Shown piece by piece: positions 1 to 64,000 of a DNA stretch of 64,000 nucleotides (the first letter of the stretch is position 1; each line of letters begins with the position of its first letter). Position numbers and translations under genes: made by a program. The DNA comes from Cyclobacteriaceae bacterium (GTDB taxonomy: Bacteria > Bacteroidota > Bacteroidia > Cytophagales > Cyclobacteriaceae): NCBI GenBank assembly GCA_020436085.1, contig JAGQYM010000010.1, positions 1-64,000 of the forward strand, given 5' to 3'. The notes beneath the pieces are model-generated. The model was given only the letters and a program-made list of their open reading frames with translations. It was not told where the DNA came from and did no database searches.

Positions 1-333
1 CGCCATCCAGAGTAATGACGCGTTAGGCATAAGACAAAGAGCGAGGGAAGCCAGGATAGCGCCAATTGCAAAGTAAGGTCTTCTTCGTCCCCATCGCTGG
101 TGCCAGGTGCGATCACTATAGTAACCTATTAGCGGTTGGACGATCAGTCCCGTAATAGGCGCTGCCAGCCAGTACATCGCCAGGTTGGCTGTGTCAGCTC
201 CTAAAGTTTCAAAAATCCGACTAGTGTTCGCATTCTGTAAAGCGAAACCAAATTGAATACCCAGAAAACCAAAGCTCATATTCCAGATCTGCCAGAAATT
301 AAGCTTGGGTTTGATAGTAGCGGTGGATGACAT
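1..333 (-). CDS. SLC45-like MFS sugar transporter, N-terminal part (cut by window edge)
   Basis: Only the first 111 codons lie in the window; the gene continues beyond base 1. The ATG is at 333-331 on the minus strand. The protein opens MSSTATIKPKLNFWQIW and continues with a glycine/phenylalanine-rich first membrane helix, a second helix containing APITGLIVQPLIGYYSD, then the basic loop RWGRRRPYFAIGA, which is the MFS motif between helices 2 and 3. The GLIVQPxIG and GRRxPYF segments are also present in the complete transporter at 26509-27843, so both belong to the same SLC45/GPH-like family, known for sucrose or maltose proton symport. It lies 52 bases downstream of the GH31 gene on the same strand, so co-transcription and import of GH31 products such as maltose or glucose are likely (inference). 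Family is fairly certain, substrate is not. Confidence 0.85.
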   Translation of the reverse strand, partial: MSSTATIKPKLNFWQIWNMSFGFLGIQFGFALQNANTSRIFETLGADTANLAMYWLAAPITGLIVQPLIGYYSDRTWHQRWGRRRPYFAIGAILASLALCLMPNASLLWMA

Positions 334-385
334 AGTACTTAGTTCAACTGAATGGGAAAGTTGTATCTGAAATATAGTATTTAAT

Positions 386-2788
386 TCAATACTGAATTTT
401 GATAGTTTCCTGACTGGCCTTCAGTTCAATAAAAGGTAGTGAAGGAATCTTGTAGCCTTCGTTGGATTGAACAACCGGATCAAAACTTCTCAGTGGCTGC
501 ACGAGGCGGTAGTCTGCTTGTGAGATTGAAACTGGTTTTTGATCTACTTTGACTTTTGATAGTGAACCAAATCCATGAAAGTAAATTCGGTAGTCACTGT
601 ATTGTGATTCGAAGTCGCCCTTTGTTGGTTCGATATCGATTTCTGATTTGTCAGGATCGAACGTTATAGTTTGCAATGAGAACTCTCCTTGCTCATATGC
701 AAAGGTACTTCCGTCATCCTGATACAATGTGAATGAGCATGAATTCTGTCCGTTGTATATATGAATTTCAAGCACCGTTGATTTTGATTTGGTGTTGTTA
801 ACCTGATCTCCATCCATTACAATAATGGAGGATCCTTTCACGAAAACTGGTAGTTTTTCAATCGGACATTCTACCATTATTTCTCCGCCAGTGTATTGCA
901 GGTCATCAAACAAGCTGTACCAATCTCCTTGTGGTAGAAAAACTTTTGTTAGTTCCCTATGGCTTTCGACTGGAGCGACCAATATGGAATCACCAAAGAA
1001 GTATTGATGTTGATATTGATTTAGGTATACTTTTTCCTCGTGGGGATAATCGATAGCCAAACTTCGCTGCACCGGCATTCCAGTTATGGACGACTCACAG
1101 AATGCCGAATAGAGATAAGGCATTAGTCGGTAACGAAGCTTGATATAGTTGCGTGATATTTCCTCCACTTCTTCACCAAATGACCAGGGCTCTGCGTCAC
1201 GGCTGTTAACCATCGAGTGGCCGCGAAAAAATGGAGAGAACGCTGCGATGGAAATCCAACGCCCAAAAAGTTTTGGATGGGCATCACCAACAAATCCCCC
1301 AGCGTCATACCCGCAGAAGGATAAACCGGTTAATCCCATGCTGTTTAGTAGTCGCACACCCAACATCATATGTTCATCTGTTGCGATGTTATCCCCCGTC
1401 CATACAGCGGCATATCGCTGAATACCTGAGAAGGCAGAACGTGTGAGATTGAACGGACGCTTTCCTTTCAGCAATTGTTTGGTTCCTTCGTATGTGGCGC
1501 GCGCCATTTGAAAGCCATAGATGTTACGTCCCCTTCTTATCGTGTCATGCTGATCTTCAAATGACATTCCGATATTGTCAGGCAGTTGATTACCCCAGGT
1601 GGCAATCTCATTCATGTCATTCCAAAACCCCTCGATGCCTAGCTCGATGTAGTCCTTGAATTTATTTGCCCACCATCGTCTTGCTTTTGGACTGGTGAAG
1701 TCAGGGAAATGACACCACCCAGGCCAAACCTGCCCGGTATAGTAGGATCCATCTGGGTATTTGATAAACACATCATCACGAACTCCGTCATCGTAGGCAT
1801 GGTAGCCCTTCTCAACCTTGATACCTGGGTCACACATTACAACGACCTCAAACTTGTCATCCTTTAACTTTTCGATGAGTGACTTTGGATTGCTGAAGTG
1901 GGAGGGGTGCCAGGAAAAAATTTTATAGGCGTCCATGTAGTGTATGTCAAACACAATCGCATCCGCAGGAATGTCTTTTTCACGAAACGTACGAGCCACG
2001 TTCAATACTTCCTTGTCAGGAAAATAACTGTATCTACACTGCTGATACCCAATCGACCATCTCGGAGGCAACGGCATCCTGCCAGTCAAATGAGTGTAGT
2101 GCGTAATAATTTCTCGAACGGTAGCTCCGGCTATGAAGTAGTAATTCATCTCTCCGGCATCTGCTGAAAAGCTTGAGAATCGATTATTGGAGGCTCCGAA
2201 GTTGAAATGTGTTTTAAAGGTATTGTCGAGATAGATTCCATACTGTAATCCACTATGGATGCCGATGTAAAATGGCGTTGAACAATAGAGAGGATCAGAA
2301 GCTGAGTTGTATCCGTAACTATCAGTGTTCCAATTGACGTATCCATGGCCTCTTCGATTGAGTGGGCCTGTTTTCTCGCCAAGTCCGATAAAACGTTCTC
2401 CGTCTTGAAGCTTTTTATAGCTCGTTACTTGCTCGCCATTCCAGAGTGTAGTCAGGTCATCTTCGTTCAGTACTTCATTGTTCTTGTTGGCGAATTTTAT
2501 TTTTAAGGAGTCCGTGTTGACAAAAATTCTAAGAGCGTCACTTTCAATGATAATCTCCTTGCCGGATTCATTTATGTTCAGCTCAACTTGCCCGGGTTGG
2601 GCTACCACTGCGTATGAGAAATCTTCAAAATTAGGTTGACGTGTGAGGGTGACTCTTGCGATTGATGAACCATAAAAGATGATTTTGAAATGGGCATGAT
2701 CAGTGTGACCAATTATCCCATTGCCCGACTTTTTCCATTTTTGAATTTTGCCCGGGGAGATTACTTGTGTTGAATTGAGATGTGACAT
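386..2788 (-). CDS. GH31 family alpha-glucosidase
   Basis: An 800-residue protein with the GH31 layout: N-terminal beta-sandwich (about 1-230), catalytic TIM barrel (about 240-570) and C-terminal beta domains. The nucleophile motif WNDMNE places Asp391, and WTGDN places the acid/base Asp466; both are intact. GH31 enzymes release glucose from non-reducing ends of alpha-glucans or isomalto-type oligosaccharides with retention. No convincing signal peptide is seen (start MSHLNSTQVISPGKIQKWKK), which suggests cytoplasmic action on imported oligosaccharides, though another location is possible. A perfect LacI-type operator lies about 85 bases upstream of the ATG. The SLC45-like transporter follows on the same strand. 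Linkage specificity (1,4 or 1,6 or other) cannot be read from the sequence. Confidence 0.93.
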   Translation of the reverse strand: MSHLNSTQVISPGKIQKWKKSGNGIIGHTDHAHFKIIFYGSSIARVTLTRQPNFEDFSYAVVAQPGQVELNINESGKEIIIESDALRIFVNTDSLKIKFANKNNEVLNEDDLTTLWNGEQVTSYKKLQDGERFIGLGEKTGPLNRRGHGYVNWNTDSYGYNSASDPLYCSTPFYIGIHSGLQYGIYLDNTFKTHFNFGASNNRFSSFSADAGEMNYYFIAGATVREIITHYTHLTGRMPLPPRWSIGYQQCRYSYFPDKEVLNVARTFREKDIPADAIVFDIHYMDAYKIFSWHPSHFSNPKSLIEKLKDDKFEVVVMCDPGIKVEKGYHAYDDGVRDDVFIKYPDGSYYTGQVWPGWCHFPDFTSPKARRWWANKFKDYIELGIEGFWNDMNEIATWGNQLPDNIGMSFEDQHDTIRRGRNIYGFQMARATYEGTKQLLKGKRPFNLTRSAFSGIQRYAAVWTGDNIATDEHMMLGVRLLNSMGLTGLSFCGYDAGGFVGDAHPKLFGRWISIAAFSPFFRGHSMVNSRDAEPWSFGEEVEEISRNYIKLRYRLMPYLYSAFCESSITGMPVQRSLAIDYPHEEKVYLNQYQHQYFFGDSILVAPVESHRELTKVFLPQGDWYSLFDDLQYTGGEIMVECPIEKLPVFVKGSSIIVMDGDQVNNTKSKSTVLEIHIYNGQNSCSFTLYQDDGSTFAYEQGEFSLQTITFDPDKSEIDIEPTKGDFESQYSDYRIYFHGFGSLSKVKVDQKPVSISQADYRLVQPLRSFDPVVQSNEGYKIPSLPFIELKASQETIKIQY

Positions 2789-2870
2789 TGATGTCTGGTC
2801 AAAGTGGTTGCAGCATCAAAATAGCACAATTAACACTTTTGAGGTGTCAATAGAATTCAAAACAAATTCA

Positions 2871-2882
2871 GCAAACGTTTGC
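2871..2882. promoter_or_regulatory. LacI-type operator upstream of the GH31 gene
   Basis: GCAAACGTTTGC is a perfect 12-bp palindrome with the central CG typical of LacI/PurR/CcpA-type operators. It lies between the end of the lacI-type gene and the ATG of the GH31 gene. The same core recurs at 7261, 32208 and, with one change, at 3983 and 39430. The likely ligand is the adjacent LacI-family protein (inference). Confidence 0.75.
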
Positions 2883-2895
2883 GATTAGCAGAAGC

Positions 2896-3939
2896 CTACT
2901 TTGGTTTCACCGATGAGTCTCGTACGATGAGGCGAGTTTTCAGGATTTTGGTTTCTGGAGGAATTTCTGTTTCCTCTTTGTCCTTTCCTTTCTTTTCGAT
3001 CTGTCTGATAAGAAGTTTGGCTGCTTCCTGACCCATTTCAAATCCTGGTTGGTCAACGGTGGTGAGAGGTGGTTCCATCAATGCACTGAATAACCAATTA
3101 CTGAAACCAACGATCGCTATATCATTTGGTATTTTAAAGCCCATCTCTTTTACAGCCAACATTGCTCCCATTGCAGAGGGATCGTTGCTGGCGAAAATAG
3201 CATCAGGACGTTTCTTAATACTAATCAATCTCTTGGTTACTTCCTTTCCTTCATCAATCGTTGCGCTAGGACACACCGTTATCAAATCTTCGTCTATCTC
3301 CATGCCGTGCTCGGCAAGAGCTGCTTTGTATCCTTCGAGTCGTTGTGTGCTGATGTCCAGATTAGGAGGACCTTCTATATGTGCGATGCGTTTGCATCCC
3401 TGCTCAATGAGATGCCGGGTGGCTTCTTTGGCACCCGCAAAATCGTCAACAATTACTTTACTTAACTGCGGATTGTTGTAGACGCGATCAAAGAATACAA
3501 TTGGAACCCCTTTTGCAATTATAGACTCAATATGCTCAAAGTCTGTCGTCTCTCGCGATACTGAAATAAGCATGCCATCGACACGACTGTTGAACAAAGC
3601 CTTAATGTCCGTTACTTCTCTTGCTTGAGATTCATTGGACTGGGCAAGAATTACGTTGTAACCTGCACGATAAGCTACGTCTTCAATTCCGCTGATGATT
3701 GTTGAGAAAAAGAAGTGAACAATTTCCGGTATTATAACACCGATTGTATTGGTTTTGCTTTGTCGAAGGTTAAGGGCAACTGTATTGGGTTGATAGTTCA
3801 ACTTGGTAGCCAACTGGTTGACCGCCTTCTTCGTCTCGGGGCTGATGTCAGGATGATCTTTCAGTGCCCGTGATACAGTAGACGGTGAAATTCCCAGTTC
3901 TCTCGCGATGTCTTTGATCGTTACCAAATTGTATTTCAT
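2896..3939 (-). CDS. LacI-family transcriptional regulator
   Basis: A 347-residue DNA-binding repressor. Residues about 6-60 form the LacI helix-turn-helix and hinge (TIKDIARELGISPSTVSRAL, then LNLRQSKTNTIGVIIPEI). A periplasmic-binding-protein-like effector domain (about 60-340) follows, with conserved elements such as VDGMLIS, FFDR, RIAHIEGP, DAIFASND and TTVDQPGFEMG. It sits in the centre of the alpha-glucan locus between the GH31 gene and the pgmB-GH65 pair, and operator-like palindromes flank it on both sides, one of them 44 bases upstream of its ATG, which suggests autoregulation. Family regulators in comparable positions respond to maltose or glucose-type sugars; the true effector is unknown. 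I propose it as the regulator of all five operators seen in this window (inference). Confidence 0.93.
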   Translation of the reverse strand: MKYNLVTIKDIARELGISPSTVSRALKDHPDISPETKKAVNQLATKLNYQPNTVALNLRQSKTNTIGVIIPEIVHFFFSTIISGIEDVAYRAGYNVILAQSNESQAREVTDIKALFNSRVDGMLISVSRETTDFEHIESIIAKGVPIVFFDRVYNNPQLSKVIVDDFAGAKEATRHLIEQGCKRIAHIEGPPNLDISTQRLEGYKAALAEHGMEIDEDLITVCPSATIDEGKEVTKRLISIKKRPDAIFASNDPSAMGAMLAVKEMGFKIPNDIAIVGFSNWLFSALMEPPLTTVDQPGFEMGQEAAKLLIRQIEKKGKDKEETEIPPETKILKTRLIVRDSSVKPK

Positions 3940-3982
3940 GCTTTACTATATGTCGGGTCTGTCAATTTACAACAATTTTTTC

Positions 3983-3994
3983 GCAATCGTTTGC
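3983..3994. promoter_or_regulatory. LacI-type operator between lacI-type gene and pgmB
   Basis: GCAATCGTTTGC matches the perfect operator at 2871 in 11 of 12 positions. It lies in the 186-bp divergent intergenic region, 44 bases from the repressor ATG and 131 bases from the pgmB start. It could therefore control both directions. The rest of this intergenic region is AT-rich and shows nothing else I can name. Confidence 0.65.
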
Positions 3995-4125
3995 ATTATG
4001 CAAAATACCCGCAAAAAAAGGTGTTCAATCCAATTTTTGCAAAATCTCTTTTATTCACGCCAAACGTAAACACTTAAAAACAAAAGTTATTATTGCGATA
4101 GAAATTATTTGAAAATTTTTTTGAA

Positions 4126-4770
4126 GTGAAGGCATGTATTTTTGATTTGGACGGAGTGATCGTTGACACAGCGAAATATCACTTCGTTGCGTGGAAGAAA
4201 TTAGCAGAAGAGTTGGGTATTTCTTTAACAGAAGAGGATAATGAAAGGTTGAAAGGTGTGAGCAGGATGGAGTCGCTCAATATTATACTTTCCTTAGGCG
4301 GACTTGACGTTGACGATCCGGAAAAGATCAGACTTGCGGACAAGAAGAACGATTGGTTCGTGAATTATATTAACGAGATGAAGAAGGAGGAGATATTTCC
4401 TGGGGTTATCAGCCTACTTCAGTCACTCAAGGAGAAGAAGGCCAAAATCGCGCTGGCATCCAGTAGTAAAAACGCAAAGACTGTTATCGATAAATTGGAA
4501 ATCAGAGATTGGTTTGAGGTGATTGTGGATGGAACAATGATTACTCATTCCAAACCTGATCCTGAAATATTTTTGCTGGCTGCAGAGAGGCTGGGAGTGG
4601 AGCCAAAAGACTGCATTGTGGTGGAAGATGCAGAGGCAGGCGTTGAGGCGGCCAAAAGCGCGGGAATGAAATGCATCGGTATTGGATCTGTCGCCCAATT
4701 AGGAAAGGCCGATGTAGTTGTTAATCAGATTGAAGAATTGAGTACCGAAACATTAGAAAAACAGTTTTAG
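4126..4770 (+). CDS. pgmB: Beta-phosphoglucomutase, HAD superfamily
   Basis: A 214-residue HAD hydrolase-fold mutase. The N-terminus CIFDLDGVIVDTAKYHFVAW carries the nucleophile Asp8 and acid/base Asp10. Later HAD motifs are ALASSSKN (motif II), the lysine of HSKPDPEIFL (motif III) and VVEDAEAGVEAA (motif IV). KGVSRMESL is the cap-domain substrate loop of beta-PGM. The enzyme converts beta-glucose 1-phosphate, the product of inverting GH65 phosphorylases, into glucose 6-phosphate. The start is GTG at 4126, chosen because the catalytic strand begins four codons later and no in-frame ATG precedes it. It is 25 bases upstream of the GH65 phosphorylase gene, the usual partner, which makes the assignment strong. 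Confidence 0.95.
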   Translation: MKACIFDLDGVIVDTAKYHFVAWKKLAEELGISLTEEDNERLKGVSRMESLNIILSLGGLDVDDPEKIRLADKKNDWFVNYINEMKKEEIFPGVISLLQSLKEKKAKIALASSSKNAKTVIDKLEIRDWFEVIVDGTMITHSKPDPEIFLLAAERLGVEPKDCIVVEDAEAGVEAAKSAGMKCIGIGSVAQLGKADVVVNQIEELSTETLEKQF

Positions 4771-4795
4771 TCCTCCTTGTCAAAAGTAGCGAGTT

Positions 4796-7102
4796 ATGAA
4801 AGAATATTTCAAGCATGATCCATGGAAAGTAATTGAGGAAGGTTTCGATCCTCATATGAACAAAGTTGCCGAAAGCATCTTTAGTATAGGCAACGGTCGC
4901 ATGGGGCAACGTGCGAACTTTGAAGAGCAATATTCAGGAGAAACCCTTCCGGGTAGCTATGTAGCGGGCGTATATTATCCGGATAAAACGCGTGTGGGGT
5001 GGTGGAAGAATGGGTATCCAGAGTATTTCGCGAAAGTGCTCAACGCTCCAAACTGGATCAATTTGCACATCGCTATTGAAGGTCAACCCCTTGACCTTGC
5101 AAAATGTAAAGTCGAATCTTTCAGGCGCGAACTTGACATGAAAACGGGAATACTGACGCGTCTGTATATCGCATCGCTTCCTGATGGAAAAAGACTTGAA
5201 GTTAATGCATCGAGATTTTGCAGCATGGCCGATGATGAGATTGGAGCAATTAAGTTCTCATTAACGCCCCTGAATTTCTCTGGGAGCATCACCGTAGTGT
5301 CTGGGATCGATGCTGATGTTGTCAATATGGACTCCAACTATGACGAGAAGTTTTGGAATGAGGTCTACAAAGATGCCTCCAGGGATCAGGCTGTAGTGAC
5401 TGCGGAAACCAAAAAGACTCTCTTTCACGTCTGCTGCGGGTCTACAGTTTCTGTTGTTCAGAAAGGCAAGGAAGTATCACTAAAACAATCGTCTGTTACA
5501 AAGGAGAAGTTTGCGGCCTTTCAGTTTGAACTGCCGATTAATGAAGGAGAGTCTACTGTTATTTATAAATACGCGGCAATACTGTCATCCGAGAATCATA
5601 AAAAAGAAGAGTTGGTTGCTCAGTGCCGGACTCAGTTGGATTACGCGCGGCAGCGAGGATATGAAAAACTAAGAGATGCGCATGTAAAAATCTGGACAGA
5701 TAAATGGAACGAGTGTGATATTACTATTGAGGGTGATGTTGGAGCACAGCAAGGAATACGCTTTAATATTTTCCAACTTAGTCAGACTTATACAGGAAAA
5801 GATCAGAGGTTGAACATCGGTCCAAAAGGTTTTACAGGGGAGAAGTATGGTGGGAGCACCTATTGGGACACAGAGGCTTATTGCTTGCCATTTTATTTAG
5901 GTACAGCTGATCAAAAGGTTGCGCGTAACCTGTTGGTGTATCGTCACAAACATTTGCAAAGGGCGATAGAAAACGCAGGCAAGCTTGGCTTTACAAACGG
6001 GGCGGCACTGTATCCGATGGTGACTATGAATGGAGAAGAGTGTCACAACGAATGGGAGATTACGTTCGAGGAGATTCATCGCAACGGAGCGATTGCCTAT
6101 GCCATTTTTGACTACATCAGATATACCGGTGATAATGACTATTTGGTTGAGTATGGGTTAGAAGTCCTGATTGGTATCTCTAGGTTTTGGGCACAACGGG
6201 TCAATTGGTCTGATGACAAATCGCGCTATGTGATGCTAGGAGTTACAGGTCCCAATGAGTATGAAAATAACGTAAACAACAATTGGTACACCAACCTGAT
6301 TGCTAAATGGACTCTTTCCTACACACTCGAATCGATTGAATATGTTAGAGGGAAAGATGAGTCAGTATTTAACAGGCTTATACAGTCTTTAAAGTTTGAA
6401 GTGCAAGAGGAGACGAAGAAATGGAAAGACATTGGTGATAAAATGTATTTTCCAGAAGACAAGCACCGAGGCATATTCCTTCAGCAGGATGGATTTCTAG
6501 ACAAAGTCATTAAGCCAGTTTCACAATTGGGCAAGGGCGATAGACCTTTGAATCAGAAGTGGTCGTGGGATCGTATTCTGCGCTCATGCTACATAAAGCA
6601 AGCAGACGTGCTACAAGGATTGTACTTCTTTGAAGATCAATTTGATCAGGACTCAATCAAGCGCAACTTCGATTTTTACGAGCCGATTACTGTTCACGAG
6701 TCTTCACTTTCACCTTGTGTGCATTCAATTCTGGCCGCATCTCTAGGCTATCAGGATAAAGCTTATGAAATGTATGTGAGAACAGCCCGGTTGGATTTGG
6801 ACGATTATAACAATGACACTGAGGATGGGTGCCATATTACCAGTATGGCTGGCACTTGGCTGAGTATCACCAAGGGTTTTGGCGGGCTTCGCATTGTCGA
6901 TGATCAGATTCATCTTCACCCATTTATTCCGGGTCAATGGCAGAGCTATTCATTCAAACTTGAGTTCAGAGGCCAGGTGATCAAAGTGAATGTTTCACAG
7001 GCGAGTGTTGACGTCACGTTAGAGGAAGGGAAGGAGCTAGGGATCGTGATTTATGGACAACCATTTGTTCTTACTGACAAGGTTTCATCCCCAATCAGGT
7101 AG
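4796..7102 (+). CDS. GH65 maltose phosphorylase (cytoplasmic)
   Basis: A 768-residue GH65 enzyme without signal peptide. N-terminal beta-sandwich (about 1-270), linker helices, then an alpha/alpha barrel (about 320-690) and a C-terminal beta domain. The general acid is Glu488 in GVTGPNEYENNVNNNWYTN. The phosphate-binding region is intact as TEDGCHITSMAGTWLSITKG, so this copy is a phosphorylase and not a hydrolase. Maltose plus phosphate gives glucose plus beta-glucose 1-phosphate, which the PgmB enzyme just upstream converts to glucose 6-phosphate; together they save one ATP per maltose. Other disaccharide specificities in GH65 (trehalose, kojibiose, nigerose) cannot be excluded from the sequence, but length and context favour maltose. 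A second, secreted GH65 lies at 23112-25130. Confidence 0.9.
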   Translation: MKEYFKHDPWKVIEEGFDPHMNKVAESIFSIGNGRMGQRANFEEQYSGETLPGSYVAGVYYPDKTRVGWWKNGYPEYFAKVLNAPNWINLHIAIEGQPLDLAKCKVESFRRELDMKTGILTRLYIASLPDGKRLEVNASRFCSMADDEIGAIKFSLTPLNFSGSITVVSGIDADVVNMDSNYDEKFWNEVYKDASRDQAVVTAETKKTLFHVCCGSTVSVVQKGKEVSLKQSSVTKEKFAAFQFELPINEGESTVIYKYAAILSSENHKKEELVAQCRTQLDYARQRGYEKLRDAHVKIWTDKWNECDITIEGDVGAQQGIRFNIFQLSQTYTGKDQRLNIGPKGFTGEKYGGSTYWDTEAYCLPFYLGTADQKVARNLLVYRHKHLQRAIENAGKLGFTNGAALYPMVTMNGEECHNEWEITFEEIHRNGAIAYAIFDYIRYTGDNDYLVEYGLEVLIGISRFWAQRVNWSDDKSRYVMLGVTGPNEYENNVNNNWYTNLIAKWTLSYTLESIEYVRGKDESVFNRLIQSLKFEVQEETKKWKDIGDKMYFPEDKHRGIFLQQDGFLDKVIKPVSQLGKGDRPLNQKWSWDRILRSCYIKQADVLQGLYFFEDQFDQDSIKRNFDFYEPITVHESSLSPCVHSILAASLGYQDKAYEMYVRTARLDLDDYNNDTEDGCHITSMAGTWLSITKGFGGLRIVDDQIHLHPFIPGQWQSYSFKLEFRGQVIKVNVSQASVDVTLEEGKELGIVIYGQPFVLTDKVSSPIR

Positions 7103-7260
7103 GTGCTCGATTGTAAAATTTTAGTGCCGCTGAGCCTAAAATTATTGGGCTGATTACGGTGTACTTTTAAGTCATTTTATACCCAGTTTGTCGCGTTCGC
7201 GAAGTGATATTTTGACCGCTGCTGGATAACTCCTGAACTCAAAAAAAAACCGCCTCAGTT

Positions 7261-7272
7261 GCAAACGTTTGC
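7261..7272. promoter_or_regulatory. LacI-type operator upstream of the susC operon
   Basis: GCAAACGTTTGC, a perfect palindrome identical to the site at 2871, lies 159 bases before the SusC ATG. It sits inside a larger imperfect inverted repeat, AAACCGC (7247-7253) with GCGGTTT (7271-7277). The surrounding gap 7103-7431 (329 bases) otherwise holds A/T tracts and the candidate promoter listed separately; I see no gene in it. Confidence 0.7.
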
Positions 7273-7312
7273 GGTTTCGATTCCGTAAAAAAACCTCATT
7301 TTTTGTGGAATT

Positions 7313-7348
7313 TTGCATTCAAAAAAGGCTTTAAACTGCATATCTTTA
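7313..7348 (+). promoter_or_regulatory. Candidate Bacteroidota promoter for susC
   Basis: TATCTTTA at 7341-7348 resembles the Bacteroidota -7 box TAnnTTTG (last base differs), and a TTG at 7313-7315 could serve as the -33 element. The spacing is somewhat longer than usual. It would give a leader of roughly 75-80 bases before the SusC ATG and would place the operator at 7261 upstream of the -33 element. Weak evidence from pattern only. Confidence 0.3.
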
Positions 7349-7431
7349 GTCTAGGTTAATTCTGAGTTATGTTAACCGCATGACTGCTCAGAGCGAAAGA
7401 TTAGCCGCCCATTTAAACTTAACAACACAAT

Positions 7432-10400
7432 ATGACACACTTTTATCTGTTAATTCGCAGGTACCTGGTTGTCTTCCTAATGCTTGGTTGCGCGACTGCT
7501 TTTGCGCAAAGATCGATTAGCGGCCGCGTCACTGCGGCAGAGGACGGCAGCGGGATACCAGGCGTAAACATTCTGGAGAAAGGTACTACGAATGGTACCG
7601 CCTCAGATTTCGATGGAAATTTCAGGCTTAACGTTGGCGACAATGCCACCCTGGTTTTTTCATTCATTGGGTATAAGACGATGGAAGTTCCGGTCGGAGC
7701 TCAGTCTACGCTCAATGTTAGTATGGAGCTTGACGTTACCGCTCTCTCTGAAGTCGTTGTAATTGGTTACGGCCAGACGACAGTGAAAGACGCCACGGGT
7801 GCTGTTGCCGCTGTTACCTCTAAGGATTTCAACGGAGGTGTAATCGCATCTCCTGAGCAGCTAATTCAAGGCAAGACCGCAGGTGTTCAAATAACCTCCG
7901 CGAGTGGCGCTCCTGGAGCAGGCGTTCAGTTGAGAATACGAGGAACGAATTCGATTCGTTCCAACAATAACCCACTATTTGTGGTTGACGGAGTGCCTCT
8001 AAGCGGGGGTACACAACCTGCTGCACCTGATCTTGGAGTTGGTTCTTCCGCAGATACTAATCCATTGAACTTTTTGAATCCGAACGATATCGAGAGCATT
8101 AGCATATTAAAGGATGCTTCTGCAACCGCCATCTATGGTTCAAGAGGTGCAAATGGAGTTGTGATTATTACTACTAAGAGTGGTAAGGGAAACAAAGGCA
8201 CATTTGATTTTGCTTCGAGTGTCAGCGTTTCTTCGCCACTTAAGAAGTATGACTTGTTGGAGAGAGATCAGTTCCTTAGTGCTGTTGCTCAATACGGAGG
8301 GGATCCAGTAGCACAGGACGGAGGAGCGAGTACAGATTGGCAGGACTTTGTTCTAAGGAATTCAGTTTCTCATAAACAGAACCTTTCTTATTCAAGGGGT
8401 TTTGAAACTGCCTCTATTAGGGCGGCAATAGGCTATGAAGATCAGCAAGGAATTCTTCAGAATAGCTATATGAAAAGATTTACCACCAGAGTAAATGGCT
8501 CCAAATCTATGTTGGACGACAAACTGAATTTAGACTTGTCTGCGACTTATTCGAACGTGAGAAGAGAAGATCCACCTACCAGTGGAAGCGCAGGATTTCA
8601 GGGGGACATACTTGGTGCTGCATATGCCGCGAATCCGACATGGCCGACAGACCCACTCTTTAATCCCGGTGGACTGAGAAGTCCTGCGAACATGCTGGAG
8701 TTTTTCGAGAGTAAGGGAACAACGAACCGGATCTTGACTAACTTATCTGCGGACTACAAGCTCAATGATGCCCTTACGGCCAAGATTACCTATGGGTTGG
8801 ATCTTTCTCGTGGAGATAGATCAACATATGTCACAGGAAGGGCCATCAATTTTGGAAATGGCGTTCAAGGATCGGGAGCTGGCCAATTGAATCAGAATAA
8901 TACAACATCCAACCTCCTTGAAGCGACACTCAATTATACCAAGGAATTGGGGAATGTTGACATTGAGGTGGTTGGAGGATATTCCGTTCAAAGTTTTAGA
9001 AACCAATACTATTGGGCTGAAGGCCGTGGGTTTGCTGACTACACTGACTTTGGAAGTATGGACTACCAGATGAGAACTACTTTTGATGCGGCTGACGCTA
9101 TCGCTTCTGGCGTTGCCGGAGACGGCCGTTATAACAACTGGGGTTTTTCCAGAGACCTACGTGCAAATAACATTACTATTCCATCTGGCGCAGCTGGTTT
9201 TGTGAGTGGAGTAGATTTTGATAGTGGCGAGTTTTATCGCGCTTTCCTTAGAAGGAATGCTGGGGTTATTCTTTCGGGAATTGGTGCTAATTTTTACGAT
9301 CAAACGGACTATTTGCAGTCTTATTTTGCAAGAGCGAACTTCACGATTAACGATAAACTATTAGTCACAGCAACACTAAGAGCGGACGGTTCTTCAAAGT
9401 TTGGTAAAGACAACCGGTACGGGGTATTCCCTTCTGGGGCCATAGCATATAAATTACACGAGGAAGACTTTGTTCCGGATGCATTTAGCAACTTAAAAAT
9501 CAGGGCCGGATACGGAGTTGTTGGTAACCAGGATGGCTTGGGATATGGAGAGTTTATTAGAAGAGATAGGTTCGCTGACGTAGACGTAGGGGATGCACGC
9601 GAGATTACAATTCCGGGAGTCTCAAGTTCTGGGTCAGTAAATCCAGGGTTAAAATGGGAATCAACTACTCAGATTAGCACAGGAATTGATTTTGGATTCA
9701 ATAATGATAGAATTACCGGTAGTTTTGACTATTACGTAAAGAACACCACAGATCTTTTGCTAAGACGAAACGCTGCACAACCAGCAGTAGCTGATCAAAT
9801 ATTTGACAATTTGGATGCAGTTGTTGAGAACAAAGGATGGGAGTTATCCCTAAGTTATGGCGTGATAGAAAGTGCTGACGCGTCTTTGACCTTGGGTGGA
9901 AATATTTCCAATAATAAAAACGTACTTAAAGATTTCGGTGGCCTGCTTGATGCAGGTACTATTAGAGGACAAGGATTGACAGGTGCATATGCTCAACGAT
10001 TGGCAGGTGGCCAGCCTTTGTTTTCATTCTTTTTACGTGAATTTGGTGGTTTTGATGCAAATGGTCAACCAATTGGTGACGAGCAAGTTTTTGTTGGTAA
10101 AACCGCGTTGCCTACATGGAACATGGGATTTTCAATTAATGCTACTTATAAAAAGTTTGACTTTAACATGTATGTTTCAGGACAATTCGGTCAGTATGTT
10201 TACAACAACACTCGAAATGCCTTGTTTACAGCTGGGTCAATCAATAACGCTAGAAATGTTACACCGGATGTGTTAACAAATGGAGAGGCTGGTTCGGCTG
10301 AAGCATCTGTTTCAACCCGATTCCTCGAAAAAGGTGACTTTATTAGAGGTCAAAACTTAACGCTAGGTTATAACATACCTGTTAGTGGTACATTTAAGAA

Positions 10401-10584
10401 CCTGAGAGTGAGTTTGAATGCACAGAACTTGTTCCTGATAACTGATTACTCCGGACTCGATCCAGAGGTAAGCAGTAATCCATCTGACAACGATCTGCTT
10501 AACCGACTGCCAACGGCAGGTATTGACTGGGCGGCATATCCAAGGCCAAGAACATTTACGCTTGGTATTAACGCCTCGTTTTAA
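7432..10584 (+). CDS. SusC-like TonB-dependent outer-membrane receptor
   Basis: A 1,050-residue SusC/RagA-family transporter. A signal peptide ends near ATAFAQ (residues about 1-25), followed by a CarboxypepD_reg-like domain (about 28-100, SGRVTAAEDGSGIPGVN), a plug domain with the SusC signature SISILKDASATAIYGSRGAN, and a C-terminal 22-strand-type beta-barrel ending in FTLGINASF with terminal Phe. The family imports oligosaccharides across the outer membrane as a complex with the SusD lipoprotein encoded 16 bases downstream, powered by TonB. No extra N-terminal STN signalling domain is present, so control is likely through the upstream LacI operator and not through an anti-sigma pathway (inference). 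The cargo is probably an alpha-glucan or alpha-gluco-oligosaccharide, judged from the neighbours only. Confidence 0.96.
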   Translation: MTHFYLLIRRYLVVFLMLGCATAFAQRSISGRVTAAEDGSGIPGVNILEKGTTNGTASDFDGNFRLNVGDNATLVFSFIGYKTMEVPVGAQSTLNVSMELDVTALSEVVVIGYGQTTVKDATGAVAAVTSKDFNGGVIASPEQLIQGKTAGVQITSASGAPGAGVQLRIRGTNSIRSNNNPLFVVDGVPLSGGTQPAAPDLGVGSSADTNPLNFLNPNDIESISILKDASATAIYGSRGANGVVIITTKSGKGNKGTFDFASSVSVSSPLKKYDLLERDQFLSAVAQYGGDPVAQDGGASTDWQDFVLRNSVSHKQNLSYSRGFETASIRAAIGYEDQQGILQNSYMKRFTTRVNGSKSMLDDKLNLDLSATYSNVRREDPPTSGSAGFQGDILGAAYAANPTWPTDPLFNPGGLRSPANMLEFFESKGTTNRILTNLSADYKLNDALTAKITYGLDLSRGDRSTYVTGRAINFGNGVQGSGAGQLNQNNTTSNLLEATLNYTKELGNVDIEVVGGYSVQSFRNQYYWAEGRGFADYTDFGSMDYQMRTTFDAADAIASGVAGDGRYNNWGFSRDLRANNITIPSGAAGFVSGVDFDSGEFYRAFLRRNAGVILSGIGANFYDQTDYLQSYFARANFTINDKLLVTATLRADGSSKFGKDNRYGVFPSGAIAYKLHEEDFVPDAFSNLKIRAGYGVVGNQDGLGYGEFIRRDRFADVDVGDAREITIPGVSSSGSVNPGLKWESTTQISTGIDFGFNNDRITGSFDYYVKNTTDLLLRRNAAQPAVADQIFDNLDAVVENKGWELSLSYGVIESADASLTLGGNISNNKNVLKDFGGLLDAGTIRGQGLTGAYAQRLAGGQPLFSFFLREFGGFDANGQPIGDEQVFVGKTALPTWNMGFSINATYKKFDFNMYVSGQFGQYVYNNTRNALFTAGSINNARNVTPDVLTNGEAGSAEASVSTRFLEKGDFIRGQNLTLGYNIPVSGTFKNLRVSLNAQNLFLITDYSGLDPEVSSNPSDNDLLNRLPTAGIDWAAYPRPRTFTLGINASF

Positions 10585-10600
10585 TTTAGATTTGAGCAAA

Positions 10601-12181
10601 ATGATAACAATAAATAAAATGAGAAATAGAAGATTGATATCAGCCGTGTTGCTGGCCTTCGTTGTGTCTTCTTGTAGTTTGGACATTGATGAAACTGACT
10701 CACTAATCACAGAGGGATCCTCAGATGTGTTTAATGGGGTGACAGATCCCGGATCTGCGATTACGAATCTCTATAACAATATTTCTAGCCAAGCTGGGGA
10801 TCAGGCTAATCTGTTTGCCCTACAAGAAGTGACGACTGACGAGTTGATGGTGTTGACACGCGGAACAGACTGGGGGGACAACGGGATTTGGAGAACCCTC
10901 CACCAACATACTATGGGCCCCAACCATGCTTACATTAACCAAGTTTGGAATGACAAGAATAGCGCAGTGTTGAGAGCTACTGAAATAATAGATCCTCTTA
11001 CTGATGCTACTGACGAAGAAATTGCACAGGCAAAGTTTGTCAGAGCATATAATATGTGGTTGGTGATGGACTTTTGGGGTCAGGTTCCTTTCAGGAACCC
11101 TGTAGACGGACCCGAAGTAACTCCTAGTGTGTTTACGAGAGCGGAAGCTTACGACTTTATTGTTCAGGATTTAACTGATGCGATTGCTGATCTCCCCTCA
11201 GGGAGTTCTACATCAGACACAAAAACCACTGCAGTGAAGGCCACAGCGAAGTTCCTTCTTGCAAAAATTAAGTTGCAGGCCAATGTGTATAAGGGTGACT
11301 ACGGAGCCGGTGACCTTCAGGATGTTATTGAGTTGGTTGATGAGATTGAGACAGGAGGTTATGCGATCGTAGGCGGTGGTTACTTTGATATATTTGTTGG
11401 CCCTGAATTTACAAATACGGATGTTATTTGGAACGTGCCAGCTGGTGTTGGTAATAGGATGTGGAATGGTTTGCACTATAATCAACCAGCGAAACCAGGA
11501 GAAGGAAATGATGGTGGTGGTTGGAATGGATTTACAACCTTAGCTGAATTCTATGACAAGTTTGAGGGTGATCCAAATGAAAACGTTTTAGGTGGTGATC
11601 AGGAGGAAAGACGTGGATTTACCCAGACTTTGGCATCTACCAATGAAGACAACTTTGGATTTGGATTTGGCTTCCAGATAGGCCAAATGTTTAGCTTCAG
11701 TGGAGGATCCGCAAAAGCGCTAACTGACAGAGGTGGTGCACCGTTGGTATTTACACGAGAAGTCCCTGGGCTAGTTGGAAATAATGAAAGAACGGGTATC
11801 CGAGTTTTAAAATGGTCTCCAGCCAATGGGGCTTTTACAGAAGGTCTAGTTATGGCTCGTTTTGCTGATGCACATTTGATGCGAGCAGAGGCACGACTTA
11901 GACTTGGTAATACTACGCAAGCACTAGAGGATGTTAACTTTCTAAGACGTAAGAGAGCGAATACCCCTGATTTGACTTCGATAAGTGAATCAGCTTTGCT
12001 TGACGAGAGAGGTCGGGAATTATATCTCGAGGGCTGGAGAAGGCACGACTTGATTCGCTTTGGTGTTTTCAAGGACGCATGGCAGTTCAAGGAAGCTGGT
12101 GATGGTCACACTGACTTGTTCCCAATTCCTGCAAGTGCGTTACTTTCTAATCCGAATCTAGTTCAAAACGAAGGTTACTAG
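10601..12181 (+). CDS. SusD/RagB-like surface glycan-binding lipoprotein
   Basis: A 526-residue SusD-family protein. I start it at the ATG at 10601 (MITINKMRNRRLISAVLLAF); an ATG at 10619 is equally possible, while an upstream extension would run back into susC and lacks signal-peptide character. The lipobox VVSSC puts the lipidated Cys near residue 30. The TPR-like helical region and the typical ending, GRELYLEGWRRHDLIRFG followed by LFPIPASALLSNPNLVQNEGY, are diagnostic; the last phrase reads like the canonical 'L-PIP-SE-NPNL-QN-GY' terminus. It forms the lid of the SusC transporter and binds glycan at the cell surface. A strong terminator follows the stop codon. Confidence 0.96.
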   Translation: MITINKMRNRRLISAVLLAFVVSSCSLDIDETDSLITEGSSDVFNGVTDPGSAITNLYNNISSQAGDQANLFALQEVTTDELMVLTRGTDWGDNGIWRTLHQHTMGPNHAYINQVWNDKNSAVLRATEIIDPLTDATDEEIAQAKFVRAYNMWLVMDFWGQVPFRNPVDGPEVTPSVFTRAEAYDFIVQDLTDAIADLPSGSSTSDTKTTAVKATAKFLLAKIKLQANVYKGDYGAGDLQDVIELVDEIETGGYAIVGGGYFDIFVGPEFTNTDVIWNVPAGVGNRMWNGLHYNQPAKPGEGNDGGGWNGFTTLAEFYDKFEGDPNENVLGGDQEERRGFTQTLASTNEDNFGFGFGFQIGQMFSFSGGSAKALTDRGGAPLVFTREVPGLVGNNERTGIRVLKWSPANGAFTEGLVMARFADAHLMRAEARLRLGNTTQALEDVNFLRRKRANTPDLTSISESALLDERGRELYLEGWRRHDLIRFGVFKDAWQFKEAGDGHTDLFPIPASALLSNPNLVQNEGY

Positions 12182-12199
12182 GTTGTTTAATAGGTATCT

Positions 12200-12229
12200 A
12201 AAAAAGAGGGCTTTTGCCCTCTTTTTTTT
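12200..12229 (+). terminator. Intrinsic terminator after susD
   Basis: AAAAAGAGGGC, loop TTTT, GCCCTCTTTTT followed by more T's forms an 11-bp stem with a U-tract, about 20 bases after the susD stop. It lies inside what otherwise looks like a continuous plus-strand operon, so it probably lowers expression of the downstream genes relative to SusCD. Confidence 0.9.
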
Positions 12230-12318
12230 ATATATCATGCTTTAATTTGTTGAACGAAAATTCTGATCGATCTACTGTTACGTTGTCTGTGTAAATGGGG
12301 AGTGAGGCGGTCATGTGT

Positions 12319-15300
12319 ATGAAATCATTAAGCTTCCGGTACTTTTTTTTATCAGTCATACTGGCCATATTGGCTGGATGTGACGCGGAAACCAAGCGGT
12401 TTAGATCACTGGCGGCAAGTGAATCCGGAGTTGAGTTTGTCAATGAACTCAAGCCGACCGAAGATCTCAACATACTTACCTATCTATACTACTATAACGG
12501 TGCCGGAGTTGCAGTTGGCGACTACAATCAAGATGGACTTAATGATTTATATTTTACAGGTAATCAAGGGCCCGATCAACTTTATCTTAATCGAGGTAAT
12601 CTGAAGTTCGAGGACATCACTTCAAAGGCAGGAATTGAAAACTCTGGTGGGTGGAGTACCGGTGTAACTCATGTCGACATCAACGGAGACGGCCTCCTTG
12701 ATATTTATGTGTGCAAAGTTGGTAAGTATAAGGGTATAACTGGGTCGAACCTTCTATTTGTCAACCAGGGCAACAACGCTGACGGAATACCAATGTTCAA
12801 GGAGTTGGCGCACGAATACGGTCTTGATCTTGTTGCGTTCTCCACGCAGGCTGCCTTTTTTGACTACGATCTGGATGGTGATTTGGATTTATACATTATG
12901 TCACACTCAGTTCATCCTAATCACTCGTATGGTAGAGGAGACACTCGTCATAGCATTGATTCCCTGGCTGGTGATCGCTTGTATGAAAATGTAGAAGGTG
13001 TATTCACTGACGTTTCAAAAAGTGCTGGGATCTTTCAGGCTAAGATTGGTTATGGCCTGGGTCTATCGATCGGAGACTTGAACCAAGACGGATACCCGGA
13101 TATTTATGTTGGTAACGACTTCTTTGAGAATGATTACTTGTACCAGAATAACGGTGATAAAACGTTCACCGAGCTGAACTCGAAAGACTTGCACGTCTTG
13201 GGGCACACAACGCACTACTCCATGGGTAACAGCATTGCTGACATCAACAATGACGGCAAGGCAGATATTATGAGCCTTGATATGCTGCCAGAAGATTTGA
13301 AAACTCTGAAGTCATCAGGAGTAGAGGACGAGTACCCGATTTACAATACCTTCCTCGAAAATGGATATGCCCCGCAGTACATGCAAAACACTTTGCATCT
13401 CAATAGAGGCAATGGGATTTACAGCGAGGTTGGATTTCAATCTGGCATCGCGGCTACTGAATGGTCGTGGGGTATTCTGGCTGCCGATTACGATCTCGAT
13501 GGGTTCAAAGATATCTACATTACAAATGGGATACTTGGTGCGACCAATGATATGGACTATATCAATTTTGTCTCACAGGATTTAATACAACAGTCAATTG
13601 GACAGAACTTCCAGGGACAGTCTCTTGATTTTGCGAAGTATATTCCGGAGAAAAGAGTAGCTAATTATATGTTCCAAAATGCTGGTGGAACCTCATTTAA
13701 AGAAGTCACAGCGGATTGGTTTAATGCCACACCTTCGTTGAGTAACGGTGGCGCTTGCGCTGATCTTGATAATGATGGAGACTTGGATATTATAGTAAAC
13801 AATGTAAATGAAAAAGCCTTTGTCTTTCAAAACCTCTCAAGAGATAAAAATGACGGAAACTATTTAGCACTTCGTTTCAAGGGTGACAAGGGTAATACTT
13901 TTGGTATCGGTACTAAGGTTGAAATCTTCGCTGGAGATCTATATGTTTTTGAGGAGAATTTTCCAGTGAAATCATATTTGTCCGCTGTACCTAACGAAGT
14001 GTTAGTTGGATTGGGGAAAAACATGATTGTTGACTCCATCAAAATAACCTGGCCAAATAGAAAACAGCAAGTTTTGACAGAAGTGGATGCAAATCAAATA
14101 CTTCTTGTCGATATCAAAGATGCAACTTCGGTAGCGCTGGGTTCTGCAAAAGGAAGGACGAAAGCACTAGTCGAGAATGCTGAGCAGATTCTTGACTTCA
14201 CACATCGTGAAGAAAGTACCCTTGATTTTGATCGTGACCCATTGGTGCCTTTTGCGCTTAGCAATGAAGGGCCGAGTATTTCTATTGGCGACATCAACGG
14301 TGACTCATTGGATGACATTTTTATTGGAGGGGCAAAACTGCAATCAAGTCAGCTCTTTGTTCAATCGCCAGATCACAGCTTTAAGGCCTCTCAATTAGAA
14401 TTGTTTGAGTCAGACGCTCGCAGCGAAGACGTTGATCAGATATTTTTTGATGCAGATAATGATGCAGATCTCGACTTATTAGTTGTTTCAGGGGGTAATG
14501 AGTTTGCAAATGGAGAGCCATTGAAGCCAAGACTTTATATTAACAATAGCGGTAGATTTAGTTACGCAAAAGAAGAGTTTAAGGACATCGTAATTAATGC
14601 ATCGGTTGTAAGGATGATCGATCTCGATAAGGATGGTGACAATGACATTGTAATCGGCTCGAATGTGTTGCCAAGAAAATTTGGCGAGAACGCGAGGAAT
14701 TTAATTTTCTTAAATGATGGTAACGGACATTTTACTGATGTAACAGATTCTTTTAGCACGTCATTTAGAGATGCTGGTTTGATTACAGATCTCGAAGTTG
14801 TTGATTTCGATGGAAACGGATTTGAAGATATCGTTGCAGTCGGTACATGGATGCCCGTCACAATATTCGTCAACAGTGGGTCAACACTTTCGTCAAAGTC
14901 GATTCCAAATTCAGAGGGATGGTGGAATTCTGTTGCGATTGACGACTTCGATAAGGATGGAGATCTTGATTTAATTGCCGGAAATTGGGGTAATAATTCT
15001 CGCCTGAAAGCATCTGATAAACAGCCAGTTACGCTGTACAGAAATGACTTTGACGGTAATGGCAATACAGAAACGTTGATCACTTATTTCTATCGCGATC
15101 AGGAAACATTCATATCGTCAATGGATGGCTTGGCGAAGCAAATGCCATTCATAAGAAAAAAGTATTTGAGTTATCACGACTTCGCCAACGCTTCTGTGGC
15201 TGAGGTGATGGGTACGGACAAATTATCCAGTGCTATGCAGAAAAAAGCGAAGACGCTTACTTCAACGTATTTTAGAAATGAAGGAAACGACAATTTCAAA

Positions 15301-15621
15301 GCAATTGAACTTCCTGCTGCGGCACAGCAGTCGACTGTCAATTCGATCGCTGTAGATGATTTTAACAACGATGGTTACAATGATATGCTCTTGGTTGGTA
15401 ATAACTATGAGATAAGCACCCAACTTGGTCGGTTAGATGCTTCCCATGGGGTTCTATTACTGAATGACCGAAACGGATTTTTTGTTGAAAACAAGGAGCA
15501 GACCTTCAACGTGGCTGGTGCAGCACGTGATATCAAGAAAATTAGAATAGGAGAGGACGACTACTATGTCGTTGCGATGAATAAAGATAAGCCCATCTTT
15601 TTGAAAAAACAGAAACAATGA
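12319..15621 (+). CDS. FG-GAP/VCBS and ASPIC/UnbV repeat lipoprotein, copy 1
   Basis: A roughly 1,100-residue lipoprotein. The start at 12319 (MKSLSFRYFFLSVILAILAGC) gives a clean signal peptide with lipobox ILAGC; ATGs at 12313 and 12295 are in frame but extend the N-terminus needlessly. At least a dozen Asp/Asn-rich calcium-loop repeats are visible, for example VGDYNQDGLNDLYF, VDINGDGLLDIYV, FDYDLDGDLDLYI and IDDFDKDGDLDLIA, as in FG-GAP beta-propellers. Between the two propeller blocks is an ASPIC/UnbV segment (about residues 510-600: FGIGTKVEIF ... SIKITWPNRKQQVL). Such proteins are common beside SusCD pairs in Bacteroidota and probably act at the cell surface or in the periplasm, but their role is not established. 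It overlaps the next copy by ATGA. Confidence 0.9.
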   Translation: MKSLSFRYFFLSVILAILAGCDAETKRFRSLAASESGVEFVNELKPTEDLNILTYLYYYNGAGVAVGDYNQDGLNDLYFTGNQGPDQLYLNRGNLKFEDITSKAGIENSGGWSTGVTHVDINGDGLLDIYVCKVGKYKGITGSNLLFVNQGNNADGIPMFKELAHEYGLDLVAFSTQAAFFDYDLDGDLDLYIMSHSVHPNHSYGRGDTRHSIDSLAGDRLYENVEGVFTDVSKSAGIFQAKIGYGLGLSIGDLNQDGYPDIYVGNDFFENDYLYQNNGDKTFTELNSKDLHVLGHTTHYSMGNSIADINNDGKADIMSLDMLPEDLKTLKSSGVEDEYPIYNTFLENGYAPQYMQNTLHLNRGNGIYSEVGFQSGIAATEWSWGILAADYDLDGFKDIYITNGILGATNDMDYINFVSQDLIQQSIGQNFQGQSLDFAKYIPEKRVANYMFQNAGGTSFKEVTADWFNATPSLSNGGACADLDNDGDLDIIVNNVNEKAFVFQNLSRDKNDGNYLALRFKGDKGNTFGIGTKVEIFAGDLYVFEENFPVKSYLSAVPNEVLVGLGKNMIVDSIKITWPNRKQQVLTEVDANQILLVDIKDATSVALGSAKGRTKALVENAEQILDFTHREESTLDFDRDPLVPFALSNEGPSISIGDINGDSLDDIFIGGAKLQSSQLFVQSPDHSFKASQLELFESDARSEDVDQIFFDADNDADLDLLVVSGGNEFANGEPLKPRLYINNSGRFSYAKEEFKDIVINASVVRMIDLDKDGDNDIVIGSNVLPRKFGENARNLIFLNDGNGHFTDVTDSFSTSFRDAGLITDLEVVDFDGNGFEDIVAVGTWMPVTIFVNSGSTLSSKSIPNSEGWWNSVAIDDFDKDGDLDLIAGNWGNNSRLKASDKQPVTLYRNDFDGNGNTETLITYFYRDQETFISSMDGLAKQMPFIRKKYLSYHDFANASVAEVMGTDKLSSAMQKKAKTLTSTYFRNEGNDNFKAIELPAAAQQSTVNSIAVDDFNNDGYNDMLLVGNNYEISTQLGRLDASHGVLLLNDRNGFFVENKEQTFNVAGAARDIKKIRIGEDDYYVVAMNKDKPIFLKKQKQ

Positions 15622-18600
15622 GGACAGTAAGAAACTTGATTTGGCTTGGCCTGACAATAACCGCTATTTCATGCAGCGAGAAAACTTCAAATAAAGGCGA
15701 GCAGAATCTGTTTGTTAGAAGAACTTCTGCAGAGACAGGAATTACATTTATCAATGAAATCGAAAACCAAAAGAACTTCAACATCTTCAAGTACCGAAAT
15801 TTCTATAATGGTGGAGGTGTAGCGATTGGAGATATCAACAACGATGGCCTTCCAGATATTTTCTTTACAGCTAACATGAAAGAGAATCACCTTTATCTCA
15901 ATAAAGGAAATTTCAAATTTGAAGATATAACAGCAACAGCTGGCGTAGCCGGAAGCAAGCCGTGGGATACTGGCGTACTTATGGTAGATGTGAACAACGA
16001 TGGTTATCTCGATATATATGTGAGCAATGCCGGAAATATGGAAGGTAACAACCATGATAATGACCTGTACATCAATAATGGCGATCTGACTTTTACCGAG
16101 CGGGCACAAGAGTACAATCTGGCTCGAAGCGGTTTCTCCACTCATGCCACATTCTTCGACTACGACAAAGACGGAGATCTCGATGCCTACCTGTTAAATA
16201 ATAGCAACATCCCGGTGAGCAGTCTTGGATATGCTGATGACCGTGAAAAACGAGCTAGTGATTGGGAGGAAGTTCCTGAAATATTTCGTGGAGTAGGAGA
16301 CGTGTTGCTTCGCAATGATAACGGAGTTTATGTAGATGTGAGTGAGGAGGCAGGCATCTACGGAAGTTTGATTGGCTTTGGGCTCGGAGTTTTTGTGTGC
16401 GACATCAACGGAGATACTTATCCTGATATTTATGTGACAAATGATTTCTACGAAAGAGACTATCTGTACATCAATCAAAAGGATGGGACTTTTTCCGAGG
16501 AGATAAAAAACTGGACCTCACATCTTTGTCTATCGGCTATGGGTGTTGATATGGCCGACATCAACAATGACGGTCTTAATGACATCTTCATCACAGACAT
16601 GCTTCCCGAAAGGGAACAAAGGACCAAAAGTGTCATGGAGTTTGAGGGGAATGATGTATTTCGGTTGAAACAAAGCCGCGACTTTTATCAACAGTACATT
16701 CAAAACACGCTTCAGGTTAACAACGGTAACAACTCATTTTCAGAAATCGCCTACTTCAGTGGTATCGCACGAACTGATTGGAGTTGGGCAGGGCTTATGT
16801 TTGACATGAACAACGATGGCTACAAGGATATCTATGTGACCAACGGAATCATTCACGACCTTACTGACATCGACTTTGTCGACTTTTTTGCCAACGAAGT
16901 AGTTCAAAACACTGTGCTCACAGGTGAGAAGAAAGAGATCAGTTCAATTATTGATAAAATGCCGGTAGTTGCACTGTCAAATTATGCCTACAAAAACAAC
17001 GGTGATCTCACATTCAATAATGCAACGGCTGAGTGGGGACTTGAAATACCAAGTTTCTCAAATGGATGTGCCTATGGTGACCTTGATGGAGACGGAGATC
17101 TTGACTTGGTAGTCAATAATGTAAATATGGAATCGTTCGTTTTTGAAAATAGGAGCGAGCAGAATGCCAACAACCACTACATTCAATTTCAATTGAAAGG
17201 AAAGGGTAAGAACACCTTTGCCATTGGTTCATCAATAAAGCTCTTTATTGGAGACAAAGTTATTCTGCAAGAGCTGATGCCGTCAAGAGGTTTTCAGTCT
17301 TCAATGGACTATGTGATGACTGTAGGACTGGGTGAAACAACTACTATAGATTCGGTAGGAGTGCTTTGGCCGGACAACAAAGTTACAAGTCTGAAAAATG
17401 TGAAGGCTGATCAGAAGCTGGTGCTTTCGCAAGAGGACGCTGTTGAGCGCGCGGCAAACATGGAGATGAAAGATTCTCAAACGTTATTCAAAACGGTAAG
17501 CGAAGATGCACTGCAAAATCATAAAGAAGATGGTTTCGATGACTTTGATCAGGAAGGTTTAGTTGCGAGTCAATTGTCGAAAGAAGGTCCCGCACTGGCA
17601 GTGGGAGATGTAGACGGAGATGGTAATGAAGACATATTTGTCGGAGGCGGCAAAGGCCAGGTGGGCGCGATTTATCTGCATCAGGCTGGCGGGAAGTTAA
17701 AATTGAAGACAAATAATTCCTTTGCTGCTGACGCTGACCTCGAGGACACCGCTGCAACGTTCTTTGACGCTGACGGAGATGGTGATCTTGACTTGGTCGT
17801 AGGGACTGGTGGAAATATTGCCAGAGAAAAGGATTTGTACGTGGCACGACTCTATCTCAACGATGGCAAGGGAGTGTTTACAAAGTCAAAAGCGAAGCTG
17901 CCCACCGCTAAAACGAATATTTCAGTAATAGCACCACATGACTTTGACGGTGATGGTGATATTGACCTGTTTGTCGGTTCCAGAAGTGTACCAGGAATCT
18001 ACGGAGTCAACCCTCAACATTTACTGCTACTTAATGATGGCACAGGCACTTTTTCTGACGGCACCGAACGCTATGCATATGCACTTAAGGATGCCGGAAT
18101 GGTAACAGATGCGAAATGGCTGGACATAGATGGAGATGGAAAGCGTGAACTAATAACTGTATCTGAATGGGGGTCACCAATGATCCTCAAAAACTCGGGA
18201 AGAACGCTGGACAAATTGCCAAGCAGCCTTGATTCTTTGCATGGTTGGTGGAAAGTGGTCGAAGGAAGTGATCTCGATGGCGATGGAGACCTCGATTTGA
18301 TTTTGGGTAACAAAGGAACCAACACTCCTTACAACGGTACCAGACAACACCCGATGAAGTTGTGGGTAAACGACTTCGATCAGAATGGCACGATAGAGCA
18401 AATTACAACTCTGAATTTTGATGATGGTGATTATCCAATTCATATGAGGAAAGAGCTCACCGCGCAGTTGCCAAGTTTGAAAAAACAAAACTTGAAAGCA
18501 TCAGATTATGCTAGTCGATCCATTAGTCAAATTTTTTCGCCAGAGGTGGTCGACCGTTCCCTCGTTAGAATGGCAAACATTTCTGAATCAATCGTTGCTG

Positions 18601-18953
18601 TAAATGAAGGGGGTGGAAAATTTTCCGTGACTGTGCTACCTGGAAGAGTGCAATGGTCGTGCGTATGTGGAATCTCGTGTGCCGATGTAAATAAAGATGG
18701 CAATCCTGACTTGATAATGGGTGGAAACTACTACGGCTTGAAACCCCAATTCTCAAGGCAAGATGCCAGCTTTGGTCATGTATTATTAGGTGACGGCAAG
18801 TTAGGTTTCGAATGGCAGGACTATGGCAAGAGCGGCTTTTTTGTAAAGGATGAAATACGACACCTTCAACTTTTCAAGGATAAGAACGGAAAGGAATACA
18901 TGTTTGCCGCAATCAACAACGGTGAGCCAAAAGTGTTTGAATACTCAAAATAG
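15618..18953 (+). CDS. FG-GAP/VCBS and ASPIC/UnbV repeat lipoprotein, copy 2
   Basis: A 1,111-residue paralogue of the preceding gene; its ATG overlaps the preceding stop (ATGA), indicating translational coupling. Signal peptide and lipobox: MRTVRNLIWLGLTITAISC. Calcium-loop repeats such as IGDINNDGLPDIFF, VDVNNDGYLDIYV, FDYDKDGDLDAYL, YGDLDGDGDLDLVV and HDFDGDGDIDLFV run through both halves, with an ASPIC/UnbV block near residues 510-595 (FAIGSSIKLF ... SVGVLWPDNKVTSL). The shared N-terminal motif 'TFINEIENQKNFNIFKYRNFYNGGGVAIGD' is recognisable in all three copies in diverged form. Predicted calcium-stabilised beta-propellers; a carbohydrate- or protein-binding role near the SusCD complex is inference. 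Confidence 0.9.
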   Translation: MRTVRNLIWLGLTITAISCSEKTSNKGEQNLFVRRTSAETGITFINEIENQKNFNIFKYRNFYNGGGVAIGDINNDGLPDIFFTANMKENHLYLNKGNFKFEDITATAGVAGSKPWDTGVLMVDVNNDGYLDIYVSNAGNMEGNNHDNDLYINNGDLTFTERAQEYNLARSGFSTHATFFDYDKDGDLDAYLLNNSNIPVSSLGYADDREKRASDWEEVPEIFRGVGDVLLRNDNGVYVDVSEEAGIYGSLIGFGLGVFVCDINGDTYPDIYVTNDFYERDYLYINQKDGTFSEEIKNWTSHLCLSAMGVDMADINNDGLNDIFITDMLPEREQRTKSVMEFEGNDVFRLKQSRDFYQQYIQNTLQVNNGNNSFSEIAYFSGIARTDWSWAGLMFDMNNDGYKDIYVTNGIIHDLTDIDFVDFFANEVVQNTVLTGEKKEISSIIDKMPVVALSNYAYKNNGDLTFNNATAEWGLEIPSFSNGCAYGDLDGDGDLDLVVNNVNMESFVFENRSEQNANNHYIQFQLKGKGKNTFAIGSSIKLFIGDKVILQELMPSRGFQSSMDYVMTVGLGETTTIDSVGVLWPDNKVTSLKNVKADQKLVLSQEDAVERAANMEMKDSQTLFKTVSEDALQNHKEDGFDDFDQEGLVASQLSKEGPALAVGDVDGDGNEDIFVGGGKGQVGAIYLHQAGGKLKLKTNNSFAADADLEDTAATFFDADGDGDLDLVVGTGGNIAREKDLYVARLYLNDGKGVFTKSKAKLPTAKTNISVIAPHDFDGDGDIDLFVGSRSVPGIYGVNPQHLLLLNDGTGTFSDGTERYAYALKDAGMVTDAKWLDIDGDGKRELITVSEWGSPMILKNSGRTLDKLPSSLDSLHGWWKVVEGSDLDGDGDLDLILGNKGTNTPYNGTRQHPMKLWVNDFDQNGTIEQITTLNFDDGDYPIHMRKELTAQLPSLKKQNLKASDYASRSISQIFSPEVVDRSLVRMANISESIVAVNEGGGKFSVTVLPGRVQWSCVCGISCADVNKDGNPDLIMGGNYYGLKPQFSRQDASFGHVLLGDGKLGFEWQDYGKSGFFVKDEIRHLQLFKDKNGKEYMFAAINNGEPKVFEYSK

Positions 18954-18958
18954 AGGCA

Positions 18959-21900
18959 ATGCGAATTCTTAGATTTAGTGTCATTTACGTATGCCTTGCC
19001 GTTACCGCTATTTTGCCGGGATGTGATAGCGATAAAAAGCTATTCAAAAAACTTGATGTTGTCGGAGCAGGCATCACTTTCGAGAACACCCTCAATTCAA
19101 CTGATGACTTTAATATCATCGACTATCTCTACTTCTACAACGGTGGAGGTATTGCCATTGGAGATATCAACGATGATGGACTTCCTGACATATTCTTTTC
19201 TGGAAACCAGGTGAAGAACAAGCTCTACCTGAACAAAGGAAATTTGCTGTTTGAAGATATCTCTGCTCAGGCAGGCATTGAAGGCAACAGCACTTGGAAT
19301 ACAGGAAGTGTGATGGCAGATGTGAATGGAGATGGGCTACTGGATATATACGTGTGCGCAGTTGTCGGTTTAAAAAACTTGAGAGGTCACAACGAACTTT
19401 ACATCAACAACGGTGACAATACATTTTCCGAAAGGTCCGAAGAGTTTGGACTTGACTTCGATTCCTATAGCTCATCAGCCGCTTTTCTTGATTTCGATCT
19501 TGACGGAGATCTTGATATGTATTTACTGAATCATGCCGTACACACTTCTGAATCATTTGGCAATGTTGAACTGCGTAATAAGCGCTCTTACGAAACAGGT
19601 GACAAGTTGCTTAGAAATGATAACGGGAAATTTGTCGACATAAGTGAGGCAGCAGGAATATACGGAGGCATTAATGGATATGGATTGGGTATCGCGGTTT
19701 CCGACTTCAACATGGACGGTTACCCTGATATTTATGTTGGGAATGACTTTCATGAAGATGACTACTACTACATAAATAATGGCGATGGAACATTTTCCGA
19801 AAAGGGTAGAAGTGCATTCACGTACACCAGTCGATTCTCAATGGGAAGTGATGTGGCTGATATCAATCACGATGGATTACCCGATCTCATAAGCCTTGAT
19901 ATGTTGCCGGAGGATGAAACCGTGTTGAAGCGTTCAGAGGGCGATGAAAATATCAACACGCTGCGCATGCGGACTGATCAGTATGGTTATTATTATCAGT
20001 TTGAGCGTAACATGCTCCAAGTGAACCAAGGGAATGGTGAGTTTGCTGAAACAGGCTTACTAAGCAGCGTAGCAGCTACCGATTGGAGTTGGAGCGCAAT
20101 CTTCTCAGACTTTGACCAGGACGGAAATCAGGATTTGTTCATCTCCAACGGCATACCACATAGACCAAATGACCTGGACTATATTAAGTATGTATCTAAC
20201 GAAAAGATCTCACAGACCATGGATGTTTCAAAGATTGTCGATCAGGAAGCGTTGTCACTGATGCCTGGAGGTGAGATCAATAACTATGTTTTTAAAGGTA
20301 CAGGTGACTATGGATTTCAAGACATGTCGACAACCTGGCTACCCAATGAAAAAACGTGCTCCACAGCTACCGCCATTGCTGACTTGGACAATGATGGAGA
20401 CTTGGATGTAGTCGTGAGCAACGTGAACAACAAACCAGGGATTTACATTAATCAAACCAACGAGAAAGCTGCGTATCTGAAAATCAAGTTGAAGTACGAT
20501 GAAAAAAATACGTATGCAATTGGTTCAAAAGTCTATGCATATAAAGACGGCAAACTTCAATACAAGGAGATGTTCACCGTTCGCGGATTTCAATCGTCAT
20601 CACAACCCATGATACATTTTGGGTTTGGCAACAATACCACCGCAGATTCTGTGAGTGTTGTTTGGCCAAATGGAAAGAGACAGACTCTGAGAGAGCCCCA
20701 TTTAAACCAGACGTTGGAGGTGAAGTATGATGAGACTTCATCCAAACAGTATGTCAAACCTGTGAATGTCGATCAATTGCATTTTGAACAAATAAGTCAG
20801 GATGAGATTGGATTGACTTTTGAGCACAAGGAAGATGAGTACACTGATTTTGATAGGCTCAAGCTCTTACCATATCAGCAATCTGACAAGGGACCTGCCA
20901 CTGCTGTTGGTGATATTAACAATGACGGCCTTGATGACATTTATTTCGGTGGATCGAAGCGAATTCCAAGTCAGATATTCATTCATTCCGAAAATAAACT
21001 TAAGCGAGTTCAATTTCCAGTGATGGAGAGAGACTCGATCAAAGAAGATATAGACGCGGTGATTGCAGATTTCAATGGCGATGGCAAATCTGACTTATAT
21101 GTCGGAACTGGTGGCGCTGATTTTTATGCAAAAGCTGAGCCTCTTTTGGATAGTTACTACAAGTCGTCTGATACCGGATTTAAATTAGACGAGATTAAGG
21201 ACTACTACGAGAACGTTAAGTGTGTACGACCATTTGACTACGATGGAGATGGTGATCTGGATATTTTTGTCGGTAGCGAATCTGTCTCAAACGACTTTGG
21301 TAAAGTTCCTCGGTCCTATTTACTCCAAAATGAAAATGGCTCATTCAAACCTGTGCAGTCTGATCTCTTTGCCAATCTTGGAATGGTAACGGATGCCGTG
21401 TGGGAAGACTTCGATGGAGACGGTAAGTTTGATCTCGTGGTGGTCGGAGAGTGGATGAAACCCGTGTTCTTAAAAAGTGATGGCTCGTCTTTTAAAATTG
21501 ACAATGTCATTCAAGGTGACATGAGCGGATTATGGCAATCGGTTTCATCCTTCGACATTGATCAGGATGGTGATCAGGATTTTGTTCTTGGCAATTGGGG
21601 TTTGAATTCCAAATACAAAGCTTCAGCAAGTAGCCCCATGAAAATGTACTACAGCGATTTCGACAAAGACGGAAAATCAGAAACGATAATTGCGATTGAA
21701 AAATATGGCAAGTACTATCCGCTGGACGCATTTGATATGCTTGCTAGCCAAATCGTCAGTTTGCACAAGAAGTTCACCTCCTACAAGTCGTTTGCCGGCA
21801 AAACCATTGAAGAAATATTTACAGATGAACAATTAGGTAATGCCAAGGTTTATGATGTACACAACCTTGCTTCAGGATATTTGGTGAACAATAAAGGAAC

Positions 21901-22222
21901 GTTTTCATTCAAGCCACTGCCAATGGACATTCAGCTCTCTCCAGTTTTAACACAACTTAAATATGACTTCGACAAAGACGGAGAGGATGAGTTACTCTTG
22001 GCTGGTAACTATTTCGGAGTGCAGCCTTTTAATGGACGTTTTGGCTCCTTCGGTGGGGCATTGGTTGATAGTGAGAATAGAATTTTGACAGGTAATTCAA
22101 TTGGTTTAAATTTTATAAATAAATCAGTCAGGCATTTGAATGTTGTCAATGTTGGTGACCATCGGTATTTGATTGTCACGGTAAACAATGACAAGGCACA
22201 AGTTTATAAATTGCTGAAGTAG
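18959..22222 (+). CDS. FG-GAP/VCBS and ASPIC/UnbV repeat lipoprotein, copy 3
   Basis: A 1,087-residue third paralogue, 5 bases after copy 2 and ending directly at the next start codon. The signal peptide ends at the lipobox ILPGC (MRILRFSVIYVCLAVTAILP then GC). Repeats include IGDINDDGLPDIFF, ADVNGDGLLDIYV, LDFDLDGDLDMYL, SDFNMDGYPDIYV and FDIDQDGDQDFVL. The ASPIC/UnbV segment is near residues 510-590 (YAIGSKVYAY ... SVSVVWPNGKRQTL). Its opening (ITFENTLNSTDDFNIIDYLY) is closer to copy 1 (VEFVNELKPTEDLNILTYLY) than to copy 2, by eye. Function unknown; the set of three argues for binding related but distinct ligands, which is inference. Confidence 0.9.
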   Translation: MRILRFSVIYVCLAVTAILPGCDSDKKLFKKLDVVGAGITFENTLNSTDDFNIIDYLYFYNGGGIAIGDINDDGLPDIFFSGNQVKNKLYLNKGNLLFEDISAQAGIEGNSTWNTGSVMADVNGDGLLDIYVCAVVGLKNLRGHNELYINNGDNTFSERSEEFGLDFDSYSSSAAFLDFDLDGDLDMYLLNHAVHTSESFGNVELRNKRSYETGDKLLRNDNGKFVDISEAAGIYGGINGYGLGIAVSDFNMDGYPDIYVGNDFHEDDYYYINNGDGTFSEKGRSAFTYTSRFSMGSDVADINHDGLPDLISLDMLPEDETVLKRSEGDENINTLRMRTDQYGYYYQFERNMLQVNQGNGEFAETGLLSSVAATDWSWSAIFSDFDQDGNQDLFISNGIPHRPNDLDYIKYVSNEKISQTMDVSKIVDQEALSLMPGGEINNYVFKGTGDYGFQDMSTTWLPNEKTCSTATAIADLDNDGDLDVVVSNVNNKPGIYINQTNEKAAYLKIKLKYDEKNTYAIGSKVYAYKDGKLQYKEMFTVRGFQSSSQPMIHFGFGNNTTADSVSVVWPNGKRQTLREPHLNQTLEVKYDETSSKQYVKPVNVDQLHFEQISQDEIGLTFEHKEDEYTDFDRLKLLPYQQSDKGPATAVGDINNDGLDDIYFGGSKRIPSQIFIHSENKLKRVQFPVMERDSIKEDIDAVIADFNGDGKSDLYVGTGGADFYAKAEPLLDSYYKSSDTGFKLDEIKDYYENVKCVRPFDYDGDGDLDIFVGSESVSNDFGKVPRSYLLQNENGSFKPVQSDLFANLGMVTDAVWEDFDGDGKFDLVVVGEWMKPVFLKSDGSSFKIDNVIQGDMSGLWQSVSSFDIDQDGDQDFVLGNWGLNSKYKASASSPMKMYYSDFDKDGKSETIIAIEKYGKYYPLDAFDMLASQIVSLHKKFTSYKSFAGKTIEEIFTDEQLGNAKVYDVHNLASGYLVNNKGTFSFKPLPMDIQLSPVLTQLKYDFDKDGEDELLLAGNYFGVQPFNGRFGSFGGALVDSENRILTGNSIGLNFINKSVRHLNVVNVGDHRYLIVTVNNDKAQVYKLLK

Positions 22223-23110
22223 ATGAAGAAACTGGTTTGGGCTTTGGCAATTGGCATCGTGCTGGTACTGGCTTGGTATTTATTTTTAAAACCATTTGAA
22301 TACAAAGTAAATTTTAAGGCGAAGACTTTACCCGGTGATGTTATAGAGACAATTAGAATGTGGGATAGAACACTTGAGAATTCAAAAATATTGACGGTGG
22401 ATTCAACTTATGCGTTGAAGCAAGAGTTGACATTGAATGAGCATGTGTATACCTACAACTGGAAGTATGAAGTGGTTAATGACACTACGACAAACGTGTC
22501 GATTGAGATCACCGAACCAAAGCGCGCCATTGTCAATAAGATACTCATCCCATTTACCGAACAGCCGATTGAGAAGGACGCGAGAGATATTTCATTTCAG
22601 TTTGTTGAGATACTTCGCTCGCACCTTGATATTACCGATGTGAAGATTGAGGGTGAAAGCGAGACAGCAACTAAATTTTGTGCTTGTACTACTTTGGACA
22701 CCCGCCAGACAGACAAAGCAAATGGTATGATGAGAGATTATAAATTACTTGCTGCTTTTGTTGGCGACTTTAATTTGGAATTGGATGGCCCTCCGATCGT
22801 GGAGGTGACAAATTGGAGCCACAATGAGGGTAAGCTGACATATGATTTCTGCTTCCCAATAGCAAAAAGTGATACCCTGCCCGGAGTGCGTGAAATCAAA
22901 TTTAAAGAGCTAAAATCACGTAAAGCACTCAAGGCAATTTATCATGGGAATTATATTACTTCCGACAGAGCGTGGTACGCATTGGTGCATTATGCAACTA
23001 CCAATGGGTACAAAATTGATGGAGCACCTATTGAGTACTTCTATAATAACCCAAACATGGGTTCAAATGAAATGGAATGGACCGCTGAAATTTTCTTACC
23101 GGTAAAATAA
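22223..23110 (+). CDS. Membrane-anchored protein with GyrI-like effector-binding domain
   Basis: A 295-residue protein that starts on the base after the preceding stop. Residues about 4-24 (LVWALAIGIVLVLAWYLFLK) form one membrane anchor or uncleaved signal. Residues about 30-140 resemble an SRPBCC/START-like region (NFKAKTLPGDVIETIRMWDR). The C-terminal part (about 150-295) ends in HGNYITSDRAWYALVHYATT and AEIFLPVK, typical of GyrI-like small-molecule-binding domains related to the AraC effector domain. There is no DNA-binding domain. Proteins of this architecture are seen in Bacteroidota but have no agreed function; ligand binding in the periplasm or at the inner membrane is a guess. Its tight placement between the FG-GAP genes and the GH65 gene suggests it belongs to the same operon. 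Confidence 0.75.
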   Translation: MKKLVWALAIGIVLVLAWYLFLKPFEYKVNFKAKTLPGDVIETIRMWDRTLENSKILTVDSTYALKQELTLNEHVYTYNWKYEVVNDTTTNVSIEITEPKRAIVNKILIPFTEQPIEKDARDISFQFVEILRSHLDITDVKIEGESETATKFCACTTLDTRQTDKANGMMRDYKLLAAFVGDFNLELDGPPIVEVTNWSHNEGKLTYDFCFPIAKSDTLPGVREIKFKELKSRKALKAIYHGNYITSDRAWYALVHYATTNGYKIDGAPIEYFYNNPNMGSNEMEWTAEIFLPVK

Positions 23111-23111
23111 T

Positions 23112-25130
23112 ATGAAAACAAGGATCCTTTTATTGCTTGTATTGTTTGGGTCTCACAGCTTGATCGCACAAGATCTGACGTCATCCACCTGGCACTTAAA
23201 GGCCTCAAAGATTGATCCCGCAAACTACTACGGAGTTACAGTTGCAAACGGAATGGTAGGTTTAATTTCTTCATACGAACCAATGAAGGTTGCTGATGTG
23301 GTGTTGAATGGAGTATACGATAATTATCAACGAGGACGCGTATCCAATATTTTAAAAACCTTCAATCATGTGAATATGGAATTGGAGGTTGGCGGTGTGA
23401 GAATAGGAGGCAAAGACATTGCCAACTATGATCAGGTCCTGGATATGAAGAACGCCACGCTTCTCACCACATACTCCGCCATCAACAAAATATCAGTGAA
23501 ACATGAGATGATGTCATTGCGACATTTGCCTTTTACTTCTCTAATACTTGTTGAGATCACTGCGAAGGAGGACGTTGACATCACACCAATTTTAAAAATT
23601 GAAGCACCCGATCATCTCAGGGATGTGCGAAATTATTACGCGGAGATAGACAGGCCACACGTGCTGATTCCGTTGATGACATCAGTTGCGCAAAGCCCAT
23701 CTGGTGAGCACACATTGGCGGCTTCCTCAAGTTTTATTTTCAGTGAGGGTCATGGCTATGAGCCCAAAGTGATTCACGAAGATTGGGATTTCAACATGCA
23801 CCTGATCAAGTTCAAGAAGAAGCTAAAAAAAGGCGAAACGTATAAGTTCGCAGTAGTGGGCTCCACCACATCCAGCGAGCATTATTCCGATCCATTCAAT
23901 GAGGCTGAACGCTTAACAATTTTTGGGAGGCTAGAGGGCACCGAGCGTCTCTTGACCTTACACAAGAAGCAATGGGCTAAACTGTGGGAGAGTGACGTTG
24001 TGATAGAGGGTGATGATCAGGCGCAACGTGAAATCAGATCGGCACTTTACCACCTCTATAGTTTTGGACGCGAGGGATTAGGCTTGAGTTTATCACCAAT
24101 GGGCCTTTCAGGACTTGGATACAATGGTCACGTATTTTGGGACACAGAACTGTGGATGTACCCGCCCATGTTGATGCTTCAACCGCAGATCGCAAGATCA
24201 TTTCTGGATTATCGCTACGATAGACTTGAGGCAGCAAAACGGAATGCGTTGGCGCATGGATTCAAGGGAGCAATGTTCCCATGGGAATCAGCTGATGATG
24301 GTTCAGAAGATACACCCGTGTGGGCGCTCACAGGGCCATTCGAACACCATATTTCCGGCTGTATATCATGGGCCTTCTGGAAATATTATCAGGTGACAGG
24401 TGACAAAGATTGGCTGAAAGAAAAAGGATACCCAGTGATCAAGGAAGTGGCTGACTTTTGGACCAGCAGGGTAGACCGCAACGGTCCGGGTAAGTATGAT
24501 ATTAAGAATGTGGTGGGGGCGAACGAATGGGAAGAAAACATTGACAACAATGCATTTACCAATGCTGTTGCGATTTTGTCGCTTCGCTATGCCACGGAGG
24601 CCGCAAACGAATTGGGATACAAAGCTGATCCGGACTGGATGCACGTGGCAGATAATATTCCTATTCTTCAATTCCCTGATGGAGTAACACGAGAGAATGC
24701 TACTTATGATGGCGTAATGATTAAGCAAGCGGACGCTAATTTATTATCGTATCCCCTTGAGTTAATTGTAGATAAGAATCAGATGAGGAAAGATTTAAAA
24801 TATTATGAAACTAAAATGTCACCAAACGGTCCTGCTATGGGCTTTTGCGTTCTAGCAACTTTGTATGCCAAATTGGGAGAGCCGGATAAGGCCTACGACA
24901 TTTTTATTAAAAGTTATCGACCTAATGGTGTTCCGCCTTTCGGAGTGTTATCAGAAACAGCTGGTGGAACCAATCCATATTTTGGAACCGGTGCCGGTGG
25001 ATTGTTGCAGACAGTGCTTGCCGGTTTTGGAGGTTTATCGATAACGGATAAGGGAGTTGTTCAGGGTGATAAGTCATTACCCAAGAAATGGAAATCAATT
25101 GAAGTTAAAGGATTTTACAAGAGAAAATAA
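23112..25130 (+). CDS. Secreted GH65 family glycoside hydrolase (kojibiose-hydrolase-like)
   Basis: A 672-residue GH65 protein with a cleavable signal peptide (MKTRILLLLVLFGSHSLIAQ), so periplasmic. The general acid is Glu472 in VVGANEWEENIDNNAFTN. Where the cytoplasmic phosphorylase has its phosphate-binding CHITSMAGTWLS segment, this protein has LSETAGGTNPYFGTGAGG, with Glu615 in a position expected for a general base. Both facts point to a hydrolase and not a phosphorylase. From memory, the kojibiose hydrolase of Flavobacterium johnsoniae uses Glu472 and Glu616, an almost identical spacing. It would release glucose from alpha-1,2-linked or related gluco-disaccharides in the periplasm, ahead of the transporter two genes downstream. 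Acid trehalase or glucosyl-galactosyl-type activity is the alternative. Confidence 0.85.
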   Translation: MKTRILLLLVLFGSHSLIAQDLTSSTWHLKASKIDPANYYGVTVANGMVGLISSYEPMKVADVVLNGVYDNYQRGRVSNILKTFNHVNMELEVGGVRIGGKDIANYDQVLDMKNATLLTTYSAINKISVKHEMMSLRHLPFTSLILVEITAKEDVDITPILKIEAPDHLRDVRNYYAEIDRPHVLIPLMTSVAQSPSGEHTLAASSSFIFSEGHGYEPKVIHEDWDFNMHLIKFKKKLKKGETYKFAVVGSTTSSEHYSDPFNEAERLTIFGRLEGTERLLTLHKKQWAKLWESDVVIEGDDQAQREIRSALYHLYSFGREGLGLSLSPMGLSGLGYNGHVFWDTELWMYPPMLMLQPQIARSFLDYRYDRLEAAKRNALAHGFKGAMFPWESADDGSEDTPVWALTGPFEHHISGCISWAFWKYYQVTGDKDWLKEKGYPVIKEVADFWTSRVDRNGPGKYDIKNVVGANEWEENIDNNAFTNAVAILSLRYATEAANELGYKADPDWMHVADNIPILQFPDGVTRENATYDGVMIKQADANLLSYPLELIVDKNQMRKDLKYYETKMSPNGPAMGFCVLATLYAKLGEPDKAYDIFIKSYRPNGVPPFGVLSETAGGTNPYFGTGAGGLLQTVLAGFGGLSITDKGVVQGDKSLPKKWKSIEVKGFYKRK

Positions 25131-25139
25131 GACAAGACC

Positions 25140-26483
25140 ATGAAGACGTATGTAAACATTATCCTGGCATGTGCAGTATTGATTGTTGCCAATTCATGTT
25201 CTACCGACAAGAAGGATGTTGTGATCGATCCGAAGATGTATCATGATGCAGTGGATCAAATCACGGATGTGATAGTTCATGATATTTTTTCGCCTCCCGT
25301 AGCGAGTCGTATCTATGCCTACTCCAGCATCGCTGCGTTCGAGGTTGAAGCAGCTCACGACTCTACATTCCGGTCATTGGCAGGTCAGCTTCATGGGCTT
25401 ACGCCAATCCCACAGCCGACAAACGAAGTGAACTATGATATCGCAGCGATTCAAGCCGGACTGGCGGTAGGCAAGGCACTGATTTTCTCAGAAGATAAGC
25501 TTGAGGAGTTTCAAAACAATTGGTATAAAAAACTAGATGAGCTCGGTGTTTCCAGCAACATTAAAAATAATTCTACCGAATACGGCAAGACGGTTGCGAA
25601 ACACATCCTGGCTTGGGCGGACAAGGACAACTATAAGCAGACAAGAACTTTTGAGAAGTATAACGTCAAGGATGAACCGGGAAGATGGCAGCCTACACCT
25701 CCCGCTTACATTGAGGCGATTGAACCGCACTGGAATGAAATAAGGACTTTTATAATAGATTCAGCCGATCAATTTATTCCGGCAAAGCCAACAGCATTTA
25801 GTATAAAGAAGGATGAGAAGTTCTTCGCTGAAGTAAATGAAGTTTACGAGACTGGAAAAAACCTTACTGAAGAGCAAGCTGAAATTGCTTCGTTCTGGGA
25901 TTGCAATCCATATGTGATGAATGTGCACGGCCACGTGATGTTTGCCACAAAAAAAATCACACCAGGTGGGCATTGGATGGGCATAACGAAGATCGCTTGT
26001 ACAAAAAATAAATCATCAATTGCTGAAAGTGCCGAAGCTTATGCGCTTACTGCCATTGCACTTGCAGATGGATTCATCAGCTGTTGGGATGAAAAGTATC
26101 GCAGCAATCTTATCAGACCAGAGACGGTGATAAACACACACATTGATGAAACATGGAAGCCGCTGTTGCAAACACCTCCGTTTCCTGAATACACGAGTGG
26201 CCATAGCGTAATCTCATCTGCCGCCTCCGTAGCACTCACCAGCTTGTTTGGCGAAAATTTTCAATTTGCAGATTCAACAGAGACCGCCTTTGGTCTTCCT
26301 GTCCGATCGTTCAATTCGTTTTATCAAGCTTCATCTGAGGCTGCCATCAGTCGCTTGTATGGCGGTATTCACTATCGCCCGGCAATCGAAGAGGGCCTGA
26401 GACAAGGTCGGCTCGTGGGCAATTGGGTAGTTGACCATGTGTTTACGAGGAGGCGAAAAGGCGCGGATCAACAGGCAGGGTAG
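25140..26483 (+). CDS. Vanadium-dependent haloperoxidase / PAP2-type phosphatase lipoprotein
   Basis: A 447-residue lipoprotein (MKTYVNIILACAVLIVANSC, lipobox VANSC). The C-terminal third carries the PAP2/vanadate-binding motifs: IRPETVIN, FPEYTSGHSVISSAASVALT with the conserved SGHS, and ISRLYGGIHYRPAIEEG with Arg and His of the third motif. These bind vanadate in haloperoxidases or phosphate in acid phosphatases. Members of this family recur next to FG-GAP lipoproteins and SusCD pairs in Bacteroidota, but the substrate there is unknown; a phosphatase or haloperoxidase activity cannot be told apart from sequence alone. It lies 9 bases after the GH65 gene and 25 bases before the transporter gene. 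Confidence 0.85.
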   Translation: MKTYVNIILACAVLIVANSCSTDKKDVVIDPKMYHDAVDQITDVIVHDIFSPPVASRIYAYSSIAAFEVEAAHDSTFRSLAGQLHGLTPIPQPTNEVNYDIAAIQAGLAVGKALIFSEDKLEEFQNNWYKKLDELGVSSNIKNNSTEYGKTVAKHILAWADKDNYKQTRTFEKYNVKDEPGRWQPTPPAYIEAIEPHWNEIRTFIIDSADQFIPAKPTAFSIKKDEKFFAEVNEVYETGKNLTEEQAEIASFWDCNPYVMNVHGHVMFATKKITPGGHWMGITKIACTKNKSSIAESAEAYALTAIALADGFISCWDEKYRSNLIRPETVINTHIDETWKPLLQTPPFPEYTSGHSVISSAASVALTSLFGENFQFADSTETAFGLPVRSFNSFYQASSEAAISRLYGGIHYRPAIEEGLRQGRLVGNWVVDHVFTRRRKGADQQAG

Positions 26484-26508
26484 GAGTATGTAATAAATTC
26501 AAAAATCC

Positions 26509-27843
26509 ATGAAGCCAAGATTGACGTTCGGCCAAATCATCAACATGAACTTTGGCTTCTTTGGAATTCAGTACAGCTTCGGGTTGCAGCAAAGCAACAT
26601 GAGCCCTATCTACAAATACCTCGGGGCAGACGAAGCAAGCTTACCGTACTTGTGGTTAGCCGGACCTATGACGGGTTTAATCGTACAGCCTATCATCGGG
26701 GCGATGAGTGATAAGACAGACTCAAAGCTCGGAAGACGAACACCGTATTTTTTGATTGGCGCGATCCTCTGTAGTCTCGCGCTTTTTTTTATGCCGTTTA
26801 GCAGAACACTCTGGATGGCAGCAAGCTTGCTATGGATTCTGGATGCGGCTAACAATATCACCATGGAACCCTATCGCGCTTTTGTCAGCGATAAGTTAAA
26901 CGAGGAGCAACATTCATTGGGATTTCTTACACAGAGTGCGTTTACAGGATTAGGTCAAACGCTGGCCTACCTCACCCCATCACTTTTGGTTTGGTTCGGC
27001 TTAAGCCGTGACCTGGTGAATGATCGCAACATCCCATACATGACGATCACCGCATTTGTGATCGGAGCCTTCTTTTCGATCTTCTCCATTTTGTGGACCG
27101 TTAGAACAACAAAGGAAAATCCGTTGACGGAAGAAGAACTAAAAAAAATCAAAGACTCACCAAAAGGATTTGCAGCGACTTTCAAAGAAATTGTAGAAGC
27201 CATCAAAGACATGCCGTTGACGATGAAACAGCTTGCGCTGGTGATGGTCTTTCAGTGGTATGCCATGTTTTGTTATTGGCAATATATCGTTCTTTCTATT
27301 TCGACAACTTTTTTTAAAACAACAGAGCAATCATCGGCAGGTTTTAGAGAAGCAGGTTTGATTAATGGACAGGTGGGAGGCTTTTATAATTTCATGGCGT
27401 TTGTAGGTGCGTTTGCCTTAGTGCCATTTACCAAGCGATTGGGTCCAAAGATAATGCACAGCGTTTGCCTCACGTTGGCAGGCATCGGAATGATTTTTAT
27501 TCCAAGCATTGATTCAAGGTTGATTTTATTTTTGCCAATGATCGGAGTTGGACTGGCATGGGCAAGTATGATGGGCAACCCTTACATCATGTTGGCAGGC
27601 AGTATTCCCGCAGAGCGAACTGGAGTTTACATGGGTATATTCAACATGTTCATCGTGATCCCCATGATGATTCAGATATTCACGTTGCCTTTGTATTATA
27701 ATTCGCTTTTAAAAGGCAACCCTGAAAATGTAATCGTGCTTGCGGGTGTCTTGTTGATTTGTGGTGCGATCGCAGTCTTGTTTGTGAAACTTAAACCAGG
27801 TCAGACTGACTCAGCCAGTGTGCCGAGGGGAGGAGGTCATTAG
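26509..27843 (+). CDS. SLC45/GPH-like MFS sugar:proton symporter
   Basis: A 444-residue inner-membrane transporter with about 12 hydrophobic segments. Family motifs include NMNFGFFGIQYSFGLQQSN in helix 1, GPMTGLIVQPIIGAMSDKT in helix 2 and the basic loop KLGRRTPYFLIGAI, a longer version of the pattern seen in the truncated transporter at 1-333. Members import sucrose, maltose or glucose with protons. In this operon it follows periplasmic hydrolases and precedes two sugar kinases, so glucose or a gluco-disaccharide is the likely cargo (inference). The stop lies just 7 bases before the ROK kinase ATG. Confidence 0.9.
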   Translation: MKPRLTFGQIINMNFGFFGIQYSFGLQQSNMSPIYKYLGADEASLPYLWLAGPMTGLIVQPIIGAMSDKTDSKLGRRTPYFLIGAILCSLALFFMPFSRTLWMAASLLWILDAANNITMEPYRAFVSDKLNEEQHSLGFLTQSAFTGLGQTLAYLTPSLLVWFGLSRDLVNDRNIPYMTITAFVIGAFFSIFSILWTVRTTKENPLTEEELKKIKDSPKGFAATFKEIVEAIKDMPLTMKQLALVMVFQWYAMFCYWQYIVLSISTTFFKTTEQSSAGFREAGLINGQVGGFYNFMAFVGAFALVPFTKRLGPKIMHSVCLTLAGIGMIFIPSIDSRLILFLPMIGVGLAWASMMGNPYIMLAGSIPAERTGVYMGIFNMFIVIPMMIQIFTLPLYYNSLLKGNPENVIVLAGVLLICGAIAVLFVKLKPGQTDSASVPRGGGH

Positions 27844-27850
27844 GAATAGT

Positions 27851-28774
27851 ATGAGCCCATCATCGAAACAACTTTGGGGTATCGACCTTGGCGGGACTAA
27901 GATTGAAGGGGCCATCCTAGAGTCGCCTGATAGCAGCAAGACACTGTTCAGGGATCGGTTGCCCACAGAAACTCACAAAGGTTACGAACACGTCCTTAAC
28001 CAGATTTCCAGTGTGGTAGACATGATGAAAGCGGCCGCGGGTTATACGCCAGAAAGAATCGGAATCGGCACGCCCGGCACGATGGATCCCACTACCGGAC
28101 TTTTCAAAAACAGTAACTCAGCCGTGTTGAATTTCAAACCCCTGCAAGCTGACTTGCAGAAGTTGATAGGGGTTGAAGTGGTAAGTGCAAACGATGCTAA
28201 TTGTTTTGCCTTGGCGGAGACGAGACTTGGAGTTGTTCGCCAAAACTTTCCGGACGCTAAAGTTGTGTTTGGTGTCATCATGGGCACAGGTGCAGGAGGC
28301 GGAGTCGTAGTAGAAGGAAAAGTAATTCAGGGCAAGCAAGGCATAGCAGGAGAGTGGGGACACAACTTCCTGGATGAGTCTGGAGGCAAGTGTTATTGCG
28401 GCAAAATAGGTTGTGTCGAAAACATAATAGCCGGCCCCGCTCTTGAGAAATTTTATCACGAAAAGAGTGGAACTGAAAAAAAACTAAAGGAAATTGTTGG
28501 GCTGGCGAAGAGTGGCACGGACCCGGTAGCCGTGGAGACTATTGGGAGATTGCACAAGATGTTTGGCAAGGCCATTAGTGTGGTAATTAATATTCTTGAT
28601 CCGGATGTAATCGTGATCGGAGGTGGGGTTGGCAATATTGATTCATTGTATACAAAAGGTGTTGAACAAATTAAGGACTATGTATTTAACGACAGGCTGG
28701 ATACCCCGGTAGTGAGGCCGGCATTAGGCGATAGTGCGGGTGTATTTGGCGCTGCTTTCTTGGTAGAAAAATAA
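27851..28774 (+). CDS. ROK-family sugar kinase (glucokinase-like)
   Basis: About 307 residues from the ATG at 27851 (MSPSSKQLWGIDLGGTKIEG); an earlier in-frame start at 27818 would overlap the transporter gene and adds no conserved sequence. The phosphate-binding loop GIDLGGTKIEGAI is at residues 10-22. VSANDANCFALAE contains the catalytic Asp, and GEWGHNFL followed by CYCGKIGCVE is the ROK zinc-binding signature. Phosphorylation of glucose or a related hexose at C6 with ATP is likely. It differs clearly from the second ROK kinase at 51019-51996. It is the penultimate gene of the SusCD operon. Confidence 0.88.
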   Translation: MSPSSKQLWGIDLGGTKIEGAILESPDSSKTLFRDRLPTETHKGYEHVLNQISSVVDMMKAAAGYTPERIGIGTPGTMDPTTGLFKNSNSAVLNFKPLQADLQKLIGVEVVSANDANCFALAETRLGVVRQNFPDAKVVFGVIMGTGAGGGVVVEGKVIQGKQGIAGEWGHNFLDESGGKCYCGKIGCVENIIAGPALEKFYHEKSGTEKKLKEIVGLAKSGTDPVAVETIGRLHKMFGKAISVVINILDPDVIVIGGGVGNIDSLYTKGVEQIKDYVFNDRLDTPVVRPALGDSAGVFGAAFLVEK

Positions 28775-28780
28775 ACGCGT

Positions 28781-29752
28781 ATGACAAAAATAGCCATCCT
28801 CGGACCAATCCCTCGCGACCACATTGTTACACACAATGGCGACCTTATTCAAAAGTGGGGCTGTGTTACTCATCCGGTAATTGCGCTGTCGATCATGGCA
28901 GGGGAGCAGATCGAAATTGTTCCCGTCTGTCATGTGCGGAAAGTTGACCTTGACAACGTGAAAGAAGTCTTCGCGGGTTACAAGGGAATCAACACGAAAC
29001 ACGTTACTACCAAAAATGATCAGGGCGATATCATCAGTTTGAAATTCCTCGACATGAATAACAGGGTCGAGCGTCAAACGGGATTTATGGACCCGATCGT
29101 TCCCGATGATGTTAAAGATTTGATGGATTGTGATGCCTTTGTGTTTATTCCGATCAGCGACTACGAGATATCTCTCGATACACTGAAACTCATTAAGAAG
29201 AAAAGTAAGGGCACAATTATTTTTGATGCACACGGACCTACTACTGCCTGTCTATTCAATGGCGAACGTCATCGCAAGTTCTGGATCGATCGCGATCAGT
29301 GGCTTCCTTATATCGATGTGCTGAAAATGAATCTTGAAGAAGCTCATGCCTCCTGGTTTAAGAAAGAGTATGAGTCAAGTGACTACGTAGTGTCACCGGG
29401 ACTTGACCGTGGGGAGATGACCAGGTTTGCCACGCACTGTATTTCATTGGGTGTTAAGTGTGTTTACATCACAGCAGACTCCACAGGATGTTTGGCCTAC
29501 TATAAGGAGAAGGGAAAAATAGTAGAAGAAATGATTCCTGCCGTCAAGGTAAAGCAAGTGATTGACACGACAGGCTGTGGAGATTCATTTGCCGGTGGCG
29601 TTGGCTTTGGTTTGATGGAAAACAAAACGGACTACATCAAAGCAGGCCGCTATGGAAATGTGCTAGGCGCACTGCGCACACAAGGAAAAACATTTGACGT
29701 GTTTAAGCCACTAGATGAGGTGAAGAAGATCATGGAGAAGTCGGCAGTTTGA
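28781..29752 (+). CDS. PfkB-family carbohydrate kinase
   Basis: A 323-residue ribokinase-fold kinase, last gene of the long operon. The C-terminal PfkB signature DTTGCGDSFAGGVGFG carries the anion-hole glycines and catalytic Asp. The middle (KGTIIFDAHGPTTACLFNGE, MNLEEA) fits the family. Substrate is uncertain; ribokinase, fructokinase and inosine kinase types share this fold, and the N-terminus MTKIAILGPIPRDHIVTHNG is that of an atypical subgroup. The last 300 bases plus 10 beyond the stop are repeated at 30468-30778 with about 31 differences, mostly synonymous, so this gene's 3' end may have been replaced or reconstituted when the HepT/MntA module arrived. The full-length reading frame is intact and its GG motif is preserved, so it is probably functional. 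Confidence 0.88.
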   Translation: MTKIAILGPIPRDHIVTHNGDLIQKWGCVTHPVIALSIMAGEQIEIVPVCHVRKVDLDNVKEVFAGYKGINTKHVTTKNDQGDIISLKFLDMNNRVERQTGFMDPIVPDDVKDLMDCDAFVFIPISDYEISLDTLKLIKKKSKGTIIFDAHGPTTACLFNGERHRKFWIDRDQWLPYIDVLKMNLEEAHASWFKKEYESSDYVVSPGLDRGEMTRFATHCISLGVKCVYITADSTGCLAYYKEKGKIVEEMIPAVKVKQVIDTTGCGDSFAGGVGFGLMENKTDYIKAGRYGNVLGALRTQGKTFDVFKPLDEVKKIMEKSAV

Positions 29753-29762
29753 TGCTTTAGTG
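29452..29762 (+). repeat. 311-bp direct repeat, left copy (3' end of PfkB gene)
   Basis: This segment aligns without gaps to 30468-30778; I count about 31 mismatches, or 90% identity. The two copies bracket the HepT/MntA pair. The match begins at TGTTAAGTGTG and ends about 10 bases beyond the stop codon. Nearly all differences fall in third codon positions. Confidence 0.93.
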
Positions 29763-29770
29763 GCTTGGTA

Positions 29771-29792
29771 TGTGTAAGGCCGCACTTACACA
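29771..29792. terminator. Stem-loop between convergent PfkB and hepT genes
   Basis: TGTGTAAG (29771-29778) and CTTACACA (29785-29792) pair as an 8-bp stem with a 6-base loop. There is no T-run after it, so it may be an inefficient or bidirectional terminator. It lies only 9 bases beyond the left copy of the direct repeat and is absent after the right copy, so it seems to belong to the inserted toxin-antitoxin segment. Confidence 0.45.
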
Positions 29793-29799
29793 GAGCGTG

Positions 29800-30132
29800 T
29801 CAGCTCAATAATTCTTTGACTTCTTTCTCAAGGTCAGGCAAGTTTCTCATTATTATCCCCCAGAGGATGTCCTCAGAAACAGAATCATATCCATGAATTA
29901 TTCTATTTCTTGTGTCCACAATTTTTCTGGTGTGACTGATCTTGATGTTAGGATCTGCTTTGAGAATTCTGCTCATGGCTTCTCCAATAATTTCAATATT
30001 TCTTTCAACCGCCCTTTTGGTTTTTATGTCCTTTTGAAAATTCTTGAAGTTTTTTTCATCAGGCATAAATGAATTGATTTCTCCAATTGCCTGTTCAATG
30101 TCTCTAAGCCAGGTTTTCACCTCATTGTCCAT
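29800..30132 (-). CDS. hepT: HepT-like HEPN-domain ribonuclease toxin
   Basis: A 110-residue DUF86/HEPN protein starting at the ATG at 30132-30130 (MDNEVKTWLRDIEQAI). The catalytic RNase motif RX4HXY is perfect: Arg75 ... His80-Gly-Tyr82 in TRNRIIHGY. HepT toxins cleave RNA, tRNA in the best-known case, and are silenced by the partner nucleotidyltransferase MntA, which AMPylates the tyrosine of this motif. The gene overlaps mntA by 11 bases, with mntA first, the normal order. The length fits the family. The pair stands between two copies of a kinase 3' end, which supports horizontal acquisition. Confidence 0.92.
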   Translation of the reverse strand: MDNEVKTWLRDIEQAIGEINSFMPDEKNFKNFQKDIKTKRAVERNIEIIGEAMSRILKADPNIKISHTRKIVDTRNRIIHGYDSVSEDILWGIIMRNLPDLEKEVKELLS

Positions 30133-30424
30133 AGATGAGAACTTTCGATTTGTCAATATTCTCTTTCAGGAATGGATTTTTGATGGCCTTGCTCTCCAAG
30201 AGGTCGATTTGCCTATTTAATATTCTCTCCAATTCAAATTTCAGGTCAAAATAGTTGTCGGTATACTCAAAGGGATCATTTGTTTCAAAATCAACTATTA
30301 AGTCCACATCACTGTCCAGGGTAAATCTTGTTGTATTAACTGAACCGAATGAATACAGAGTCTTGACCTTGTGATTTTCACAAAGCCTTTGAATTTGTTC
30401 TTTATATGTCTCCAGTAGTCCCAT
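30122..30424 (-). CDS. mntA: MntA-like nucleotidyltransferase antitoxin
   Basis: A 100-residue minimal nucleotidyltransferase from the ATG at 30424-30422 (MGLLETYKEQIQRLCENHKV). The MNT signature GSX10DXD is exact: Gly27-Ser28, then Asp39 and Asp41 in YSFGSVNTTRFTLDSDVDL. These residues hold Mg-ATP. In characterised systems the antitoxin AMPylates HepT and so blocks its RNase site. The segment is AT-richer than the flanking metabolic genes. The start lies 44 bases from the edge of the right-hand direct repeat, so its promoter must lie in that short stretch or in the repeat itself. Confidence 0.92.
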   Translation of the reverse strand: MGLLETYKEQIQRLCENHKVKTLYSFGSVNTTRFTLDSDVDLIVDFETNDPFEYTDNYFDLKFELERILNRQIDLLESKAIKNPFLKENIDKSKVLIYGQ

Positions 30425-30467
30425 GGTCAAATTTACTCAATTTTTAACCGAAATTTTGAGGGGTGCT

Positions 30468-30768
30468 TGTTAAGTGTGTTTATGTCACAGCAGACTCTAC
30501 AGGATGTTTGGCCTATTATAAAGAGAAGGGAAAAATAGTAGAAGAAATGATTCCAGCCGTCAAGGTAAAGCAGGTGATCGATACGACAGGTTGCGGGGAT
30601 TCTTTTGCCGTTGGTGTTGGCTTTGGACTGATGGAAAACAAGACAGACTACATCAAGGCAGGCCGCTATGGAAATGTGCTGGGAGCATTGCGTATTCAAG
30701 GAAAAACATTTGATGTGTTTAAGCCGCTAGATGAGGTGAGGAAGATCATGGAGAAGTCGGCAGTTTGA
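30468..30768 (+). pseudogene. Truncated duplicate of the PfkB kinase C-terminus
   Basis: This is an open 3' fragment encoding the last 100 or so residues of the PfkB kinase, with the same stop position as the full gene and no N-terminal two thirds. It retains DTTGCGDSFAVGVGFG, with Gly-to-Val in the anion-hole region. By eye only 4 residues differ from the intact copy (Ile/Val, Gly/Val, Thr/Ile, Lys/Arg) against about 25 synonymous changes, so the two copies diverged as functional genes before this one was truncated. It is unlikely to make an active enzyme. An in-frame GTG at 30463 could allow translation but has no clear signal. Confidence 0.85.
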
Positions 30769-30778
30769 GGCTTTGGTG
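30468..30778 (+). repeat. 311-bp direct repeat, right copy
   Basis: This is the right-hand partner of 29452-29762, with the same length and no indels. Together they enclose 705 bases that hold the HepT/MntA pair. No transposase, integrase or short terminal inverted repeat is visible, so the arrangement is more like insertion by homologous recombination through a related kinase gene than a transposon. Confidence 0.93.
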
Positions 30779-30796
30779 ATTTGACTATAAAATAAT

Positions 30797-30826
30797 AAGG
30801 AGCGCCAGTGATAGTCAGCGCTCCTT
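30797..30826. terminator. Bidirectional intrinsic terminator candidate
   Basis: AAGGAGCGC (30797-30805) pairs with GCGCTCCTT (30818-30826) over 9 bp with a 12-base loop. Read on the minus strand it is followed by TTATTATTTTA, a fair T-tract, so it would end the MFS gene at 30843-32072. On the plus strand the tail is weaker. Confidence 0.75.
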
Positions 30827-30842
30827 GATTTATTGAATTTCC

Positions 30843-32072
30843 TTATTTCTTATACTCGATCGCTTCGTTTTTGAAGAAGATCACGAAGATGACCAACACA
30901 CCAAAGGCAAAGATGGCTGGGAACGTCCAGATGCCAACCCAGTTGTGCGTGCTATCGGCAAGGAGGTAGGAATCCGTAATCTTACCTGCCACCCAGAATC
31001 CGATGAGCATTCCGAAGCCATAGGTTGCCAACGTGATCAAGCCCTGCGCTGCACTCTTAAATTTTTCTCCCGCCTTGGAGTCGGTGTAGATTTGTCCGGA
31101 GACAAAAAAGAAGTCGTAACAAATACCGTGAAGCGCGATTCCGAGGATGAGCATAAAGGCCAGGTCTCCGGAATTACCATACGCAAACAGGAGATAGCGC
31201 AGCGTCCATGCCAGCATACCGGCTACAATCGTCATCTTAAAACCAAATCGCTTGAAGAAGAATGGCAACGCCAGCATGAACAGCACTTCAGAAGTTTGGC
31301 CAATGGTCATCTTACCAGTCGGATTGTTTACACCTATCTCAGCCAGGAATGGATTAGCATTTTGATAATAGAAAGCTAAAGGAATACAGATCAACACAGA
31401 CGAAACGAAAAAGATGAGGAAGTTTCGATCCTTCAATAGCTTCAAAGCATCGAGTCCCAAAATCGTTGCCAGGCTAACTTTTTCATTTCTGTCGGCAGTA
31501 GGAGGGGTTTTGGGTAATGTGAGACTAAATAGACCAAGCGCAGCGGAAGCAACTGCTACCATCAGGAAAGTATTCTTTAACATCCCTTGCGCTCTCGCAT
31601 CAGGTGAATCCCAAAGAAAGATATAGCTGATCGTAAGACCCGCTACAATCCATCCAATCGTTCCGAACACACGAACCAAAGAAAACTCTTTGGCAGGATC
31701 TTTCATTTGATTGAAAGAAATGGAGTTCACCAGGGCCAACGTGGGCATGTAAATAATCATGTACCCAAGCACATAAGGATAGAAGCCGTCAAAGTCCACA
31801 GAAGCGTACATCTGATACATTAAAACCGCGCCCACCAGGTGTAGTACCGCGAGGATACGCTCAGCGTTAAAGTACCGATCGGCAATCAGCCCGATAATAA
31901 ATGGTGCGATGATGGCACCCCAGGATTGAGTAGAAAATGCAACGGCAATTTCACCGCCACTCGCATGAAGATTATCACCTAAGAAAGTACCTAGCGTGAC
32001 AAACCAGCCGCCCCAAATGAAGAATTCGAGGAACATCATAAAGGACAATTGTACTTTGACTGTTGTATTCAT
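30843..32072 (-). CDS. MFS transporter, nucleoside:H+ symporter-like (NupG-type fold)
   Basis: About 409 residues with roughly 12 membrane segments. I start at the ATG at 32072-32070 (MNTTVKVQLSFMMFLEFFIW); the longer frame adds a hydrophilic stretch without support. The FFIWGGWFVTLGTFLG first helix and GLIADRYFNAERILA loop are typical of the nucleoside-permease branch of MFS. In Bacteroidota, members of this branch are often found beside Gfo/Idh dehydrogenases and sugar-phosphate isomerases and may carry modified sugars and not nucleosides. It is divergent to the Gfo/Idh operon with a perfect LacI-type operator in between, so import of a keto-sugar or glycoside is plausible (inference). Confidence 0.85.
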   Translation of the reverse strand: MNTTVKVQLSFMMFLEFFIWGGWFVTLGTFLGDNLHASGGEIAVAFSTQSWGAIIAPFIIGLIADRYFNAERILAVLHLVGAVLMYQMYASVDFDGFYPYVLGYMIIYMPTLALVNSISFNQMKDPAKEFSLVRVFGTIGWIVAGLTISYIFLWDSPDARAQGMLKNTFLMVAVASAALGLFSLTLPKTPPTADRNEKVSLATILGLDALKLLKDRNFLIFFVSSVLICIPLAFYYQNANPFLAEIGVNNPTGKMTIGQTSEVLFMLALPFFFKRFGFKMTIVAGMLAWTLRYLLFAYGNSGDLAFMLILGIALHGICYDFFFVSGQIYTDSKAGEKFKSAAQGLITLATYGFGMLIGFWVAGKITDSYLLADSTHNWVGIWTFPAIFAFGVLVIFVIFFKNEAIEYKK

Positions 32073-32206
32073 TTTTTCAGTTTTTTGGTCGTTAGCCTTG
32101 TGGTAGAAGCACAATAGCACATCACGGTGAAGTAGCGCGCCATTGACTTTATTCCAACATTTAAGATTGCACGAATAAATCGATTGCGCAAGACCTCAGT
32201 CCTAAA

Positions 32207-32220
32207 TGCAAACGTTTGCA
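32207..32220. promoter_or_regulatory. LacI-type operator in the divergent MFS / Gfo-Idh promoter region
   Basis: TGCAAACGTTTGCA is a perfect 14-bp palindrome containing the same 12-bp core as at 2871 and 7261. It lies 64 bases before the Gfo/Idh ATG and about 135 bases from the MFS ATG. It is the main evidence that the 3-keto module shares control with the alpha-glucan genes. Confidence 0.75.
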
Positions 32221-32283
32221 GAAAAACTTATGGCCCACTATTTAAGTCTTTTGGATATATTGCTTCTAAACGATTCTGGCTAA

Positions 32284-33438
32284 ATGAAGAAGAGAAAACT
32301 TCGAATGGGAATGATAGGTGGAGGTCCTGATGCGTTCATCGGGGCTGTCCACAGAAAGGCTGCCGCCCTGGATGGAGAGATTGATCTGGTGTGTGGAGCC
32401 TTTAGTAGTAACCCCACGAAATCAGCGGAGGCGGGTAAGGCTTTGTACCTCAACTCCGACCGAGTCTATGAATCATACAGTACCATGATTCGCGAAGAGA
32501 AGAAGCTACCTGAAGGTGAGCGCATGGACTTTGTCGCGATCGTTACGCCCAATCATGTGCATTTTGATCCTGCCAGGGAAGCACTTGAAAATGGCTTTCA
32601 CGTCATCATCGATAAGCCTCTTACTTTATCACTGGGTGAGGCCAAGAAACTGAAATCCATTGTTGAAAAATCAGGACTTGTGCTTGCCGTCACGCATGCC
32701 TACGTGGGATATCCAATGGTGAAAGAAGCAAAGCATCTTATAAAATCTGGCAAACTCGGAAAGATTAGAAAAGTATTTGTTGAGTATCCACAAGGATGGC
32801 TCGCTACACCAGTGGAGAAATCAGGGCAGAAGCAGGCGGGATGGAGAACTGACCCCAAGCGCTCTGGAGCTGGTGGCGCGATAGGTGATATCGGTACGCA
32901 CGCAGCTCACTTGGCTGAGTATGTTTCCGGACTAAATATTATTGAGGTTTGTGCAGAGTTAAATGCAGTTATCAAAGGAAGACTGTTGGATGACGACAGC
33001 GCCATGTTGCTTCGTTTTGAAAATGAGGTAACAGGTACGTTGATCGCCACGCAGGTTGCTGCCGGAGAGGAGAACAATCTTAAGATCAGAGTGTATGGTG
33101 AAAAGGGTGGATTGGAGTGGCGTCAGGAAGAGCCAAATACCCTGGTTGTAAGAAGCCTCGATGGACCCACTCAGATATACCGAACTGGCTTACCCTACTT
33201 GTGTGATCAGGCCAAGTTGAATACGCGTGTGCCGTCAGGGCATCCGGAAGGTTATCTCGAAGCATTCGCTAATATCTACCTGGCTTTCTCAAGAGCGGTA
33301 CGCGATTATAAACCTGGTAAGAAATTAAACATGTCGAAATATGATTTTCCGGATGTTGATGAAGGAGTGAGGGGAATGGCTTTTGTAGAAGGCGTGGTGA
33401 AATCATCAAAGTCAAAACAAAAATGGGTTAAAATCTAA
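32284..33438 (+). CDS. Gfo/Idh/MocA-family NAD(P)-dependent sugar dehydrogenase
   Basis: A 384-residue oxidoreductase. The Rossmann start MGMIGGGPDAFIGAVHRKAA binds NAD(P); VTPNHVH and HVIIDKPLTLS (the EKP-type motif, here DKP) and GAIGDIGTHAAHLAEY with the catalytic His region are all present. Members oxidise or reduce secondary hydroxyls of sugars, often at C3. It begins a five-gene plus-strand run with two isomerase-like proteins and a DUF1080 protein, a known combination for breakdown through 3-keto-glycosides. No signal peptide, so cytoplasmic; here it could reduce 3-keto-glucose to glucose. The direction and cofactor are inference. Confidence 0.9.
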   Translation: MKKRKLRMGMIGGGPDAFIGAVHRKAAALDGEIDLVCGAFSSNPTKSAEAGKALYLNSDRVYESYSTMIREEKKLPEGERMDFVAIVTPNHVHFDPAREALENGFHVIIDKPLTLSLGEAKKLKSIVEKSGLVLAVTHAYVGYPMVKEAKHLIKSGKLGKIRKVFVEYPQGWLATPVEKSGQKQAGWRTDPKRSGAGGAIGDIGTHAAHLAEYVSGLNIIEVCAELNAVIKGRLLDDDSAMLLRFENEVTGTLIATQVAAGEENNLKIRVYGEKGGLEWRQEEPNTLVVRSLDGPTQIYRTGLPYLCDQAKLNTRVPSGHPEGYLEAFANIYLAFSRAVRDYKPGKKLNMSKYDFPDVDEGVRGMAFVEGVVKSSKSKQKWVKI

Positions 33439-33441
33439 TAG

Positions 33442-34494
33442 ATGAAAACGATTAAAGGACCTGCTGTTTTTCTTGCTCAATTTTTAGGTGACAAGGCTCC
33501 ATTTAATAAGATGGAGTCAATTTGCAAGTGGGCGGCTTCGCTTGGATTTAAGGCAGTACAAATACCCACTGGCGAAGAGCGATGCATTGATCTGAAGAAG
33601 GTAGCTGAAAGCAAGACGTTTGCTGATGAGTACAAGGGCAAGATTGAGGAGTGTGGCGTCACAATTTCTGAATTGAGTACACATATTCAGGGACAGCTTG
33701 TAGCTGTTCATCCTGCTGACAATCTCATCTTTGACAATTTTGCTCCAAAGAAATTGAGAGGCAATTACAAAGCCAGAACGGAATGGGCAGTAGACCAGGT
33801 AAAGCTGGCGGCAAAGGCAAGCAAAAACCTCGGACTCAAGGCGCACGCTACTTTTTCGGGTGCGCTACTTTGGCATACGATGAACCCATGGCCACAAAGA
33901 CCTGCCGGATTAGTCGAAGCAGGATTTAAGGAACTGGCCAAGAGATGGCTTCCCATTCTCAATGCTTTCGATAAGGTAGGAGTGGATGTGTGCTACGAAA
34001 TTCATCCGGGAGAGGATCTTCACGATGGTGTTACGTTCGAACGTTTTCTTGAAGCAACTAAAAATCACCCACGGGCAAAGATTCTCTACGACCCCAGCCA
34101 CTTTATCCTCCAGCAACTTGACTATCTGCAATACATCGACATCTACCATGAATACATCAAGATGTTCCATGTGAAGGATGCGGAATTTAACCCAACGGGC
34201 AGAAGCGGAGCTTACGGTGGTTATCAGGATTGGATTGATCGCCCGGGACGATTCAGGTCGCCCGGTGATGGACAGGTAAACTGGAAGTCAATCTTCTCTA
34301 AGCTAACGCAGTATGGATATGACGGATGGGCTGTGCTCGAATGGGAGTGCTGCATCAAACATCCCGAGCAAGGAGCGAAGGAGGGAGCGAAGTTGATTAG
34401 CGATCACATCATCCGCGTGACGGACAAGACATTTGACGACTTTGCATCTGCAGGGTCAGATAAGAATTTGAACAAGAAACTTTTAGGCCTTTAA
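33442..34494 (+). CDS. Sugar phosphate isomerase/epimerase-like TIM barrel (cytoplasmic)
   Basis: A 350-residue xylose-isomerase-like TIM barrel that starts 3 bases after the previous stop. Metal-binding elements are visible: CYEIHPGEDLHDG, ILYDPSHFIL, KMFHVKDAEFNP and WAVLEWECC, giving the Glu/Asp/His set of the AP_endonuc_2 family. No signal peptide. Family members isomerise or epimerise sugars or keto-sugars through a divalent metal. Its place directly behind the Gfo/Idh gene suggests processing of the same 3-keto intermediate. The precise reaction is unknown. Confidence 0.87.
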   Translation: MKTIKGPAVFLAQFLGDKAPFNKMESICKWAASLGFKAVQIPTGEERCIDLKKVAESKTFADEYKGKIEECGVTISELSTHIQGQLVAVHPADNLIFDNFAPKKLRGNYKARTEWAVDQVKLAAKASKNLGLKAHATFSGALLWHTMNPWPQRPAGLVEAGFKELAKRWLPILNAFDKVGVDVCYEIHPGEDLHDGVTFERFLEATKNHPRAKILYDPSHFILQQLDYLQYIDIYHEYIKMFHVKDAEFNPTGRSGAYGGYQDWIDRPGRFRSPGDGQVNWKSIFSKLTQYGYDGWAVLEWECCIKHPEQGAKEGAKLISDHIIRVTDKTFDDFASAGSDKNLNKKLLGL

Positions 34495-34516
34495 GCTGTA
34501 AGCAACTAAACTAACT

Positions 34517-35251
34517 ATGAGGATTTTATTAATCGCACTTGTGTTCCTGGCTGGGTGCTCAGGTAAAAATCAAAATGAATCTGCAGAATCTACCGAGTCT
34601 GCCACTACAGAAACTCAGGCAAATGAAGAATGGGTGTCGCTGTTCGATGGAGCTTCGCTTGACGGATGGAGAAGTTATAAGTCAGATCAACCCGGAAGTG
34701 CGTGGAAAATAGATGACGGTGCCATTGTGCTTGATGATTCGAATATGGACGGTGGAGCGATTGTGGACGCAGGCAATTTGATGACCGTAAATGAATATGA
34801 AAATTTTGAGTTCAGCATCGAATGGAAGATCAGCCCTTGTGGTAATAGCGGAATTATGTTCAACGTGGTAGCTGACAGCACTTTTCAAGAGCCTTGGCAT
34901 ACAGGCCCTGAAATGCAGGTGCTTGACAACACATGCCATCCTGATGCAAAGATTATAAAGCATCGTGCAGGCGACTTGTACGACATGATTTCCTGTAGCA
35001 CCGAAACGGTGAAGCCAGCTGGTGAATGGAATGAAGTTAGAATCCTGTCGGATCAGGGTAAGCTTAAGTTTTGGCTGAATGGAGAAAATGTAGTTTCTGC
35101 TGATATGCGCGCACCGGAATGGGATGCGATGGTGGCCCAGAGCAAGTTCAAAGACCTTCCTTACTTCGGCAAGGCCCGAAAAGGCCATCTGGTGCTGCAA
35201 GACCATGGAAACAAAGTTTGGTATAGGAACATTAAAATCAGAGAACTTTAA
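34517..35251 (+). CDS. DUF1080 / 3-keto-disaccharide hydrolase-like lipoprotein
   Basis: A 244-residue lipoprotein (MRILLIALVFLAGCSGKNQN, lipobox FLAGC), then a Ser/Thr/Glu-rich linker and a concanavalin-like jelly roll (about 40-244). Family motifs: WVSLFDGASLDGWRSY, WKISPCGNSGIMFNV, GPEMQVLDNTCHPDA, GDLYDMI and LVLQDHGNKVWYRNIKI. The family (PF06439) includes enzymes that cleave 3-keto-glucosides after oxidation at C3. It is periplasmic or surface-bound, and would act on products of the GMC oxidoreductase encoded at 37623-39326. This is the gene that most directly points to a 3-keto pathway here. Confidence 0.9.
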   Translation: MRILLIALVFLAGCSGKNQNESAESTESATTETQANEEWVSLFDGASLDGWRSYKSDQPGSAWKIDDGAIVLDDSNMDGGAIVDAGNLMTVNEYENFEFSIEWKISPCGNSGIMFNVVADSTFQEPWHTGPEMQVLDNTCHPDAKIIKHRAGDLYDMISCSTETVKPAGEWNEVRILSDQGKLKFWLNGENVVSADMRAPEWDAMVAQSKFKDLPYFGKARKGHLVLQDHGNKVWYRNIKIREL

Positions 35252-35261
35252 AATCAATCTA

Positions 35262-36125
35262 ATGAATAGAAGAGAGTTCATTCAGCGGTCAGCTCTGGCA
35301 TCTGCGGGAGCCTACCTTTATGCCTGTGGAGCGAGCCCTGCCGTCTCCAAAACAATGGGTATTCAACTTTATACCTTAAGGAAAATTATTGGCGGAGATG
35401 TAAAGGGAACCATGCAGAAGGTGGCCGACATCGGCTTCAAAGAGCTGGAATGTTATTCTTACGGCAATGGCCAGATTTTTGGAATGCCTTATGGTGACTT
35501 TAATTCCATGATCAAAGACATGGGCATGAAGATCACGAGCGGACATTATAGCCTTGGGCTTGCGCACCCCGAACAACCCAGTACAATCACCAATGGATGG
35601 GAAGCGGCTGTGGAAGACGCGAAGAAGATAGGGCAGGAGTATATGGCTCTTGCCTACCTTGATCAAACAGAACGAGAAACCATTGACCAATACAAGCAGA
35701 CTTGTGAATTAGTAAACAAGGCGAACGAAACCTGTAAAAGTGCAGGCATCAAATTTGCCTATCACAATCATGACTTTGAGTTTGTAGAAATAGACGGCCA
35801 AATTCCTTACGATGTCATGTTACAGGAGCTTGATCCTTCAATCTCAATGGAACTCGACCTGTACTGGATAACTTATGCTGGTAAAGATCCATTTGCGTAC
35901 TTTAATCAGTACCCCGGTCGATTCCAGCAATGGCATGTGAAGGACATGGACAAAGCGGATCCTAAAATGCAGGCTGATGTGGGATCTGGATCAATTGACT
36001 TTAAAGCAATTTTTGCGAAAGCTGAGCAAGCCGGACTCGTTCACTTCTATTTGGAGCAGGAGAACTACCCGTCTTCAGAATTTGAAAGTGTAACCAATGG
36101 ATACAACTATTTGAAAACAATCTGA
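35262..36125 (+). CDS. Secreted sugar phosphate isomerase/epimerase-like protein
   Basis: About 287 residues starting at the ATG at 35262; the longer frame reads back through the DUF1080 gene and is not real there. The N-terminus MNRREFIQRSALASAGAYLY has a twin-arginine motif and then a Cys that could be lipidated, so it is exported. TIM-barrel motifs follow: MGIQLYTLRKII, KFAYHNHDFEF, SISMELDLYWI, WHVKDMD and HFYLEQENYP. It belongs to the same AP_endonuc_2 family as its neighbours. A periplasmic role on keto-sugars is inference. Confidence 0.87.
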   Translation: MNRREFIQRSALASAGAYLYACGASPAVSKTMGIQLYTLRKIIGGDVKGTMQKVADIGFKELECYSYGNGQIFGMPYGDFNSMIKDMGMKITSGHYSLGLAHPEQPSTITNGWEAAVEDAKKIGQEYMALAYLDQTERETIDQYKQTCELVNKANETCKSAGIKFAYHNHDFEFVEIDGQIPYDVMLQELDPSISMELDLYWITYAGKDPFAYFNQYPGRFQQWHVKDMDKADPKMQADVGSGSIDFKAIFAKAEQAGLVHFYLEQENYPSSEFESVTNGYNYLKTI

Positions 36126-36127
36126 TC

Positions 36128-36997
36128 ATGAAAATATCCCGCAAACAAGCACTGAAGCAGATGGCGGTAGGAGCTACTGCCACGCTAGGTATTCCATCAA
36201 TGAGTTTTGCGGATGAAATAAAGGATTACAAGCTGAAGGGGAATGTCAATCACTCCGTTTGCAGGTGGTGTTACAATTCAATGCCGCTTGAAGATCTGGT
36301 GGTTGCCTCGAAGGCAATGGGTATTACCTCTATCGATTTACTCAAAGCAGACGAATGGAAGGTGGCGATTAAACATGGACTAACGTGTGCGATGGGCTAT
36401 GCTTCTGATTTGCCCCTAACCAAGGGTATCAATGATACTTCGCTTCACGCGAAGTTGTTGAAAGATTTTGAGACAGCCATTCCGCTGGCAGTGGATGCTG
36501 GCATAAAGAATCTGATAACCTTTAGCGGCAATGCCAATGGATTGGATTCGGAGAAAGGTCTTGACAACTGCGCCAGAGGACTTGAGCCCATCTTGAAGAT
36601 TGCAGCCAAGAACAACATTACGGTTTGCATGGAGTTGCTCAATAGTAAAGTAGATCACCCCGACTATCAGTGCGACACTACGCCATGGGGTGTGAAGCTT
36701 TGTGAGAAGACGGGTTCCGATAGCTTCAAACTTTTGTATGACATCTACCACATGCAGATCATGGAAGGTGATGTGATTGCCACGATCACGAAATACAACA
36801 AGTACATTGCACACTATCATACCGCGGGCGTACCAGGTCGTCATGAGATAGACGAAACGCAGGAACTAAATTATCCTGCTATCATGCACGCAATTGTTAA
36901 AACCGGTTTCAAGGGATTTGTGGCGCAGGAGTTCATCCCAACCAAAGAAAATAAAATAGCCTCCCTGCAGGAGGCTATCGTGTTGTGTGACGTTTGA
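36128..36997 (+). CDS. Hydroxypyruvate isomerase-like TIM barrel protein, exported
   Basis: A 289-residue TIM barrel, 2 bases after the previous gene. The N-terminus MKISRKQALKQMAVGATATL ... SFADE looks like a Tat-type signal with Arg-Lys in place of Arg-Arg. Motifs: ITVCMELLNSK, KLLYDIYHMQIMEGD, YIAHYHTAGVPGRHE and FKGFVAQEFIP, which match the hydroxypyruvate-isomerase branch of the AP_endonuc_2 superfamily. Its substrate in this setting is more likely a sugar or keto-sugar than hydroxypyruvate. The gene meets the opposite-strand GMC-partner gene tail to tail with a 10-base gap. Confidence 0.85.
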   Translation: MKISRKQALKQMAVGATATLGIPSMSFADEIKDYKLKGNVNHSVCRWCYNSMPLEDLVVASKAMGITSIDLLKADEWKVAIKHGLTCAMGYASDLPLTKGINDTSLHAKLLKDFETAIPLAVDAGIKNLITFSGNANGLDSEKGLDNCARGLEPILKIAAKNNITVCMELLNSKVDHPDYQCDTTPWGVKLCEKTGSDSFKLLYDIYHMQIMEGDVIATITKYNKYIAHYHTAGVPGRHEIDETQELNYPAIMHAIVKTGFKGFVAQEFIPTKENKIASLQEAIVLCDV

Positions 36998-37007
36998 TTA
37001 GTAAATC

Positions 37008-37601
37008 TTAAGTCGCCCAGGTCTTGCCATTTCCGGCCTCAGACAAAGGAATACATCCTTTGAATGAACCAGGCACAGCTTCGTATTGCAGTACCTGAGT
37101 AGCACCCGGCTCGGAAGTAAAGAAACCTAGCAACGTCAGTTCTTTTGCCATCAGGATAAACGGCTTATTAGCATCTCGTTGCTCCTTTGGCTGAGCCAAG
37201 GCAGCTGCCTGAACTTTTGCTACGTGCTCAAGTTGTTGCTCAGGTTCGCAGTAAATAAAGCTGTCACCATAAGCAGACTTCGCTTCCTCATCAAAGGCGG
37301 TGAGCCCTGCGATAAAACGATCCTGATCTTCCTTCTTGTAGCAGTCCTTTAGAATGCGGTCTATAAAACCGGGTACACCTACATCCTTTGCTCCTGGCGT
37401 ATCAGTTTTTGGTATAATGATCTCAGCCACCTCCGTTACGATTCTGGCCTGATCTTCAGTAAAGAACTCAGGTACATAAGCAAGTTCAGGTGCCGCTTTA
37501 CAACCTTGCATAATCCCCACCAAAGCAGATGACGACACAGCCGCGCCCATAAGCAACGCTGTCTTGCGTAGTGCTTCTCTTCTATCAATGAGTTGATTCA
37601 T
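37008..37601 (-). CDS. Gluconate 2-dehydrogenase subunit 3-like protein
   Basis: A 197-residue small subunit with a Tat signal (MNQLIDRREALRKTALLMGA) and a Cys in MQGCK that may be lipidated. The family body includes ARIVTEVAEIIIPKTDTPGA, GVPGFIDRILKDCY and LLGFFTSEPGATQVLQYEAVPG. Proteins of this family escort and activate FAD-dependent GMC dehydrogenases in the periplasm. It is encoded 21 bases after its GMC partner, so the two likely form one heteromer. No cytochrome c subunit is visible in the window, so the electron acceptor is unknown. Confidence 0.92.
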   Translation of the reverse strand: MNQLIDRREALRKTALLMGAAVSSSALVGIMQGCKAAPELAYVPEFFTEDQARIVTEVAEIIIPKTDTPGAKDVGVPGFIDRILKDCYKKEDQDRFIAGLTAFDEEAKSAYGDSFIYCEPEQQLEHVAKVQAAALAQPKEQRDANKPFILMAKELTLLGFFTSEPGATQVLQYEAVPGSFKGCIPLSEAGNGKTWAT

Positions 37602-37622
37602 TTCATTATCTATTTAAAGATG

Positions 37623-39326
37623 TTACAGATTACCTTTTTTAAGTTCGTCCACTGCGTAGTTGGCTGCTCTGGCTGTGAAAGCCATATAGCCAAGTGATGG
37701 ATTCTGACAGCCCGCTGAAGTCATAAAAGACCCATCGGTAACAAACACATTCTTACAAGCGTGAACTTGATTCCACTTATTCAGAACTGACGTCTTAGGG
37801 TCTTTACCCATACGCGCAGTTCCCATTTCGTGGATACCCAAACCAACTCCGGTTTCTTTATCGTGTTTAGTGATGTTTTTAAATCCAGCGGCCTCAAGCA
37901 TTTCAGCTGCATCATCCGCCATGTCCTTCCGCATCTTCAATTCATTGTCCCTGAGGATGGCATCGAAAGTAAGTGTAGGAAGTCCGTTCACATCTTTCTT
38001 GTCCTTGTTGATCACCACTTTGTTTTCGTGGTACGGCAAAATCTCACCAAAGCCACCAAGCCCCATCGTCCAACCGCCAGGAGTTGCAACGACTTGCTTC
38101 AAATCAGCACCCAACAACTCTTCTTCGGCACTTCGTGTCCAGCCGCCACGGCTTGCACCTCCCTGGTAGCCAAACCCGCGGATATAATCGCGCTTGTCTT
38201 TGCCAATGTTTCTATAACGAGGTATGTAGACTCCGTTGGCCCTCCTTCCGAAATAGTATTGGTCTTCGTATCCATCCACCTGGGCGTTTGCTCCCACGCT
38301 GAGATGGTGATCCATAATGTTGCAACCCAACTCACCACTATCATTACCAAATCCATTCGGAAAACGGTTGGAGATGGAATTCAACATGATGAAAGTTGAA
38401 CCAAAAGTGGAAGCGCAGAGGAAAATAATCTTGGCATAATACTCCATTTCCTCACCGGTTTCACCGTCTACCAGTTTAACTCCGGTGGCCCTTCCTTTTT
38501 GTTCGTCATAGATCAGTTCATATACTACTGAGTTAGGCCTCAAGGTCATGTTGCCCGACTTCTCTGAAGCAGGTAGTGTACACGAATTGCTACTGAAGTA
38601 AGCGCCATAAGGACATCCACGACTGCAGAGATTTCTATATTGGCATGTGCCCCGCCATGGTGTGTGGGGTAGCGGTGCTGTTGCATGTGCAACACGGCCA
38701 ATGGTCAGCGCACGACCAAATTTCTCCTGCATTGACTTCTTCAAATCCAACTCCACGCAGTTGAGCTCCATAGGGGGCAAGAACTTGCCATCAGGAAGAT
38801 TGGGAATGTTCTCAATTGAGCCGCTCACCCCGATATAAGACTCTACATAATCGTACCAGGGAGCAATATCTTTGTAACGTACCGGCCAATCGATTGCAAT
38901 TCCATCTTTTGCGTTTGCTTCAAAATCCATTTCGCTGAAGCGATAACTTTGCCGGCCCCACATGATCGAACGACCACCTACGTGGTAGCCGCGCATCCAG
39001 TCAAACCGATTTATTTCTGTGTAAGGATGGTCAAGGTCATTCACAAACCAGTGGCTCGTAGAGGGCCTTATGGTGTAGCCAGTACGTGCCTGCACGCCTT
39101 GTTTCCGTAGATCCTCTTGAGTTGGTCGATCACCGTTCGGCAAGTCCCAGGGATCCTTTGTTGCTGTTGGGTACGAGGGGTGTTTCACATCGCGTCCTCT
39201 TTCCAGAACCAATGTCTTAAGACCTTTCTCGCTGAGCTCCTTAGCGGCCCAACCTCCGCTGATACCTGTGCCCACTACAATGGCATCGTAAGTGTTTTGC
39301 TTTTCTGCTTGTAGATTAAGATTCAT
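37623..39326 (-). CDS. GMC-family FAD oxidoreductase (sugar/glucoside dehydrogenase-like)
   Basis: A 567-residue flavoenzyme. The FAD dinucleotide fold is at the N-terminus (DAIVVGTGISGGWAAKELSE, LVLERGRD). MWGRQSYRFSEMDF, a Cys-rich patch (CQYRNLCSRGCPYGA) and the C-terminal GMC signature GIHEMGTARMGKDP ... FVTDGSFMTSAGCQNPSLGY, with the catalytic His and Asn, are present. With the subunit-3 partner this architecture oxidises sugars, including glucosides at C3. It has no own signal peptide and is probably exported by piggyback with the Tat-bearing partner, as known for related complexes. A LacI-type operator lies 104 bases upstream of the ATG. Confidence 0.92.
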   Translation of the reverse strand: MNLNLQAEKQNTYDAIVVGTGISGGWAAKELSEKGLKTLVLERGRDVKHPSYPTATKDPWDLPNGDRPTQEDLRKQGVQARTGYTIRPSTSHWFVNDLDHPYTEINRFDWMRGYHVGGRSIMWGRQSYRFSEMDFEANAKDGIAIDWPVRYKDIAPWYDYVESYIGVSGSIENIPNLPDGKFLPPMELNCVELDLKKSMQEKFGRALTIGRVAHATAPLPHTPWRGTCQYRNLCSRGCPYGAYFSSNSCTLPASEKSGNMTLRPNSVVYELIYDEQKGRATGVKLVDGETGEEMEYYAKIIFLCASTFGSTFIMLNSISNRFPNGFGNDSGELGCNIMDHHLSVGANAQVDGYEDQYYFGRRANGVYIPRYRNIGKDKRDYIRGFGYQGGASRGGWTRSAEEELLGADLKQVVATPGGWTMGLGGFGEILPYHENKVVINKDKKDVNGLPTLTFDAILRDNELKMRKDMADDAAEMLEAAGFKNITKHDKETGVGLGIHEMGTARMGKDPKTSVLNKWNQVHACKNVFVTDGSFMTSAGCQNPSLGYMAFTARAANYAVDELKKGNL

Positions 39327-39429
39327 ATGAACTGAGATTATCGATCAACATAGGAATATAATTTCATTTTTCATTGCAATAGAACTCAGATATAGGCCTT
39401 TTATGGATTTTCGAAAGGCCATCGGAATC

Positions 39430-39441
39430 GCAATCGTTTGC
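39430..39441. promoter_or_regulatory. LacI-type operator between GMC and amylase operons
   Basis: GCAATCGTTTGC, identical to the site at 3983, lies in the divergent gap 39327-39497, 57 bases before the amylase ATG and 104 bases from the GMC ATG. It could repress both the 3-keto oxidation genes and the GlgE operon. Confidence 0.7.
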
Positions 39442-39497
39442 AGTAAATTTTGTTTTGACCCTCCAAAGCTGGGTGGTTTCATTCCTTATCTTTAAGA

Positions 39498-41288
39498 ATG
39501 ATAAGATTTGCCCCATTTGCTATCTTACTTTTTGGTGCAGCCTGCACTTTGCAAATGGATTCCGAGTCATCCCAAGCCCAAAAGAAGCCTCAAAAAATGG
39601 TCATCTACCAGATGATGACGCGGTTGTTTGGCAATCAGAAACAGACCAACAAAACTTACGGTACAATCGAAGAAAATGGCGTTGGAAAATTTGATGATGT
39701 CACTGACAAAGCCCTGCAGTCTTTGAAGGAACTTGGGATAACCCATGTTTGGTACACGGGCGTAATTGAACATGCCGTACTCACAGACTATACCGCGTTT
39801 GGTATTCCACTTGACGATGCTGATGTGGTGAAAGGTAGGGCTGGCTCACCATATGCGATTAAAGATTACTATGACGTAAATCCAGATCTGGCAAAGAATG
39901 TTGAGCAGCGAATGGGGGAGTTTGAATCACTGGTGAACAGAACCCACAGCAACGATTTGAAAGTCATTATCGATTTTGTGCCAAATCACGTGGCGCGTGC
40001 CTATCGTTCAGATAAGAAACCGCCAGAGGTAAAAGATCTCGGTGAGGGAGACGATAATACGAAAGCTTTTTTGGTAAGTAACAATTTCTACTATCTGCCT
40101 GGGGAATCTTTTCAAGTGCCCGCTGACTACAATTCATTGGGACCCGACAATAGCTTCCCGACCAAGGATGGAAAGTTTGATGAGACGCCTGCAAAAGTGA
40201 CAGGCAACAATCAGTTCACCGCATCGCCTGGAGTGAATGAGTGGTTCGAGACGGTGAAGTTGAATTATGGTGTTGATGTGGTAAACAATAATGCCACTCA
40301 TTTTGATCCGATACCTGACACATGGATCAAGATGCGCGACATACTGAAATACTGGGTAGAAAAAGATGTAGATGGGTTTCGTTGTGATATGGCAGAGATG
40401 GTGCCGGTGGAATTTTGGCATTGGGCAATACCACAGGTGAAGCAAGGAAACAAAGATGTGATTTTCATCGCTGAGATTTACAACCCGTCTGCTTATCGCG
40501 ATTACATCGTTGAAGGAGGTTTTGACTTTTTATATGACAAGGTTCAACTGTACGATACATTGCGACTTCTGGTCAATGGAAAAAGTGCAACAACAGATAT
40601 TCCCAAAATTCAGGCGAGCTTAGATGGCATCAATTCCAAAATGCTTCACTTTCTCGAGAATCATGATGAGCAGCGAATAGCCTCACCAAATTTCGCAAGC
40701 GATCCCTGGAAAGCAATTCCAGCAATGCTGATAAGTGCTGTTGTGGATCGTGGTCCTGTGATGATCTATTTTGGTCAGGAGGTGGGGGAGCCCGGTGCCG
40801 GAGTTGAAGGATTTCAGGGAGATGATGGGCGCACAACAATCTTTGACTATTGGGGTGTTCCGGAGCATCAAAAATGGATGAATGGCGGTCTCTTTGATGG
40901 AGGGCAATTGAGTGACGATCAAAAAAAATTAAGAGACACCTATTCAAAACTTCTCAATCTAGCACAAAGTAACGAAGCAGTCGCATCGGGAGAAACAATC
41001 GATCTTACTCAGCACAACGTCTCACAGGGAAATGTAAATGCAAGTATCTACTCGTGTCTGCGAAGTACGCCAAATGAAGTAATATTAGTGGTGGCAGGAT
41101 TCAATCCCGATGAGCGGTCGGTTGTGCTAGAGATTCCGCAGACGGAAATGGATAGGGTGGGACTGCCCTCTGGTGATTTAAATGCCCGTGCAATATTTGG
41201 AAGGAATGGGGTTCAGAAAATAGTTGACAATAAGCTCAACATCAATTTGCCGCCATATGGGGCAATTGTCTTTAAATTAGAAGGATGA
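39498..41288 (+). CDS. GH13 alpha-amylase-family lipoprotein
   Basis: A 596-residue GH13 enzyme with a lipoprotein signal (MIRFAPFAILLFGAACTLQM, lipobox FGAAC). The catalytic triad is complete: Asp297 in VDGFRCDMAEM, Glu326 in FIAEIYNP and Asp390 in FLENHDEQR. The first conserved region appears as IDFVPNHV. It would cleave alpha-1,4 bonds of imported or surface-bound starch fragments in the periplasm or outer membrane, delivering maltose and maltodextrins. It is the first gene of the glucan operon and overlaps glgE by ATGA. An operator lies just upstream. Confidence 0.92.
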   Translation: MIRFAPFAILLFGAACTLQMDSESSQAQKKPQKMVIYQMMTRLFGNQKQTNKTYGTIEENGVGKFDDVTDKALQSLKELGITHVWYTGVIEHAVLTDYTAFGIPLDDADVVKGRAGSPYAIKDYYDVNPDLAKNVEQRMGEFESLVNRTHSNDLKVIIDFVPNHVARAYRSDKKPPEVKDLGEGDDNTKAFLVSNNFYYLPGESFQVPADYNSLGPDNSFPTKDGKFDETPAKVTGNNQFTASPGVNEWFETVKLNYGVDVVNNNATHFDPIPDTWIKMRDILKYWVEKDVDGFRCDMAEMVPVEFWHWAIPQVKQGNKDVIFIAEIYNPSAYRDYIVEGGFDFLYDKVQLYDTLRLLVNGKSATTDIPKIQASLDGINSKMLHFLENHDEQRIASPNFASDPWKAIPAMLISAVVDRGPVMIYFGQEVGEPGAGVEGFQGDDGRTTIFDYWGVPEHQKWMNGGLFDGGQLSDDQKKLRDTYSKLLNLAQSNEAVASGETIDLTQHNVSQGNVNASIYSCLRSTPNEVILVVAGFNPDERSVVLEIPQTEMDRVGLPSGDLNARAIFGRNGVQKIVDNKLNINLPPYGAIVFKLEG

Positions 41289-43237
41289 CAAAGAATCAGG
41301 GCCAGTCAAGGGTCATTATTGAAAACGTACAGCCACAGGTTGATGGCGGTTTATACCCAGCCAAAAGAACGGTTGGTGAAATGTTGGAAGTTTCCGCGGA
41401 CATATTCGCTGATGGCCATGATCATATCAGAGCCGATGTTCTTTACAAGCAGGAAGGTGAAAAAGAGTGGACCCGGAAGGGAATGACGCACCGAGGGAAT
41501 GATACATATACATGTGCCATTCAGCTTGACAAGCAAGTCAACTATCTTTTTACTGTCGAAGCCTGGATCGATCACTTCGAGACTTGGTACGATGGCATAA
41601 TCAAAAAGATAAATGCAAATATCGATGTGACCCTGGAGTTGAGGGAGGGCGCAAACTACCTGAAAGAATTATCAGGAGGCAGCAACAAAGACCTTGAGTC
41701 GATTGCTACACTTTTTGAAGACAAGAAGAAATCAAAGGAAAGTATTAGTAAGGTTACGAGTTCTTCCTTTTCAGACTTAGTTCATAAGTATCCACTTCGT
41801 CATTTTGAAACAAGATACCCAACAGAGTTTGTTATAAAAGTTGAGTCAAGCAGAACCTTATTCACAACATGGTACGAACTGTTTCCTCGTTCTGCCTCTT
41901 CGACAGGTAAGCACGGAACATTTCAGGATGTTATTAAACTCTTGCCCAGAATAGAGTCGATGGGTTTCGATGTTTTGTATTTGCCTCCAATACATCCGAT
42001 AGGAAAAGTTAATAGAAAGGGAGGCAACAACAGCACAACGTCAAAGCCGGGTGAGCCGGGATCACCTTGGGCCATTGGTAGCGATGAAGGAGGACATAAA
42101 GCTGTTCACCCTGAGCTTGGCACAATGGCTGACTACAAAAAATTGATCAGCGAGGCGAAGGCGCGGGGCATTGACATTGCCTTGGATCTTGCATTCCAGT
42201 GTGCCCCCGATCATCCATATGTCAAAGAGCACCCCGAGTGGTTTCGTCAGCGCCCTGATGGGTCAATTCAATACGCGGAAAATCCACCAAAGAAATACCA
42301 GGATATTTATCCCTTCGACTTTGAGTGCAAAGACTGGAAAGGGCTATGGGAAGAGTTGAAATCCGTCACCTTGTTTTGGATTGAAAATGGCGTAACCATC
42401 TTTAGGGTCGATAATCCACACACCAAGCCAATCCCCTTTTGGGAGTGGATGATCACAGAAATTCATAAGGTCCATCCCGATATCATATTTCTTGCGGAAG
42501 CATTTACACGACCTAAGGTTATGTCTTCACTTGCTAAGGTCGGGTTCAATCAATCCTATACTTACTTCACATGGCGTGTGGGTAAGGGCGAGTTGATTGA
42601 ATACATGAATGAGTTAGTGCACGGTTCATCAAGAAATTACTTCAGACCTAACTTCTGGCCAAACACTCCGGACATACTTCCGTTCCATCTACAACATCAG
42701 TCAGAGAATATTTTCATTTTAAGACTGGCATTGGCTGCTACCATGTCATCCAACTATGGCATCTACGGGCCTCCATATGAAATGTGTGATAACGATCCGG
42801 TGCCCGGAAGAGAAGAGTATAACAATTCAGAAAAGTATGAGGTGAAAAAATATGACTGGAAGCGGACCAATCGTATGACCGATATTATTACAATTCTGAA
42901 TAAAGCCAGAAAAGAACATCGCGCACTTCAGTCAACATGGAATATCCATTTTTGCGCAATGGAGAATCCAAACTTGATAGCCTACATCAAGTGTACACCT
43001 GACCTTTCCGATATCATCCTTACAGTAGTTAACCTCGATCCTCACAATAAGCATCAAGGCTATGTGCAGTTACCGAAAGCATTGTTGGGTCTTGGTGATT
43101 TTATTAATGTGAAGTTAAATGACCTCGTCACTGGGGAGTGGTTTACCTGGACTCAGGAATGGAACTACGTGGAGCTGGAGCCGAACAGAATGCCGTTTCA
43201 TTTGTTTGAACTAAAAATCCACGAATCAAACATGTAG
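41285..43237 (+). CDS. glgE: GlgE: alpha-1,4-glucan:maltose-1-phosphate maltosyltransferase
   Basis: A 650-residue GH13_3 protein. N-terminal beta domain (about 1-110), a helical insert, then the barrel beginning with TTWYELFPRSASSTGKHGTF, the GlgE signature. Catalytic Asp376 in FRVDNPHTKPIPFWEW and Glu405 in IIFLAEAFTRPK have the 29-residue spacing of known GlgE enzymes. EKYEVKKYDWKR near the end is also typical. It transfers maltose from maltose 1-phosphate to glucan ends, in the cytoplasm. The next gene supplies the maltokinase. The stop abuts the next ATG directly (TAG then ATG). Function assignment is strong. Confidence 0.95.
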   Translation: MTKNQGQSRVIIENVQPQVDGGLYPAKRTVGEMLEVSADIFADGHDHIRADVLYKQEGEKEWTRKGMTHRGNDTYTCAIQLDKQVNYLFTVEAWIDHFETWYDGIIKKINANIDVTLELREGANYLKELSGGSNKDLESIATLFEDKKKSKESISKVTSSSFSDLVHKYPLRHFETRYPTEFVIKVESSRTLFTTWYELFPRSASSTGKHGTFQDVIKLLPRIESMGFDVLYLPPIHPIGKVNRKGGNNSTTSKPGEPGSPWAIGSDEGGHKAVHPELGTMADYKKLISEAKARGIDIALDLAFQCAPDHPYVKEHPEWFRQRPDGSIQYAENPPKKYQDIYPFDFECKDWKGLWEELKSVTLFWIENGVTIFRVDNPHTKPIPFWEWMITEIHKVHPDIIFLAEAFTRPKVMSSLAKVGFNQSYTYFTWRVGKGELIEYMNELVHGSSRNYFRPNFWPNTPDILPFHLQHQSENIFILRLALAATMSSNYGIYGPPYEMCDNDPVPGREEYNNSEKYEVKKYDWKRTNRMTDIITILNKARKEHRALQSTWNIHFCAMENPNLIAYIKCTPDLSDIILTVVNLDPHNKHQGYVQLPKALLGLGDFINVKLNDLVTGEWFTWTQEWNYVELEPNRMPFHLFELKIHESNM

Positions 43238-46200
43238 ATGGCTGGCAACGGTAAACATACGGAAGCACTCTGGTTCAAAGACGCAATTATCTATGAGTTG
43301 TCGGTCAGGGCCTTTTGCGATAGCGATGGAGATGGAGTCGGTGACTTCAATGGCCTTGTTCAGAAACTCGATTATCTTGAAGATCTTGGCGTCAACACAA
43401 TTTGGCTGCTCCCTTTCTATCCTTCACCACTAAAGGATGACGGATATGATGTTGCCGATCATTGCGATGTCCATCAGCAATATGGTTCGCTTTCCGATTT
43501 CAAGACTTTCTTAAAGGAGGCGCACAAGAAAGGTATTAAAGTCATAACCGAGTTGATCCTTAACCACACCTCCGATCAGCATCCTTGGTTTAAGCGGGCA
43601 AGGAAAGCAAAGCCTGGGTCACGCTATCGTGAGTTTTATGTGTGGAGTGACACTCCGGACAAATACAACGAGGCTCGCTTGTTGATTCAGGATGAAGAAG
43701 CATCCAACTGGACCTGGGACAAAGAAGGCAAAGCATATTATTGGCATCGTTTCTATAGGCACCAACCGGAGCTCAACTTTGATAACCCGGAGGTGCAAAT
43801 GGAGATGATCAAAGTGATTGACTTCTGGATGAAGCTGGGAGTTGACGGCTTCAGATTGCCTTCGGTACCTTTTCTTTTTGAAGAGGAGGGAACCAACTGC
43901 GAAAACCTGCCTCAAACACATGACTTTTTAAAGAAGATTCGGTCGCACATAGACAAGAATTATAAACACCGAATACTAATCGCAGAAGCCAACCTCTGGC
44001 CGGAAGATGCTGCAGCCTATTTCGGTGATGGCAAAGAGTGCCACATGAATTTTAACTATCCGTTGATGCCACGGTTGTTTCTGGGGTTGAGAACAGAAGA
44101 TAGTTATCCAATCATCGACATACTTGATCAGACTCCGAAGACGCCCCCTAACAGTCAGTGGGCACTGTTCCTTCGCAACCACGATGAGCTTGGGCTGGAG
44201 ATGGTGACTGAAGAGGAGAAGGACTATTTATTGAAAGCCTACGCCACCGACACAAATTCGAAATTTAATATTGGCATAAGAAGGCGATTGGCTCCACTGC
44301 TAAATAATGACAGGCGGAAAATCGAATTGCTGTATACAATACTCTTCTCATTACCTGGAACTCCTGTGATCTATTACGGTGATGAGTTTGGGATGGGAGA
44401 CAATGTTTATCTCGGAGGGAGATCGGGTGTGCGTACGCCTATGCAGTGGAATATGAATCTTAATGCTGGTTTCTCCACGGCCAACCCTCAGCAACTTTAT
44501 CTGCCACTCATTACCGATCCGGTGTATCGACACCAGTCCATTAACGTGGCTACCCAGGACGAAAACCCTTCTTCTCTACTCTGGTGGATGAGGCATGTTA
44601 TTGCTATGCGCAATCGACTCGTGGTGTTTGGAAGAGGAGACATGCAGTTTATCGACAGCTCGAATAACAAAATATTGTGCTTCATCAGAACGTATGAATC
44701 TCAGCGGATCATTCTTGTGGCTAACCTGTCCCAGTTTTCTCAGGTTACTACATTGAACCTTACGGACTACAAAGATTGCGAAGTGACCGAGGTCTTCAGT
44801 CAAAATAGATTTTTGAACGTAGGTGATGGTCACTACAGTCTTACACTTGGTCCATACGGTTACTATTGGTTGCAGCTCGACACTAGCGATCAAAAAGAAA
44901 AATCGGATGCAAACGGAGAGTTACCACTATTTTCTGCCGACCAATCATGGGAAAAAGTATTCACCAATTACAACGAGAAGCGGCAGTTTGAGCGAAGGAT
45001 ACTTCCGGGCTTCATGAAGAAATGCCGCTGGTTTGCAGGCAAAGCCAAACCAATTGCAAAGATCGGATTACAAAAAACGATTCCAGTAAAAGTAGGTAAA
45101 GCAACTCATTACCTCTCACTCATCGAAGTTCATTACGTTCAGCGGATGCCTGAACTTTATTTTTTGCCGCTCACCTTCGTGCCTTCCGAAAGTATTGTTG
45201 ATAAGGTTGAGTACAACGCACAAAGTGTGGTATGTCGCGCTCAATTGAATGGTGTGCAGGGCTTCGTATTGGATAGCAGCTACGATAAAGAATTTAGAGA
45301 CTACCTGCTGACAAGCATGGACAAAAAGCAGCGGCTGAAATTTGAAGACGGTGTGCTGGAGTTCAACTCAAGTCTGTTCAACAAAATTGTGATCGAGGGA
45401 GCGATTGACTCTAAGGTGTTGAAAGCCGATCAAAGTAATACTGCGATTATTTACAACGATCAGTACTTTTTCAAATTCTATCGAAAGCTGGAGCGCGAGA
45501 TTAATCCTGACATGGAGATCGTTCGGTTCCTTTCGGAGAATACTAGTTTTGAAAATAGTCCGAAGTATGGTGGAAGTATTGAATTTGTTGACAGCGAGAG
45601 CAAGGTGATCGTGTTGGGATTGTTGCAGAACAAAGTTGAGAATCAGGGGGAGGCTTGGGGCATGGCGATTGACTCGGTGGGTCGCTTTTTTGAACGAGTT
45701 ATAACCAAGGCCAAAAAAGAAAAGCTACCGAAGCTGGTAAACAAACCTAGTATCACGTTTGAAGAAGCACCAGAAATCATACAAGAGTTTATCGGCAGAG
45801 GGTTTTATGAACGTGTGGTAAGGCTGGGACAAAGGACTGCAGAGATGCATCTGGCGCTGGCTTCCGATAAAACAAATCCGGCATTCGCGCCTGAGCAATT
45901 TACTGCCAACTATCAGCGGTCACTGTATTCATCTTTACGAAAGTTGGTCAGAGATCGTTTTAACCTGCTTGAGAATAGTCTGGACAAACTGGACGACACT
46001 ACACGAGCACTGGCGCAGGCAGTCCTGGAAATGGAGAACGATGTATTGGATTGCTTCAAAGAAGTTTATGAAATAAAAATTGATGCGATCAAGACCCGCA
46101 TACATGGAGACTATCATCTGGGGCAGGTTTTGTTTACTGGAAATGATTTTGTCATTATCGACTTCGAAGGTGAGCCTGGATTTTCATTCAGCGAACGGAG

Positions 46201-46582
46201 ATTAAGAAAGAACCCGTTTAAAGATGTAGCTGGTATGATGCGTTCATTTCACTATGCAGCGTTTGGTAAGATATTGCTCAATGAAAACTACAGGGACAAG
46301 GACATGACCTTCCTTGAAGCCTGGGCTGAGCAATGGCAACATTATGTCAGCAGATTTTATGTGGGCGCTTACATGCAAAGAATGGGAATGGGTACGGAGC
46401 TGTCCTATCAGAGTGATGTGCTGATCCGAACGTTCCTTATTGAAAAAGCGATTTACGAACTGGGCTATGAACTCAATGGCAGACCCGATTGGGTAATTAT
46501 TCCTTTGCGTGGGATATATTACCACATGAACAGATATTTCTCCGAGCGAAAAGGGAAAAAGAAAAAAGTGTCAGACGACTAG
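43238..46582 (+). CDS. TreS-maltokinase fusion with a lost TreS nucleophile
   Basis: A 1,114-residue fusion. Residues about 10-555 are a trehalose-synthase-type GH13_16 domain (IIYELSVRAFCDSDGDGVGD); residues about 570-1100 are a maltokinase (Pep2-type) domain with the catalytic loop IHGDYHLGQVL and the metal-binding VIIDFEGEP. In the TreS half the acid/base Glu250 (ILIAEANLWPE) and Asp316 (FLRNHDELGLE) are present. The nucleophile position, Asp in GFRLDAVPYL of active TreS, reads GFRLPSVPFL: Pro208, codon CCT at 43859-43861, and the 42-residue spacing to Glu250 fits the family. The kinase half should still make maltose 1-phosphate from maltose and ATP for GlgE, while maltose/trehalose interconversion is probably lost. 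Confidence 0.93.
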   Translation: MAGNGKHTEALWFKDAIIYELSVRAFCDSDGDGVGDFNGLVQKLDYLEDLGVNTIWLLPFYPSPLKDDGYDVADHCDVHQQYGSLSDFKTFLKEAHKKGIKVITELILNHTSDQHPWFKRARKAKPGSRYREFYVWSDTPDKYNEARLLIQDEEASNWTWDKEGKAYYWHRFYRHQPELNFDNPEVQMEMIKVIDFWMKLGVDGFRLPSVPFLFEEEGTNCENLPQTHDFLKKIRSHIDKNYKHRILIAEANLWPEDAAAYFGDGKECHMNFNYPLMPRLFLGLRTEDSYPIIDILDQTPKTPPNSQWALFLRNHDELGLEMVTEEEKDYLLKAYATDTNSKFNIGIRRRLAPLLNNDRRKIELLYTILFSLPGTPVIYYGDEFGMGDNVYLGGRSGVRTPMQWNMNLNAGFSTANPQQLYLPLITDPVYRHQSINVATQDENPSSLLWWMRHVIAMRNRLVVFGRGDMQFIDSSNNKILCFIRTYESQRIILVANLSQFSQVTTLNLTDYKDCEVTEVFSQNRFLNVGDGHYSLTLGPYGYYWLQLDTSDQKEKSDANGELPLFSADQSWEKVFTNYNEKRQFERRILPGFMKKCRWFAGKAKPIAKIGLQKTIPVKVGKATHYLSLIEVHYVQRMPELYFLPLTFVPSESIVDKVEYNAQSVVCRAQLNGVQGFVLDSSYDKEFRDYLLTSMDKKQRLKFEDGVLEFNSSLFNKIVIEGAIDSKVLKADQSNTAIIYNDQYFFKFYRKLEREINPDMEIVRFLSENTSFENSPKYGGSIEFVDSESKVIVLGLLQNKVENQGEAWGMAIDSVGRFFERVITKAKKEKLPKLVNKPSITFEEAPEIIQEFIGRGFYERVVRLGQRTAEMHLALASDKTNPAFAPEQFTANYQRSLYSSLRKLVRDRFNLLENSLDKLDDTTRALAQAVLEMENDVLDCFKEVYEIKIDAIKTRIHGDYHLGQVLFTGNDFVIIDFEGEPGFSFSERRLRKNPFKDVAGMMRSFHYAAFGKILLNENYRDKDMTFLEAWAEQWQHYVSRFYVGAYMQRMGMGTELSYQSDVLIRTFLIEKAIYELGYELNGRPDWVIIPLRGIYYHMNRYFSERKGKKKKVSDD

Positions 46583-46594
46583 ACCTACCTTACC

Positions 46595-48562
46595 ATGACA
46601 GCCAAAAAAGCGACCAAGAAAAAGAGTACAGACTCGGGAAGTTATTCCAGGTTTACAGAGTTTGACATCCATCTTTTTAAAACCGGCAAGCACTTCAAGC
46701 TTTATGAAAAGATGGGTGCGCATTATGTGGAAGTTGGTGGCGAAAAAGGAACTTATTTTGCTGTATGGGCACCCAATGCCAAGTCGGTGCATGTCATTGG
46801 AAACTTTAACCACTGGACCGCAAAAGATCACAAACTAAATCCGCGGTGGGATGAGTCAGGGATTTGGGAAGGTTTTTTTCCCGGTGTGAACAAGGGCGAG
46901 GCATATAAGTATGCTATTCATTCAAATACCGGTGAGCACCTCGAAAAGGCTGACCCATTTGCAATTTTTGCAGAGGTTCCACCCAGCACAGCTTCAATTA
47001 TTTGGGAGGATCATTATCAGTGGAAGGACAAGAAGTGGATGGACAAGAGAAAGGAAATGGCGCAGAAGCCGAAGCCCTACTCTGTCTATGAATTGCATTT
47101 TGGATCGTGGAGGAGAAAGCATGAGGAAGGCAACCGTTCACTCACGTACGTTGAGATGGCCACCGAGCTCGTAGATTACATCAAAGATCTTGGCTATACC
47201 CATGTTGAGTTCCTCCCGATTATGGAGCATCCATTCTTCGGATCGTGGGGTTATCAACTCACAGGCTATTATGCGCCCACCAGCAGGTTTGGCAATCCCG
47301 GAGATTTCAAATATTTAGTTGACTCACTTCATCAGGCTGGCATCGGTGTGATTCTGGATTGGGTTCCTTCTCACTTTCCCGGTGATGCACATGGTCTTTT
47401 CAAGTTTGATGGAACTCATTTATATGAACACGCAGATCCGCGTAAGGGCTTTCACCCAGATTGGAAAAGTTACATCTTCAACTATGGCAGAAATGAGGTT
47501 CGATCGTTTTTGATTAGCAATGCGATTTATTGGCTTGATCAATATCACATCGATGGCCTACGAGTAGACGCGGTGGCGAGTATGCTGTATCTTGACTACT
47601 CAAGGAAGGAGGGAGAGTGGATACCCAATGAATACGGTGGACGAGAGAACATCGAGTCAATCGTTTTTCTAAAAGAATTTAACGAGACTGCCTATGGGCA
47701 GTATCCCGATATTGTAACGATAGCTGAAGAATCGACTGCATGGCCAGGTGTATCACGTCCGACTTACCTTGGCGGGTTGAACTTCGGAAAAAAGTGGATG
47801 ATGGGCTGGATGCACGACACGCTACAGTACTTTAAGAACGACCCGATTCATCGAAGGTATCATCAAAATGAAATTACCTTCAGCATTATGTACGCCTTCA
47901 CGGAGAATTTTATGCTCCCACTTTCCCATGATGAAGTGGTTCATGGAAAGGGTTCGCTGATGGGTCGAATGCCGGGCGATGAATGGAGGAGGTTTGCGAA
48001 TCTTCGGCTAATGTATGGCTACATGTACACTCATCCGGGTACCAAGTTGTTGTTTATGGGTGGTGAATTCGGACAAACTTCCGAGTGGAATCATGATCGA
48101 AGCTTAGATTGGTATCTCCTGGATCATTCGTTTCATCAAGGTGTGTACAAACTGACTAAAGACCTGAATAATCTATACAAGACCGAACGCGCCCTTTATC
48201 ATTATTCCTTCGATGAAAGAGGCTTTAAATGGGTTGACTACTCAGACCATCAAAACAGCGTCATCATTTATCAAAGAAAATCTGACAAGGAAGAAGATGA
48301 CCTTATAGTGATCTGTAACTTCACACCAGAAGTACGTTCGCATTACCGTATTGGAGTTCCATATCGGGGCGAGTGGAAAGAAATATTTAATTCTGACAAC
48401 CTTGCCTACAATGGAAGTGGAATTCTCAACCAGGGAATGATAAATACGTCACCGGTAAAATATCACGGATGGGATTATTCAGTTTCGATCACGCTGCCTC
48501 CACTGGCCATCATAATTCTAAAATTGGAGAAAGAACAGGCGGAGTTTGAATTAGGTGGTTGA
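46595..48562 (+). CDS. glgB: 1,4-alpha-glucan branching enzyme
   Basis: A 655-residue GH13_9 branching enzyme. A CBM48 module (about 40-140: TYFAVWAPNAKSVHVIGNFN) precedes the barrel. SVYELHFGSWRR, WGYQLTGYYAPTSRFG, the nucleophile Asp325 (GLRVDAVASMLYLDY), Glu378 (TIAEESTAWP) and LSHDEVVHGKGS are all typical; Asp325 to Glu378 is the expected 53 residues. The Lys/Ser-rich first 20 residues (TAKKATKKKSTDSG) are non-conserved. It adds alpha-1,6 branches to the glucan lengthened by GlgE. It lies 12 bases after the TreS-kinase gene. Confidence 0.96.
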   Translation: MTAKKATKKKSTDSGSYSRFTEFDIHLFKTGKHFKLYEKMGAHYVEVGGEKGTYFAVWAPNAKSVHVIGNFNHWTAKDHKLNPRWDESGIWEGFFPGVNKGEAYKYAIHSNTGEHLEKADPFAIFAEVPPSTASIIWEDHYQWKDKKWMDKRKEMAQKPKPYSVYELHFGSWRRKHEEGNRSLTYVEMATELVDYIKDLGYTHVEFLPIMEHPFFGSWGYQLTGYYAPTSRFGNPGDFKYLVDSLHQAGIGVILDWVPSHFPGDAHGLFKFDGTHLYEHADPRKGFHPDWKSYIFNYGRNEVRSFLISNAIYWLDQYHIDGLRVDAVASMLYLDYSRKEGEWIPNEYGGRENIESIVFLKEFNETAYGQYPDIVTIAEESTAWPGVSRPTYLGGLNFGKKWMMGWMHDTLQYFKNDPIHRRYHQNEITFSIMYAFTENFMLPLSHDEVVHGKGSLMGRMPGDEWRRFANLRLMYGYMYTHPGTKLLFMGGEFGQTSEWNHDRSLDWYLLDHSFHQGVYKLTKDLNNLYKTERALYHYSFDERGFKWVDYSDHQNSVIIYQRKSDKEEDDLIVICNFTPEVRSHYRIGVPYRGEWKEIFNSDNLAYNGSGILNQGMINTSPVKYHGWDYSVSITLPPLAIIILKLEKEQAEFELGG

Positions 48563-48607
48563 TATAATTTACGTTGTTGTTATTAGCTAAGATTTTGCGA
48601 GCGATAG

Positions 48608-51016
48608 ATGAGTAAGTTTGTTTGTATACATGGGCATTTTTATCAACCCCCCAGGGAGAATGCCTGGTTGGAAGTAATCGAGGTACAGGATTCAGCGCAT
48701 CCATATCACGACTGGAACGAGAGAATATCGGCTGAGTGCTATGCGCCTAATGCCGCATCACGGATTCTGGAAAATGGAATCATTAAGGATATTGTCAACA
48801 ACTATTCCCGCATAAGTTTCAACTTCGGGCCCACTTTACTTTCGTGGATGGAAGAGTATGACCGCGAGACATACGAATCAATTCTTGAAGCCGACAAGGA
48901 AAGTGAGAAAATTTTTGGAGGTCATGGTAGTGCGATGGCTCAGGTTTACAATCACCTGATCATGCCGCTTGCCACACGTGAGGACAAAGAGACGCAGATT
49001 GTGTGGGGCATTCGCGACTTCAGTTATCGGTTTGGGCGTGAACCAGAAGGAATATGGCTGGCAGAGACTGCCGTGGATACCGAAACGCTCGAACTGCTCG
49101 CAGAAAATGACATCAAATTTACCGTGCTTGCACCTCGCCAGGCAAAGGCGTTCAAAAAGATTGGAGACACGGACTGGATCGAGACGAGTAAACAAGGCAT
49201 TGACACGAAACGACATTACGTAGCTTTGCTACCTTCCGGTCGATCCATCATCTTGTTTTTCTATGACGGAGACATCGCACAAAGTGTTGCCTTCAACGGA
49301 CTGCTGAATGACGGTCAAAAATTCGCAGGGGCTCTGGTCAATTCTTTTGATCAAAGAAATGAATCGCAACTTGTTCATATCGCCACAGACGGAGAAACGT
49401 ACGGACATCATCACAAGCATGGTGACATGGCGCTGGCGTTTTGCCTCGACTATTTGGAGCAGCTGCCGGATGTGGAGATAACCAACTACGCTCAATATGC
49501 AGCACTACACCAGCCGCAGCATGAAGTGCAGATTCATGAAAACAGTTCGTGGAGTTGTGTGCATGGTGTTGAGCGCTGGAGAAATGACTGTGGCTGTAAC
49601 TCCGGTGGAAGACCCGGCTGGAATCAGAAATGGCGTAAGCCGTTAAGAGAAACGTTGGACTGGCTACGCGATCAAGCTGCAGAATCTTTTAAGAAGAACG
49701 GAGCGGAGATATTGAAAGACCCGCAAAAGGCCAGAAATGACTACATCAATGTGATCCTCAACCGAGACGATGAAACAATAAGAAAGTTTCTGAAGGATCA
49801 CTGCATCAAAACGGTCAGTCAGAACAAAGTGATGCGGACAATGGAGCTTCAAAGGAACGCTCTTTTGATGTACACAAGTTGTGGTTGGTTTTTCGATGAG
49901 ATATCAGGTATTGAGACGGTGCAGATTCTGCAATACGCCTGTCGGGCAATTCAGCTGATGCAGCAGACGGCAGGTAAGGATCTGGAAGATGAGTTTATTA
50001 CTAGGTTAGAGCAAATTCCAAGTAACATTGCGTTCCTTCAAAATGGAGGCAACGTATATCGTAAATATGTGGTCCCTTCAAAAACCAACCTCCAACGCGT
50101 AGGTATGCACTATGCGGTTGCGTCTTTATTTGAAGATGACCCTGAGAACTTTCCAATATTCAATTATACCACCACTAACGATTTTTTTGTTCGTAAAGAG
50201 GCTGGAGAGCAACGTCTTGTGCTTGGAATCACGAAAGTAAAGTCTATTGTAACCAGTTCCGAAAAACGATTTTCGTTTGCCGTTGTTTACATGGGTAAGC
50301 ACAACATCATTGGAAACATCTCTCTGGATATGGAGGATGATAAGTTCAATGAGATGCAGGAGGGAGTATTATCCGCTTTTAACGAGGGAAGATTAGGTGA
50401 CGTGATTGGACTTATGCAGACATACTTTGGTCCTGACAAATACACCTTGTGGCAGTTGTTTAAAGATGAAAAGAGAAAGGTGTTGGATATGATTACCAAC
50501 CAAAGCATGAGCGAGCTGGAAACCTCCCTCAGAAGGGTTTACAACCGCGATTACCCCTTAGTGAATGCTTTGCGTAATAATGATGTACCAGTTCCCCGCG
50601 CATACACCACCACGTTTGAGTACATCCTAAATGCCGACTTGGTCAACTGCTTTCAGTCTGAGAGGATTAGCGCCAAGGAGGTAGATAGAATCGTCAATGA
50701 ACTTGAAAAATGGAATTTGATGATCGAAGATCCTGGTAAGCTATCACGATTGGCAGGTGAAAGTATTTTCAGGGAGTTAAGAAGAATAAAGGGTGAGCGA
50801 GGCAACGTAAAACGATTGGAGCGGCTGAATAGATTGTTCCCTTTGTTAAAGAAATTCAAACTTGATCCGATCTTGTATCAGAGCCAGAATCTCTACTTCG
50901 AGATATCGAAAGAGAATCAAATGGATCCGAATGACAAACCAGATTGGCAGAAGCAATTCCGCATTCTGGGAGAAAACATGGGTGTTAAGGTTCAGTCTCC
51001 TGTAAAAGCAGAATAG
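48608..51016 (+). CDS. GH57-family glycoside hydrolase, DUF3536-type
   Basis: An 802-residue GH57 protein. Region 1 is CIHGHFYQPPRENAWLE; the probable nucleophile is Glu153 in EGIWLAETAVDTETLELL; the probable acid is Asp261 in IATDGETYGHHHKHGD. The C-terminal half (about 340-800) is helical and matches the DUF3536 extension. GH57 enzymes act on alpha-glucans as amylases, 4-alpha-glucanotransferases, branching enzymes or amylopullulanases; the subtype here is not fixed by motifs I can see. No signal peptide, so cytoplasmic, with a role in turnover or shaping of the glycogen made by GlgE/GlgB. Last gene of the operon; the opposite-strand ROK gene ends 2 bases away. Confidence 0.9.
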   Translation: MSKFVCIHGHFYQPPRENAWLEVIEVQDSAHPYHDWNERISAECYAPNAASRILENGIIKDIVNNYSRISFNFGPTLLSWMEEYDRETYESILEADKESEKIFGGHGSAMAQVYNHLIMPLATREDKETQIVWGIRDFSYRFGREPEGIWLAETAVDTETLELLAENDIKFTVLAPRQAKAFKKIGDTDWIETSKQGIDTKRHYVALLPSGRSIILFFYDGDIAQSVAFNGLLNDGQKFAGALVNSFDQRNESQLVHIATDGETYGHHHKHGDMALAFCLDYLEQLPDVEITNYAQYAALHQPQHEVQIHENSSWSCVHGVERWRNDCGCNSGGRPGWNQKWRKPLRETLDWLRDQAAESFKKNGAEILKDPQKARNDYINVILNRDDETIRKFLKDHCIKTVSQNKVMRTMELQRNALLMYTSCGWFFDEISGIETVQILQYACRAIQLMQQTAGKDLEDEFITRLEQIPSNIAFLQNGGNVYRKYVVPSKTNLQRVGMHYAVASLFEDDPENFPIFNYTTTNDFFVRKEAGEQRLVLGITKVKSIVTSSEKRFSFAVVYMGKHNIIGNISLDMEDDKFNEMQEGVLSAFNEGRLGDVIGLMQTYFGPDKYTLWQLFKDEKRKVLDMITNQSMSELETSLRRVYNRDYPLVNALRNNDVPVPRAYTTTFEYILNADLVNCFQSERISAKEVDRIVNELEKWNLMIEDPGKLSRLAGESIFRELRRIKGERGNVKRLERLNRLFPLLKKFKLDPILYQSQNLYFEISKENQMDPNDKPDWQKQFRILGENMGVKVQSPVKAE

Positions 51017-51018
51017 AC

Positions 51019-51996
51019 TTAAGCGGGAATTTTTCCTTTCTCTTCGAGATAATTCCAAATAAGGCTGGAGGCACCCAAAATAGGTGCAGATTGATTCTGC
51101 AATCCTGATGGTAACACTTTCACCTTATTCCTGAAAATAGGCATCAGGTTGGCTTCCATATGTTCGATGGTAGGTTTGAATATCAATTCACCAGCCAACG
51201 ATAAACCTCCCAAAAGGAATATGGCTTCCGGATCGGTATGCACGACTGTGTCTGAGAGCTTCATACCTAAAATGCGGCCGGTATACTTATATGCTTCAGT
51301 TGCTACCACGTCACCTCTTAGGGCAGCCTCGGTAATCATCTTTGTAGAGAGGTTCTCGAAGCTCACTCCTCGAAGCTCACTGGGCTCAAGGTGGTCCGCC
51401 AGAAGTTTATAAACAGTTCGTTTAATTCCAGTTGCTGATACGTACGTTTCCAGGCAGCCACGCTTGCCACAGTTGCAGTTCCTTCCAACAGGATTGACAA
51501 ATGTATGCCCAAGCTCCCCTGCAATGCCGTGCTTACCATTCACCACCTGACCGTTGCATACAAATCCGCTTCCAAGTCCAGTACCTAAGGTGATTACAAT
51601 AAAGTCCTTCATGCCTTTGGCTGCACCGAAAATCATTTCCCCCACAGCCGCTGCATTGGCATCGTTGGTCACCAGCACCGGCACGCCAAACGATTTGGCG
51701 AGCATCTTTCCAACGGGAATAGTCCCTTTCCATTTCAGATTAGGCGCGTTTTCGATTGAGGCACTATAGTAATTTCCGTTGGCCGAACCGACACCAATAC
51801 CGACCAATGAATAGGCGGTGCCCAAGTTGGAAAGGCCTTCTCTCAAAAGAGCACTTACTTCGTCAAGTAGGTCTTCAAATTTCACAAACTTAGTTGTACT
51901 GATCTTTCCACTGTACAGCACGTGCCCTACGCGATCAGCGATCCCAAACTTTGTATTGGTTCCGCCTATGTCGATCCCAAAAGTGATCTCTTTCAT
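51019..51996 (-). CDS. ROK-family glucokinase
   Basis: A 325-residue ROK kinase. ATP site FGIDIGGTNTKFGIAD at residues 5-20, catalytic Asp in VTNDANAAAVGE, GELGHTFVN and the zinc motif CNCGKRGCLETYVSATG. It phosphorylates glucose, for example glucose released by the phosphorylase, amylase or GH31 enzymes, to glucose 6-phosphate. Its ATG overlaps the pfkA stop as TAATG, so it is translated from the same transcript as phosphofructokinase. This is the classical glucokinase candidate, while the ROK gene at 27851 is operon-specific. Confidence 0.9.
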   Translation of the reverse strand: MKEITFGIDIGGTNTKFGIADRVGHVLYSGKISTTKFVKFEDLLDEVSALLREGLSNLGTAYSLVGIGVGSANGNYYSASIENAPNLKWKGTIPVGKMLAKSFGVPVLVTNDANAAAVGEMIFGAAKGMKDFIVITLGTGLGSGFVCNGQVVNGKHGIAGELGHTFVNPVGRNCNCGKRGCLETYVSATGIKRTVYKLLADHLEPSELRGVSFENLSTKMITEAALRGDVVATEAYKYTGRILGMKLSDTVVHTDPEAIFLLGGLSLAGELIFKPTIEHMEANLMPIFRNKVKVLPSGLQNQSAPILGASSLIWNYLEEKGKIPA

Positions 51997-52976
51997 TAGA
52001 TTGAGAGTATTTTAGCGATTCGCATCATTTCCGAATCTATCGGATGAAATTCAGTCAACGAATCAAAAGCGTTATACACCATTTTATTTTCACGAATTCC
52101 GACCATCACATCGCTCTGCCCGTTTAACAGTCCTTCGACTGCAGCAACACCCATCTTACTTGCCAACACACGGTCAGCATAGGTAGGGGAGCCACCTCGT
52201 TGTAAATGCCCGATGATGGTTACTTTAATATCAAAATAGGAGGATCTCTCTGCTACCTTTCTTGCCAGTTCATTGGCAGGACCAAGCTTAGACCCTTCTG
52301 CTATCACTACAAGGTTCGATTTCTTATTAGTCTCTTCACCTGCGGTTAGCCTATTGTAGAAATCATCAAAGGAGACGTCTTCCTCTGGAATTATGATTGC
52401 ACCAGCACCACCGGCAATGCCGCTGTTGATAGCTATGTATCCAGAGTTGCGGCCCATCACTTCAATAAAAAACAGTCTGTTATGAGAAAGTGCGGTGTCT
52501 CTGATTTTATCAATGGCATCAACTGCAGTGTTGGTAGCAGTGTCAAATCCGATCGTGAGATCAGTGCCAGCTATGTCATTGTCTATCGTGCCCGGAATAC
52601 AGATTGTGGGAATTCCATATTCTGAATGAAGCGCGTGCAGACCATTGAACGTGCCATCCCCACCAATTGCGATCAGTGCCTGAATCCCTTCCTTACCTAA
52701 ATTATCGTATGCTTTTTTGCGGCCCTCAGGTGTTCTGAACTCCTTGCTCCGGGCTGTTTTAAGGATGGTGCCACCTCTTTGTAGGATGTTGCCAACCGAG
52801 CGGACGCCTAGCCTTACCAGATCACCCTCGATCATACCCTCGTAGCCTCGCATAATGCCGAACACATCCAATTTGTAGTAGATTGCAGCTCTCACTACGG
52901 CCCTTATAGCTGCGTTCATTCCCGGTGCGTCACCTCCCGAAGTGAAGACTCCAATCCGCTGAATTTTTGACGTCAT
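51996..52976 (-). CDS. pfkA: ATP-dependent 6-phosphofructokinase
   Basis: A 326-residue PfkA. Motifs: GVFTSGGDAPGMNAAIRAVV, LIAIGGDGTFNG (ATP site), CIPGTIDNDIAGTDLTIG with the catalytic Asp, EVMGRNSGYIA, and HLQRGGSPTYADR. It commits fructose 6-phosphate to glycolysis and lies in one transcription unit with the ROK glucokinase; Pgi is encoded 58 bases upstream on the same strand. The three genes carry glucose to fructose 1,6-bisphosphate. Confidence 0.97.
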   Translation of the reverse strand: MTSKIQRIGVFTSGGDAPGMNAAIRAVVRAAIYYKLDVFGIMRGYEGMIEGDLVRLGVRSVGNILQRGGTILKTARSKEFRTPEGRKKAYDNLGKEGIQALIAIGGDGTFNGLHALHSEYGIPTICIPGTIDNDIAGTDLTIGFDTATNTAVDAIDKIRDTALSHNRLFFIEVMGRNSGYIAINSGIAGGAGAIIIPEEDVSFDDFYNRLTAGEETNKKSNLVVIAEGSKLGPANELARKVAERSSYFDIKVTIIGHLQRGGSPTYADRVLASKMGVAAVEGLLNGQSDVMVGIRENKMVYNAFDSLTEFHPIDSEMMRIAKILSI

Positions 52977-53034
52977 TTAATGGGTTAAAACAGCCAAAAA
53001 TAAGGTAAAAAGCGGATTTTAAGGAGAAAAAACA

Positions 53035-54684
53035 CTATCGCGATTTCAATCGTTTGAAATGGTTAATGAGGCCATTTGTGGACGAATCGTGAGCGGAAAT
53101 CTCACCGTTTTCACTTAGTTCAGGGAGTATTTTTTTGGCCAGGGCCTTACCCAATTCTACGCCCCATTGGTCGAAACTGAAGATGTTCCAGATCGCACCC
53201 TGAACAAAAATCTTGTGCTCATACATGGCAATTAGCATTCCCAACGTGTTAGGTGTAATAGCATCAACCAGAATGCTGTTGGTCGGTCTGTTTCCATAGA
53301 AAACACGGAATGGTTTATGGAAAGCGATTTGCTCGTTTGATAATCCCAAAGCCCTAAGTTCTTTCTCCACCTCTTCTTCATGTTTGCCCTTCATGAGGGC
53401 TTCAGTCTGTGCAAAGAAATTGGAAAGCAGTTTTGCGTGATGGTCTCCAATAGGATTGTGACTGTTAACAGGAGCAATGAAGTCACAAGGAATAAGTCGG
53501 GTACCCTGATGTATCAATTGGTAAAAAGCATGCTGGCCATTGGTGCCCGGTTCTCCCCAGATGATTGGACCGGTTGCGTAGTTTATAGATTGACCGTTTC
53601 TGTCAACCGACTTGCCGTTACTCTCCATATTGCCTTGCTGAAAGTATGCAGCAAATCGATGAAGGTACTGATCGTAAGGTAAGATCGCTTCTGATGCCGT
53701 GCCAAAAAAGTTGGTGTACCAAATTCCGATCAAGGCCAGCATTACCGGGATGTTCTTCTCGAAAGCTGTTTCTTCAAAATGTTTGTCCATTGCGTGCGCT
53801 CCTTCCAGAAGCAGTGCAAAATTCTCGAAACCAATCGTGCACGCGATGGACAAACCGATAGAAGACCAAAGAGAGTATCTTCCTCCAACCCAATCCCAAA
53901 ACTCAAACATGTTTTGAGCATCAATGCCAAACGCCTGCACCTCATTTGTGTTAGTTGATACAGCGACAAAGTGTTTTGCTACAACTCCTTTGCCATTAGT
54001 CTTTTCGACAAACCACAGACGTGCTGAATGTGCATTCGTCATTGTTTCCTGTGTAGTGAATGTCTTGGAAGCAATGATGAACAATGTGGTTTCAGGATCA
54101 ACGCTTTTTAGTACTTCAGCCAAATGGGTTCCATCTACATTGGAAACAAAATGCGGCCGAATGTTTGAATGATATGGGCGAAGCGCTTCACATACCATGT
54201 AGGGGCCAAGGTCTGACCCGCCAATTCCGATGTTTACAATATCAGTAATTGACTTGCCTGAAAAACCCTTCCATACCCCTGATCGAAGTTCGTTTGAAAA
54301 CCGCTCCATTTGGTCCAACACCTTGTTAACATCAGGCATCACATCTTTGCCATCGACCAGAACAGGTCTATTGCTGCGATTTCGAAGTGCAGTGTGGAGT
54401 ACGGCTCTTTTCTCGGTTTGGTTGATCGCCTTTCCACTAAACATATCCGCGATTGCTTCCTCAAGTTTGCATTCTTTTGCAAGACTGATCAGTGCTTCAA
54501 TTGTTTCGGAAGTGATTCGGTTTTTTGAATAGTCAATCAAGAGGCCATCAAACTCGATATGAAATTTCTTAAACCTTTCCGGATCGTCATGGAATAGATC
54601 ACGCATGTGCGCATGTTCTATTGCCTTGAAGTGAGAGGTAAGTTTTGCCCAGGCATTTGTTTGAGTAGGGTTGGTGTTCTGCAT
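53035..54684 (-). CDS. pgi: Glucose-6-phosphate isomerase
   Basis: A 549-residue phosphoglucose isomerase of the long bacterial/eukaryotic type. Conserved segments: [53 protein letters not shown] (the PGI signature), [11 protein letters not shown] and [19 protein letters not shown] with the catalytic Lys near LGKALAKK. It interconverts glucose 6-phosphate and fructose 6-phosphate in the cytoplasm. It is the first of the three glycolysis genes on the minus strand. Confidence 0.98.
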
Positions 54685-54735
54685 TTACATTAATCCTTTG
54701 CTTACAAAGGTATCAAACGAAGCAGTAATGTTAGC

Positions 54736-55938
54736 TTATTGATTTGTAGTTACGTGCAATGATTTCAGTCCACGAATAGATAGCATCGGGTTCCATTCCG
54801 GTTCGGATTGGATATCCAGGTTCTGAAATCGATTGAAAAGTTCCTTGATCGCTATCTTCCACTGTATTCGGGCCAACCATGAGCCTAGACAAAAGTGAAG
54901 ACCTGCGCCAAATGCGATATGGTTCTTGGCCTTCCGCCCGATATCAAAAAGATGAGGAGAAGGGTATTGCCGCGGATCGCGGTTAGCAGCCCCGATGCAC
55001 AAGGTAAGAGTATCGCTTTTTTTTACTTCGATCCCTGCGAGCGTTGAGTCTGAGTTGGCAATTCTGCCCGCCAGATGTACAGGGGATTCAAATCGGAGGG
55101 CCTCGTCAATAGCATCGTCAAATGTCTGATCACTATTTAAAATCTTTTCTAGCTGGTCTCGGTTCAGCATCAGGTTGTGTGCCCCGGTGCCAATCAAGTT
55201 AATAGTAGTCTCTTCGCCAGCCATGAATAGAAAGATGCAAATGGAGATGAGGGTATCGTTAGTTAGGCCAAGATCCCTTTGGTTGGCGAGAGCAATTATT
55301 TTGGAGGTCAGGTCATCAGAGGGATTCTTAATTCTGTAGGTGATATAGTCATTAAAGTAACCAATGAGTGCCTGCGCTGCCTCATTAATTCGCACCAAGG
55401 TTTTAAATGAAGTGTACATGTCCAGTGAAAAGATCAGGTTGCTCGTTTGATTTTTGAGAAACTGATAATCTTTAAGCGGCATACCCATGATATTCGCCAT
55501 CGTCATCACTGGGAGAGGAGCCGCAAAATCCTGTATCAGATCAAATTCCCCATCCACTTCGCTGAGTAGGTCGTCAATATTGTTTTTAATGATATGATTC
55601 ACCTGCTTATTGTCCCAAGCATCAACAATCAGTGCCCGTGTGGTCTTGTGGGAATGGCCGTTCATTTGTACCAGAAAGGAATTCATGGCAGCCATTATAG
55701 CTGTGAGATCCTCCTCGCGGTTTTCCAGGTATCGAACCTGGCGTTCAATCCATTCATAGCGGTTGCCCACACGATAGGTTTCGTGATCAAGCAAAACTGT
55801 TTTTACCTCCTGATATCCCGTTACTACAATGTCTCCGCTTTGTGACCGATAGACTGGCGCCACCTCTCGCAGCCTGTCGTACATAGGGTAGGGATTGGGC
55901 CTGTTCCCGGTTCCGTAAGGATCCCAAAGTTTAGTCAT
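54736..55938 (-). CDS. Cytochrome P450
   Basis: A 400-residue bacterial class I P450 without membrane anchor. The I-helix motif FMAGEETTINLIG, the K-helix ExxR (DEALRFESPVHLAGR) and the heme-binding loop IAFGAGLHFCLGSWLAR with Cys350 as axial ligand are complete. Its ATG overlaps the stop of the acyl-carrier-protein gene (ATGA), and a fatty-acyl-AMP ligase gene precedes that, so it likely oxidises an acyl chain held on the carrier protein. No redox partner is encoded nearby. Product unknown. Confidence 0.93.
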   Translation of the reverse strand: MTKLWDPYGTGNRPNPYPMYDRLREVAPVYRSQSGDIVVTGYQEVKTVLLDHETYRVGNRYEWIERQVRYLENREEDLTAIMAAMNSFLVQMNGHSHKTTRALIVDAWDNKQVNHIIKNNIDDLLSEVDGEFDLIQDFAAPLPVMTMANIMGMPLKDYQFLKNQTSNLIFSLDMYTSFKTLVRINEAAQALIGYFNDYITYRIKNPSDDLTSKIIALANQRDLGLTNDTLISICIFLFMAGEETTINLIGTGAHNLMLNRDQLEKILNSDQTFDDAIDEALRFESPVHLAGRIANSDSTLAGIEVKKSDTLTLCIGAANRDPRQYPSPHLFDIGRKAKNHIAFGAGLHFCLGSWLARIQWKIAIKELFNRFQNLDIQSEPEWNPMLSIRGLKSLHVTTNQ

Positions 55939-56177
55939 GACGACCTGAGTGTAAGAATGTGAGCAGAAAATGTTCTGATGGTTGGGTAATCAAAAAACAT
56001 CAATGGGTTGAGATCAACGCCAAGTTCATTCTCTAATTTTTCAAGCAAGTAAATCGAGTTGATTGAATCAAGACCGAATGTGGCCCAATGTTTATCCGGA
56101 CTCACCAATTCCAAATCAAGTTGTGTTTCTTCTGAAACTATGCGGGAGACCAATTGAATTAAATCCGACTCAGACAT
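55935..56177 (-). CDS. Acyl carrier protein
   Basis: An 80-residue carrier protein. The phosphopantetheine serine is in WATFGLDSINSIYLLEKLE. I prefer the ATG at 56177-56175, which overlaps the ligase stop as TAATG; an ATG at 56186 in the same frame adds three residues. It is too far from fatty-acid synthesis genes to be the housekeeping AcpP and is flanked by its likely loading enzyme (ligase) and a P450 that may act on the bound chain. Confidence 0.88.
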   Translation of the reverse strand: MSESDLIQLVSRIVSEETQLDLELVSPDKHWATFGLDSINSIYLLEKLENELGVDLNPLMFFDYPTIRTFSAHILTLRSS

Positions 56178-57814
56178 TAATGCCATAGGGAATCATCTAG
56201 CTTTTTATCAAGATATAGTTTTTTACATTCTCCACGTCTGATTTTGCCACTAGTGGTTTTTGGAATAGAACCCTGAGCCATGAAAAGAATGTCGTGGACG
56301 GATAAGCCGAAGTGATCAAAAATATTTCCGCGAATCCTTTCAGCTGTTTCATCAGAGCTAAACCTATCCGCAGATTTTTTCACTTCCTGCATGATCACGA
56401 TTTTTTCAATCTGATCGTATTCGATTGAAAATGCTGCACAGGCAGAACGAAGAAAGATATCACTTGAGAGTGAAGTAACGTACTCAAGGTCTTCTGCAAA
56501 ATACTGTGCACCCCTAATAATAATCGTGTCTTTAAGTCGGCCCGTAACGAATAGTTCGCCTCCACTGAGCAGCCCGATGTCGCCAGTCCTTAGATAAGTT
56601 CTGCTTTCATCGTCAATATCAATGGTGAAATTAACCTCGGTTGTTTTTTCAGGGTCATTGAAATAGCCCTTGGTGATAGTTGGCCCATGAAGAATGATTT
56701 CACCTTGTTGGCCTTCCTTTAAAAGTTGACCACTATCCGGATCAATGATCTGAATGTCTATTCCTGGTATAGGCAAACCGAGCCCTACATAGGTTGCCAA
56801 CGTGTTATCAGGCGACAGGTAGTTGAGCTTTGCATTCCTCGACTTGCATGTGACCATGAGTGTAGCTTCAGCCAAGCCGTATCCCGGTGTAAAATGATTG
56901 GATTTGAATCCCGTGCTTTTGAAGTGATTGGCAAATCGATCTAATGTGTTCTTTCTTACAGGCTCAGCGCTCACGTAGATGTGAGTCAAACTTGAAAGGT
57001 CAAGCTTTTCTGCGTCCGCCTTATTCACTTTGTCGACACATAGATCCAAAATAAAATTAGGCCCACCAGTATGTGTTATGCGAAAATTCTCGATTGCCTT
57101 TAACCAAACGATAGGGTTCGCTACCACTGTTCGTGGTGAGGCAATTACACCTTTGCATTGATTGTAAAGAGGAGACAAGAGACCATCAATAAGTCCCATA
57201 TCGTGGTAGTGAGGAAGCCACGAAAAGCAAACGCTTTCCTTGTTCAATCCGAAGTGAGTCTTGATGGCTTGAAGGTTGTGTTCAAGGTTACTAAAGCTAA
57301 TGGTAACGCCTTTAGGTTGTGACGTTGAGCCAGAGGTGTATTGAATTAAAGCGATATCATCTCCATCTGGAAGCTCCAGGCCTTCAGTCAAACCATCTCC
57401 ATTTTTGACCTCAAGTAACTTAATAGTGTCCCTAATATCACTTGGGATCAGTTGATCGATCCGTGGCCGCAGGGAAGGACTGGTGATTATCGCATCAGGC
57501 TGAGCATGCACCAGAAAATGTTTAAACAATTCCTGCGTCTTTGGTTTAGGGATGGCTATGGGGATGGCGACAACTCGACTTAAAAAGCAACCTAATAATC
57601 CATACACGAATTCAAATCCAGTGTCAAAAATCAGCAAAGCTCGTTTCGAGCCGGATAAAGTGGAAGCAGTTGATTGGACTCCTTGAAGGAGCTCCCTGGC
57701 AGTAAGCTTAGAGGTAGAGTGGTCATCTCCAACTAATGAGTACACTACCTGGTCAGGATTGTTCTTCAACCAGATGAGTGTATCATTCAGAAAGGTCTTG
57801 GTCTTGGAAGTCAC
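56177..57814 (-). CDS. Fatty-acyl-AMP ligase (FAAL-type)
   Basis: About 545 residues of an ANL-superfamily ligase. The AMP-binding loop is LIQYTSGSTSQPKGVTISF; CFSWLPHYHDMGLIDGLLSP and HFTPGYGLAEATLMVTCKS are hallmarks of FAAL enzymes; YLRTGDIGLL and TTSGKIRRGECKKLY mark the C-terminal lid. FAALs activate fatty acids as acyl-AMP and load them on an acyl carrier protein, here the product of the next gene. No ATG is available: GTG at 57814 is used here, and TTG at 57823 is the alternative. First gene of a three-gene minus-strand unit with ACP and P450. Confidence 0.9.
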   Translation of the reverse strand: MTSKTKTFLNDTLIWLKNNPDQVVYSLVGDDHSTSKLTARELLQGVQSTASTLSGSKRALLIFDTGFEFVYGLLGCFLSRVVAIPIAIPKPKTQELFKHFLVHAQPDAIITSPSLRPRIDQLIPSDIRDTIKLLEVKNGDGLTEGLELPDGDDIALIQYTSGSTSQPKGVTISFSNLEHNLQAIKTHFGLNKESVCFSWLPHYHDMGLIDGLLSPLYNQCKGVIASPRTVVANPIVWLKAIENFRITHTGGPNFILDLCVDKVNKADAEKLDLSSLTHIYVSAEPVRKNTLDRFANHFKSTGFKSNHFTPGYGLAEATLMVTCKSRNAKLNYLSPDNTLATYVGLGLPIPGIDIQIIDPDSGQLLKEGQQGEIILHGPTITKGYFNDPEKTTEVNFTIDIDDESRTYLRTGDIGLLSGGELFVTGRLKDTIIIRGAQYFAEDLEYVTSLSSDIFLRSACAAFSIEYDQIEKIVIMQEVKKSADRFSSDETAERIRGNIFDHFGLSVHDILFMAQGSIPKTTSGKIRRGECKKLYLDKKLDDSLWH

Positions 57815-57937
57815 GATGTGCAAAGCCGCCAGAGATGATTAGATAAAGTGAAATTATCGCTTTGGATGAACTTTTAAGATGGAATAAAGGTATTATTTTG
57901 GCTTTTTAGCGATGCGAGCACCAACTTTGGCAGATCA

Positions 57938-58954
57938 ATGAGACAAATTATATTCTTCTTCATAATCGCAATTCTGACAAGTTGTTCTGAGAGTTTGGAG
58001 AGTCGGCTTCAGAAGTTTTTGGGAAAGGGAAATGAAGCTCTGGCTAACAAGAATTTTGATCAGGCCGCAGCGTACTTCGAGGAGTCACTTGCTCTTGATC
58101 CCTGCTTTCTGGATGGCTTGAACAACCTGGGTACAACCTATTTCAGACAACAAAAATTTGAACAGGCTCTGGAGCTTTATAACAAATCAATTGAATGCGA
58201 TCCGAACTACCTTGATGCGTATTTTAATAGAGCCAATACTTTTTATGAGTTGAAAGAATACTACAGCGCGCTCAAGGACCTCGAAACTCTTCAATCCGGA
58301 AAGCCCGATACCGCCATCGTTTACTTTACAAAGGGCCTGGTGTACACAAGACTAAGAGATTTTCAAGCTGCAAAACAATCTTTTGTAAATGCCTATCGCC
58401 TGAAAAATGACGTGGAGTATCTTGTCAATAAAGCAAACGTGTTGTACTACTTAACGGAGTATGACAGTGCAAAACTGGATTTAGAAATTGCGATGGCGAC
58501 AAAGCCAGATGAGCCAAACATCTATAACACGCTTTCGCTAATTGCCACAGATGAGAAGGATTATGATCAAGCGCTCATTGATATTAACAAAGCTATCAGT
58601 CTTTTGCCAAATGAGCCATACTTCATTAATAATAGGGGCTACATCTATTTAATTCAAGGTGATTTGGAAAATGCGGAAACAGATATCAACAATAGTATTT
58701 CTGCTGATCCATCCAACGGCTGGGCTTATCGCAACAAGGGGTTGTTTTACTTGATGAAGGAAGACTACGCCAATGCAGAACGATTGTTGACGCAGGCGTT
58801 GGATATGGATCCTTTTATTGACAAAATACATTTCTATCTGGGAATGGCTTATCTTAAAAATAATAAGCAGTCTCAAGCATGCGAGCAATTTGAGCTATCG
58901 GAGCAAGCAGGTGATGCCATGATGACAACCTCGTTACTAAAACTGTGTAAATGA
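57938..58954 (+). CDS. TPR-repeat lipoprotein
   Basis: A 338-residue lipoprotein (MRQIIFFFIIAILTSCSESL, lipobox ILTSC) followed by about eight tetratricopeptide repeats, for example FDQAAAYFEESLALDPCFLD, FEQALELYNKSIECDPNYLD and YDQALIDINKAISLLPNEPY. The solenoid probably serves as a protein-protein scaffold on the periplasmic face of a membrane. It has no enzymatic motif. Its stop overlaps the ATG of the NUDIX gene (ATGA), so the two are co-translated; a functional link is not obvious. Confidence 0.9.
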   Translation: MRQIIFFFIIAILTSCSESLESRLQKFLGKGNEALANKNFDQAAAYFEESLALDPCFLDGLNNLGTTYFRQQKFEQALELYNKSIECDPNYLDAYFNRANTFYELKEYYSALKDLETLQSGKPDTAIVYFTKGLVYTRLRDFQAAKQSFVNAYRLKNDVEYLVNKANVLYYLTEYDSAKLDLEIAMATKPDEPNIYNTLSLIATDEKDYDQALIDINKAISLLPNEPYFINNRGYIYLIQGDLENAETDINNSISADPSNGWAYRNKGLFYLMKEDYANAERLLTQALDMDPFIDKIHFYLGMAYLKNNKQSQACEQFELSEQAGDAMMTTSLLKLCK

Positions 58955-59586
58955 TTGATTTTGAGAAGTTGGTATTGCAGTTGGAGGACCGGTTGAAACA
59001 GCCGTTGCCTGGCCCCAAAGCCCATGAGCGGATGAGAGCCATCCCTGTCGGAAATTCCATCCCTCGTTTTGCTCACAAGATTCCGCCAAAGCCTGGCGGT
59101 GTTTTGATAGTGCTTTATCCGGACAACGGGAAAATTTGGTTTCCTCTTATTAAGAGACCTGATTATCCCGGATTACATAGCGGTCAGGTAAGCTTCCCTG
59201 GCGGCAAAACAGAGCCGGGTGAGGATGCCGTTACCACGGCATTGAGGGAAGGGAATGAGGAAATCGGGATTGCGCAATCAGACGTAAAGGTGATCGGCAG
59301 GCTCAGTGATTTCTTCGTAATACCCAGTAATTTTATGGTCACACCAATTGTTGGTTACACCAATAGCAAACCCGCACTCAAAGCTGACCCCATAGAAGTG
59401 GCTCGCATTCTTTATGGTGATCTGGATTCGATCTTACCCGAATCAATGATTGTAGAGAAGGAAATTATCGCTGCTCAATCATTTAAAATGAGAGCGCCCC
59501 ACTTCGAGATCGAAAACGAAATCGTGTGGGGCGCTACCGCTATGATGTTAAATGAATTTCGAACTATTCTGAACGAGATTCTTTAG
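58951..59586 (+). CDS. NUDIX hydrolase, CoA pyrophosphatase-like
   Basis: A 211-residue NUDIX protein. The Nudix box GX5EX7REUXEEXGU is present as GGKTEPGEDAVTTALREGNE followed by EIGI. The preceding SGQVSFPGG is the CoA-pyrophosphatase (UPF0035) hallmark. It likely cleaves CoA or acyl-CoA to phosphopantetheine and 3',5'-ADP in the cytoplasm. It overlaps the TPR gene by four bases and ends 10 bases before the convergent ferritin gene. Confidence 0.9.
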   Translation: MIDFEKLVLQLEDRLKQPLPGPKAHERMRAIPVGNSIPRFAHKIPPKPGGVLIVLYPDNGKIWFPLIKRPDYPGLHSGQVSFPGGKTEPGEDAVTTALREGNEEIGIAQSDVKVIGRLSDFFVIPSNFMVTPIVGYTNSKPALKADPIEVARILYGDLDSILPESMIVEKEIIAAQSFKMRAPHFEIENEIVWGATAMMLNEFRTILNEIL

Positions 59587-59596
59587 CGTAAACTAG

Positions 59597-60154
59597 CTAT
59601 TGTGATTGGGCAACTTTTGCAGCGTATGCTTCTAGCTTTCCAATCTCTTGGTCAATCATAAACAAGCCAACGCCCTCTTCGCCAATCAGGTCAAAGAGTT
59701 CGACAGCTCTGCGTGCCAAAGTTTCCTCCTCACGCTGTTCACTAACAAACCACTGCAGGAAGTTGAATGTTGCAAAGTCTTTGATTTTGAAACAGTGATC
59801 AACCAGTTCATTGATCGACTCTGTGACAGCTATTTCGTGCTTCAGGGTCTGATCAAATACCTCACGCAGACTTTTGAAGGTATGCTTGATACCCGTCACT
59901 TCTGGTTGCAGTGCATGACCACCAGCCGCATTAATGTACTTAAACAGCTTAAGCATATGCATACGCTCTTCTTCAGAGTGGTTGTAAAGAAACTGGCTGG
60001 ATACCTCATATCCCTGCGTTTCGCACCACGAAGCCATCGACAAGTAGTATGCTGATGACTTGCCCTCCATCACGATTTGCTTATTGAGCATCGCCTCAGT
60101 TTCCTTGGTGAGAGATCGGGTAGGGGTGATCATTTGCTTTGACTGTTTCTTCAT
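59597..60154 (-). CDS. Ferritin
   Basis: A 185-residue non-haem ferritin. Ferroxidase-centre residues appear in EGKSSAYYLSMASWCETQGY, NHSEEERMHMLKL and SEQREEETLARR, in a four-helix bundle. It stores iron as ferric mineral in a 24-mer shell. The first 10-15 residues (MKKQSKQMITPTRSL) are an extension; a second ATG at 60133 would remove seven of them. It follows the aconitase gene by 3 bases on the same strand, an iron-related pairing that could reflect shared control. Confidence 0.94.
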   Translation of the reverse strand: MKKQSKQMITPTRSLTKETEAMLNKQIVMEGKSSAYYLSMASWCETQGYEVSSQFLYNHSEEERMHMLKLFKYINAAGGHALQPEVTGIKHTFKSLREVFDQTLKHEIAVTESINELVDHCFKIKDFATFNFLQWFVSEQREEETLARRAVELFDLIGEEGVGLFMIDQEIGKLEAYAAKVAQSQ

Positions 60155-60157
60155 AAC

Positions 60158-60427
60158 TTATCTTCTTTTTTTCGCTGCTTTCTTCTTCACGACTTTTTTC
60201 GTAGCCTTCTTCGCTGCCTTCTTAACCTTGCGCGTAGTTTTCTTTACCGCCTTCTTTACTTTCTTGGCGGTTTTCTTAACCTTTTTAGCCGCCTTCTTGG
60301 TAGCTTTTTTTGCCTTGGCCTTCACTTTCTTAGCTTGCTTCTTGGCGGCTTTCTTCACCTTCTTCGCAGCTTTTTTCACTTTCTTGGCTGCCTTTTTCTT
60401 AGGAGCCGCTTTCTTGGCCGCCTTGGC
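60158..60427 (-). repeat. Low-complexity segment coding the Lys/Ala tail of aconitase
   Basis: Degenerate repeats of AAG/AAA and GCC/GTT codons encode units such as [20 protein letters not shown] and [17 protein letters not shown]. The period is about 4 to 7 codons and is imperfect. Such DNA is prone to slippage, so tail length may vary among strains. Confidence 0.85.
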
Positions 60428-62680
60428 ACCCGCAATCAGATTAAGCGCTGACCCTGCTTTAAACCATCCGATCTGTCCTTCGTTGTAGCTATGGTTCACT
60501 TTGATTGTGTCTTTAGTGCCATCGCTATGATTTAGTACCAGTGTCAGTTGCTTGTCAGGAGCAAAGCTTACCAGATCAATGATGTCAATCGTATCATCTT
60601 CTTTCACCTTGTTGTAGTCTGCCTCGTTGGCAAACGTCAACGCCAGCATGCCTTGCTTCTTCAGGTTTGTCTCATGGATACGCGCGAATGACTTCACCAG
60701 AATGGCCCTGATGCCGAGGTGACGGGGTTGCATGGCCGCGTGCTCACGCGATGAACCTTCACCGTAATTGTGATCACCCACTACAATTGTTGGAACACCC
60801 GCCTTTTTGTATGCACGTTGTGTATCGGGTACAGCACCATATTGTCCTGTGATTTGACTCTTAACGTTGTCTGTTTTGTCATTGAAGAAATTCACAGCAC
60901 CTGTAAGCGTGTTGTTTGAAATATTGTCCAGGTGACCGCGGAATCGCAACCACGGACCCGCCATAGAGATGTGGTCAGTAGTACACTTTCCCTTTGCCTT
61001 GATCAACAACTTCATGCCGGTCAGGTTCTTTCCATCCCACGCTTTGAAAGGGCTTAGTGCCTGAAGTCGCTTTGAGTCTTTCGCGATCTTCACTTGCACC
61101 TTGCTTCCGTCTTTCGCAGGAGCGAGGTATCCGGCATCTTTTACTTCAAATCCATTGGGAGGAAACTCAACGCCAAGAGGTTCATCTAGTTTCACTTTCT
61201 CCCCATTTTCGTTGGTAAGCGTATCGGTCAAAGGGTTGAAGGTAAGATCACCCGAGATAGCAAAAGCAGTTGTGATTTCAGGTGAAGCCACGAACGCGTG
61301 CGTGTTCGGATTACCATCATTTCGCTTTGCGAAGTTGCGGTTGAATGAAGTGATGATTGAGTTTTTCCTGTTAGGGTCATTGGAGTGCCGCGCCCATTGA
61401 CCAATACAAGGTCCGCAAGCGTTTGCCAAAACAACTCCACCCATTTTTTCGAAAATACCCAGATACCCGTCACGGTCGACAGTGTACCTCACTTGCTCTG
61501 ATCCAGGGGTGATGGTAAACTCGGCTTTCGCTTTCAGTTTTTTATCAACAGCCTGCTTGGCCAGCGAGGCAGATCGGGTAATGTCCTCGTAAGAAGAGTT
61601 AGTACATGAGCCGATAAGACCAACCTCAAGACGCTGTGGCCAGTTGTTAGCTCTCACCTCATCGGCAAATTTCGAAATTGGAATAGCACGATCAGGAGTG
61701 AAAGGTCCATTCACATGAGGCTCTAACGTTGAGAGGTCGATCTCAATCACCTGATCGAAATACTTCTCTGGATTGGCATAAACTTCCGGATCTCCGGTAA
61801 GGTGCTCCTTAACTTTATCCGCCAGTGCTGCTACCTCTTTGCGGCCAGTACCACGAAGGTACTCGGCCATCTTCTCATCATATCCAAACGTAGAAGTTGT
61901 TGCTCCGATTTCGGCACCCATGTTACAGATCGTTCCTTTACCTGTACATGAAAGACTTGCCGCGCCCGGACCAAAGTATTCTACCACAGCTCCTGTTCCA
62001 CCTTTTACCGTAAGGATACCTGCCACTTTCAGGATCACGTCCTTGGATGCTGTCCATCCACTGAGCTTGCCCGTGAGTTTTACTCCTATGAGTTTAGGAA
62101 ATTTCAATTCCCAGGCCATTCCAGCCATCACATCCACGGCATCGGCACCACCCACACCAATAGCGATCATGCCAAGACCTCCGGCATTAACGGTGTGAGA
62201 GTCGGTACCAATCATCATTCCCCCGGGGAAGGCATAGTTTTCAAGTACTACCTGATGGATAATACCCGCCCCTGGCTTCCAGAAACCAATACCATACTTA
62301 TTTGATACGGACTCAAGAAAATTAAATACCTCGCCACTCGCGGTGATCGAATCCTTAAGGTCTTGCTTGGCGCCATTCTTAGCTAAAATCAGGTGATCGC
62401 AGTGCACAGTAGAAGGCACCTGAACCTGCGGGATACCCGCAGACATAAATTGAAGCAATGCCATCTGCGCGGTTGCATCTTGCATCGCTACCCGGTCGGG
62501 AGAAAAGTCAACGTATGATTTTCCGCGTGTAAAATTTTGAAGCGGCTGATCTTTATAGAGATGAGAATAGAGAATTTTTTCAGTGAGGGTTAGCGGCCTG
62601 TTGGCAATCTTTCTTGCCTTCGCAATTCGACCCGGCAGGTCTTTGTATACCGCCTTGATCATTTCTAAGTCAAACACCAT
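60158..62680 (-). CDS. Aconitate hydratase with a lysine-rich C-terminal tail
   Basis: An 840-residue aconitase of the mitochondrial type (start [20 protein letters not shown]). The [4Fe-4S] ligands are in [12 protein letters not shown] and [12 protein letters not shown]. The C-terminal swivel domain includes [13 protein letters not shown] and [15 protein letters not shown]. The enzyme domain ends near residue 750 ([16 protein letters not shown]). It is followed by about 89 residues of Lys/Ala/Val with 49 basic and no acidic residues, resembling histone-H1-type tails. The base function is citrate-isocitrate isomerisation in the TCA cycle. The tail is unusual for aconitase and could bind DNA, RNA or polyphosphate (inference). 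Confidence 0.95.
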
Positions 62681-62823
62681 AGTAGTTTCGTAAAAGTTTA
62701 ATGCTAAACTACTAAAAAGGAGGGTGAATTAAGAATGGCCGGAACCCCAATTTTGCTGCAAAACAGCTCGTTTTAGTACATTTGGAGCCTAAGCCAGCGA
62801 TCGAAAACGATTGATACTCTTAT

Positions 62824-63513
62824 CTACTTGCTATTGATGTAGTTAAGGAATTCGCGCTTGATATTTTCGTCTTTGAACTTACCCGAAAAATACGCTGTAC
62901 CCGTTTTACTGTTGGTGTCGCCAACTCCTCGCGAAGCCACACACATGTGGTTGGCATCCATCACTACACCCACACTTTGTGTGTTTAGCGCACGCTCAAT
63001 TTCCTTTCCGATTTGAACTGTAAGTCTCTCCTGTACTTGTGGACGCTTCGAAAAATATTGAACTATGCGATTGATTTTAGAGAGTCCGATCACCTTTCCA
63101 GAACTAAAGTAAGCGACATGTGCCTTTCCATAAATAGGGACAAAGTGATGCTCGCAGTGACTATAGAATGTGATGTCTTTTTCAACCAACATCTGGTCGT
63201 AATTGTACTTGTTGTCGAACAAGCGTGCATGGGGTCTGTTCTTTGGGTTTAATCCGCTGAAGACTTCTTTCACATACATTTTAGCTACCCTGCGTGGTGT
63301 GCCGCTCAGGCTGTCGTCATTAAGATCAAGACCAAGGATGGTCATGATTTCCTTGAAATGCTTTTCAATCCTATCCACTTTTTGCTCGTCATCAAGATCG
63401 AAAGCATCCTGACGGATAGGAGTATCCCATGAACTCAATGGATGATCGTCATCAAACTCTTCGGTGTCAGGCTTAATGGGCTGGATATTCAACGAAATTT
63501 CTTTCTGTCTCAT
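62824..63513 (-). CDS. folE: GTP cyclohydrolase I
   Basis: About 229 residues from the ATG at 63513-63511 (MRQKEISLNIQPIKPDTEEF); a longer frame begins at TTG 63546 and is less likely. The catalytic core has ISGT-type start (SLSGTPRRVAKMYVKEVFSG), the zinc and substrate motif FYSHCEHHFVPIYGKAHVAY and QVQERLTVQIGKEIERAL, with the late Cys in NHMCVASRGV. It makes dihydroneopterin triphosphate from GTP, the first step of folate and queuosine synthesis. It overlaps the upstream queD gene by about 41 bases, so the pair is co-transcribed and the two steps are consecutive in queuosine synthesis. Confidence 0.96.
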   Translation of the reverse strand: MRQKEISLNIQPIKPDTEEFDDDHPLSSWDTPIRQDAFDLDDEQKVDRIEKHFKEIMTILGLDLNDDSLSGTPRRVAKMYVKEVFSGLNPKNRPHARLFDNKYNYDQMLVEKDITFYSHCEHHFVPIYGKAHVAYFSSGKVIGLSKINRIVQYFSKRPQVQERLTVQIGKEIERALNTQSVGVVMDANHMCVASRGVGDTNSKTGTAYFSGKFKDENIKREFLNYINSK

Positions 63514-63883
63514 AGAGTTTGATTTTAAGGTCGTATTGATTGTCAATCTGTTGCCTTAGTATTCGCCAGATGACAATGGCAATGTTCTCCGCTGTTGGAT
63601 TTAAGTTTTTAAAATAGGCGGTGTCCAGATTCAAGTTCTTGTGATCAAAGCGACTGGTCACATGCTCGCGAATCAGATCACTGAGCTTCTTCATGTCGTA
63701 GACGTACCCAGTATCAGAGTCAGGTTCACCTAAAAGGGTTACAATCAATTCATAATTATGCCCGTGGAAGTGAGGGTTACTACACTTGCCAAAGATTTGT
63801 TCATTTCGTTCGTCTGACCATTCAGGGTTGTATAACCGGTGAGCTGCGTTGAAATGTTCCTTTCTGGATACGGCTACTTTCAT
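63473..63883 (-). CDS. queD: 6-carboxy-tetrahydropterin synthase (QueD / PTPS family)
   Basis: A 136-residue PTPS-fold enzyme. Zinc-binding histidines are in KEHFNAAHRLYN and NPHFHGHNYELIVTL, the catalytic Cys in FGKCSNPHF, and a C-terminal substrate Glu in LYETERNFVEY. It uses the dihydroneopterin triphosphate made by FolE to form the queuosine precursor 6-carboxy-tetrahydropterin; pyruvoyl-tetrahydropterin synthase is the alternative. The ATG overlaps the stop of the next gene upstream. Confidence 0.93.
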   Translation of the reverse strand: MKVAVSRKEHFNAAHRLYNPEWSDERNEQIFGKCSNPHFHGHNYELIVTLLGEPDSDTGYVYDMKKLSDLIREHVTSRFDHKNLNLDTAYFKNLNPTAENIAIVIWRILRQQIDNQYDLKIKLYETERNFVEYPAH

Positions 63884-64000
63884 TCAATTAGACAAAGAAC
63901 ATCAAATTTGCCAAAAGGTTCTTCGTGGATATCGAAAATACCCAAATAAAGCCGAAAATGAGGTTGGTAGACTAGAAGTTGCTGATAGAGCGGTCGTGGA
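63880..64000 (-). CDS. C-terminal end of an unidentified protein (cut by window edge)
   Basis: An open minus-strand frame enters from beyond base 64000 and ends at TGA 63882-63880, overlapping the queD ATG as ATGA. The visible 39 residues (ending EEPFGKFDVLCLIE) do not identify a family. The four-base overlap supports a real gene in the queD-folE transcription unit. Confidence 0.55.
   Translation of the reverse strand, partial: PRPLYQQLLVYQPHFRLYLGIFDIHEEPFGKFDVLCLIE

Follow-up and report, generated by a model that had tools for sequence, protein, structure and literature searches.

TreS-maltokinase fusions lacking the catalytic nucleophile of the trehalose synthase domain form a clade with a probably maltose-fed GlgE cluster

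The TreS-maltokinase fusion and its gene cluster

The DNA analysed (hereafter, the window) was a 64,000-nucleotide stretch comprising positions 1 to 64,000 of contig JAGQYM010000010.1 from a Cyclobacteriaceae bacterium (assembly GCA_020436085.1, 98.9% complete in 191 contigs). Genes for GlgE, a maltokinase and GlgB, the set that marks a GlgE pathway, were clustered at 41285-48562, and genes for a LacI regulator, a beta-phosphoglucomutase, a GH65 enzyme and a SusC/SusD pair were noted about 35 kb upstream of the fusion. The features of the window were as follows.

4126..4770, + strand: beta-phosphoglucomutase (TIGR01990, 261 bits, cut-off 189.4)
4796..7102, + strand: GH65 enzyme, closest solved structure maltose phosphorylase 1h54
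7432..12181, + strand: SusC/SusD-type outer-membrane glycan importer pair, adjoining the GH65 gene
39498..41288, + strand: alpha-amylase (GH13), predicted lipoprotein of 596 aa with an N-terminal GAAC lipobox (by eye)
41285..43237, + strand: GlgE maltosyltransferase (PF11896, PF21702; sole PF11896 match in the genome)
43238..46582, + strand: TreS-maltokinase fusion of 1,114 aa with a nucleophile-less TreS domain (open reading frame; TIGR02456 and TIGR02457)
43859..43861, + strand: codon 208, CCT (Pro), at the catalytic nucleophile position (from the translation; Asp in the PDB TreS alignments and in 30/30 Asp-type fusions)
43985..43987, + strand: Glu250 (GAA), general acid/base position, kept (76/78 in the clade described below, the other 2 Asp)
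44183..44185, + strand: Asp316 (GAT), transition-state stabiliser position, kept (78/78 in the clade)
44192..44194, + strand: Gly319, the second diagnostic change (Thr in 30/30 Asp-type fusions, Gly or Ala in 78/78 of the clade)
45008..46516, + strand: maltokinase domain, residues about 591-1093, with the HGDYHLGQ loop and DFEG kept (TIGR02457, motifs)
46595..48562, + strand: GlgB branching enzyme (NF003811, 976 bits, cut-off 741)
48608..51016, + strand: GH57/DUF3536 enzyme (family match)

The translation of the open reading frame at 43238-46582 contains LGVDGFRLPSVPFLFEEEGTNCENLPQTH. Its N-terminal half scored 817.7 bits against the NCBIfam TreS model TIGR02456 (cut-off 678.35) and its C-terminal half 457.2 bits against the maltokinase model TIGR02457 (cut-off 375.05), which places each half within its family. 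The TreS domain aligned with 5x7u at 57% identity over 544 columns, and Asp occupied the nucleophile position in all three alignments to PDB trehalose synthases inspected (5x7u, 5h2t and 4lxf). The Asp-Glu-Asp catalytic triad of TreS (GH13_16) was thus incomplete in the window protein, which has Pro208, Glu250 and Asp316 at these positions. The original prediction of Pro, encoded by CCT, at the nucleophile position was confirmed by comparison with these structures, and the translation agreed with its description of Glu250 and Asp316 as intact, of a spacing of 42 from residue 208 to residue 250 and of an intact maltokinase loop HGDYHLGQVL, which starts at residue 956. The motif GFRLPSVPFL was also as described but lies at 43847-43876; the position first given for it, 43841-43870, is offset by six bases and corresponds to residues 202-211.

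Spread and single origin of the Asp-less state

Relatives of the fusion were gathered from whole genomes, named genome contigs and extracted regions. The alignment, tree and rate estimates were made with full-length rows only, partial rows such as L036 being dropped, and removal of duplicates reduced 140 rows to 108. This alignment across TreS-maltokinase fusions of Bacteroidota, which had been suggested together with the original prediction, indicated Asp at the nucleophile position in 30 of the 108 distinct sequences and some other residue in 78 (30 Pro, 24 Ala, 16 Ser and 8 Gly). The feature common to the 78 sequences is the missing acid, Pro being only one of four replacements. A read error, considered unlikely from the outset, was rejected together with an assembly artefact and an oddity of one genome, since all 78 distinct sequences lack the Asp and four different residues replace it.

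The single origin of the Asp-less state was evident from two trees. In the tree of all 108 rows, the Asp-less rows made up one side of a branch with an SH-aLRT value of 100, and in a tree with Asp-bearing outgroups, which sampled 16 of the 78 non-Asp rows, the Asp-less fusions formed one clade with support of 99/95. The members of this clade were environmental Bacteroidota, from Chryseolinea (C. serpens and C. lacunae), Ohtaekwangia (O. koreensis), Dawidia (D. soli), Parachryseolinea silvisoli, Pseudochryseolinea flava, Chryseosolibacter, Fulvivirga (a MAG) and many other MAGs. Relatives outside the clade (60 + 26 + 6) had Asp, Glu and Asp at the triad positions and Thr319 in 92 of 92 cases, and Asp was found at the nucleophile position in 6/6 actinobacterial relatives. 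Similarly, a search of the order gave, among the matches listed, 83 of fusion length, 72 with Asp and 11 without, and a search of the phylum, in which 39 matches were read out of 91 genomes with a match, gave 35 with Asp and 4 without; all of the non-Asp matches in both searches belonged to this clade. Within the genus of the window organism, 8 of 35 other genomes had no fusion match at E 1e-100. The nucleophile was therefore lost once and anciently, before the whole clade, with no reversal seen among the aligned fusions.

Constraint on the Asp-less TreS domain

TreS acts by double displacement, in which the Asp is needed for the glucosyl-enzyme intermediate (PMC4257617). Changes in the clade were also frequent on the +1 (acceptor) side of the active site, where Ala209 was replaced by Ser or Asn in 77 of 78 fusions, Tyr212 by Phe in 71, Thr319 by Gly or Ala in all 78 and Glu317 by Ser in 3. 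The same paper describes Tyr213, Glu320 and Glu324 of Deinococcus radiodurans TreS as essential, and the window equivalents of these residues, assigned by motif and spacing and to be read against published mutants that were Ala substitutions only, are Phe212 (changed), Glu317 and Glu321 (both kept). With no Asp nucleophile and an altered +1 side, trehalose synthesis should therefore stop, and loss of isomerase activity is very probable on the basis of the GH13 mechanism.

It is very improbable that the domain retains trehalose synthase activity with a nucleophile drawn from another acid. GH13 amylases with aberrant triads have been reported active (PMC5347038), and the AlphaFold model of the fusion (mean pLDDT 79.4, pTM 0.58) failed to place active-site loops (pLDDT below 50 at residues 64-66, 148-153, 337-349 and 384-400), so that it was too weak for judging alternative acids and served for fold comparison only. 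However, all 78 clade rows were free of acids from residue 204 to residue 214, a result that led to rejection of an adjacent substitute acid like that of BmaN1, the +1 residues have changed, and genomes that carry the Asp-less copy only lack OtsA in 25 of 27 cases and TreY in 27 of 27.

Purifying selection on the Asp-less domain was evident from rate estimates made with pairs whose dS lay between 0.2 and 2. Thus, the median dN/dS of the TreS domain was 0.02 for nucleophile-less fusions (16 usable pairs) as opposed to 0.05 for the Asp type (40 pairs). The ratio of TreS to maltokinase in the same analysis rose from 0.39 in the Asp type to 0.79 in nucleophile-less fusions and the corresponding ratio of divergence from 0.44 to 0.80, a relative relaxation of the TreS half. 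This rise is what would be expected if the TreS half were a useless and decaying passenger, kept because the maltokinase needs a folded N-terminal neighbour, whereas a dN/dS of about 0.02 and a loss older than the whole clade both speak against such a passenger, which is considered very improbable. As judged from sequence, the Asp-less TreS domain appears to be a constrained pseudoenzyme rather than a decaying one, and since strong conservation persists the dead domain would have a continuing role.

We infer from this conservation, and from the known TreS:Pep2 complex, that the role is that of a scaffold for the maltokinase. The maltokinase itself is probably active since its motifs are kept; residues matched, through motif and spacing, with Lys149, Gln310 and Asp322 of the Mg/ATP site described in PMC11046441 were among those conserved in the clade (Lys746 in 78/78, Asp958 in 77/78, Gln963 in 77/78 and Asp975 in 78/78). 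In mycobacteria, the beta-sandwich of TreS is the docking site of Pep2 and lies beside the Pep2 ATP site, and TreS raised the rate of Pep2 modestly in M. tuberculosis but not at all in M. smegmatis (PMC6509496). A scaffold could not be proved from the mycobacterial docking residues, because two contact residues of the M. tuberculosis protein, Arg320 and Pro511, are replaced by Thr286 and Asn477 in the window fusion. With these contacts lost and no acceleration of M. smegmatis Pep2, the argument for a scaffold is drawn mainly from conservation.

The main rival to the scaffold is a sugar sensor, in which the emptied -1 site would bind a glucosyl ligand and closure of the TreS domain would signal to the maltokinase. 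Ligands considered for such a site were maltose, trehalose, glucose and a phosphate ester. Consistent with a sensor, 7 of 8 residues of the -1 (glucose) pocket other than the nucleophile were conserved in 97% or more of the clade's fusions (Asp67, His110, Arg206, His315, Asp316 and Arg395 in 78/78 and Glu250 in 76/78), the eighth, Tyr70, being Tyr in 40 fusions and Phe in 38. Residue 208 also seems to be held small and free of acid rather than drifting, because its repeated changes inside the clade, about 20 by parsimony (21 over all five letters), stay within Pro, Ala, Ser and Gly, the neutral chance of which is at most 0.5 per change by a rough single-step codon calculation that rests on the parsimony count. 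On the other hand, retention of 7/8 pocket residues was no higher than expected from the conserved positions of the barrel (159/249; hypergeometric P = 0.15), so that special conservation of the pocket failed as a statistical proof, and the +1/gate set was eroded, with 3 of 9 residues kept. On balance a sensor is unlikely.

Chemistry that requires no enzymic nucleophile, i.e., inverting hydrolysis or phosphorolysis with water or phosphate in the space left by the Asp and Glu250 as the acid, is improbable. Glycosidases whose nucleophile has been mutated by engineering can use external nucleophiles, and the retention of Glu250 (76/78) and Asp316 (78/78) with a small, non-acidic residue 208 would suit such a reaction, but L116 and L122 have Asp in place of Glu250, the +1 site has become looser and the GH65 enzyme of the window is already predicted to provide phosphorolysis of maltose. 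The broader proposition that the TreS domain evolved into a conserved site, either sugar-sensing or catalytic without a nucleophile, through which the attached maltokinase would be controlled or supplied, is suggested by the small, acid-free residue 208 and by the retention of most of the glucose pocket and of the acid/base; it is, however, doubtful.

Gene neighbourhoods, proposed route and known systems

The genomes compared, 51 in all, were selected for carrying a fusion and comprised 27 with the Asp-less type only, 10 with both types (isolates with named records) and 14 with the Asp type only. OtsA matches were present in 2 of the 27 genomes with the Asp-less type only (G030, which lacks the amylase, and G268) and TreY matches in none, whereas both were present in 10/10 genomes with both types and 14/14 with the Asp type only; these absences, which extend to most of the single-copy genomes, rest on draft assemblies. 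GlgE was encoded by a single copy in each of the 51 genomes. As read by eye from coordinates, glgE adjoined the Asp-less fusion in 36 of 37 genomes, the two being on different contigs in G034, and 36 of the 37 genomes with an Asp-less fusion had a homologue of the amylase no more than 2 kb from glgE, as against 0 of 14 with the Asp type only. The amylase is not confined to the clade, and only its location is special, because 9 of the 14 Asp-only genomes carry homologues away from glgE. In the ten isolates with both types, glgE was beside the Asp-less fusion and the Asp-bearing fusion was elsewhere, with no GlgE in the 15-17 kb around it.

A survey of locus neighbourhoods covered 26 of 71 named loci and 13 others, and labels for OtsA, TreY and TreZ covered 31 Asp-type and 2 Asp-less loci. 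At the Asp-type loci, OtsA, TreY or TreZ was close by in 12/31 cases and the amylase in 0/31. A second, SusG-like GH13 was noted at 11 of the 26 named loci; at 10 of these, and at L160, this second GH13 lay upstream of glgE. The amylase was missing from 13 of the 71 named loci, 10 of which have about 4.1 kb or less of upstream sequence; the other loci, L112, L125 and L126, have enough upstream sequence, yet no amylase. An apparent lack of GlgE at L074, L132 and L197 was rejected after tblastn matches were obtained at the first two and GlgE was found for the third, while L116 had no GlgE match.

The search for otsA and treYZ genes that had been suggested with the original prediction was carried out for OtsA and TreY, and neither was matched in the window genome. 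A second active TreS in this genome was rejected (other TIGR02456 matches scored 255 and 239 bits, cut-off 678), so the combination by which trehalose would feed GlgE, an active TreS with OtsA or TreY, was not found there. The window genome also had no match for GT3 glycogen synthase and only one GT5 frame, of 292 aa, so that, of the glycogen polymerases searched for, GlgE alone is present at full length. Matches to PF08323 were not counted as full GlgA, since the frames were about 270-320 aa in 51/51 genomes. GlgE is not the sole polymerase in many single-copy genomes, because a GT3 match was found in 20 of 27 (in pieces in G031).

The best reading of these results, held with reasonable though not full confidence, is that a dead-isomerase TreS scaffold carries a maltokinase that feeds GlgE with maltose derived from alpha-glucan. 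The amylases of the cluster are likely exported as predicted lipoproteins (lipobox by simple pattern in 17/24 orthologues) and would release maltose from external alpha-glucan. Since the amylases are predicted to be exported, their maltose would first need import; no maltose transporter was identified within the glgE cluster, and the GH65/SusCD locus suggests that maltose reaches the cytosol of the window organism and may be an additional source of it. The Asp-less TreS domain would neither convert trehalose to maltose nor drain maltose to trehalose, its retained fold acting as the scaffold, while the maltokinase would convert maltose to maltose 1-phosphate, from which GlgE, GlgB and the GH57 enzyme would build glycogen. 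A DUF3536 GH57 from a Pontibacter GlgE cluster had alpha-1,4-glucanotransferase action (PMC11206854). Loss of TreS activity would suit a maltokinase fed with maltose, because a working TreS on the same polypeptide would draw maltose off into trehalose and glucose. The pathway is probably rewired, with maltose as its putative feed.

The original prediction of a GlgE cluster uncoupled from trehalose held insofar as the nucleophile loss was clade-wide and single, the window genome had neither OtsA nor TreY, and the amylase was located beside glgE, where Asp-type clusters often have OtsA, TreY or TreZ. Its description of the fusion as a pure maltokinase leaves out the strong conservation of the dead TreS domain, and uncoupling looks complete only in genomes without a separate Asp-type fusion, OtsA and TreY, because the ten isolates retain all three.

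In the usual description of the GlgE pathway, trehalose is turned into glycogen and generally enters through TreS. The clade points to a natural version of this pathway in which the entry enzyme would be dead through a single ancient mutation, the other genes of the cluster are retained and predicted exported amylases are encoded near glgE, and it would be a clear bacterial example of a metabolic pseudoenzyme retained inside a fusion. Chryseolinea serpens and Ohtaekwangia koreensis carry Asp-bearing and Asp-less paralogues, with which a non-catalytic role of TreS for the maltokinase, left open by the mycobacterial complex, could be tested. Results with TIGR02456 ("maltose alpha-D-glucosyltransferase") also serve as an annotation warning, as this model is easily passed and trehalose synthesis would then be assigned to organisms that are probably incapable of it in this way.

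Non-catalytic GH13 folds serve as partner subunits in the SLC3 heavy chains (4F2hc and rBAT) and the plant isoamylase ISA2; in contrast with these, most of the active site is intact in Asp-less TreS, and to our knowledge no TreS has been placed in this category. A literature search that covered little of the subscription literature returned neither a TreS described as lacking its nucleophile nor a GlgE cluster described as fed with maltose. The fusions of Estrella lausannensis and Pseudomonas aeruginosa (GH13_16 plus maltokinase) have the same domain order, length and glgE/glgB neighbours but differ from those of the clade, in which Asp is replaced by Pro, Ala, Ser or Gly throughout and the +1 subsite is altered; both halves of the Estrella protein are active (PMC7935935). 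According to the same paper, maltose 1-phosphate may be toxic in E. coli. The TreS fold is shared with the mycobacterial TreS:Pep2 complex 5jy7 (Foldseek 5jy7_H, TM-score 0.88 by target length, 52% identity), in which TreS is likewise a kinase platform, although in mycobacteria TreS is an active enzyme on a chain of its own and two of its contact residues are not kept in the window fusion. Group-wide substitution at the nucleophile position is also seen in GH13 alpha-amylases of the BmaN1 type, in which an Asp one residue further on may stand in and activity was reported (PMC5347038). Finally, mycobacterial GlgC-GlgM likewise provides GlgE with maltose 1-phosphate by a route free of TreS (PMC11046441 and PMC7935935), ADP-glucose and glucose 1-phosphate being the substrates of GlgM (PMC7935935), as opposed to the source proposed for the Asp-less clade, which would be maltose and ATP.

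Fusions of the Asp-less clade

Within the clade of TreS-Mak fusions that carry Pro, Ala, Ser or Gly in place of the nucleophile Asp, the most basal branch comprised three Fulvivirga/Flammeovirgaceae loci (L124, L125 and L126), in which NHDE was changed to NHDS, a substitution that also removes the Glu corresponding to Glu320 of the D. radiodurans enzyme. Homologues of the window's GH13 alpha-amylase, a predicted lipoprotein encoded near glgE, were absent from L125 and L126, and a SusG-like GH13 was retained in both. At L116 (MAG SKYG22), the amylase gene immediately precedes the TreS-Mak gene, the acid/base residue Glu250 of the fusion is replaced by Asp and no GlgE was found in the locus; this fusion has possibly been retained without GlgE. 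Two genomes (G030 and G268) contained OtsA and an Asp-less fusion as their sole TreS-Mak, and thus probably allow trehalose synthesis, yet no transfer of trehalose to GlgE via TreS.

Putative maltose-use locus and neighboring genes

The following features were noted toward the start of the window:

386-2788 (-), GH31 glycosidase adjoining the putative maltose-use locus
2896-12181, LacI regulator, beta-phosphoglucomutase, GH65 protein (near maltose phosphorylase) and SusC/SusD
12295-18953, two neighboring proteins (~1,110 aa) rich in FG-GAP repeats, with an ASPIC/UnbV domain

The second of these regions is likely a maltose-use locus. The FG-GAP protein pair adjoins the SusC/SusD pair. A second GH65-like protein, encoded at 23112-25130, scored 1078.8 bits against the NCBIfam kojibiose hydrolase cut-off of 800.

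Conserved GT5 fragment

Each of the 51 genomes selected for carrying a fusion has a short open reading frame of the GT5 (GlgA) type, about 270-320 aa in length; a conserved GT5 fragment in Bacteroidetes is noted in a review (PMC11046441).
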